Virus record (IMG/VR): IMGVR_UViG_3300025266_000036
Coordinates: 1-28,687 of that record
DNA length: 28,687 bases
Direction: 5' to 3' (one strand)
From: a virus
Notes under the pieces: model-generated
Seen by the model: only the letters and a program-made list of their open reading frames with translations
Databases searched by the model: none
What the model was told of the DNA's origin: nothing
Position numbers and translations under genes: made by a program
Part shown: positions 1-28,687 of the stretch, piece by piece
Layout of the letters: the number at the start of each line of letters is the position of its first letter
Numbering within the stretch: the first letter of the stretch is position 1

Positions 1-65
1 CCTTTGATGAATTTTTCTTTAGGTAGTCTATCTACTCTAATACTTCCGTTGATAATTGCACTCAT
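1..65 (-). CDS. ssb: ssb, first 21 codons (gene cut by window edge)
   Basis: Duplicate of the 5' end of the single-stranded DNA-binding protein gene annotated at 28265..28567. The ATG is at 65 and the frame runs off the left edge. This is not a second gene. Confidence 0.9.
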   Translation of the reverse strand, partial: MSAIINGSIRVDRLPKEKFIK

Positions 66-185
66 AATATATAAATTAAATTTTGGTGTTGTCAATACAC
101 GCAACACCTCGTGTTTTATTTATTTTAATATCTATATTCTTGCTAACTGAATACCCATTAAGTCTTAAAAGGTTTTTAGCCTTTA
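1..185. repeat. terminal direct repeat, left copy (assembly overlap of a circular genome)
   Basis: These 185 bases are identical, base by base, to 28503..28687. The repeat holds the 5' end of ssb and most of the 53-aa gene upstream of it, so both genes run across the junction. I infer an assembly overlap of a circular or circularly permuted genome of 28,502 bp. A true short terminal repeat is possible but less likely, because the repeat cuts two genes. Confidence 0.93.
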
Positions 186-237
186 CAACCTCTCTTTGTT
201 TTATTCTGTAGTGTTCAAATATCTCGTTGCTTATCAT
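76..237 (-). CDS. conserved-looking 53-aa protein between rad52-like gene and ssb
   Basis: An ATG at 237 opens two bases after the TAG of the Rad52-like gene, and the frame runs 53 codons to a TAA at 76, ten bases before the ssb ATG. The product starts MISNEIFEHYRIKQREVV, continues with a basic NLLRLNGYSVSK stretch and ends CIDNTKI. The spacing, the lack of internal stops and the absence of any other use for this gap support a real gene. I do not recognise the family. Its place between two recombination genes suggests an accessory role in DNA metabolism; that is inference only. Most of it is repeated at 28578..28687. Confidence 0.65.
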   Translation of the reverse strand: MISNEIFEHYRIKQREVVKAKNLLRLNGYSVSKNIDIKINKTRGVACIDNTKI

Positions 238-239
238 AT

Positions 240-773
240 CTATTTTTTTTCAAACTTACCAAATACAAATCTAACTTTATCTTTCTGGTCTTTACAAGCT
301 AAACCAACTAATTTATTACCTTTAAACTCACTAACCCATTTCCACTCTTTTAATTTTAAATCCCAGGTTTGTTTAACCTTTTGGTTTTCTATTTTAAACT
401 CATTACTATCTAATTTAATTTGTATAATAGGATAATCATATAATTCAATACCAATTCCTAAATTAAAACAAGCACGTTTAAAACTATCACTAGCTAAACC
501 CTTTTGACTATCTGCCATACTTTCTGTACCAGTATCTTCTTTTGATACCCAATGTTTATTTGCTTCATCCCAAACAGAAACAATACAATTTCTATTGTCT
601 CTTGTGTGTTCCCTTTTCCAGCCTAATACACCGCAAACCTCATTAAGTCTTTTAATGTCTACCCTTGCATCTTTATAAGCTAATATAGTGGCATAGCCAC
701 CTTTGTTAATTGATTGTACCCTAAAGTCAATATCTTGTATTTCTAAAGGTTTTGATAAATTGTTTAATTCCAT
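240..773 (-). CDS. Rad52/Rad22-like single-strand annealing protein
   Basis: 177 aa. Likely a phage recombination mediator that loads on ssDNA and anneals complementary strands. The N-terminal half resembles the Rad52/Rad22 (DdrA-like) family: a basic ARVDIKRLNEVCGVLGWKREH segment at residues 36-56, an acidic-aromatic strand around 65-82, and the signature SDSFKRACFNLGIG at 95-108, like the family's SDA-KRAA-K-GIG helix. The C-terminal part (about 120-177) is Lys-rich and less recognisable. It starts 4 nt after the 43-aa gene's stop and is followed within 2 nt by the 53-aa gene and then ssb. With SSB and the 5'-3' exonuclease at 22988 it would form a two-component recombination set. The family call rests on motif similarity by eye. 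Confidence 0.78.
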   Translation of the reverse strand: MELNNLSKPLEIQDIDFRVQSINKGGYATILAYKDARVDIKRLNEVCGVLGWKREHTRDNRNCIVSVWDEANKHWVSKEDTGTESMADSQKGLASDSFKRACFNLGIGIELYDYPIIQIKLDSNEFKIENQKVKQTWDLKLKEWKWVSEFKGNKLVGLACKDQKDKVRFVFGKFEKK

Positions 774-777
774 TTTG

Positions 778-909
778 TTATTGTTTAAATATTTGTGATA
801 CTTCTATTTGTGCTTTTAGTTCTTCTATCTTATTACATAAAGCTTCTATTCTATATGTATACTCATCAAATTTAGTCTGGGCAGTTTCTTGTGAAAAGTT
901 AGTTGCCAT
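778..909 (-). CDS. 43-aa coiled-coil protein
   Basis: The ATG at 909 overlaps the TAA of the upstream gene (TAATG), and the TAA at 778 lies 4 nt before the Rad52-like start. Residues 16-38 (EYTYRIEALCNKIEELKAQI) have heptad spacing of I/L residues, suggesting a short coiled coil. No known family is recognised. It is the second gene of the early-type operon starting at 1058. Confidence 0.62.
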   Translation of the reverse strand: MATNFSQETAQTKFDEYTYRIEALCNKIEELKAQIEVSQIFKQ

Positions 910-1058
910 TATTGTATGTTGTATAAGGTTGATTTTAATACATCTAAATTTTCTTTAATTCTAATTTGTAAAGTTGCATCTTCTTTTAAGATTGCTTCAT
1001 ACAACTCTAATTCAAATTTTTTAATCTTGCCTTTTAAATCGTGTTTCTGTGTTCTCAT
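909..1058 (-). CDS. 49-aa charged helical protein, first gene of an early-type operon
   Basis: The ATG at 1058 follows the early-type promoter element at 1089..1112. The frame ends in a TAA that shares one base with the next ATG. The product (MRTQKHDLKGKIKKFELELYE...) is highly charged and predicted helical. I do not recognise it. Evidence for reality is the TAATG coupling, the promoter 30 nt upstream and the lack of a competing frame. Confidence 0.62.
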   Translation of the reverse strand: MRTQKHDLKGKIKKFELELYEAILKEDATLQIRIKENLDVLKSTLYNIQ

Positions 1059-1112
1059 TCTGTTAAGTTTAAATTAATAATAAGCGAATATAAACAAATT
1101 ATTTAATAACTA
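1059..1112 (-). promoter_or_regulatory. early-type promoter P1 with shared 24-bp element
   Basis: On the plus strand 1089..1112 reads TATAAACAAA, two variable bases, then ATTTAAYAACTA. The same 24-bp element occurs at 19446..19469 and 25727..25750, always upstream of the first gene of a leftward operon. Read on the minus strand it contains the TTTG that supplies a -33-like TTG. The -7 box here is poor (TAATTTAA) compared with the two sister sites. Confidence 0.55.
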
Positions 1113-1124
1113 AAAGTATAAAGC

Positions 1125-1160
1125 AAAAAAAAAGGCTTGACATATAGCCAAACCCCTTTT
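1125..1160 (-). terminator. intrinsic terminator after the ninG-like gene
   Basis: On the minus strand an AAAAGG/CCTTTT stem (1155..1160 with 1130..1135), with an inner TTG/CAA pairing, is followed by nine T residues. It lies between the stop of the NinG-like gene and promoter P1, so it separates the lysis unit from the early operon. Confidence 0.65.
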
Positions 1161-1193
1161 CATTAACAAAACAGAATACCCAAAGATAGTCTT

Positions 1194-1589
1194 TTATAAA
1201 CTATCTAACAAGTCTTTATAGTGTTTAATCTTGTCTAGTAGTTCATCATTAGAATACTTTACAGTTTCTTTTGATTTTATATATAATTCTTCTGCAGTAC
1301 CATAACCAAATTTTTCATCTAGGTACTTACCAAAAATATATTGCTCACCAGCTTTAAACATATTACATCCCACACATTGCACAGCTACATTCATTTCTAG
1401 CCACCTGGTTGCATAGTGTTTTCTAGATTGAAAATGACCGCATTGCATCCCTACCTTATAATGTGAAACCTTACCACAAGTAAAACAAGATACATCACCA
1501 TTATGGTCTGCATCTTTTAACCTTATGTACTGGCTAAATATAGCATCTAGTTTTTTAACTATTTTGCTTCTTGATAGTTTAGATGGCAT
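1194..1589 (-). CDS. ninG: NinG/Rap-like recombination nuclease
   Basis: 131 aa, somewhat shorter than lambda NinG (about 200 aa). NinG/Rap is a structure-specific endonuclease acting on branched recombination intermediates. Visible features are a zinc-type cluster with C35-x2-C38, then C50-G-H52-F, the family segment GHFQSRKHYATRWLEMNV (51-68) and C72-x2-C75, followed by a FGKYLDEKFGYG stretch. The N-terminus is basic (KLSRSKIVKK). The gene is last in the lysis-side transcript and is followed by a terminator, although its role fits the recombination genes beyond P1. It overlaps the small frame at 1579..1707 by 11 nt. The family assignment is quite secure; biochemical activity is inferred. 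Confidence 0.82.
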   Translation of the reverse strand: MPSKLSRSKIVKKLDAIFSQYIRLKDADHNGDVSCFTCGKVSHYKVGMQCGHFQSRKHYATRWLEMNVAVQCVGCNMFKAGEQYIFGKYLDEKFGYGTAEELYIKSKETVKYSNDELLDKIKHYKDLLDSL

Positions 1590-1707
1590 TATCTATGGTT
1601 TCTATTATATGTTTTAATTGGCTTTTTTTAAATTCACCTAATGATTTATCATCTATAATTAATAGGTAATAATCTTTTCTTACTGCAATACATTTTGTGT
1701 TTTCCAA
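1579..1707 (-). CDS. possible 42-aa protein with TTG start, overlapping ninG
   Basis: A frame opening at TTG (1707) right after an in-frame stop reads 42 codons to a TAA at 1579, inside the start of the NinG-like gene. The product (ENTKCIAVRKDYYLLIIDDK...GEFKKSQLKHIIETIDNAI) has a normal composition, with a hydrophobic YYLLII strand and an amphipathic helix. No ATG is available, so the start is uncertain. Non-coding AT-rich DNA could give this by chance, but the overlap with the next start matches the packing style of this genome. Confidence 0.45.
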   Translation of the reverse strand: MENTKCIAVRKDYYLLIIDDKSLGEFKKSQLKHIIETIDNAI

Positions 1708-1856
1708 ATTTTATTTGTTTTTTAAAAATATAAGTAATAACTTTACACTTTTTTATTACTTCAAATATATAAAATAAATAATTAGAAATATATCTAAATA
1801 TAAATCTAAAAATATTACTAAATAAAAGATAAGAATAATGATTTTGGAATAGTATT
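1708..1856. other. AT-rich spacer downstream of the holin gene
   Basis: About 150 bases of almost pure A and T between the holin stop and the TTG-start frame. Apart from the hairpin at 1732..1761 I see no gene or other signal. A long minus-strand frame crosses it (1649..1915) but has low-complexity F/I/Y/K composition and overlaps the holin gene. Confidence 0.6.
1732..1761 (-). terminator. 9-bp perfect hairpin, probable terminator after holin
   Basis: AAGTAATAA at 1732..1740 pairs perfectly with TTATTACTT at 1753..1761 around a 12-nt loop. On the minus strand the hairpin is followed by a T-rich stretch (TATATTTTT). It lies about 95 nt after the holin stop. The stem is entirely AT except one G-C pair, so it could also be a protein-binding inverted repeat. 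Confidence 0.5.
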
Positions 1857-2309
1857 CTATTTTTGAGAAATGTATTTGTATTTTTCAATCCCTCTAGAAC
1901 CGAAATAAGCAACATAGGTTGTAATTAAAAGTGATTTAAGCAAATCAATCCATTCAGTACCTACACCAAATTCAATATTTAAGCTATCCATAAGAATTAA
2001 TAGCCAGGTAGATATTGTAAGAAAGATTAGCATCATTGGTCTTACATTTTTTGATAACCAACTATCGCTTGACATATCTGATACCCACCTTTTTGAAACC
2101 TCTTGCATTTCTACAATATCCATTTCAAGTAGCTTTAAGGCTTCTTCTTTATCTTTTGGTGTTATACCTTTGTCATTGCTTATAAGACCACCTACCATCT
2201 TTAAAAGACCAGCATCAGGCAATAAATCACTAGCCACACCCAATATGTTTGGTGCAGCTTTAGATAAGAATTTGCCAACCCTTGTATCTTTAAACTTCTT
2301 TTTACTCAT
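1857..2309 (-). CDS. holin, three-TM (GTA-type) family
   Basis: 150 aa. Probably forms inner-membrane lesions that release the endolysin. The N-terminal half is soluble and charged (KKKFKDTRVGKFLSKAAPNILGVASDLLPDAG), followed by the family landmark WLSKNVRPMMLIFLTIS (84-100) leading into a hydrophobic segment (about 92-107) and a second at about 123-137 ending TYVAYFGSRGIEK. This arrangement matches the '3TMs holin' family, whose members carry the VRP and FGSRGxEK signatures. It overlaps the 51-aa membrane protein by 8 nt, and the endolysin lies just beyond, a normal lysis cassette. The holin role is inferred from family and context. Confidence 0.8.
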   Translation of the reverse strand: MSKKKFKDTRVGKFLSKAAPNILGVASDLLPDAGLLKMVGGLISNDKGITPKDKEEALKLLEMDIVEMQEVSKRWVSDMSSDSWLSKNVRPMMLIFLTISTWLLILMDSLNIEFGVGTEWIDLLKSLLITTYVAYFGSRGIEKYKYISQK

Positions 2310-2457
2310 TATTTCTTTTATTCATTAAATACCACTTGTGTGCAGTATAACCAATAGTTAAAAGTAAAAGCGTTATTTTTAAAAATACATCTGCGTTTGT
2401 CATTGAAAATAAAAAAGTACCACCGTTAATTAAAAGTGTTTTGTAGTCTGTTATCAT
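2302..2457 (-). CDS. 51-aa single-pass membrane protein of the lysis cassette
   Basis: The ATG at 2457 follows the endolysin stop (2459) directly, and the TAA at 2302 lies inside the holin gene. Residues 24-39 (VFLKITLLLLTIGYTA) form one membrane segment, followed by a basic tail (HKWYLMNKRNN). Its place between endolysin and holin suggests a second holin, an antiholin or a spanin-like helper. No lipobox or clear spanin motif is seen, so I leave the function open. Confidence 0.7.
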   Translation of the reverse strand: MITDYKTLLINGGTFLFSMTNADVFLKITLLLLTIGYTAHKWYLMNKRNNE

Positions 2458-2458
2458 T

Positions 2459-2917
2459 TTAGCAAGATTTACAATTAGAATAGGTATGATATATACCTGG
2501 TCTTTTAGTTACTAATACTTGTTGTCTGTTATCTTCTTTTTTATAAGAAACGTGTAACCATTTTGGTTCTGCGCCAAATTCCCAAATCATTTGGTCAAAA
2601 ACTAAATTCTCTCTAATCCAATGAAACATCTCAAGGTTAGACTTACCGCCCATACTTGTAATATCAAAAGCTTCACCACGTAGATGGCTGCTTCTTGCAG
2701 CACCTTTTAAGGCAGTATTTAATTCTAAAGACCTAAACATACTATTAACTTTAATTGGTGCACCTACCCACTCCCTTAATGGTTCAAACACCTTTTCAGC
2801 TAGTAGCTGCATATTCTCAACTTGTTCATCATTTGGTTTATTCTTTATACCGTATTGTTTAGCATAATTAGAGCCAACTGCTTCTTTGTAAGATATGTGT
2901 TTACTTATTTTTTTCAT
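2459..2917 (-). CDS. endolysin, peptidase M15 (D-Ala-D-Ala carboxypeptidase-like)
   Basis: 152 aa, a usual length for single-domain M15_3-type phage lysins. These zinc peptidases cut peptidoglycan cross-links. Zinc and catalytic residues are visible: S77-x-H78-LRGEAF-D85 (the SxHxxGxAxD motif), E113 in IWEFG, and the W120-L-H122-V motif. An R62-S63-containing strand (SMFRSLELN) precedes them as in the family. No signal peptide is seen, so holin-dependent export is expected. The C-terminus ends CKSC, an unusual small Cys pair. It overlaps the upstream 79-aa gene by 17 nt and is followed by two membrane proteins of the lysis cassette. Confidence 0.88.
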   Translation of the reverse strand: MKKISKHISYKEAVGSNYAKQYGIKNKPNDEQVENMQLLAEKVFEPLREWVGAPIKVNSMFRSLELNTALKGAARSSHLRGEAFDITSMGGKSNLEMFHWIRENLVFDQMIWEFGAEPKWLHVSYKKEDNRQQVLVTKRPGIYHTYSNCKSC

Positions 2918-3140
2918 CTGTGATTAGTTTAAAAGTTCCATCTTGTAGGTTTACTTCTATGTTACCATATTTTTCTTCAAGTTCCTTTTTATTCTTTTCT
3001 TGCTTCATTGAAAGTTCTGCAAACATATGTGATAGTGTATGTGACTGTGTAGCCAATAACCCTAAATCGTGTAATATTGCTTGTTTCTTTTGTTCTTGTT
3101 CTTTAAATACTTTTAACTCACTTTTTGATAATGTACCCAT
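2901..3140 (-). CDS. 79-aa coiled-coil protein next to the endolysin
   Basis: Residues 6-56 are almost entirely helical and heptad-like (ELKVFKEQEQKKQAILHDL...SHTLSHMFAEL...KKELEEKYG), followed by a short strand-forming end (NIEVNLQDGTFKLITDE). Similar small proteins occur near lysis or tail-fibre genes of other phages, but I cannot name a function. It overlaps the endolysin start, so the two are co-expressed. Confidence 0.7.
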   Translation of the reverse strand: MGTLSKSELKVFKEQEQKKQAILHDLGLLATQSHTLSHMFAELSMKQEKNKKELEEKYGNIEVNLQDGTFKLITDEKNK

Positions 3141-3173
3141 TTTATAAATTTTTGATTAAGTATCAAATATACT

Positions 3174-3467
3174 TTATTCCTTTTTTAATGTAGGTGTAAT
3201 ATCTATTATTTCTTTAGTAGGTATTTTTTTAACTGGTACTTCTGGGAATGTTACATCAAATGTTGTTGGTGTTCCTAGCACCATTTCAATACTATCATCA
3301 AATATAATGTACCAAAATACAGGTGTATCATCTTCTGCCGTATTGTAGTCTACCCAATACAAAGTTTCATCTTCTGGTGTTTTAGGTAAACCATAATAAT
3401 CTGCACACGCTTTACGAGCGTCAATTGCTTCTTGTTCTATTAGGTATTTATATCCGTTTACTTCCAT
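3174..3467 (-). CDS. 97-aa protein directly downstream of tail fibre, possible fibre chaperone
   Basis: The ATG overlaps the fibre stop codon (TAATG). The sequence is acidic and rich in aromatic residues (CADYYGLPKTPEDETLYWVDYNTAEDDTPVFWYIIFDD), with a Lys/Pro-rich tail. Small proteins coded right after a tail-fibre gene are often fibre assembly chaperones or tip components; that role is inferred from position only. No family was recognised. Confidence 0.68.
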   Translation of the reverse strand: MEVNGYKYLIEQEAIDARKACADYYGLPKTPEDETLYWVDYNTAEDDTPVFWYIIFDDSIEMVLGTPTTFDVTFPEVPVKKIPTKEIIDITPTLKKE

Positions 3468-4315
3468 TAGTAGATTGAGTAATAAGTGTTAATGTTTGTC
3501 TCTATGCCGCTATTATTGTTTCCATTATCCCACAAAATAAACTCTTGAATAATTCCACTTACAGAATTATTCCCGTTTAAACCACTAAGAATTCTGTCTA
3601 TACTCATTACGCTTGGTGTACTTGCTGTGTTTGAATTTTGCAATCCGTTTTGTTTTACAAAGTTGTTGGCTTGATTAAAGTTGAACAAGAACCTTGTGTT
3701 TACGATATGACTCGAGAATTTATAATCAGAGACAGTTTTTCTATAACGATATGTTGGAACGCCGCCGAATGTTCTTTGGAGCATATGCATATTTCCATCA
3801 GTAGATTTAGAGAATATGAATTGTCTGTCATCCAAAGAAATAACACTAAATAAATTAGATGAGCCTACCAATGAATTTAAATCAAAATAAGTAGTTGAAC
3901 TTAAATCCAATACAGGCTTACCCCCCTCTAAAATAGTAGACCCAGAAGATACAATCTTTGGTTGTCTCGATGCCGTAGCTTGTGCCGCATTAACCGCATT
4001 ACCCGATTGGTCATACCATATAGCCACAAACCCATCATTTGTTCCTGTAAATGTAGTTAGTGTACCATCTGTAATTTCTTCTGCTGTAAAGTCTTGCTCT
4101 GTGTTATCACTTGAACGCCTCACCCTAACAACACTTGTGGTTGTAGAAGATAAATTTCTTAAACTATAGGCAGCAGTTGCACCCCCATACTCATCTAATA
4201 AAAAAGATTCTGATGGTGCACAACCAGCATAAGGCTTATAAACTAAACCCCAGTTTACAGTATTATCACAAACACCAGAACCCCACCAACTTTTTGAATA
4301 TATTTCGTTTGCCAT
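3467..4315 (-). CDS. tail fibre / receptor-binding protein with arabinofuranosidase-B-like domain
   Basis: 282 aa. The N-terminus (NEIYSKSWWGSG) probably attaches to the virion. Residues about 43-130 resemble the catalytic domain of alpha-L-arabinofuranosidase B (a concanavalin-like fold): AAYSLRNLS, VVRVRRSSDNTEQDF, and GFVAIWYDQSGNAVNAAQAT followed by RQPKIV. Phage proteins with this module often serve as adhesins. The remaining half (130-282) is Ser/Asn-rich and beta-like with an RILSGLNGNN turn, consistent with a LamG-type lectin sandwich. The gene is coupled on both sides by TAATG overlaps. Enzyme activity is not established; glycan binding is the safer guess. Confidence 0.72.
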   Translation of the reverse strand: MANEIYSKSWWGSGVCDNTVNWGLVYKPYAGCAPSESFLLDEYGGATAAYSLRNLSSTTTSVVRVRRSSDNTEQDFTAEEITDGTLTTFTGTNDGFVAIWYDQSGNAVNAAQATASRQPKIVSSGSTILEGGKPVLDLSSTTYFDLNSLVGSSNLFSVISLDDRQFIFSKSTDGNMHMLQRTFGGVPTYRYRKTVSDYKFSSHIVNTRFLFNFNQANNFVKQNGLQNSNTASTPSVMSIDRILSGLNGNNSVSGIIQEFILWDNGNNNSGIETNINTYYSIY

Positions 4316-4389
4316 TACTTTTTATTTTTTTTCTTCTTTAGAAATATTTTAAGTTTCTCGATGTTTTTTGCCTTTGGTTTGTAAATCAT
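4315..4389 (-). CDS. 24-aa Lys-rich peptide, coupled on both sides
   Basis: The ATG at 4389 overlaps the TGA of the upstream gene (ATGA), and the TAA shares a base with the tail-fibre ATG (TAATG). The peptide begins MIYKPKAKNIEKLKIF and ends in a Lys/Asn cluster, so it is very basic. The double coupling suggests it is translated, either as a small product or as a relay that passes ribosomes to the fibre gene. Confidence 0.5.
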   Translation of the reverse strand: MIYKPKAKNIEKLKIFLKKKKNKK

Positions 4390-4895
4390 AAAACCCATCC
4401 GTTAAATGTAGCATTGTAGCTAGGATATAAATCATCGTTTACATTATTAGTATACTCTGGGTAGGTAGTTTGGTTAAAACTCATAAAATCTATAAATCTT
4501 CTTGAGTACCATTCTGCGTTTGTTCTTGCTTTTTCAACTAAAAAATCAACTTCTGTTTTATCTACAGTTTGTGAGTTTTCAGAATTATGTTTAAAAATTC
4601 CGCCATTAGAAATTTGATAAGCAGCGAATGGAATATAATTTGATTGTGCGTACCAGATTAGCATACTTACAATATAATCATCTAAAATAATTTTCCATCT
4701 TGCATTAGCTGGTAAATCAATCCCAGCTACAATAGCAGCAGTTAAACCATCGTACATATTTGTACCTATGATTTGTTGTACATCAATTTCTTGTGCGATT
4801 TTGATGAAAAAAATAAATTTGTCGGTATTAATTGACCCATCTAAAATTGAGTTTCTTACTAAATCTGTTCTATTTATAAATAATACTGTTGCCAT
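4386..4895 (-). CDS. head-tail connector-region protein (DUF6712-like)
   Basis: 169 aa. It resembles a family found next to portal genes in Bacteroidota phages: an N-terminal LFINRTDLVRNSILDG, IAQEIDVQQIIGTNMYDGL, an Ile/Tyr-rich middle (DDYIVSMLIWYAQSNYIPFAAYQISNGGIF), then NSENSQTVDKTEVDFLVEKARTNAEWYSRRFIDFM. Length and helical character fit an adaptor or head-completion protein, but this is inferred from location beside the portal. It begins at the base next to the portal stop. Confidence 0.65.
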   Translation of the reverse strand: MATVLFINRTDLVRNSILDGSINTDKFIFFIKIAQEIDVQQIIGTNMYDGLTAAIVAGIDLPANARWKIILDDYIVSMLIWYAQSNYIPFAAYQISNGGIFKHNSENSQTVDKTEVDFLVEKARTNAEWYSRRFIDFMSFNQTTYPEYTNNVNDDLYPSYNATFNGWVL

Positions 4896-7010
4896 CTATC
4901 TTCTTTTATTAGTTGGTAAAAAACCCTCATTAGGCATATCAATAGGTCTTTTAGCTACAAGTTTATCATTTACTTCTGGCTTAAAACCTTTTCGTTTAGC
5001 TTCATTTACACTTATTAATGGTGCTTTGGGACTTTTAACATCAATACGTTTACTATCTAGTGTAAACATATAAGTTTTGCGCATCCAGAAATGATGGCAC
5101 GCACCGCCCCCTTTATATAAATCAGTTTTTTCTCCGCCCTTATGAAGCCAAATTGAATATGTATCTACACCTTTTGGACCCCATCCTGGGTTTACTACCA
5201 TTGTAGTCATTTTTAATATATCTTCTTTGCGATATATCTTTTTTGCTTTTATCATTTTCTCACAAAAACTTCTTGTTACATTTTTACCCTCTTTGTCAAA
5301 TGTATCTTTTAAAGGTGCGTATTGATAACGTACTTTAAAGGCAACATCTTTTACAGCTTTATCTTGTTTTGATTTTGCGTTTGGTCTTGATGTACCAGTA
5401 GAAACAAATTCCCATATTTTAGATAATGTGCTTTTGTTATTTTTGTTTAGTTCATCAATTTGATAATCAAGAGCATCTTCATTATCATAATCAACTTTTC
5501 TTTCATCAATTAATGTCCATTCGCTTAAATCTTCATCTTCACCAAATTCTTCTAAATCAACTTCACCGTGTGACTTACAGGGCATATACCAAACCTTACC
5601 ATCTTCTTCGTGTTCGTGGTAACCCTCGCAATCTATCATCTTTGCAATAGCTTCAGCCTCTTCTTTTGTTCCGTATGCTTGTTTGCCGTCAATATCTTTT
5701 AATTGTATTGATGACATATTTTCTTTTATATATCCACATATTTTAGGTGCTGCTGCTGCTCCATACCTTTTAGTTTGTTCAGCAATACATTTGTCCCAAG
5801 GATATTTAGCAAGATTTACCGACATCTCAACACCTGTTTCTTCTTCTATAGTCTCACTATCTTGTAAGTCTTTATCTACATCAGTAAATTCTAGTGGCTG
5901 TAAGGTCGTAAAGTATAGGTTTAAGGCTATATCATTGTAAGCTAGTATTTGGTCAAAGCTATCAATTAAAAGTTCTTGAAATGGTCTTATTACGGTGTTA
6001 TCCATCAACAAAGATGCAGTCTTTATTTCATCTGCATTATTACCTAAACCACTACCATCTTTTATCCCTAATAACATAGGTGATACAATACGATGTGCAA
6101 CCATTATTTTTTGTGTGCTTTCTTCACTCAAAAATTGGTATTGGTTGTGTGCATCACTTAATTGTACTGGTGTTATTTCCGCTTGACTTTCTTTATTGTC
6201 GTTAAAAGCCAAAATAAATTTCCCCGCATTGCTGGTCCCAGAAAACTTCTGTGCAATTTTTGTTTCTATTAATTGTCTTTCTTGTTGGTTTGGTGTTCCG
6301 TTGTTAAAATTAATCAACATCGATGGAGACAATCCATTCATTATGTTATTTAAATGATAGTTCGACACCTCCTCTTCCAAGCTACAGTACTGTAAACCTC
6401 CCTGATAATCGACAGGAGAATAGTAGTAAAAGCCTGATTTATAGGGTTTTATGTAATATATTTCAATATTTTCTTTAGACATACCAAAAGCTGGTATTCT
6501 TAAAGGGTCATCAGTTCTTTTTATGTTTGCCCAATCATTATAATAGTAATATGCTGGTACATCTCCGTTTTCATCACATTTTTCTGCTCTTAAAGTCTCG
6601 ATAGGCATATGCTCTAATTGAACAATCTTGCTTCTATCCTTTGAGTATATAACTTGAATAGCAGCTTGTCCCATTAGCTTAAGGTCATAACAACATCTTC
6701 TTACAACATCTTTTCTAAACAAAGAAATCATCTGTGCATACTCATTAGGTTTTCTATTGCTATCAGTAGCATTTAAACCTTTTCCGTAGATTGCTTGACT
6801 AATTCCATTAATAGCTGCATTGTTTGTAGGTGAACCATTGTAGCGGTCTATAAGGAACTGAAAATAATTGTTATCTGAACCATACTCAATCCACTCCTCA
6901 CCATTAACTTCTTTAACCTCTGGTGATGTGTATGTACTTAAATTAACAAAGCCAAATTCTGAAGATTTAGATGCCTTTGCAAATTGTCCCTTTTCGTTTC
7001 TTTTTCTCAT
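4896..7010 (-). CDS. portal protein with C-terminal head-morphogenesis-like extension
   Basis: 704 aa, far longer than a typical 400-500 aa portal. Residues 1-385 look like a phage portal: a polar N-terminus, GSDNNYFQFLIDRYNGSPTNNAAINGISQAIYGKGL, and SEESTQKIMVAHRIVSPMLLGIKDGSGLGNNADEI before the crown region. The remainder adds YPWDKCIAEQTKRYGAAAAPKICGYI (about 412-437), an acidic middle, and a C-terminal domain (about 575-690) with VRYQYAPLKDTFDKEGKNVTRSFCEKMIKAKKIYRKEDI and WLHKGGEKTDLYKGGGACHHFWMRKTYM. This last part resembles Mu-F/minor-head-type extensions that end in a Cys/His cluster. The portal is the dodecameric DNA entry ring of the head. Its start overlaps the upstream 128-aa gene by ATGA. 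Confidence 0.85.
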   Translation of the reverse strand: MRKRNEKGQFAKASKSSEFGFVNLSTYTSPEVKEVNGEEWIEYGSDNNYFQFLIDRYNGSPTNNAAINGISQAIYGKGLNATDSNRKPNEYAQMISLFRKDVVRRCCYDLKLMGQAAIQVIYSKDRSKIVQLEHMPIETLRAEKCDENGDVPAYYYYNDWANIKRTDDPLRIPAFGMSKENIEIYYIKPYKSGFYYYSPVDYQGGLQYCSLEEEVSNYHLNNIMNGLSPSMLINFNNGTPNQQERQLIETKIAQKFSGTSNAGKFILAFNDNKESQAEITPVQLSDAHNQYQFLSEESTQKIMVAHRIVSPMLLGIKDGSGLGNNADEIKTASLLMDNTVIRPFQELLIDSFDQILAYNDIALNLYFTTLQPLEFTDVDKDLQDSETIEEETGVEMSVNLAKYPWDKCIAEQTKRYGAAAAPKICGYIKENMSSIQLKDIDGKQAYGTKEEAEAIAKMIDCEGYHEHEEDGKVWYMPCKSHGEVDLEEFGEDEDLSEWTLIDERKVDYDNEDALDYQIDELNKNNKSTLSKIWEFVSTGTSRPNAKSKQDKAVKDVAFKVRYQYAPLKDTFDKEGKNVTRSFCEKMIKAKKIYRKEDILKMTTMVVNPGWGPKGVDTYSIWLHKGGEKTDLYKGGGACHHFWMRKTYMFTLDSKRIDVKSPKAPLISVNEAKRKGFKPEVNDKLVAKRPIDMPNEGFLPTNKRR

Positions 7011-7393
7011 ATTACAATGTAATCATTATTGTTACCATCATACGTTGTATATTGGTCTTTATTTATTTTGTAAAAATCATTATCAACTTGTATTGCATCT
7101 GATTGTGCGGTACAAAATGCTCTATCTCTATATATTACATTTGTTTTTTCTGCATCTGAATACAATGTTACATCGTAAAAATGTCCCTCAACTAAATTTA
7201 CATATTCTGTACCATATATAATGTAAGTATCATTTTGAATAAAAATATTACCTACACCATCAGGTCTTGGTACAAGTGTATAATCTACAATAACATTTGT
7301 ACTATCATCTCTTAAAGTCATATAAGCATTTGCTGCATACTCTCTTGGTATAATTGTAAATCTATTGGTAGCTTCTGGTTTTAAAAGTATCAT
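7007..7393 (-). CDS. 128-aa virion-associated protein upstream of portal
   Basis: I take the ATG at 7393 rather than the adjacent in-frame TTG at 7396; it lies 4 nt after the CGTTATATA motif. The sequence is beta-rich (MILLKPEATNRFTIIPREYAANAYMTLRDDSTNVIVDYTLVPRPDG...), with ending DNDYIVI. Similar proteins occur by portal genes in flavobacterial phages; head closure or a minor structural role is likely from context only. Confidence 0.7.
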   Translation of the reverse strand: MILLKPEATNRFTIIPREYAANAYMTLRDDSTNVIVDYTLVPRPDGVGNIFIQNDTYIIYGTEYVNLVEGHFYDVTLYSDAEKTNVIYRDRAFCTAQSDAIQVDNDFYKINKDQYTTYDGNNNDYIVI

Positions 7394-7397
7394 CAAT

Positions 7398-7425
7398 TAT
7401 ATAACGTATAAATAAAGGTAATTTG
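7398..7425 (-). promoter_or_regulatory. late-type promoter A (CGTTATATA), before the portal operon
   Basis: The minus strand carries CGTTATATA at 7406..7398, 4 nt before the ATG at 7393. An ACAAATT box starts 20 nt upstream of CGTT (C at 7425), the same offset as at promoters B and C. It lies directly after the tail-tube terminator. Confidence 0.6.
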
Positions 7426-7432
7426 TAAAAAC

Positions 7433-7463
7433 AAAAAAAAAGCACCCGATTAAGGATGCTTTT
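7433..7463 (-). terminator. intrinsic terminator after tail-tube gene
   Basis: On the minus strand AGCATCC (7460..7454) pairs with GGGTGCT (7447..7441, one G-U) around a 6-nt loop, with nine T residues after it. It closes the tail-tube transcript just before promoter A. Confidence 0.85.
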
Positions 7464-7483
7464 AATTTCAACTAAATATTTAA

Positions 7484-8044
7484 TTATCCTTGTCCTGGGT
7501 CAAGTGGTATTCCAACTGGTGTTGGGTCAATCTGTAATGCAGATGGTGTAACCGCTGTTGCTAAAAAGAAAGGTGCTACTTCTTCCATTCCCTCGAATGT
7601 TAGCGTAAATCCTGAGAGGTCACCAGCGCTTGCGCCACTAACCACAGTACCTCCCGTGCATTCCATACCATTCTCTAAACCACATAGAAAACTATTACCA
7701 TAGTAATCTTCTACTACAATATTTGGTCTAGATATTGCTAAAATTTGCAACTCTGATTGAGTTTTAGCATCTAAAAATGTTAGTGTAAGGTTTAAAGTTT
7801 GAGTATAAAATGTCGTTCCGTTTTCTCTAGATGACGTCACACTTGTCTCTAAACTAGAATTACCTTTTACGTCATATTCAAACCATACAGATGGAGTTGA
7901 AGCATCTACTATTGTTGCTTCTTTTGTTGTTGCGTCTACTGTTACACTTCCGATACCACCGAAATCTGCAAAGTAAACACGTTTGATGCCACCAAAGGCA
8001 CTTTTACAAGGTAGTTGTCTACCCGATGTTAATGTACAAGCCAT
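7484..8044 (-). CDS. major tail (tube) protein
   Basis: 186 aa. Probably the hexameric subunit of the non-contractile tail tube. It is beta-rich: KRVYFADFGGIGSVTVDATTKEATIVD, an EYDVKGNSSLETSVTSSRENGTTFYTQTLNLTLTFLDAKTQSELQ core resembling the tail-tube beta sandwich, then LAISRPNIVVEDYYGNSFLCGLENGMECTGGTVVSGASAGDLSGFTLTFEGMEE, typical of siphophage tube proteins. The gene stands alone between two strong terminators, which fits an abundant protein with its own dosage control. No CGTTATATA precedes it, so its promoter is unclear. The call rests on fold-like pattern and context. Confidence 0.75.
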   Translation of the reverse strand: MACTLTSGRQLPCKSAFGGIKRVYFADFGGIGSVTVDATTKEATIVDASTPSVWFEYDVKGNSSLETSVTSSRENGTTFYTQTLNLTLTFLDAKTQSELQILAISRPNIVVEDYYGNSFLCGLENGMECTGGTVVSGASAGDLSGFTLTFEGMEEVAPFFLATAVTPSALQIDPTPVGIPLDPGQG

Positions 8045-8103
8045 TGTTTTTGTATTATGCTAATTATCAAGTAGTTACACCCATATCAGCGTTATTGTTA
8101 TAT

Positions 8104-8146
8104 AAAAAAAGGGTAAGCAGATAAAACCACCTACCCTAGTTTTTTG
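8104..8146 (-). terminator. intrinsic terminator after major capsid gene
   Basis: On the minus strand AGGGTAGG and the TTACCCT arm (about 8137..8130 with 8110..8116) form a 5-6 bp stem with a large loop, followed by seven T residues. It lies 13 nt after the capsid gene's last codon. Confidence 0.7.
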
Positions 8147-8158
8147 ATTAATTAATTA

Positions 8159-9136
8159 CTATGCGTATTCTACTAGGTCAGATGCGATTCCAAACTGAAC
8201 ACTTGCAGTAAATCTAAGTATCATTCTCACATTGTTACTACCATCCAAATCTGACATATCTAGTACTTTCACTTCTTGTGCTGAATTTAGTAACCCAGTT
8301 CCAAAGTATAAGTTAGAGCGTTGTGCTGCATACATTTTGTTGTCAGCCATTCCTGGACATACAAAGATTTTTACACCGTTAACTGTTAGGCTTCCGTTGT
8401 TCCACCATTGCGTACCCATATTAGCTACACCATTCGCTCCTAAACCACTTGCTCCAAAGCCACCTAGTGCTTGTACATATAATTTAGCTGCTTTACTTCC
8501 GATGTATAAGAATAAATCTTCTTTACCATATAGTGCTGCTGGTATTGCATCAACTACTTTAGAAAGTTCATCAATAATGTTTGTAGATAATAACCCACCT
8601 GCTACTGCTGCAACTTGTTGTCCTGCTGGAATATCTCCTGCTGCTGCTGATGCTGCAATTAGCTTTTCAAACCCATCAAAAGAGTTGTTAGTTGCTGCTG
8701 CTGTATCACCTTGCCAGATATTAAATTCTGTGTTCTGCGCTACTTCGGCTGCAACGTGTGCAATCATAAAGTCTGTGAATTTTGGAGGTAATGTTTGTCC
8801 TAATCCATATCCCATTGATTGTGCTTCCCAATCGTTTACAAAGTCATACTTACATAATTGTAGGTTTACTTGTAGTTCTTTAGGCTCAATTATTCTTTCA
8901 GTTAATGTGATTGTAGATGTAGGTGTAAAATCACAAGATGCAGATGCTACTAAAGCATTTGTTGCAAGTTTCTTAATTACTTCTTTAAAAGCAATGTTTG
9001 CCTTTACTGTTAAACCGCCATCATCAATAGTTGATGCAGATAATAAAGCTGCTGCGATATACTCACCAGCAAACTCACCAGCATATGTAGTGGTGATGTT
9101 AGTGGTTGTTGCTAAATTTACGTTTCTTTTATTCAT
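8159..9136 (-). CDS. major capsid protein (HK97-fold expected)
   Basis: 325 aa, in the normal range. The shell subunit. Evidence is position (scaffold, then capsid, then terminator, then tail tube), Ala/Gly-rich composition, and features common in HK97-type capsids: ELQVNLQLCKYDFVNDWEAQSM, a central ALYGKEDLFLYIGSKAAKLYVQALGGFG segment, WNNGSLTVNGVKIFVCPGMADNKMYAAQRSNLYFGTGLL, and a C-terminal DGSNNVRMILRFTASVQFGIASDLVEYA strand. No N-terminal prosegment is obvious; the separate acidic scaffold and the XkdF-type protease may supply maturation. It starts 2 nt after the scaffold stop. Confidence 0.86.
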   Translation of the reverse strand: MNKRNVNLATTTNITTTYAGEFAGEYIAAALLSASTIDDGGLTVKANIAFKEVIKKLATNALVASASCDFTPTSTITLTERIIEPKELQVNLQLCKYDFVNDWEAQSMGYGLGQTLPPKFTDFMIAHVAAEVAQNTEFNIWQGDTAAATNNSFDGFEKLIAASAAAGDIPAGQQVAAVAGGLLSTNIIDELSKVVDAIPAALYGKEDLFLYIGSKAAKLYVQALGGFGASGLGANGVANMGTQWWNNGSLTVNGVKIFVCPGMADNKMYAAQRSNLYFGTGLLNSAQEVKVLDMSDLDGSNNVRMILRFTASVQFGIASDLVEYA

Positions 9137-9138
9137 TT

Positions 9139-9726
9139 TTATTTATTTAATTTGCTTAATACTCTATCTAGTGTTGTGTTAAATTGTCCTTTACCAAATT
9201 GCACTTGTGTTTTTTGTGGTGCTTTTGCTTCTGGATTATGTTTGATTGGTTTTACTGATGAAAGTTCTTCTTTCATTTCAACTTCTTTTTCTTCAACCAC
9301 TTCTTCTGCTTCTACTTTGTCAGACTTTAAATCTGCAATAGCATCTTCTAGGTTTTGGATTTTATCTTCCATCTGTCTAAAGGTATCTTTAGTTACATAG
9401 TTTTCTTCATCCATCATTTTTTCTTCTTCTTTTTCTTCTTTTAAATCCTCTGTTGTTTCTTCTTCTTTGGCTGGTACTTCATCAGATACTTCTCTAACAT
9501 CTGCAATAACACCCTCAGCTTCTACAACAACCAATCTACCATCTTCTAAGATGTATTCACCAACTGGCATTGCAACCTTTTCATCATCTGTTACAATAAA
9601 GATTTCTTTTCCTTTTTCAAATGCTTCTGCACTTACCACAGTACCATTTTCTAACTTTTGTTCTTCAAGTTTAACCTCGATGTTTAAAAGTGTTTTTATT
9701 TCGTTTAACATATCATTTGCTTTCAT
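9139..9726 (-). CDS. capsid scaffolding protein
   Basis: 195 aa, strongly acidic. The N-terminal part (10-80) has a repeated beta pattern (KLENGTVVSAEAFEKGKEIFIVTDDEKVAMPVGEYILEDGRLVVVEAEGVIADV), seen in scaffold or decoration proteins of other phages. Residues 83-155 are a Glu/Lys coiled coil (VTKDTFRQMEDKIQNLEDAIADLKSDK), and the C-terminus is basic and Pro/Gln-rich. An acidic coiled coil with a basic end, directly before the capsid gene, is the usual scaffold pattern. Promoter B lies 6 nt before its ATG. Confidence 0.78.
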   Translation of the reverse strand: MKANDMLNEIKTLLNIEVKLEEQKLENGTVVSAEAFEKGKEIFIVTDDEKVAMPVGEYILEDGRLVVVEAEGVIADVREVSDEVPAKEEETTEDLKEEKEEEKMMDEENYVTKDTFRQMEDKIQNLEDAIADLKSDKVEAEEVVEEKEVEMKEELSSVKPIKHNPEAKAPQKTQVQFGKGQFNTTLDRVLSKLNK

Positions 9727-9732
9727 ACTATT

Positions 9733-9760
9733 TATATAACGGTTATTAAATTAAAATTTG
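9733..9760 (-). promoter_or_regulatory. late-type promoter B (CGTTATATA), before scaffold-capsid operon
   Basis: CGTTATATA at 9741..9733 on the minus strand, 6 nt before the scaffold ATG. A GCAAATTT box has its C at 9760, 19 nt upstream of CGTT as in promoters A and C. Confidence 0.6.
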
Positions 9761-9765
9761 CGTTT

Positions 9766-9927
9766 TTAGTCTGTTCTTGTTATTACACCAATGCCTTGCG
9801 CTTGCATAGAACCATCACAACAAGAGATAGAATACTTATTGGTATCCCAACATAAACAAGCACGATTACCCCCAGTAGGTGATGTCCTACTAGGTATAAA
9901 AGTTTTATTTTTGTTGTTTCTTTGCAT
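9766..9927 (-). CDS. 53-aa Cys-rich protein (GGNRACLCW... SCCDGS)
   Basis: The ATG at 9927 follows the stop of the 122-aa gene with no gap. The product has an N-terminal basic part (MQRNNKNKTFIPSRTSPTGG), then NRACLCWD and YSISCCDGSMQAQGIG, giving four Cys (24, 26, 36, 37) that could bind metal or form disulfides. Small proteins with the same CLC...CCDGS-AQGIG layout occur in head regions of Bacteroidota phages. No function is known to me. Promoter B's upstream box starts 6 nt after its stop. Confidence 0.75.
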   Translation of the reverse strand: MQRNNKNKTFIPSRTSPTGGNRACLCWDTNKYSISCCDGSMQAQGIGVITRTD

Positions 9928-10296
9928 TTATTTTATTTTGTCTGCAAATTCTAACTCCGTTAAAAGTGCATTCATATTTGAATTTAGATTTTTATAATTT
10001 GGTATATCTGCAATTCTAACACCTAATTCTTTTGCTGCTTTTACCACTCTATCTTCTAATTTTAACGCATCATTAAATGATTTTCTGTATTTTTTAGATA
10101 AAGAATTTATGTTTTTTACTGTCAACTCATATTCTTCTCTTTCACTAAATAAATTACTTGCAAATTTTTTAATATCATTACTTGATGCTTTAATGTCATC
10201 TATTAAAGACAACTCAATCTTTTGTGTTGCAAGTTCAACTTTTGCTAATTCTGTTTTCGGTAGTTTGCTATAAACTTTTTCAATGTTACTTTTCAT
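9928..10296 (-). CDS. 122-aa helical protein in the head module
   Basis: Almost entirely helical with heptad-like segments (VYSKLPKTELAKVELATQKIELSLIDDIKASSNDIKKFASNLFSEREEYELTVKNINSLSKKYRKSF), with a C-terminal LGVRIADIPNYKNLNSNMNALL. It lies 2 nt after the protease gene. It could be a capsid assembly helper, but no family was recognised. Confidence 0.7.
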   Translation of the reverse strand: MKSNIEKVYSKLPKTELAKVELATQKIELSLIDDIKASSNDIKKFASNLFSEREEYELTVKNINSLSKKYRKSFNDALKLEDRVVKAAKELGVRIADIPNYKNLNSNMNALLTELEFADKIK

Positions 10297-10298
10297 AC

Positions 10299-10886
10299 TT
10301 ATTTATTTAATATAGATTTAATTTTACTTAATAATTCTTCACTTAATTGTTCTTCTACCTTTTCTTTAGGTGCTTCCATTTTATCCGCAAAATACCCCTC
10401 TATGCTGAACCCCTTGCATTTCTGGGTCAAAATATATTCCTGCCAAATCTCATCATTGTTTACCTTAACGCTTCCCATCCAAGTTCCAACAGGTACATCT
10501 AAACCATACATTGCAGTTTTGTCTTTTGCTTTGTCTTCTACTATCCAACTTTCAACTAATGTTAAACCACTTAATGGTTCTGCGTGTTCTAGTGTTGAAT
10601 TGCTTTGATTTCCTTTCTGTAAGAACATTTGAGATGCTTTTACAATAGTATCTTTTGAAAAGTATATATAATACTCACCCTCTGAACCATTGCGGTAAAT
10701 AGGCTTATTTGGTATTAACAATGCACCCATTAGTATTTTCTTTTCTTTGTCTACTTCTGCTAATTTTATTTCTTGGTTCTTTAAAGCAACAAAATCACTT
10801 TCAATAGCTGGACTTTCTACAATAGAAATTGCTTCTACTCCAATATCATCTTGTTCTTCATCTAAAATAAGTTCTATTATCTTCAT
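10299..10886 (-). CDS. prohead protease, XkdF-like serine protease
   Basis: 195 aa. Resembles the XkdF family of phage head-maturation proteases. Landmarks: VEAISIVESPAIESDFVALK (18-36), a strand ILMGALLIPNKPIYR (51-65), LEH101AEPL with the likely catalytic His, SWIVED followed by GLDVPVGTWMGSVKVNNDEIW (128-148), and KGFS161IEGYF with the likely catalytic Ser. The C-terminus is a charged helix. It would cleave scaffold or capsid inside the prohead. Promoter C lies 3 nt before its ATG. The family call is secure by motif; catalysis is inferred. Confidence 0.85.
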   Translation of the reverse strand: MKIIELILDEEQDDIGVEAISIVESPAIESDFVALKNQEIKLAEVDKEKKILMGALLIPNKPIYRNGSEGEYYIYFSKDTIVKASQMFLQKGNQSNSTLEHAEPLSGLTLVESWIVEDKAKDKTAMYGLDVPVGTWMGSVKVNNDEIWQEYILTQKCKGFSIEGYFADKMEAPKEKVEEQLSEELLSKIKSILNK

Positions 10887-10889
10887 AAA

Positions 10890-10917
10890 TATATAACGTG
10901 TTTAGTTTTTAATTTTG
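10890..10917 (-). promoter_or_regulatory. late-type promoter C (CGTTATATA), before protease operon
   Basis: CGTTATATA at 10898..10890 on the minus strand, only 3 nt before the protease ATG. The GCAAAATT box has its C at 10917, 19 nt upstream. The whole element just fits the gap after the tape-measure stop at 10921. Confidence 0.6.
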
Positions 10918-10920
10918 CAT

Positions 10921-12786
10921 TTATATACTTGCACCCTCTATAATGTTTCTATCTAGTTCTTGGCTTGTGGTTACGTCATTTGAAACTACAAATGCCCTAG
11001 TTGGTTTCTGTGTTTGACTTCCTATTGCATCTGCTAATTGGGTTTCACCACTTGCACCCACTACATTAAATGCTGGAGGTTGTGCGGTTGTTGTTGTTGG
11101 CACTCCACCACTTGGTGCTCCACTAGCACCAGGTACTTGTACACTTAATATTTTCTTTACATTAGCAATACCAGCTACACCGATAGCAGCAGCATTAGCA
11201 AACTTTAATGCAGTTTCAAAAGGTGTTACAGTTACCGCAGCAAGTGCATCAGATACACCTCTGTATGTGTTTATTGTTGCAGCAGCAACCGCAAAGGCTT
11301 TCCCAGCAGCAGTTTCTTCACCAGCTATTGCGCTAAAACTTTGTAATACATTTGCGGTATCATCTAAATTCTTCTTTTTTGCTTCTGCTTCTGTTTTTGA
11401 TATTTCTATTTTTGCATCTGCTATTTCTTCATCTCTTGTTAAGTTAGTTTGCCTTGATGTTTCTGAAAATTGGTCTAATGCTATTTGTGCATCTACCTTT
11501 GCTTGTGTACCAGCAGCTGCGTTATCTACAATAGCTTGTAATCTTGTCGTTTCTTGTTCAGCTTCAAGTATATCAATTTCTGATAATCTTTGTAATCTTA
11601 AAAGTTCATCTTCTATAAGTTCTGCATTAAATCTTTTTTTCTCAATAGATAATAAACTTTCACTTTCTAGTTCTGCATTTTTTAATTCTGTAGCTTCTTT
11701 TGTTAAAGCATTTGCGTTTGTTTGTTGTTCAGATTTAAAACCTGTTACTTGTGCCGCTACACCTTGTATATCTGCTTCTGCTTCTAATACCCTTACATAG
11801 TCTTCTGTTTTGCCAGTTAATTCAAATTGTGCTTGTGCTGCTGCTTTGACTAATTGAGCATTTTTAGTCATTTCTGTTTCTTGCTTTTCAAGAATAGTAT
11901 TTAACTCATTGTTTGCTGCTTGTCTTTCTGCTATGCTTTTTGTTTCATCATCTCTAATTTGTCTTTGTAGTTCTGCTTGCCTATCAAATTGTTCTAATAA
12001 TATTCTACTTTGTGCAGCAGCTATTTCAGCAGACTTTTTTAATTCTTGGTTTGTTTTGGCTGTTTCTAATGCAGACTTTACACTTACCTTACCAAGTTCA
12101 TTTACAACAGTTTCACCTATTGCTCCAACTTCTGTTATTGCTTCACTAAAATTATCTACAATATCGTTTCCAGCTTTGTTAGCTTCAATGGCTACTTCTG
12201 TTAAATCAAGTTTTGTTTGTGCAATGGCATCATTTAATTGGTTTATAGTTGTTGGGTCACCATCACCAAAAATAGATTTTTCCCACGCAAGTTGTGCAGC
12301 TTGAACAGCTAACTTAATCCCAAAGAAAGCATTTTTAAAAGGTGTTAATGCAAGTGTAAGTAATCCACTCATTACCTTACCAAGAGCATCAAAGTTTTCT
12401 GTTGCAGATGATACACTTTCATAAATAGAAATAACAGCATTTACAACTTGATTAAAAACAGCTTGTGCAGTATCAAATACAACATTTAAGCTATCCATCA
12501 CAGCCTGGTTTTCTTGTATTGCACTACTTACAAATTCAAATGCTTTTTGTAATAAGAATATAATACCAGATGCTTTGGCTAGGTTTCCTATTGATATACC
12601 AACTTTCTTAATTCCCTTTGCACCATCCTTTGCACCTTTTTCTACTTTCTCTAAACTTTCAGCAGTCTTTTTATTAGCACTTACAACTTCCTTTTCAAGT
12701 TTGGAATATTCCTTTTGGAATTCATCTAAATTCTTAACGGCTTCTTTGTACTTTAATTCAAATTCTACTTCTATTTTTTGCGCCAT
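10921..12786 (-). CDS. tail tape measure protein
   Basis: 621 aa. Sets tail length and helps DNA ejection; by the usual 1.5 Angstrom per residue rule a tail near 90-95 nm is expected. The sequence is nearly all helical: an N-terminal coiled coil (5-60), hydrophobic segments around 68-95 and 135-165, long Glu/Gln/Ala-rich coiled coils (190-470), then TAAGKAFAVAAATINTYRGVSDALAAVTVTPFETALKFANAAAIGVAGIANVKKIL, a very common tape-measure end segment. A Pro/Gly/Thr linker and an SNDVTTSQELDRNI tail follow. It overlaps the upstream 48-aa gene by 16 nt. Confidence 0.9.
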   Translation of the reverse strand: MAQKIEVEFELKYKEAVKNLDEFQKEYSKLEKEVVSANKKTAESLEKVEKGAKDGAKGIKKVGISIGNLAKASGIIFLLQKAFEFVSSAIQENQAVMDSLNVVFDTAQAVFNQVVNAVISIYESVSSATENFDALGKVMSGLLTLALTPFKNAFFGIKLAVQAAQLAWEKSIFGDGDPTTINQLNDAIAQTKLDLTEVAIEANKAGNDIVDNFSEAITEVGAIGETVVNELGKVSVKSALETAKTNQELKKSAEIAAAQSRILLEQFDRQAELQRQIRDDETKSIAERQAANNELNTILEKQETEMTKNAQLVKAAAQAQFELTGKTEDYVRVLEAEADIQGVAAQVTGFKSEQQTNANALTKEATELKNAELESESLLSIEKKRFNAELIEDELLRLQRLSEIDILEAEQETTRLQAIVDNAAAGTQAKVDAQIALDQFSETSRQTNLTRDEEIADAKIEISKTEAEAKKKNLDDTANVLQSFSAIAGEETAAGKAFAVAAATINTYRGVSDALAAVTVTPFETALKFANAAAIGVAGIANVKKILSVQVPGASGAPSGGVPTTTTAQPPAFNVVGASGETQLADAIGSQTQKPTRAFVVSNDVTTSQELDRNIIEGASI

Positions 12787-12917
12787 CTTAAATTTCTTTT
12801 TGTTTGTTTAAACCCACTTGAAAGTGTTTCTGCTAATTTATATTTTCCCTGTGCTATCTTTATGTTTTCAGTTTCACCATCAACAACTTGTAGCAAGTCA
12901 ATTATATTCTTAATCAT
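12771..12917 (-). CDS. 48-aa basic protein between tail-hub and tape-measure genes
   Basis: The ATG at 12917 overlaps the upstream TGA (ATGA), and the TAG lies 16 nt inside the tape-measure gene. The sequence runs MIKNIIDLLQVVDGETENIKIAQGKYKLAETLSSGFKQT and ends RWRKK. No family was recognised. Tight coupling to the tape measure suggests it helps fold or limit it. Confidence 0.65.
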   Translation of the reverse strand: MIKNIIDLLQVVDGETENIKIAQGKYKLAETLSSGFKQTKRNLRWRKK

Positions 12918-15028
12918 AGTATTGTGTTTAGTAATTCAAATTCTGTTTTACCAGTTGTTAAGTCTGTTGTTAGTGAATTAATCTTGTACCTATCTTGACC
13001 TATTTCTATTAAGTCATTTAGTTGTAAGTTATAATAAACCTTCATAGGTAAGTAAGCAGTAACCTTTAACAATCTTCTTCTAAAGTTAAATACATCTTGT
13101 ATGTACTCTTTGTATTCTGTTTCAAATAATGTATCTGTAAATTGTAATGCTGGTGATACTGGTGCAAAACCGCCACCTGTTGGTTCATTTGCCAAGTATT
13201 CATTTAACTCATTTTGAAAGTGTATGTTAAACTTGTTAGTGCTTGGTGAAAGTGCTTGACTATTTGATGGTATAACGTAATCAGTAATATCTTCAACTGC
13301 ACTATCTGCTGTATTTCTTATTCTTATAGGGTCACCACTCTCAATGCCTATTGCATAAAACAATAAAGGTTCACCAATATATGATTGTAAGTTTTCATTT
13401 ACAGAATAACCCCATTGTATATCTGTTGATGTTGTTGTTGATTGTCCAGCATCATACAATCTTTCAAACTGAAAATGCTCAAATGGTAATTCTATTTTAT
13501 ATGGTTCACTTGGTGCATCATAAATACCACCATTTAGTGTGTAACTTAAAGAACCCCACCCACTATTGGTAAGCTGTTCAAATTGCTTTGCTAATAATGT
13601 ACCTAAACCTTTATAGCTAAATGATATTTCATTAAAAGGTAGTGCAATATCTGATGTTGATTTTGTAGTATCAAGGTATTCATCTATGTTGTAAACTTGT
13701 GTGCTATCTAAATAGTAACTATCTAATGTTCTAACTACTATTGTTCCAACGTTATCTACATAAGTAGTAAGGTTAAACATATTAAACAAACCAGATAGAA
13801 AATCTATAATCTTCATCTTTGGTAATTGCTCAACTATGTTAAACTCAAAAACATCTGATGTTGTAAAAGCAAATTCATTATGATATGTATCAAAACCAGT
13901 TGTGAAATTTAAGCCATCTATCCAACCAATCCTAACATCAATAGCATTTATCGCAAAACTCAAACCTACCCCACTAAATTGTATTAAGTAAGTTGAATTA
14001 TCTTCTAAACCATCTGGTCCAGCAGAAATGTTTAATGTTTGGTCACCTTGTACACCATTTAGTTCACCAATTACAGTACCACCATTTTTTAATACTTGTA
14101 CATTGTATGTAACAGCATTATCAAACGGGTCTAACTCTAATTTAAATGTTGCTGGAAAAACACCTATTGGTGCATTAACGGTTATGATACCATTTTCAAC
14201 TGTAGATATTCTTTCATCAGAACCAGTTTTTACAATTAAGTCTTGCAGCTTTGTTTGTATAACCTCAACTTGTGTTGGTCTATCAACAGAACCACTTTTA
14301 CGATGTAACCACATAAACAATGTAGCAAATTGTTCGTTATTTACATTATTAAAAAAATCATCTGAAAACGCAATATCGTATTTTGTTTCTATTGCATCAA
14401 TAATTGTCTGTAACCTTACAGCATATTTAAACTGGTTCCATTCAACACCATTTTGTGTATCTGCATTGTGTGCAGCAATATTGTTTATTGTATCTTCTGG
14501 GTTAAATACTGCGTGTGCAACCCCGTTATAAATTAATCTGTTTGTGTGTGTTATTAAAGGAACAATAAAAGGTGTAACACCATCTTCCATAACACTTGTT
14601 ACAGTAGCAAAATCATAATCTCTATTGTAGTAATCTGAAAAACTTAAACTACTTAATTGAGCATCACCTAAAATATCTTTTAAATTAACTGTATTACCAA
14701 AGAAAGTAATTTTATATGTATGAGCAACATTGTTTTTTAACTCAACACCTTGCAAAGCTATTTTACCATCTTTAAAAGGTAAATCATTTAATTCAATTCT
14801 TGCATCTGCTTTTTTTCTTGCATCAAAACCATTACTTATATCAAAGTTATAATAGTGTTGAAATATCTTATTGTTTACACTAGATGCTGGAACAGAAAAA
14901 GTTTGCGTAAATTCAGTAAAGACCTTTGCTAAATCTTTTACATTCTTTATTGTTTGGGTAAGTGAAACCGTTTCATCCTTAAATAAATCTACTCTTTGAG
15001 TACCTATGTATAATTGTAATCTACGCAT
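12914..15028 (-). CDS. large tail protein, probable distal tail / baseplate hub
   Basis: 704 aa, beta-rich. The N-terminus (RRLQLYIGTQRVDLFKDETVSLTQTIKNVKDLAKVFTEFTQTFSVPASSVNNKIFQHYYNFDI) is a pattern shared by large tail proteins of flavobacterial phages. The middle includes Ig-like strands (TFKLELDPFDNAVTYNVQVLKNGGTVIGEL, 305-340) and PKMKIIDFLSGLFNMFNLTTYVDNVGTIVVRTLDSYY (about 425-465), resembling a tail-hub domain. The C-terminal NLQLNDLIEIGQDRYKINSLTTDLTTGKTEFELLN looks like the closing strand of hub proteins. It lies just upstream of the tape measure, an unusual order but consistent with the tail cluster. Confidence 0.72.
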   Translation of the reverse strand: MRRLQLYIGTQRVDLFKDETVSLTQTIKNVKDLAKVFTEFTQTFSVPASSVNNKIFQHYYNFDISNGFDARKKADARIELNDLPFKDGKIALQGVELKNNVAHTYKITFFGNTVNLKDILGDAQLSSLSFSDYYNRDYDFATVTSVMEDGVTPFIVPLITHTNRLIYNGVAHAVFNPEDTINNIAAHNADTQNGVEWNQFKYAVRLQTIIDAIETKYDIAFSDDFFNNVNNEQFATLFMWLHRKSGSVDRPTQVEVIQTKLQDLIVKTGSDERISTVENGIITVNAPIGVFPATFKLELDPFDNAVTYNVQVLKNGGTVIGELNGVQGDQTLNISAGPDGLEDNSTYLIQFSGVGLSFAINAIDVRIGWIDGLNFTTGFDTYHNEFAFTTSDVFEFNIVEQLPKMKIIDFLSGLFNMFNLTTYVDNVGTIVVRTLDSYYLDSTQVYNIDEYLDTTKSTSDIALPFNEISFSYKGLGTLLAKQFEQLTNSGWGSLSYTLNGGIYDAPSEPYKIELPFEHFQFERLYDAGQSTTTSTDIQWGYSVNENLQSYIGEPLLFYAIGIESGDPIRIRNTADSAVEDITDYVIPSNSQALSPSTNKFNIHFQNELNEYLANEPTGGGFAPVSPALQFTDTLFETEYKEYIQDVFNFRRRLLKVTAYLPMKVYYNLQLNDLIEIGQDRYKINSLTTDLTTGKTEFELLNTIL

Positions 15029-16023
15029 TATCTAATGTTGTTTATGTAATCAAATGCTTCTTCAAATTCTATTGTGTATTCTATTAGCCTATCATTTACA
15101 CTTGTTTTAAAAGCTAATGATGAGGTTTTAACTTTAACTGGTACAACTATATAACTAGCCACACCAACACCACTTACCAGTTTAGATAACCAAACGTACT
15201 CACTTAATAATAGTTCTTCAAATTGTTGATTTGCAAACTCTGGATAATACCCACTACTTAAGATGTGTGTTTGTTTTGCTTGTGTGTTAAATACTTTGTT
15301 TGGTGCATCTTGCACAGAGTATGTTGCACCACCACTTGGATAGGTTATTGTGTTTGACTTATAACCCTCATTTGTTCTTGCAAGGTTTTTACTTTCTTTT
15401 AAAAAGAACCACAAATCTTGTTGCGCACCATACTTGTTGATGTATGTTATCTTATTACCAATACCATACTTTGTGCAATCAATCCTTTTTATATTACACA
15501 CTACATTATCAACTGTTGTTACACTTGTATCACTTACCGTGTATGGTGTTACTGCTAAACCATTTAAAGATGTTATGTTTGGAATTATCCCAGCAGTATT
15601 GTTAGGTATAAATATTGTAAAGGTACTTGTATCTGTTGTAGGTATTAAGTAAGTTGGTGCGTTTCTAAATGGTACCTCTGGATTTACTCCTTCTTCAAAA
15701 GTTCCATAGGCTTCAAAACCTCTATCAGTTATTGTTGATGGTATGTCAACAGTTGAACCTGTTCCATTTAAACCAGCTTTATTAGTTAGTGTAGTTACAA
15801 TATCTATTGTTTGTAATACATAGTTACTTTTAAATTCTATTTCTATGTAATCCCTTGCAAGTTCAGCTATATCAAAATTAACAGTTGTACTTGGTTGTAC
15901 GTTTTTAATCAAAGTGTATCTTAATGTTCCACCTATCGTTACTTCGCATATAGTAGATAATACACCAGATGATGGTATTATTAAACTTTTAAATTGTGGA
16001 TTTCTTAATGCTAAATTTGCCAT
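15028..16023 (-). CDS. 331-aa tail protein, probable baseplate/distal tail component
   Basis: Beta-rich, with alternating polar residues (PQFKSLIIPSSGVLSTICEVTIGGTLRYTL, NFDIAELARDYIEIEFKSNY). The segment RIDCTKYGIGNKITYINKYGAQQDLWFFLKESKNLARTNEGYKS (183-226) is a pattern I associate with tail proteins of Bacteroidota phages. The C-terminal half holds WLSKLVSGVGVASYIVVPVKVKTSSLAFKTSVNDRLIEYTIEFEEAFDY. One-base overlap (TAATG) with the 704-aa tail gene. Its exact place in the tail is unknown. Confidence 0.7.
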   Translation of the reverse strand: MANLALRNPQFKSLIIPSSGVLSTICEVTIGGTLRYTLIKNVQPSTTVNFDIAELARDYIEIEFKSNYVLQTIDIVTTLTNKAGLNGTGSTVDIPSTITDRGFEAYGTFEEGVNPEVPFRNAPTYLIPTTDTSTFTIFIPNNTAGIIPNITSLNGLAVTPYTVSDTSVTTVDNVVCNIKRIDCTKYGIGNKITYINKYGAQQDLWFFLKESKNLARTNEGYKSNTITYPSGGATYSVQDAPNKVFNTQAKQTHILSSGYYPEFANQQFEELLLSEYVWLSKLVSGVGVASYIVVPVKVKTSSLAFKTSVNDRLIEYTIEFEEAFDYINNIR

Positions 16024-16024
16024 C

Positions 16025-16168
16025 TTAGTAGTCTAGTGTTAGGGTTGCTATAAACAAATAGAACCTTATTGTTGTGTATGTATATCTTTCATCTTTTGCG
16101 ATGTATTCCCATCCTAACATAAGTCTGTTATGTGGGTAATGAAATGCTATGCCTAATGTCCAATCCAT
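16025..16168 (-). CDS. 47-aa small tail-module protein
   Basis: Starts 4 nt after the gp10-like stop and ends one base before the next ATG. The sequence reads MDWTLGIAFHYPHNRLMLGWEY, then a polar turn, then YTTIRFYLFIATLTLDY. It resembles small tail-region proteins of other Bacteroidota phages that start with a similar W-T-GIAF pattern. The last 14 residues are hydrophobic but short for a membrane span. Function unknown. Confidence 0.7.
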   Translation of the reverse strand: MDWTLGIAFHYPHNRLMLGWEYIAKDERYTYTTIRFYLFIATLTLDY

Positions 16169-16172
16169 AATT

Positions 16173-16700
16173 TTATTTTTCGGTGAATACCATCTGTGAC
16201 CTTATGTCTTCTGCAAATGCTTTTCCCATATCTAATTCATATTTTTGTATTCCAGCTACAAATGGTTTTGTAAAGAATAAGTTTGCTTTTAAACCTTTGT
16301 TGTAAATACTTTTTACAATTAAGTATCTCATACTTTGGTAACTCATAAACTTACCTTTTTTATCTCGCCATTGAAACCTTTTCTTTCTTAACCATTTATC
16401 AATACCTTTGGTTAAACCACCTTTTGGACCAGTACCGCTACCATATTGAAATGGTGATAGTGCTGCACTTGTTTGTGGATATGTTGAGGTCTTACCCTTT
16501 ACACCTCTATCAACAAAAGCACCGTAATCTTCCATCATAAATTCAACCAACATTGCTTGGTCATCTTCTAGCAAGTTATAAGATAAAGAGTTGTATAAAT
16601 CACCACCACCTTTATCATCTTTTGTTAATCTGCTTCTAGACTGCTGGATTACATATTTAGCGTATTGGGTCATTACAGCTTCAAGATTGTTAAACTCCAT
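16173..16700 (-). CDS. HK97-gp10-like tail completion/neck protein
   Basis: 175 aa. An upstream in-frame ATG at 16751 exists, but the ATG at 16700 overlaps the previous stop (TAATG) and is the better start. The pattern fits the gp10-like neck/tail completion fold: MTQYAKYVIQQSRSRLTKDDKGGGDLYNSLSYNL near the start, LVEFMMEDYGAFVDRGVKGK, then GGLTKGIDKWLRKKRFQWRDKKGKFM, and YLIVKSIYNKGLKANLFFTKPF. The GxFVDRGV and SI-x2-KG motifs are typical. Role: joins tail to head. Moderately sure. Confidence 0.72.
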   Translation of the reverse strand: MEFNNLEAVMTQYAKYVIQQSRSRLTKDDKGGGDLYNSLSYNLLEDDQAMLVEFMMEDYGAFVDRGVKGKTSTYPQTSAALSPFQYGSGTGPKGGLTKGIDKWLRKKRFQWRDKKGKFMSYQSMRYLIVKSIYNKGLKANLFFTKPFVAGIQKYELDMGKAFAEDIRSQMVFTEK

Positions 16701-17170
16701 TAGCAGATGTATATATCGTTGTAAATTAATATGTCCATTGATGCTGACCATCCAGCTAATTGGTTTTCAAACCTATCCATAAAAGGTTCTAAACTTGGGT
16801 TACCCTCTAGTTGGTACATATCTTGGTGTAGCTGTCCCATTCTTAACCTTTGTACAAGCCTATTTAAGACCGCTAGTTGCGTGTTTAAAATATCTTGCTC
16901 ATTAGTGTTACCAGTAAATCTATCTGTCGTTAAATCCTTTGTTTGGTCTACAATGTCACAAGCTAGTATTGTAATGCTAAACCTCAACACTTGTTCTTCT
17001 ACACTTACACTATTTACAATGATATGTGCCAATGGGAATATATCTTGCTTGTTTAGGTTTACATCGCTAATGTCACCAATAGAAACGGTATTAGTATTTA
17101 CATCTAGTAGTAGTTGGTCTTCTATTGTTGAGGTTAATTGGTAATACCCTCTTACACCTTGATTGCTCAT
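16700..17170 (-). CDS. 156-aa tail terminator/completion-like protein
   Basis: The ATG at 17170 overlaps the TGA of the frameshifted chaperone extension (ATGA), which indicates that ribosomes reaching 17167 feed this gene. The sequence starts GVRGYYQLTSTIEDQLLLDVNTNTVSIGDISDVNLNKQDIFPLAHIIVNSVSV, then a hydrophobic LRFSITILACDIVDQTKDLTTDRFTG segment and a C-terminal SASMDILIYNDIYIC. The beta pattern and position beside the gp10-like gene suggest a tail terminator. Inferred. Confidence 0.68.
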   Translation of the reverse strand: MSNQGVRGYYQLTSTIEDQLLLDVNTNTVSIGDISDVNLNKQDIFPLAHIIVNSVSVEEQVLRFSITILACDIVDQTKDLTTDRFTGNTNEQDILNTQLAVLNRLVQRLRMGQLHQDMYQLEGNPSLEPFMDRFENQLAGWSASMDILIYNDIYIC

Positions 17171-17906
17171 TTGAAATTTTGTTTAATTCTTTTTGCTTCT
17201 AGTTCTGCTTTTTCTTTCATATACTCTAAAGCATATAAGCATTTATGTACATTTAATTTAGTGATATCTTCAATTCTTCTAATATCGTTTTGAGCGAGGC
17301 TAGTGAAGATGTTTTGATACCATCCATATTTTCTTGAAAAATTTGTTGATGCATCGAGTTGTCCGTTTGCGGCTGCTCCAAATAGTTCACCATAACCATT
17401 GATAATTCTATCCCTAAATTGTACAAAAAAAAAATTGAACCCAGAACAATGTCCATAGGTATTTCTTCTATCTTTTCTTTTGCATCAACCTCATAGTCTA
17501 CAATAGTATATTTTTCTCCTATTGATTTTTCTATTGGTCTATACAATACATTCATTGCTATTTGCATATTTTGCCAATCACCAATGTAGGTATCTAAATC
17601 TATATATTCACCCAAACTAATATCATCTAGGTTTGGTATCATTCCATAATCAACACCACCAATTTTAAATCTTCTTGTTAAGTCTGGTTTCGCTTCAAAC
17701 ATATTATTTAAAACCTCAACAACTTTGTTTGCATCACCTACCTTAAGCATCCTTACATTCTTTGCTTCCAGGTTGCAAAATATCTCTATCATCTTACATT
17801 GTAAAAAGTAACTATCCTCATTGCTGTCTTGCAGCTTTAGAAACTTTTGGTATTGCTTTAGTGTTATTTCAGATAAATCACTTGGTACTATCAATTCAAC
17901 TTTCAT
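17167..17906 (-). CDS. tail assembly chaperone, long form by -1 frameshift (gpGT-like)
   Basis: If ribosomes slip back one base on the T run, they read about 161 zero-frame codons and then 85 more in the -1 frame, giving about 246 aa. The extension reads QFRDRIINGYGELFGAAANG, then SRKYGWYQNIFTSLAQNDIRRIEDITKLNVHKCLYALEYMKEK and AELEAKRIKQNFK. It has no usable early ATG of its own, fills the 82-nt gap after the short-form stop, and ends in a TGA overlapping the next ATG at 17170. Known siphophages use the same G/GT trick. Alternatives: a homopolymer sequencing error making one frame false, or an unseen internal start. Confidence 0.7.
17253..17906 (-). CDS. tail assembly chaperone, short form (gpG-like)
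   Basis: 217 aa. Starts MKVELIVPSDLSEITLKQYQKFLKLQ, a pattern typical of the first tail gene in Bacteroidota phages, continues with FKIGGVDYGMIPNLDDISLGEYIDLDTYIGDWQNMQIAMNVLYRPI, and reaches a ten-T run coding for I-F-F-L at 17434..17425. The zero frame then continues LYNLGIELSMVMVNYLEQP...NMDGIKTSSLASLKTILEELKISLN to a TAA at 17253. Both frames after the T run look like protein, see the next entry. Expected role: holds the tape measure while tail subunits polymerise. Promoter D lies 3 nt before the ATG. Confidence 0.78.
   Translation of the reverse strand: MKVELIVPSDLSEITLKQYQKFLKLQDSNEDSYFLQCKMIEIFCNLEAKNVRMLKVGDANKVVEVLNNMFEAKPDLTRRFKIGGVDYGMIPNLDDISLGEYIDLDTYIGDWQNMQIAMNVLYRPIEKSIGEKYTIVDYEVDAKEKIEEIPMDIVLGSIFFLYNLGIELSMVMVNYLEQPQTDNSMHQQIFQENMDGIKTSSLASLKTILEELKISLN
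17425..17434 (-). promoter_or_regulatory. T10 slippery site for -1 frameshifting
   Basis: Plus-strand A10 gives a U10 run in the mRNA, read as AUU UUU UUU UUG. It contains U UUU UUG, an X XXY YYZ type heptamer, in the correct phase for a -1 shift. I did not identify a stimulating structure downstream. Confidence 0.65.
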
Positions 17907-17909
17907 ACT

Positions 17910-17937
17910 TATATAACGTTTTTAAAATGGTTTTTTA
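17910..17937 (-). promoter_or_regulatory. late-type promoter D (CGTTATATA), before tail operon
   Basis: CGTTATATA at 17918..17910 on the minus strand, 3 nt before the chaperone ATG at 17906. The upstream box is weaker than at A-C: an A-rich stretch (TAAAAAA) replaces CAAA. Confidence 0.57.
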
Positions 17938-17955
17938 TACTAGAGTAAATATAAT

Positions 17956-17984
17956 AAAAAAAGGCACACCATTTACGATGCACC
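17956..17984 (-). terminator. intrinsic terminator closing the microprotein operon
   Basis: On the minus strand GGTGCA pairs with TGTGCC (two G-U pairs) around a 10-nt loop and seven T residues follow. A second 6-bp inverted repeat (TTAGTA/TACTAA, 18035..18050) overlaps the stop codon of the upstream 76-aa gene. The stretch 17985..18034 shows nothing else. Confidence 0.7.
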
Positions 17985-18046
17985 TCTTACTCAAAACTAA
18001 CTTAACTAAATCTTTCTATTGACGTTATACGATGTTAGTAATAATA

Positions 18047-18277
18047 CTAATCAAGGTCATTTAATTTTAATTCAAAATAGCACATATCACAAACCCCTTT
18101 GTAATTTATTTCAACATTACAGGTCGTACAATTACTAACAACGTGTAAACGTAATTGTTGGTTAAGTTCTTCTATCAAACTATCTGTTTTTATTAATTCT
18201 GTAATTGGTTGGTTTTCTCTATGTATTATGCTTTGTGGTTGTCCTAACTCACATATTTCAATTATTCTGTTTTTCAT
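18047..18277 (-). CDS. 76-aa protein with two CxxC pairs (zinc-ribbon-like)
   Basis: I use the ATG at 18277, because the longer frame would start with GTG at 18301. The first 50 residues are a charged helix (KNRIIEICELGQPQSIIHRENQ...). The end carries NCTTCNVEINYKGVCDMCYFELKLNDLD, a CxxC-x10-CxxC knuckle expected to bind zinc. Last gene of the microprotein operon before the terminator. Possible host-takeover or transcription-affecting factor; only the metal-binding shape is visible. Confidence 0.68.
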   Translation of the reverse strand: MKNRIIEICELGQPQSIIHRENQPITELIKTDSLIEELNQQLRLHVVSNCTTCNVEINYKGVCDMCYFELKLNDLD

Positions 18278-18329
18278 CTTACTTTGTTTTAAATTTATCA
18301 CAACTACGTTTACACAAATCCGTTAGCCA

Positions 18330-18548
18330 CTATAAATTGCTTTTTAGGTAAACATCTACAACATTTTCTGTAATTTCAGAGTTTGGATTTGTCCACATTT
18401 TCTGTTGCCATTTATGAAACGCAATTAACAGTTCACGTTGTTGGCTAACACCAAATAAAGATAATATTCGGTTCTCTAATTTTTTACAATCCCCTTTGCT
18501 TGTTGTAAAGTCGTAGGCTATTTGTTTAATTTCTTCTTTTGTATCCAT
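18330..18548 (-). CDS. 72-aa hypothetical helical protein
   Basis: Charged, helical: MDTKEEIKQIAYDFTTSKGDCKKLENRILSLFGVSQQRELLIAFHKWQQKMW, then a Thr/Asn-rich part ending VYLKSNL. No family was recognised. It lies in the early-type microprotein operon. Confidence 0.66.
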   Translation of the reverse strand: MDTKEEIKQIAYDFTTSKGDCKKLENRILSLFGVSQQRELLIAFHKWQQKMWTNPNSEITENVVDVYLKSNL

Positions 18549-18567
18549 ACTATCCTTATTTAATCCG

Positions 18568-18681
18568 TTAAATCATACTTGCTTCGTGACACGCACCAGA
18601 ACAAACTCCAGGCTTATCTATTTCTGTGCCACACTCTGTGCATTCATACTCTTTGTATTCTTCTGGGTTATACCAATCCAT
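18568..18681 (-). CDS. 37-aa Cys-rich microprotein
   Basis: The ATG at 18681 lies within the end of the preceding 44-aa gene. The product reads MDWYNPEEYKEYECTECGTE, then IDKPGVCSGACHEASMI: C14-x2-C17, C27-x3-C31 and a His, consistent with one zinc knuckle. Its layout resembles the C-terminus of the 76-aa protein and the 29-aa protein, suggesting related small zinc proteins. Confidence 0.65.
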   Translation of the reverse strand: MDWYNPEEYKEYECTECGTEIDKPGVCSGACHEASMI

Positions 18682-18802
18682 AATATTCTGTTTTAAGTTT
18701 ACCATTACGGTAATGTTCTACAATTACACCAGTTGATAAAGCTATTACCTTATAAGGTCTGATGCTTCTTTTTACTAAAATTTTGTTTATTAATTTCTTC
18801 AT
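18668..18802 (-). CDS. 44-aa basic protein
   Basis: I use the ATG at 18802; the longer frame would need a TTG start at 18856 inside the hairpin element. The sequence is MKKLINKILVKRSIRPYKVIALSTGVIVEHYRNGKLKTEYYGLV, basic with one beta-like half. Unknown function. It sits just after the terminator-like element at 18815..18887. Confidence 0.58.
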   Translation of the reverse strand: MKKLINKILVKRSIRPYKVIALSTGVIVEHYRNGKLKTEYYGLV

Positions 18803-18814
18803 CTGTTTGTTTTT

Positions 18815-18887
18815 AAAAAAAGGTAGGTAGCCTCCGTGATAACCGTCAACGACCAAATTTATTGTTAGTGGATAACTCCTACCCTTT
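18815..18887 (-). terminator. long-loop hairpin followed by T7 (attenuator-like)
   Basis: On the minus strand a 10-bp stem (AAAGGGTAGG at 18887..18878 with CCTACCTTTT at 18827..18818, one G-U) encloses about 50 nt and runs straight into seven T residues. The loop contains TTATCCACT, one mismatch from a DnaA box. It lies inside the microprotein operon, between the 29-aa and 44-aa genes, so it may tune downstream expression. A folded regulatory RNA cannot be excluded. Confidence 0.5.
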
Positions 18888-18889
18888 GC

Positions 18890-18979
18890 TTATTCATTAA
18901 ACTCTGCGTGTTCTAAACAATCACCACATATTTCATCACTTAAATAGGATGCTTCAGCATCACAGCAATTACTAAACAT
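18890..18979 (-). CDS. 29-aa Cys-rich microprotein
   Basis: The ATG overlaps the TAA of the preceding 50-aa gene (TAATG). The product starts MFSNCCDAEASYLSDEICGD and ends CLEHAEFNE: C5, C6, C18, C21 and His23 form a compact metal-binding pattern. Small proteins with a CC-A-YL-D--C--CLEH pattern are common in phage genomes. The role is unknown. Confidence 0.62.
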   Translation of the reverse strand: MFSNCCDAEASYLSDEICGDCLEHAEFNE

Positions 18980-19131
18980 TATTGGTTGATGTATTTTAAT
19001 GTAGTAAGTGTTGCAGTAGCTTCTTGCTTTGCTCTTGTAAGCATACACACCTCATCTCTATCAAGGCTATTAAATATCCTTGCTTCAATGTCATCAATCA
19101 CATATTCTAAATTGTTTATTATTTCTTTCAT
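18979..19131 (-). CDS. 50-aa helical protein
   Basis: MKEIINNLEYVIDDIEARIF, then NSLDRDEVCMLTRAKQEATATLTTLKYINQ: two amphipathic helices. Coupled to the 29-aa gene by TAATG. Unknown family. Confidence 0.62.
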   Translation of the reverse strand: MKEIINNLEYVIDDIEARIFNSLDRDEVCMLTRAKQEATATLTTLKYINQ

Positions 19132-19145
19132 ATCTGTTTTGTTAA

Positions 19146-19163
19146 GGGGGCTTTTACACCCCC
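19146..19163. repeat. G5/C5 hairpin between 71-aa and 50-aa genes
   Basis: GGGGG and CCCCC (19146..19150, 19159..19163) around an 8-nt loop, striking in such AT-rich DNA. No T run follows on the minus strand, so it is more likely an attenuator or mRNA stability hairpin than a full terminator. Confidence 0.55.
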
Positions 19164-19171
19164 GTTAGTTG

Positions 19172-19387
19172 TTAGTCTATTCGGTATATTAACCCTTCAT
19201 CAACGGTTAAAATCTCTTTTTTTACTAGAGATGCTATAGCCCCCCTAAGTGTGTTAGGGCTTATTCTAGTGCCTCCTGTTTGGTCGTAGATTTCATCTTC
19301 TAGAAGTTCGATATCGCAAGAAATTTCGTCTGCTTCAAAAGGGCTTAATCCGTTTAGTATTGTTTGCTCTAGTTTAGTAAAAGTCAT
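19172..19387 (-). CDS. 71-aa winged-helix-like protein, first gene of microprotein operon
   Basis: MTFTKLEQTILNGLSPFEADEI starts a helical region; SPNTLRGAIASLVKKEILTVDEGLIYRI (43-70) looks like a recognition helix followed by a beta wing. A small DNA-binding regulator is plausible. It is transcribed from the early-type promoter P2. The fold call is by eye. Confidence 0.6.
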   Translation of the reverse strand: MTFTKLEQTILNGLSPFEADEISCDIELLEDEIYDQTGGTRISPNTLRGAIASLVKKEILTVDEGLIYRID

Positions 19388-19422
19388 AATAAAATAGTTT
19401 TAGTTAGTTAATTAGTTATACG

Positions 19423-19469
19423 CAAATATACACATAACTATATGTTATAAACAAACAATTTAACAACTA
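19423..19469 (-). promoter_or_regulatory. early-type promoter P2 with shared 24-bp element
   Basis: The shared element lies at 19446..19469. On the minus strand TTG (19454..19452), a 21-nt spacer and TATATTTG (19430..19423) match the Bacteroidota -33/-7 promoter form. The stretch 19388..19507 holds nothing else recognisable. Confidence 0.7.
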
Positions 19470-19507
19470 TCTTTAAAATAATTTATAATGTGCTAGTTAT
19501 AAGTAAT

Positions 19508-20719
19508 TTAGCTTATAAAGTAATTACCCCTATTTGGGTTTTGTAGTTGATATGATACAGCATATCTGATTGCATCTATAATATGGTTGAATTTGTCTTG
19601 TGGTGTTTTAGACTTTTTTTCAAGCCAAGAATAGTTGTTTAGTTCTTTGATGAGGTTAATACTGTTTTCTTCAACTATCAAATCATAATCTTGTAGTAAA
19701 GCTATACCATAAGTAATTGAACCTTGCCCTTTTATTGCTTTGACTACATTACAACCTTTGGCTTTTAGTTCGTGTAGCAATCTAGGTTCAGCACTATCAC
19801 CTACTATAAGACTATTATTAGCGTGTTTAAGGTTGAGGTTAGCTATTTCTGATGTGGTAAGACCTTTCAAGTAAAAGCATTCCTTTAAATAGATTATCTT
19901 GTTTGTGCTATCAATGTTGGTTTCTACTAAAGTATTTTCATCTGCTGCAAATCCATAATCTTGACCATACACACTTACACCTACTTTTTTAAATTCACCT
20001 ATCTGCCAGTTGTCAGAAAAAATAACACCCTCTGCTTTTGAAAGCCAGCCACCAAGCATCTGATGTTTGTATTTATCTGGTCTACGTTTCTTAATGTTTT
20101 CTATTTGTTCTAAATAGCTTTTAGATAGGTTTTCTATGTTATCTAAATAAGTTGTGTGTATGTAGTTTGTATTTCCTTTGGTTGCATTAGAACCAGCTTG
20201 TACACCTTTATCTTCAAAGAACCGGTTATAAATCCAATGCTCTTTTGTAACTGGGTTTAAAATAAGTATTACCCTATTCTTTTGTTTGAGATTTCTTACA
20301 CTTAAATCTATCTTGTCAAATATGTTTTCATCTTGCAGTTCTTCAGCTTCATCCATTACCCAGGTGCTAACATTAGTTAAAGACTTTAGGTTCGCTGTTT
20401 GGTCACCACTTGATGTCTTAATACCCTTGAAGATTATCTTGCTACCAGATAGCTTATTTCGTATCTCATCCTTTGTGATATGGAAATAGTCTTGTAGTTT
20501 AAGTGTTTCTATCTTATCTATAAATTCTGGTATAATAGAAATGTAAGCACTCGACAATGTAAACCTTGTAAATAAGATTGTATGCCCAGCTTCAAAAGTA
20601 AGCAACAACAATAGCAAGTTTATAGAATACGATTTACCCGAACCACGTCCACCAGTTACAATATAATATCTAGCATCTGATGTTTGGATAGGTTCATACT
20701 TTGTGTTTATGTCTATCAC
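19508..20719 (-). CDS. terL: terminase large subunit
   Basis: 403 aa, PBSX/Terminase_3-like. The motor and nuclease that packages DNA into the prohead. ATPase: Walker A GGRGSGKS (23-30), Walker B TWVMDEAEE (119-127) with D123/E124, coupling motif LNP (154-156). Nuclease: acidic residues D254 (YGQDYGF), D308 (VGDSAEP) and D382 (HIIDAIRYA), in RNase-H-like order. The start overlaps the small-subunit stop by 4 nt. The gene is normal length and intact. Confidence 0.93.
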   Translation of the reverse strand: MIDINTKYEPIQTSDARYYIVTGGRGSGKSYSINLLLLLLTFEAGHTILFTRFTLSSAYISIIPEFIDKIETLKLQDYFHITKDEIRNKLSGSKIIFKGIKTSSGDQTANLKSLTNVSTWVMDEAEELQDENIFDKIDLSVRNLKQKNRVILILNPVTKEHWIYNRFFEDKGVQAGSNATKGNTNYIHTTYLDNIENLSKSYLEQIENIKKRRPDKYKHQMLGGWLSKAEGVIFSDNWQIGEFKKVGVSVYGQDYGFAADENTLVETNIDSTNKIIYLKECFYLKGLTTSEIANLNLKHANNSLIVGDSAEPRLLHELKAKGCNVVKAIKGQGSITYGIALLQDYDLIVEENSINLIKELNNYSWLEKKSKTPQDKFNHIIDAIRYAVSYQLQNPNRGNYFIS

Positions 20720-20982
20720 TTAAATTTGATGATATCTTTAAAGTTAATATTAAACCCTTCTGATGATGTTATATCCACACTCTCTTTTGGTTTACCATAT
20801 CTGTAACCAAAGTATAATGACATAGCACGACTATCACCCTTTAAGATTTGTTTACCTAGTGTTTTAATCACCTCATCATTATCTATAAGGTTATCTAGCT
20901 TTTCTATTAGTTTAAGTTCATCAGCTTTCTTTGGTCTACCAGCACCCTCTCTTACACCACCGTTATTTTTTCTTTTATCCAT
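20716..20982 (-). CDS. terS: terminase small subunit (probable)
   Basis: 88 aa from the ATG at 20982; the longer frame would start with TTG at 20991. The N-terminus KRKNNGGVREGAGRPKKADE is the Gly/Arg/Lys-rich DNA-binding motif common in small terminases. Then LKLIEKLDNLIDNDEVIKTLGKQILKGDSRAMSLYFGYRYGKPKES, a helical oligomerisation-like part. It recognises the packaging site and loads the large subunit. The call rests on motif and position. Confidence 0.78.
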   Translation of the reverse strand: MDKRKNNGGVREGAGRPKKADELKLIEKLDNLIDNDEVIKTLGKQILKGDSRAMSLYFGYRYGKPKESVDITSSEGFNINFKDIIKFK

Positions 20983-21006
20983 TTGATACAAATTTGTTTA
21001 TTCAAT

Positions 21007-21034
21007 TATATAACGTAATTAAACTTTGTTTTTT
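21007..21034 (-). promoter_or_regulatory. late-type promoter E (CGTTATATA), before terminase genes
   Basis: CGTTATATA at 21015..21007 on the minus strand, 24 nt before the small-terminase ATG, directly after the methyltransferase stop (21019). It shares the flank ATTGA with promoter A. The upstream box would lie within the methyltransferase end. Confidence 0.55.
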
Positions 21035-21774
21035 AAATTAAGTCTTTCTCTTATAATATCACAATACTCTTTTGATATTTCACTTCCTATCCAATTTCTA
21101 TTATTTAATATTGCCATCTTTGCAGTTGTTCCGCTACCCATAAAAGGGTCATAAACTAAATCGTTTTCATTGCTCCAACTAATTATGTGGTCATTTGCTA
21201 ATTGTTCTGGAAACTGTGCAACGTGATTAGCTGTATTATAGCCACCCGTTTTATATTTCCAAACATTACCCTTTTGTTTTTTATCTTTTGTTTTTAAATA
21301 TGTTTGCTTTTCTCTTAACCCTATGCCTTTTTCATTTGTCTTTCTACTTCTTTTTATTGTTTTTCCTGCGTGTATGCAGTCAATCATTAAAGGGTTAAAA
21401 TTTTTTGGTTTCCCTTTACTAAAAACAAACATATATTCAAACTCTTGTTCATACCTTTTATGAGTTAATGGTATAAAATTTTCTTTTTGATAAATCATAG
21501 TATCATTTAATCTAAAGCCGCATTCTTTAAAATATAGTGCTTGTTTAAAACTCGTTCCACTTTCACTTCCATTTTTCACACCATCTGCAACTACCCAAAC
21601 CACAACCCCACCTTCTTTAGTTACTCGATAAAGCTCTTTAGCTATACTCTCAAAGTCAAAGCTATAACCTTTATAATCTCTTAGATTGTCATAAGGTGGA
21701 GACGTTACAGTTAAATCAATATGGTTATCTTTCATTCTTGACATTGTATCAAGACAATTCTCGTTATATATCAT
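21019..21774 (-). CDS. DNA methyltransferase (N4/N6 amino type, beta-class order)
   Basis: 251 aa. Transfers methyl groups from SAM to cytosine N4 or adenine N6. Motif IV TSPPYD (24-29) precedes motif I DPFMGSGTTA (209-218), the beta-class order, with the FPEQL helix (188-192) before motif I. A variable, Lys-rich middle (about 140-175) would carry target recognition. No partner restriction enzyme is seen, so self-protection or DNA marking is likely. It overlaps the 37-aa gene by ATGA. Target base and site cannot be told from sequence by eye. Confidence 0.88.
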   Translation of the reverse strand: MIYNENCLDTMSRMKDNHIDLTVTSPPYDNLRDYKGYSFDFESIAKELYRVTKEGGVVVWVVADGVKNGSESGTSFKQALYFKECGFRLNDTMIYQKENFIPLTHKRYEQEFEYMFVFSKGKPKNFNPLMIDCIHAGKTIKRSRKTNEKGIGLREKQTYLKTKDKKQKGNVWKYKTGGYNTANHVAQFPEQLANDHIISWSNENDLVYDPFMGSGTTAKMAILNNRNWIGSEISKEYCDIIRERLNLKNKV

Positions 21775-21884
21775 CTTTTTAGCTTTAAGTTTAACAGTCT
21801 TTCTTTTATTGCTTTTCTTTCTTTACCCTTTGGTAGCTTGTCTAATAGTTGTTGTAGCTTTTGTATTATTTTTTTTCTGTTCAT
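21771..21884 (-). CDS. 37-aa basic helical peptide before methyltransferase
   Basis: MNRKKIIQKLQQLLDKLPKG, then KERKAIKERLLNLKLKR: two short amphipathic helices with many Lys/Arg. The TGA overlaps the methyltransferase ATG, so translational coupling is probable. Unknown function; it may bind DNA. Confidence 0.6.
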   Translation of the reverse strand: MNRKKIIQKLQQLLDKLPKGKERKAIKERLLNLKLKR

Positions 21885-21894
21885 AGTTCTGTTT

Positions 21895-22458
21895 TTAAGT
21901 TGCACAGTTAATTATTTCGTATTCACTATTGTTTTGTTTCCATTCAAAAGACCTTAACACTAAAGCTGCACGTTCATCATACATATCTTGTTGTTCTTCT
22001 TCTAGGTTTCTGTATTTCTTTTCATTATGTGTTAGGCTACTTTCTTTTGTTAGTTTGTTTAGTTTTTCTATTGCTTTAAAATAATCTTTTTCTAGTGCTT
22101 CGTGTTTTTTTTCTATAATCTCTAATCTCGACAATTGGCTGTATTGTAATTGTGACCTTACTATAAAATTGCTTTCTAGCTTATCATAGTAATCAAATCT
22201 TGATTGTTTATAGATAGGATACATTTTGTTTGCGTGTATTGCTGTTGCGTGGTCAAATGATTTACCGTTTGATTTTATAAAGTCTGATATGCTTACCCAT
22301 CTCATATCTAGTTTGTTTCTTAATATATGACATAGTAAAGCACGATGTTCTACATATTCTGCTTGTCTTGTTTGTTTGTATATATCTATTCCAGATAATT
22401 GTATAAGCAAATCACTTATTTGTTCTGGTGTTTCTAGTTTGTCTATATCGTTTTGCAT
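21895..22458 (-). CDS. protein with DnaA domain-IV-like DNA-binding segment
   Basis: 187 aa. Residues 29-80 follow the layout of the DnaA C-terminal helix-turn-helix: QTRQAEYVEHRALLCHILRNKL, a hydrophobic VSISDFIK, then KSFDHATAIHANKMY, which matches the DHxTxxHA signature. There is no AAA+ ATPase domain. The C-terminal half (90-175) is a Glu/Lys coiled coil. It may bind an origin or regulatory DnaA-box-like site, or interfere with host DnaA. It lies between recombination genes and the methyltransferase. The similarity is by eye. Confidence 0.62.
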   Translation of the reverse strand: MQNDIDKLETPEQISDLLIQLSGIDIYKQTRQAEYVEHRALLCHILRNKLDMRWVSISDFIKSNGKSFDHATAIHANKMYPIYKQSRFDYYDKLESNFIVRSQLQYSQLSRLEIIEKKHEALEKDYFKAIEKLNKLTKESSLTHNEKKYRNLEEEQQDMYDERAALVLRSFEWKQNNSEYEIINCAT

Positions 22459-22565
22459 AAAGCTAATATTTTTAAATCTTCTTGTATTTCGGTTAACATT
22501 TTAATTGCATCTTGATAGTCTTGGTTTTGTATTGCTTCCTTGACTATCTCTAAATCATTTACCAT
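22443..22565 (-). CDS. 40-aa acidic helical protein
   Basis: The ATG at 22565 lies 11 nt inside the 59-aa gene, and the TAG lies 16 nt inside the DnaA-like gene. The product is MVNDLEIVKEAIQNQDYQDA, then IKMLTEIQEDLKILALCKTI. Unknown; the overlaps suggest a coupled relay gene. Confidence 0.58.
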   Translation of the reverse strand: MVNDLEIVKEAIQNQDYQDAIKMLTEIQEDLKILALCKTI

Positions 22566-22734
22566 TGCTTTGTAGTTTTTGGATATATAATGCTGCATCC
22601 ATTAGTTCTTCTTTTAAGTGTTGTAAAAAGTCATCTTTGTTATTGTCTTGTAGTGTTGTTTTGTATTTATCTATTCCTACACAACTTCTTATGTCAAACT
22701 CTCTTTTTAAGTCTTCAACTATTTTATCTTTCAT
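22555..22734 (-). CDS. 59-aa MazG/dNTP-pyrophosphohydrolase-like small protein
   Basis: VEDLKREFDIRSCVGIDKYKTTLQDNNKDDFLQHLKEELMDAALYIQKL follows the pattern of small phage nucleotide pyrophosphohydrolase-like proteins (a KY-TTL---N--D-L-H--EE--DAA-Y--KL layout). The EExxD helix could bind Mg2+. It might alter dNTP pools. Short for the family, so activity is uncertain. Confidence 0.6.
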   Translation of the reverse strand: MKDKIVEDLKREFDIRSCVGIDKYKTTLQDNNKDDFLQHLKEELMDAALYIQKLQSNGK

Positions 22735-22985
22735 TTTATTTCTCCTTTTAAAGCAAAGTTTCTTTCTCTATACATCTTATTGTAAGCTGAAATTTTCTCT
22801 TTGTTATTGTCTCTGTATCTCTGTCTTATTAAAGCATAAGCATCTGGATTATTTTTTCTCCACAGCTTCTTCCTTTTTATTAAAATTTCTCTGTTAGCCT
22901 CTCTGTATTCTTTTTGTTGTTTCAATATTGCTTCTCTGTTAGCTAACCTATATATTTTCTTTGCTTTTTTTTCTTTGAGTGTCAT
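22731..22985 (-). CDS. 84-aa Lys/Arg-rich helical repeat protein
   Basis: I use the ATG at 22985; the longer frame would start with GTG at 23021. A repeated unit of about 17 residues with a YR-AN-E-I pattern (KKIYRLANREAIL, KEYREANREILI, then NNPDAYALIRQRYRDNNKEKI) covers most of it. The same repeats precede HNH or GIY-YIG nuclease domains in many phage proteins, but no nuclease domain follows here. Probable DNA/RNA-binding remnant or stand-alone repeat. Confidence 0.62.
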   Translation of the reverse strand: MTLKEKKAKKIYRLANREAILKQQKEYREANREILIKRKKLWRKNNPDAYALIRQRYRDNNKEKISAYNKMYRERNFALKGEIK

Positions 22986-22987
22986 AT

Positions 22988-23701
22988 TTATTCTGTTCTT
23001 AATTTTAAAAGGTGATAGCACTCTGCATATTTTTGTCTTGCTTTACCTTTGTATTCTTGTTTAAATAATTCGTATAGCTTTCTTGTGTATTGGTATTTAG
23101 TGTTGCAGTCTTTAAAATGCTTTTCTGCAAACTTAACACCCTTACCCTTAAAGTAGTTTACATTATCAGCAGTATCACCAACAATCATTTGCTCATAGAA
23201 ATTGTACATAGCTTCTTCTTCTGTTATGTCTAATACAACCTGGTGCTTGTAGTGATAGTTGTACATCAAACAAGGAAACTGTTTATAGTCTTTATCTATG
23301 CTGACTATCATAACCTCATCCCTACCTATATCATCACTAATCTGTTTCCAGTACCTTGCAACCATATCATCTGTTTCAATACCGTAACCCCATATACTAT
23401 CATATTGGTCTTTTACAAATTGGTGCATCTCATTTAAAAGAGGTGGCAGTTCTTGTTTCTTTCTATTGGCTTTGTACTTCTTTGTTATGAGTTTTCTAAA
23501 GTTACCCTTTGAACCACTAAAACATAATACCTTGTCTATTGTATATTTTTCTTCCAAGTCGTTAACAATTCGCATATACTGCTGGTCAAACTTGTTTCTA
23601 CTATCCTCTATATCGGTGTAGTACTTTTCATCATCTGGTGTTTCTCTTTTACGGTAACAACTAGCAAAGATTAAACTATCTGCATCTACTAATAAAATCA
23701 T
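22988..23701 (-). CDS. 5'-3' exonuclease (FEN/PIN-like)
   Basis: 237 aa. Processive 5'-3' degradation supplies 3' single strands to the Rad52-like annealing protein and removes RNA primers. Metal-binding acids are visible in family order: LLVDADSL (D6), KANR clamp (77-80) after FRKLITKKY, IETDDMVARY (E109, D111, D112), SIDKDYKQFP (D136, D138) and VGDTADNV (D176, D179), followed by the GKGVKFAEK helix-hairpin-helix-like turn. It resembles T7 gp6 and other small phage exonucleases. Coupled to the upstream gene by ATGA. Confidence 0.88.
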   Translation of the reverse strand: MILLVDADSLIFASCYRKRETPDDEKYYTDIEDSRNKFDQQYMRIVNDLEEKYTIDKVLCFSGSKGNFRKLITKKYKANRKKQELPPLLNEMHQFVKDQYDSIWGYGIETDDMVARYWKQISDDIGRDEVMIVSIDKDYKQFPCLMYNYHYKHQVVLDITEEEAMYNFYEQMIVGDTADNVNYFKGKGVKFAEKHFKDCNTKYQYTRKLYELFKQEYKGKARQKYAECYHLLKLRTE

Positions 23702-24009
23702 AATTCTGCTTGTGCTATTTTAATCATTTCTAGGTGCATCTGTTGTATCTTCTTTTGTTCTTTGCACACCATACTAATAATACTTGGTAAGTCTCTAAAA
23801 AGCTGGTCAGCATCCATTACAAGTGTTTTGTCTTCATCTACATTACCGTAACCAATTACAAGTTCACCATCAGAACAATGTAGTGTATGTGTTTCACCTA
23901 CATATGTATGATTGTCTTTTTCATCTAGTTGCTTGTAAAGTACTGCAATTAGTTCTTGTTGTTCTTCCATTCTTGCTTGTAGTCTGTCTATCCTGTTATC
24001 TTGTTCCAT
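23698..24009 (-). CDS. 103-aa protein with N-terminal coiled coil
   Basis: Residues 2-34 are a coiled coil (DNRIDRLQARMEEQQELIAVLYKQL), followed by a beta segment (THTLHCSDGELVIGYGNVDEDKTLVM) and a helical end. The HTLHCSDGE stretch does not match a family I know. Coupled to the exonuclease start. Confidence 0.65.
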   Translation of the reverse strand: MEQDNRIDRLQARMEEQQELIAVLYKQLDEKDNHTYVGETHTLHCSDGELVIGYGNVDEDKTLVMDADQLFRDLPSIISMVCKEQKKIQQMHLEMIKIAQAEL

Positions 24010-24161
24010 TTGTCTATTGTTATGTTAAGTTTTAAATAATTTCTGTTCTTCTTTTCTTTTACTTGGTAGTTAATTTGTACATCAGTAATCTCACTATCTT
24101 GTTCAGTATGAAATTCTATTTGCTTTTTTAACTTTTCCCAAGCTGCTTTGTTTACTTCCAT
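23988..24161 (-). CDS. 57-aa protein between Mom-like and 103-aa genes
   Basis: The ATG at 24161 shares a base with the Mom-like stop, and the TAG lies 22 nt inside the next gene. The product begins MEVNKAAWEKLKKQIEFHTE, then EITDVQINYQVKEKKNRNYLKLNITIDKW. One helix and a beta hairpin; unknown. Confidence 0.62.
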   Translation of the reverse strand: MEVNKAAWEKLKKQIEFHTEQDSEITDVQINYQVKEKKNRNYLKLNITIDKWNKITG

Positions 24162-24868
24162 CAATCGTTATTATAGTGTTTTAAATATGGTTGCTCTTTA
24201 TGGTTGCATTTCTTAACCCAGCTTTTGTCTAAAAACTTTATGTATCTAAATTGTCTTAAATCGTGTTTAGTTGCTTGTTCTTTATTTGTTTGTAAATATC
24301 TACAACCACCAACATTGTTTTTATATCTTTCACTTTTCTTTGATACAGTCATACTTGTATTGTGGTACATTGTATTTTCAAGTTCCCAAAAACTACTTGT
24401 ATGTTCACCATAATATCTAAAACTACAAGCTTGATAAACAATACCTAAACCACCACATCTTTCATCTGCAAATGATTGTATCCATTTTATAGTTTTTAAT
24501 TTACCTTTTATGTATTTGATACTATAAGAAATAGCCATACTTTCACTATTTTTTTTAGCCATATCATCTAACCACATACGGTTAAGTTCTAAATATTGGT
24601 TCATTTCAGTACCCATAACAACACTGCCACAACTTGCTGGGTTCATAGCATAACCATACTGTAATACACCTAATAATTTATTTTTAATAAATACCCCTAA
24701 ATGTATGTACGTTGCATTATACACTTTTTTGCTATAATGATTTTCTATAATAATTTTATTAGCTATATCCTTTTCTATTTCTTTAATACAAAATTCATCA
24801 GTACCATAACCTATAATATCTTTGTGCCCAAACATTGGTATCTGGGCACTATAAATATATCCTTTCAT
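24161..24868 (-). CDS. Mom-like DNA adenine modification protein (GNAT fold)
   Basis: 235 aa. In phage Mu, Mom changes adenine to a methylcarbamoyl form that blocks host restriction enzymes. The GNAT-type pattern here: ENHYSKKVYNATYIHLGVFIKNKLLGVLQYGYAMNP (42-77), LELNRMWLDD (93-102), NSESMAISYSIKYIK (107-121), and IQSFADERCGGLGIVYQACSFRYYGE (130-155), which matches the SFAD...G-IY-A-GF layout of Mom-like proteins. The C-terminus is basic. TAATG coupling to the ParB-like gene upstream suggests they act together. The family is likely; the chemical product is not deducible. Confidence 0.78.
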   Translation of the reverse strand: MKGYIYSAQIPMFGHKDIIGYGTDEFCIKEIEKDIANKIIIENHYSKKVYNATYIHLGVFIKNKLLGVLQYGYAMNPASCGSVVMGTEMNQYLELNRMWLDDMAKKNSESMAISYSIKYIKGKLKTIKWIQSFADERCGGLGIVYQACSFRYYGEHTSSFWELENTMYHNTSMTVSKKSERYKNNVGGCRYLQTNKEQATKHDLRQFRYIKFLDKSWVKKCNHKEQPYLKHYNND

Positions 24869-25677
24869 TATACTAATTCTTTTACATATGTTGAAAAGGT
24901 TTGCTCAACCGCATCTTTAGTAAATGAACAACTTTGTGTTGAGTTAAAATGGTATGTTGTAAAGTCAATTAACATATCTAATATTTCTTTATTAGTCTTT
25001 TCAAGAATATTATTTGATTTTATTTTACTCATAACTGGTATTATACTTCCTCCATTTAATTTCATTGCTTTACCATTTTTTTCTAAATGCTTTATTAGTT
25101 TTCCATTCTTTAAATAGTTTTCACCTAAATACTCAACCAGGTTTAAAGTTCTGTTAAATTCTTTTGTTAAGTTAGCAGAACCATTTTTTATGTTCTTTGC
25201 TTCACCTAAAAATATTTTTATTAAAGCTGGTATTGTAAATAGTTTACTATGCACATCACTTGCTTCTTTTAAATTTTTTGGGCTTTGTAAAACATCACGT
25301 AAAAACTTTTTATATACTTTGTGATTTGAACCAGCATAACTAACTACATAATCAATTTGCTTTAAAACTTTACCCCTTGTGTTAAATGATATAAAAGACT
25401 TTCTTGCATCTTCTTGGTCTTTCACATAAATCTCCTTAACACTTATTTTTTTAAGATTTAGAACATCTAACATTGCAGATTTTAAATGTGCCCCATCGGT
25501 TAATATTTTAGTGCCATCTTTTGTAACACTAATTAATACATCACGCATTTGACCTTGTGTTGAAACCGCTTCCGCTAAATCTTTAACATTGTTTTCATTT
25601 CTCCACCTTTGCCAAGATGGTATAATTACATTGTTAAAATCTTTTTTTGTGTAAACTTTGTTTTTAATTGTTTTCAT
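24868..25677 (-). CDS. ParB/sulfiredoxin-like N-terminal domain protein
   Basis: 269 aa. Residues 18-75 follow the ParB N-terminal domain: VIIPSWQRWRNENNVKDLAEAVSTQGQMRDVLISVTKDGTKILTDGAHLKSAML, where DGAH replaces the usual DGxHR and IPSWQR replaces I-P-QR. The remainder is Lys/Asn-rich, with helical stretches and no clear domain. No ParA, plasmid or partition site is seen, so a role in genome partition is unlikely. Coupling to the Mom-like gene suggests a part in DNA modification or its control. First gene under promoter P3. Confidence 0.75.
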   Translation of the reverse strand: MKTIKNKVYTKKDFNNVIIPSWQRWRNENNVKDLAEAVSTQGQMRDVLISVTKDGTKILTDGAHLKSAMLDVLNLKKISVKEIYVKDQEDARKSFISFNTRGKVLKQIDYVVSYAGSNHKVYKKFLRDVLQSPKNLKEASDVHSKLFTIPALIKIFLGEAKNIKNGSANLTKEFNRTLNLVEYLGENYLKNGKLIKHLEKNGKAMKLNGGSIIPVMSKIKSNNILEKTNKEILDMLIDFTTYHFNSTQSCSFTKDAVEQTFSTYVKELV

Positions 25678-25705
25678 TTTATTCTGTTTTTAAATTAATA
25701 ATATC

Positions 25706-25750
25706 CAAATGTAATACTATTTACCTTATAAACAAAACATTTAACAACTA
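25706..25750 (-). promoter_or_regulatory. early-type promoter P3 with shared 24-bp element
   Basis: The shared element lies at 25727..25750, overlapping the stop codon of the upstream nuclease gene. On the minus strand TTG (25735..25733), a 19-nt spacer and TACATTTG (25713..25706) give the best Bacteroidota -33/-7 match in the window. Confidence 0.75.
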
Positions 25751-26167
25751 ATTTGGTTCTATATTTATATTAATTCTAACTGCTTGGTTTTCTTTAAGCA
25801 AGTAAACATCTTTAAGCAATCTTTTCTTTGTCCACATTGTAGTATCTGGACAATACTTCTTTACTGTCTTTGGCATCTCTAAAGTGTTGAGCCAATACAT
25901 AAAGTTTCCTTTGGGGTCATTAACAAAGTATATCTTTACCTCATCATCTAAAGCCATTAAAGCATCGTACTTGTCTTTTTCAAGCATCTTTTCCTCATAG
26001 TACTTATTGCGGAATTTCATCTCTATAACGCAATTTTTTCCTTTAGGTGTTTTTCCTTTTGCATCGTATCTAGTGTAACCCTCACCACACCATTCTAAAT
26101 CCCAACCATCTAAATTAAGAAGAAATACAACTGCTTTCTCCCATTCGTTTATTGTTTTAATTCCCAT
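25748..26167 (-). CDS. PD-(D/E)XK-like nuclease, 139 aa
   Basis: The active-site pattern Y-D35-AKGKTPKGKNCVI-E49-M-K51 fits a PD-(D/E)XK core, followed by FRNKYYEEKMLEKDKYDALMAL and KIYFVNDPKGNFMYWLNTL, a layout shared by small phage nuclease-like proteins that often sit with recombination genes. Probable role: branched-DNA or Holliday-junction cleavage. Its start overlaps the 69-aa gene by 11 nt. Confidence 0.65.
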   Translation of the reverse strand: MGIKTINEWEKAVVFLLNLDGWDLEWCGEGYTRYDAKGKTPKGKNCVIEMKFRNKYYEEKMLEKDKYDALMALDDEVKIYFVNDPKGNFMYWLNTLEMPKTVKKYCPDTTMWTKKRLLKDVYLLKENQAVRININIEPN

Positions 26168-26366
26168 TGTTCCAAATTATATTTAGTTGTTTTATCCATA
26201 ATTTTATTTTCTTTGGATTGCAAGTGCAAGGTTTTTGGTATTTATGTTTGTAGTACGTTGCGTGTAACTCACAAATTAAATCAAATTCATAAGGTTGCAA
26301 TGTGCTTTTTGGTTCTGACCTAAAGTTGCTCCAGCTTTCAAAGTCTTGTTTATTAAATTTTACCAT
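26157..26366 (-). CDS. 69-aa conserved hypothetical with CTC motif
   Basis: The C-terminal half, FDLICELHATYYKHKYQKPCTCNPKKIKLWIKQLNIIW, contains a CELHA-Y--HKY-KPCTC segment I associate with small phage proteins of Bacteroidota. Cys and His residues could bind zinc. Function unknown. Confidence 0.68.
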   Translation of the reverse strand: MVKFNKQDFESWSNFRSEPKSTLQPYEFDLICELHATYYKHKYQKPCTCNPKKIKLWIKQLNIIWNNGN

Positions 26367-26506
26367 CTATCAATTTTTATTTCATTTAACTTTTTTCTTC
26401 TGTTGTTGCAGTCACATTTAGTACCTCTTAATTTATGGTATTTATCTACTAGGTATTTAATGCCAGTATATTTAGTTATGTAATAAATAATGTTTCCTAG
26501 TTTCAT
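26360..26506 (-). CDS. 48-aa small protein with CDC motif
   Basis: ATGA overlap with the upstream nuclease and 7-nt overlap with the 69-aa gene. MKLGNIIYYITKYTGIKYLV, then DKYHKLRGTKCDCNNRRKKLNEIKIDRW. A CDCNNRRKK-N motif follows a hydrophobic helix. Similar short proteins occur in phages; the role is unknown. Confidence 0.68.
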   Translation of the reverse strand: MKLGNIIYYITKYTGIKYLVDKYHKLRGTKCDCNNRRKKLNEIKIDRW

Positions 26507-26898
26507 ACTTTAAGTTTTTTGATATTCCATTTTACACCTAACTCATTTAGTATGGTTACCAAATCTTTTTCAGTTTGTGGTGTAAGCCATTTACCATTCC
26601 AATAATATTTGTCTAACTTACACTTATGTAATTCAATTAATTCATTTGGGTCATAATTTTCGTGCGTAAGAAATAATGATACAACCTTTTTTGTGTGCCA
26701 GCTATCAGATATTCTTTCAAGCAATAATCTTTGACCAGTTGGTAATGTGTTGCCTTTTCTTTTTACTTCTATAAGTATTAATGCTTCATTGTTAAACTCC
26801 AATACAGCATCTATATCTGATGGGTGTATAGCACCGTTTTTAATACCACTAAAGTCAATACCTTGTTTTATTTGTTTTTTGTTTCTAATTAAACTCAT
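26503..26898 (-). CDS. PD-(D/E)XK/VRR-like nuclease, 131 aa
   Basis: The active-site pattern HPSDID30AVLEFNNEALILI-E44-V-K46 plus RKGNTLPTGQRLLLERI (with Q56) fits the PD-(D/E)XK fold, close to VRR or phage-type endonucleases. An aromatic end (YYWNGKWLTPQTEKDLV) follows. Probably resolves or nicks branched DNA. Coupled to the sigma-like gene by ATGA. Confidence 0.68.
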   Translation of the reverse strand: MSLIRNKKQIKQGIDFSGIKNGAIHPSDIDAVLEFNNEALILIEVKRKGNTLPTGQRLLLERISDSWHTKKVVSLFLTHENYDPNELIELHKCKLDKYYWNGKWLTPQTEKDLVTILNELGVKWNIKKLKV

Positions 26899-27371
26899 AA
26901 TATTTTTTTTAATTTATTTTTTACTTTGTTATATGTGTTGTAAAGTGAATAGTAATGTATCATACTTTTCCTAGAAAATTCTGCAATGCTTTCACCCTCA
27001 TTAATTATTTCAAATACCTTTCTATCATACCAGAACATTTTTGATAGTTCTTCTTGTATTTTATCGTATGGTTCAGTAAAGTTTACATCTGTAGTTGTTA
27101 AATGAATATCATCTATAGAAACCATAGTGATGTTTTTGCCTTTTCTTTTTAAATCGTAAAACAATGTTCTTAATGTTTTGAAGATATAGTAGTAGTTTAT
27201 TTCTTTTTCGTTGTACATTATATCTAAACCCTTTTCAAGTTTAAGTTGTATTTTAATATACATTTCTTGTACTAAATCTTCTGCTACTTCTTGTTTGCAC
27301 CCAAAGGATAAAACTATTTCTAACCATTCTTTATGCTTTGCAGCAACTAATATCATTGTTTTTTGTACCAT
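26895..27371 (-). CDS. ECF-like RNA polymerase sigma factor
   Basis: 158 aa. Region 2-like segment (9-76): VAAKHKEWLEIVLSFGCKQEVAEDLVQEMYIKI, then INYYYIFKTLRTLFYDLKRK, which matches the AEDLVQEVF-K and LxxxLRNLFYDxLRK layout of ECF sigma factors. Region 4-like segment (112-158): FWYDRKVFEIINEGESIAEFSRKSMIHYYSLYNTYNKVKNKLKKI, a helix-turn-helix for the -35 box. It would let the phage redirect host polymerase, most simply to the CGTTATATA promoters. It lies between the ATPase and nuclease genes. Moderately sure of the family. Confidence 0.66.
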   Translation of the reverse strand: MVQKTMILVAAKHKEWLEIVLSFGCKQEVAEDLVQEMYIKIQLKLEKGLDIMYNEKEINYYYIFKTLRTLFYDLKRKGKNITMVSIDDIHLTTTDVNFTEPYDKIQEELSKMFWYDRKVFEIINEGESIAEFSRKSMIHYYSLYNTYNKVKNKLKKIL

Positions 27372-27373
27372 AT

Positions 27374-28210
27374 CTATTTTAATGGGTCATATAAATCACC
27401 TACTATTATCGGTAAACCTTTTTCATTTACTTGAAAACTAAATGTTTCAAAAGAGTAACCCCTACTTCTACCACACTTTACCGTTGTGTAATCTTTGTTT
27501 ACTGTGTTGGCTTCTAAACTTATTACGGTTTCAGCTTTCTTTTCTAATGCAGAACCTAGATGACCAGTTCCAAGTTTTGCACTACCAAAGTTTTGATGTA
27601 TCACACAAATTATATGCACGTTTTGTTGTTGGCTTATTCTCATTAATGCACTTACTAATTCATTGCTTTTTTCTATGTTGTTTACATCTGCACATAAATC
27701 TGCTACACCATCTATAATAACCAGAGATGGTTCTTTTATGTTTTCCTTTAGATAGTATTCAATAAATTCTAATCGTTCCTTAAAACCTATTGTACGCAAT
27801 GCAAAGGTGTGGTATTTGTCTTTTGGTATGTTGCTATCCATATCTAATGGTCTTCTAAATACTTTGCTGCAATGCCAAGCACCTTGTTCTGTATCTATGT
27901 GAATTAAATCACCATTACCCCTATGACCTTTTATATTACCACCATAAATATTTGTTCCACTTAAATATGCACTAGCTAATAATGATACAAAAAATGTTTT
28001 TCTTGTTTTTGGTGGTGCAGTAATTACTGAAAGGTTGCCATAAGTTCCCAAAGAAATTGGGATAATGCTATCACCTTTATCTGATTGTAAAACCTTTTCA
28101 CCATAGCTTAAACATACTGGTGGGTATTCTAATTTTTCGTTAATATCAATCTTGCAACTATCTGCAATAAATTCCATTAACATATTCTGTTCTGTTTCTT
28201 TTTCTGTCAT
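27374..28210 (-). CDS. RecA-like (AAA_25/RepA-type) ATPase, replication helicase-like
   Basis: 278 aa. P-loop: SVITAPPKTRKTFFVSLLASA, where PPKTRKT (66-72) stands for the usual GxxxxGKT and the second Gly is Arg. Then HIDTEQG (104-110), Walker B SLVIIDGVADL (162-172), and HIICVIHQNFGS (199-210) with a sensor-like motif, followed by HLGSALEKKAETVISL. The order is that of RepA/DnaB-like hexameric ATPases in phages and mobile elements. It follows ssb after an attenuator-like terminator. Confidence 0.78.
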   Translation of the reverse strand: MTEKETEQNMLMEFIADSCKIDINEKLEYPPVCLSYGEKVLQSDKGDSIIPISLGTYGNLSVITAPPKTRKTFFVSLLASAYLSGTNIYGGNIKGHRGNGDLIHIDTEQGAWHCSKVFRRPLDMDSNIPKDKYHTFALRTIGFKERLEFIEYYLKENIKEPSLVIIDGVADLCADVNNIEKSNELVSALMRISQQQNVHIICVIHQNFGSAKLGTGHLGSALEKKAETVISLEANTVNKDYTTVKCGRSRGYSFETFSFQVNEKGLPIIVGDLYDPLK

Positions 28211-28223
28211 TCGTTAAATATAT

Positions 28224-28259
28224 AAAAAAAAAGGTGTAAGTTAAAAACCTACACCCTTT
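28224..28259 (-). terminator. intrinsic terminator/attenuator between ssb and ATPase gene
   Basis: On the minus strand GGTGTA pairs with TACACC (28255..28250 with 28238..28233) around an 11-nt loop, with nine T residues. Only 13 nt separate the T run from the ATPase ATG, so downstream genes need read-through: ssb would be made in excess. Confidence 0.8.
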
Positions 28260-28264
28260 ATTAA

Positions 28265-28567
28265 TTAAAATGGTAAATCATCACTTGCTGGTTCTTTTAC
28301 CGCTTGTGGCTGGTCATCTCTTTCTGCAACCGTTACACCTTGGTCACTCATCCAAACTACCTTACCATTACCGAGATAGTTTTTAGCAACCTTTGCTTCT
28401 CTTTCTTCTTTGGTTTGGCTATCCATAAAAGCTACGTTGTTACCATACCTGGTTTCATCTTGTACTGCGATTGTGAAATTGTAGTAAACTGCACCGTCCT
28501 TACCTTTGATGAATTTTTCTTTAGGTAGTCTATCTACTCTAATACTTCCGTTGATAATTGCACTCAT
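28265..28567 (-). CDS. ssb: single-stranded DNA-binding protein
   Basis: 100 aa from the ATG at 28567; a longer frame would begin with GTG at 28609. SSB coats ssDNA and recruits repair proteins. The N-terminus (MSAIINGSIRVDRLPKEKF) and YYNFTIAVQDETRYGNNVAFMD are OB-fold-like strands, and the acidic tail ends in DDLPF, the classic SSB tip that binds partner proteins. It is smaller than bacterial SSB (about 170 aa). It sits next to the Rad52-like gene in the early operon. Confidence 0.88.
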   Translation of the reverse strand: MSAIINGSIRVDRLPKEKFIKGKDGAVYYNFTIAVQDETRYGNNVAFMDSQTKEEREAKVAKNYLGNGKVVWMSDQGVTVAERDDQPQAVKEPASDDLPF

Positions 28568-28687
28568 AATATATAAATTAAATTTTGGTGTTGTCAATAC
28601 ACGCAACACCTCGTGTTTTATTTATTTTAATATCTATATTCTTGCTAACTGAATACCCATTAAGTCTTAAAAGGTTTTTAGCCTTTA
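28503..28687. repeat. terminal direct repeat, right copy
   Basis: Identical over 185 bases to 1..185. See the left copy; together they show that the sequence closes on itself. Confidence 0.93.
28578..28687 (-). CDS. 53-aa protein gene, 3' part (duplicate of 76..237)
   Basis: The same frame as 76..237, here missing its first codons because the window ends. It is not an extra gene. Confidence 0.65.
   Translation of the reverse strand, partial: KAKNLLRLNGYSVSKNIDIKINKTRGVACIDNTKI

Follow-up and report, generated by a model that had tools for sequence, protein, structure and literature searches.

Probable late promoters of a flavobacterial tailed phage and a phage-encoded ECF-like sigma factor as their candidate reader

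Phage late transcription by means of a phage-encoded sigma factor is known from T4 (gp55) and SPO1 (gp28 and gp33/34), where a small phage sigma redirects the host polymerase to a short motif before structural and packaging genes. The locus described here would share this plan. It differs from T4 and SPO1 in having an ECF-like candidate sigma made up of regions 2 and 4, a bipartite promoter whose CGTT element follows a rigid 13-nt spacer, a host phylum that is Bacteroidota, and starts that apparently lie at or near the ATG. Late-gene control in Bacteroidota phages is little understood. In Flavobacterium psychrophilum, promoters of ECF type, motif SM6 among them, are recognisable by a CGT box in their -10 region (PMC9723704). 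With such ECF sigmas and SM6 the present system has in common a two-domain fold, CGT in the -10 region and an A-rich -35 box. The differences are that the sigma is a phage gene with no evident anti-sigma and would drive virion genes, and that the window clade has AAA, not AAC. Phage late sigmas and flavobacterial CGT-box ECF promoters (PMC9723704) are thus both on record; our literature coverage of phage ECF sigmas and of late promoters in Bacteroidota phages was incomplete, and within it we found no prior report of a Bacteroidota-phage ECF late sigma with its regulon.

The whole stretch of DNA analysed, here called the window, is an IMG/VR virus record of 28,687 nt. An earlier note had reported that the 9-mer CGTTATATA occurs five times on the minus strand, always between genes, at the heads of the portal, capsid, protease, tail and terminase units. 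Exact matching recovered all five intergenic copies, and gene calls together with homologies agreed on the units that they head:

7398..7406, minus strand: putative late promoter 1, -10-type element CGTTATATA (exact match; kept in relatives)
7420..7425, minus strand: promoter 1, upstream (-35-type) element CAAATT (logo of 239 contexts)
7394, minus strand: promoter 1, predicted +1; ATG of p7007 at 7393, then portal
9733..9741, minus strand: putative late promoter 2, CGTTATATA (exact match; kept in relatives)
9755..9760, minus strand: promoter 2, upstream element CAAATT (logo)
9729, minus strand: promoter 2, predicted +1; ATG of the scaffold-like gene at 9726, then capsid
10890..10898, minus strand: putative late promoter 3, CGTTATATA (exact match; kept in relatives)
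10912..10917, minus strand: promoter 3, upstream element CAAAAT (logo)
10886, minus strand: promoter 3, predicted +1, the A of the protease ATG (leaderless if so)
17910..17918, minus strand: putative late promoter 4, CGTTATATA (exact match; 73/73 homologues)
17932..17937, minus strand: promoter 4, upstream element TAAAAA (logo)
17906, minus strand: promoter 4, predicted +1, the A of the first tail gene ATG (leaderless if so)
21007..21015, minus strand: putative late promoter 5, CGTTATATA (exact match; kept in relatives)
21029..21034, minus strand: promoter 5, upstream element AAAA.. (A, not Y, at -19), within the end of the methyltransferase gene
21003, minus strand: promoter 5, predicted +1; small terminase ATG at 20982, leader about 21 nt
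4896..7396, minus strand: unit 1, p7007 and portal protein (portal phrog_33693, E 6e-110)
8159..9726, minus strand: unit 2, scaffold-like protein and capsid-position protein (capsid role assigned from position)
10299..10886, minus strand: unit 3, head maturation protease-like gene (phrog_34096, E 3.5e-9)
10921..17906, minus strand: unit 4, tail genes (first gene 17253-17906, its tail role assigned from position)
10921-12786, minus strand: tape measure-like protein at the end of unit 4
19508..20982, minus strand: unit 5, small and large terminase (TerL phrog_2, E 1.5e-41; small terminase by position)

The portal ORF (4896-7010) encodes 704 aa. Its profile match stops near residue 393, and the ORF continues far beyond, with an extra C-terminal region.

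A logo of 239 contexts revealed a bipartite signal: YAAAWW at -19 to -14, a 13-nt AT-rich spacer, CGTTATATA, NNT and a purine. The CAAA that the earlier note placed 19 nt upstream of CGTT is present at three of the window sites; the true constant is AAA at -18 to -16, found at 5/5. That note contained neither the upstream half in this general form, nor a probable start-site position, nor the phage-encoded sigma factor. The fifth site departs from the bipartite pattern solely by A for Y at -19. Fewer than one chance copy per strand had been expected, and in 200 dinucleotide shuffles of the window the coding strand carried CGTTATATA at a mean of 0.09 (about 0.1), with a maximum of 1. The bipartite form appeared in none of the shuffles, compared with four exact matches in the window. 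The minus-strand copies stand as first described, and to them a sixth, previously uncounted copy must be added on the plus strand (21762-21770), antisense within the methyltransferase gene. This copy has neither the AAA box nor the T-purine, in keeping with a chance occurrence.

No cultured phage matched the window in a megablast search. Related loci were gathered with capsid, terminase and sigma queries, 342 in all. In the first 160, the late-gene strand carried 341 copies of CGTTATATA and the opposite strand a single one. The exact 9-mer preceded 73/80 scaffold-like genes, 51/63 protease genes, 73/73 first tail genes, 73/75 small terminase genes and 6/6 p7007 homologues, and in these loci it preceded no gene other than the five leaders. 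Leader homologues that lacked it mostly carried degenerate copies at the corresponding position, such as CGTAATACA or CGTTATATT. Over all 342 loci we counted 333 distinct contexts on the late-gene (majority) strand against 11 on the other, numbers that are not independent since the contexts share descent; two of the 11 resemble true sites from loci read in reverse. AAA at -18 to -16 was present in 97-99% of sense contexts and in 0/9 true antisense copies. Ten further long contigs (27.9-32.3 kb) had four or five copies each in the same arrangement, most of them all five, which brought the long-genome set to 53 sites in 11 genomes. In two of these genomes, G010 and G012, the terminase module is non-orthologous (TerL about 30% identical), yet its new first gene is again preceded by the promoter; in both G010 (L353/L354) and G012 (L355/L356) this gene is ParB-like as recognised by eye, not by profile. 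The earlier proposal that the motif would recur before homologous genes in related phages was thus strongly borne out. Conservation, strand bias and placement before the first genes of virion and packaging units likewise support a phage-specific late promoter class, with "late" read from the genes that the sites precede. On this sequence evidence the promoter reading of the five sites is well supported.

The position of the signal relative to the start codon was informative. From the C of the motif to the ATG the window has 12 nt in the tail and protease units; the distance is 13 nt for p7007, 15 nt for the scaffold-like gene and 33 nt for the small terminase gene, and distances in relatives resemble these values. 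Since the spacing of the two halves is constant at ATG distances of 12, 13, 15 and 33 nt, the position of each half is set by the other half and not by the start codon. A T-purine pair was found at positions 11-12 after the C in 89% of contexts, and was mostly retained even where it falls outside the ATG. The constant spacing and this retention argue for a promoter with a start 12 nt after the C, and not for a ribosome signal. The distance of 12 nt occurred in 156/333 contexts and at six sites of the genus Inhavirus, the second clade considered below; it is the usual one in both clades, which puts the predicted start on or near the ATG, and late mRNAs should accordingly be leaderless or nearly so. 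Leaderless mRNAs make up only about 5.5% in F. psychrophilum (PMC9723704), and Bacteroidota do without a Shine-Dalgarno sequence and use bases near the start codon instead (PMC6847099). Given a leaderless minority in flavobacteria and translation there without Shine-Dalgarno, a leaderless start for the late genes of the window is plausible but unproven.

A candidate reader of the five promoters is encoded in the same genome, as indicated by profiles, a structure model with structure fits, and its distribution:

26895..27371, minus strand: 158-aa ECF-like sigma factor, proposed reader of the five promoters

Of 18 long contigs, 17 had a homologue, each in a single copy; the one without it is a 20-kb fragment. 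All 19 aligned sigma homologues matched NCBIfam ECF models and 12/19 matched Pfam Sigma70_r2 (best 6e-6); the window protein by itself scores under the curated cut-offs of both Pfam and NCBIfam. Its AF2 model (pLDDT 82) consists of two helical domains joined by a low-confidence linker, and the top Foldseek matches were ECF sigmas. Region 4 fits region 4 of E. coli sigmaE on -35 DNA (Z 9.5, 1.6 A, 63 residues), and region 2 fits SigR (Z 9.3, 2.2 A, 71 residues). The model and the fits thus give regions 2 and 4 with a linker and without regions 1 and 3, the ECF architecture. The ECF promoter hallmarks were partly present: CGT in all sites, AAAAC in the Inhavirus clade, and AAA only in the window clade. 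The upstream box of the window lies about 3 nt nearer to CGT than in typical ECF promoters, which counts against the ECF reading. A weak profile search with only two peptide patterns found no sigma relatives in bacterial genomes, and hence pointed to no prophage or host.

The closest cultured relatives of the window phage are the Nonlabens phages P12024S/L (genus Inhavirus). They have homologous portal, terminase, protease and sigma genes and bipartite sites with a C-to-ATG distance of 12. Their sigma is 28% identical to that of the window (E 2e-11) and is annotated "Sigma-70 region 2" in the records, where the promoters are unannotated. CGTTATATA is absent from P12024S/L; before the protease, portal, tail and other late units stands instead a TAAAACAAA-type box with a CGTTAATATA-like element. 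The distance from C to ATG is exactly 12 at six of seven sites and 11 at the seventh. CGTTA-N7-ATG occurs seven times in sense and once on the opposite strand, versus 0.55 in shuffles. The motif differs across the late units together with a diverged sigma, so the sites changed in concert while their distance to the start codon was unchanged. Within the window clade, contigs with sigmas down to 50-62% identity retain CGTTATATA or close variants. The link between sigma and motif is one of co-occurrence and co-divergence, the latter seen between only two well-separated clades.

Several other explanations were weighed against these data. Chance, or the shared ancestry of a short AT-rich sequence, has in its favor that the genome is AT-rich and that all compared sequences are related. 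Both versions are refuted by the counts, with 0.09 copies expected per strand and a strand bias of 333:11, and by the recurrence of one and the same signal ahead of five unrelated genes and also ahead of non-orthologous replacements. An exact short motif directly before a probable start recalls T7-class promoters, and this counts for a single-subunit phage RNA polymerase (T7-like), or else for a -10-only promoter like those of T4 late genes. The largest ORFs of the window (704, 704 and 621 aa) look structural, though, and we saw no polymerase gene; a T7-type polymerase was rejected as having neither room nor gene in the window. The fixed upstream box argues against the -10-only form, and we regard either version as very improbable. 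Hardly better placed is an RNA-level translation signal, a Shine-Dalgarno substitute 3-6 nt before the start codon. It would suit a phylum that lacks Shine-Dalgarno and uses bases near the start codon (PMC6847099), and the motif does end 3-6 nt from the ATG at four of five sites. At the terminase sites, however, it lies 24-35 nt from the ATG with both halves and their spacing intact, on which ground this explanation was rejected. Only the first gene of each unit carries the motif. The AAA box is placed two helical turns farther upstream, and two of the units have a terminator just above.

The alternative to which we give most weight, while holding it unlikely, is that the sites are late promoters read by another factor, either a host ECF sigma or the host polymerase aided by a different phage activator, for which the DnaA-C-like protein (21895-22458) is one candidate; the phage sigma would then serve another job. 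Flavobacterial hosts have several ECF sigmas and CGT-box promoters (PMC9723704). Several other non-structural phage proteins are conserved in all 11 genomes, among them the DnaA-C-like protein and those at 25748, 26157 and 27374. Against this, essentially every motif-bearing phage has this type of sigma, a diverged sigma goes with a concerted change of the motif, and the DnaA-C-like match is weak (E 0.0026).

We therefore consider it probable, with good confidence, that a flavobacterial tailed phage uses the five sites as late promoters, most likely read by the phage ECF-like sigma with a start 12 nt after the C. The sigma (26895-27371) would most likely replace the host primary sigma on host RNA polymerase, with region 4 contacting the AAA box and region 2 opening the CGTT/TATA element. 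The predicted start of transcription coincides with the A of the ATG for the tail and protease genes; it precedes the ATG by 1-3 nt for the portal and capsid units, and by about 21 nt for the terminase unit. Such a takeover of the host polymerase would open the virion regulon. More broadly, and with only modest assurance, we lean towards the following picture: in marine Bacteroidota phages of a large and mostly uncultured group, a single ECF-type sigma would control all virion production by way of a regulon of five promoters with rigid spacing, the start being aligned to the start codon and virion mRNAs being leaderless or nearly so. A signal, its exact register and a candidate sigma can now be named for a group of at least several hundred viral contigs, and the cultured cousin P12024S/L makes the proposal directly testable. 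If true, an ECF-sigma late regulon with starts on or near the ATG would be a new solution beside the classical T4/SPO1 scheme, and the phage would have its own entry route to transcription and translation in a phylum without Shine-Dalgarno. It would also give the annotation of viral contigs a reliable marker of late genes, and would suggest a sigma and promoter that could serve as an orthogonal pair in flavobacteria.

Two of the promoters have intrinsic terminators just upstream, both conserved in relatives:

7438..7463, minus strand: intrinsic terminator just 5' of promoter 1
17959..17988, minus strand: intrinsic terminator just 5' of promoter 4

In most genomes read, such terminators lie a few tens of nt 5' of the tail and portal promoters, so that a terminator is followed by a promoter and then by the gene. 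The Bacteroidota -7 box TAnnTTTG, said earlier to be missing from the late sites, was indeed found at 0/53 sites in the 11 genomes, and a host sigmaA promoter (TTTG ... TAnnTTTG) was rejected for them on this count. Total counts of the host-type TTTG/TAnnTTTG pattern were not enriched in sense (22 sense versus 26 antisense), and we therefore rely only on a conserved -7 box before gene 2901-3140. This TATATTTG box (3164-3171, minus strand) lies about 24 nt before the gene in the window and is kept, at about 20-25 nt, in 9/10 genomes; given this retention the lysis-side unit seems to stay under host sigma. Gene 2901-3140 adjoins holin and peptidase M15 genes.

Textbook host-type promoters were also present in the window at 25706-25736 (minus strand; TTTG-N19-TACATTTG) before gene 24868-25677, and at 19423-19455 (minus strand; TTTG-N21-TATATTTG) before gene 19172-19387. 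Both genes were found in 0/10 long relatives, and they resemble cargo acquired recently and equipped with host promoters. A Mom-like DNA modification protein (24161-24868; phrog_1384, E 1e-53) was likewise found in 0/10 long relatives. A strong intrinsic terminator (28210-28265, minus strand; about -15 kcal/mol) lies upstream of the ATPase-sigma gene pair, ending about 13 nt short of the ATG of its first gene, the ATPase, and is present in nearly all genomes read. Between it and the ATG there is no clear promoter save a conserved TAnnTTTA just before the ATG; this terminator may delay or limit sigma production. A further conserved terminator hairpin lies between the capsid gene and gene 7484-8044 (8110-8137, minus strand), where the unit has no late promoter of its own; in relatives its T-run ends 14-19 nt before the start codon.
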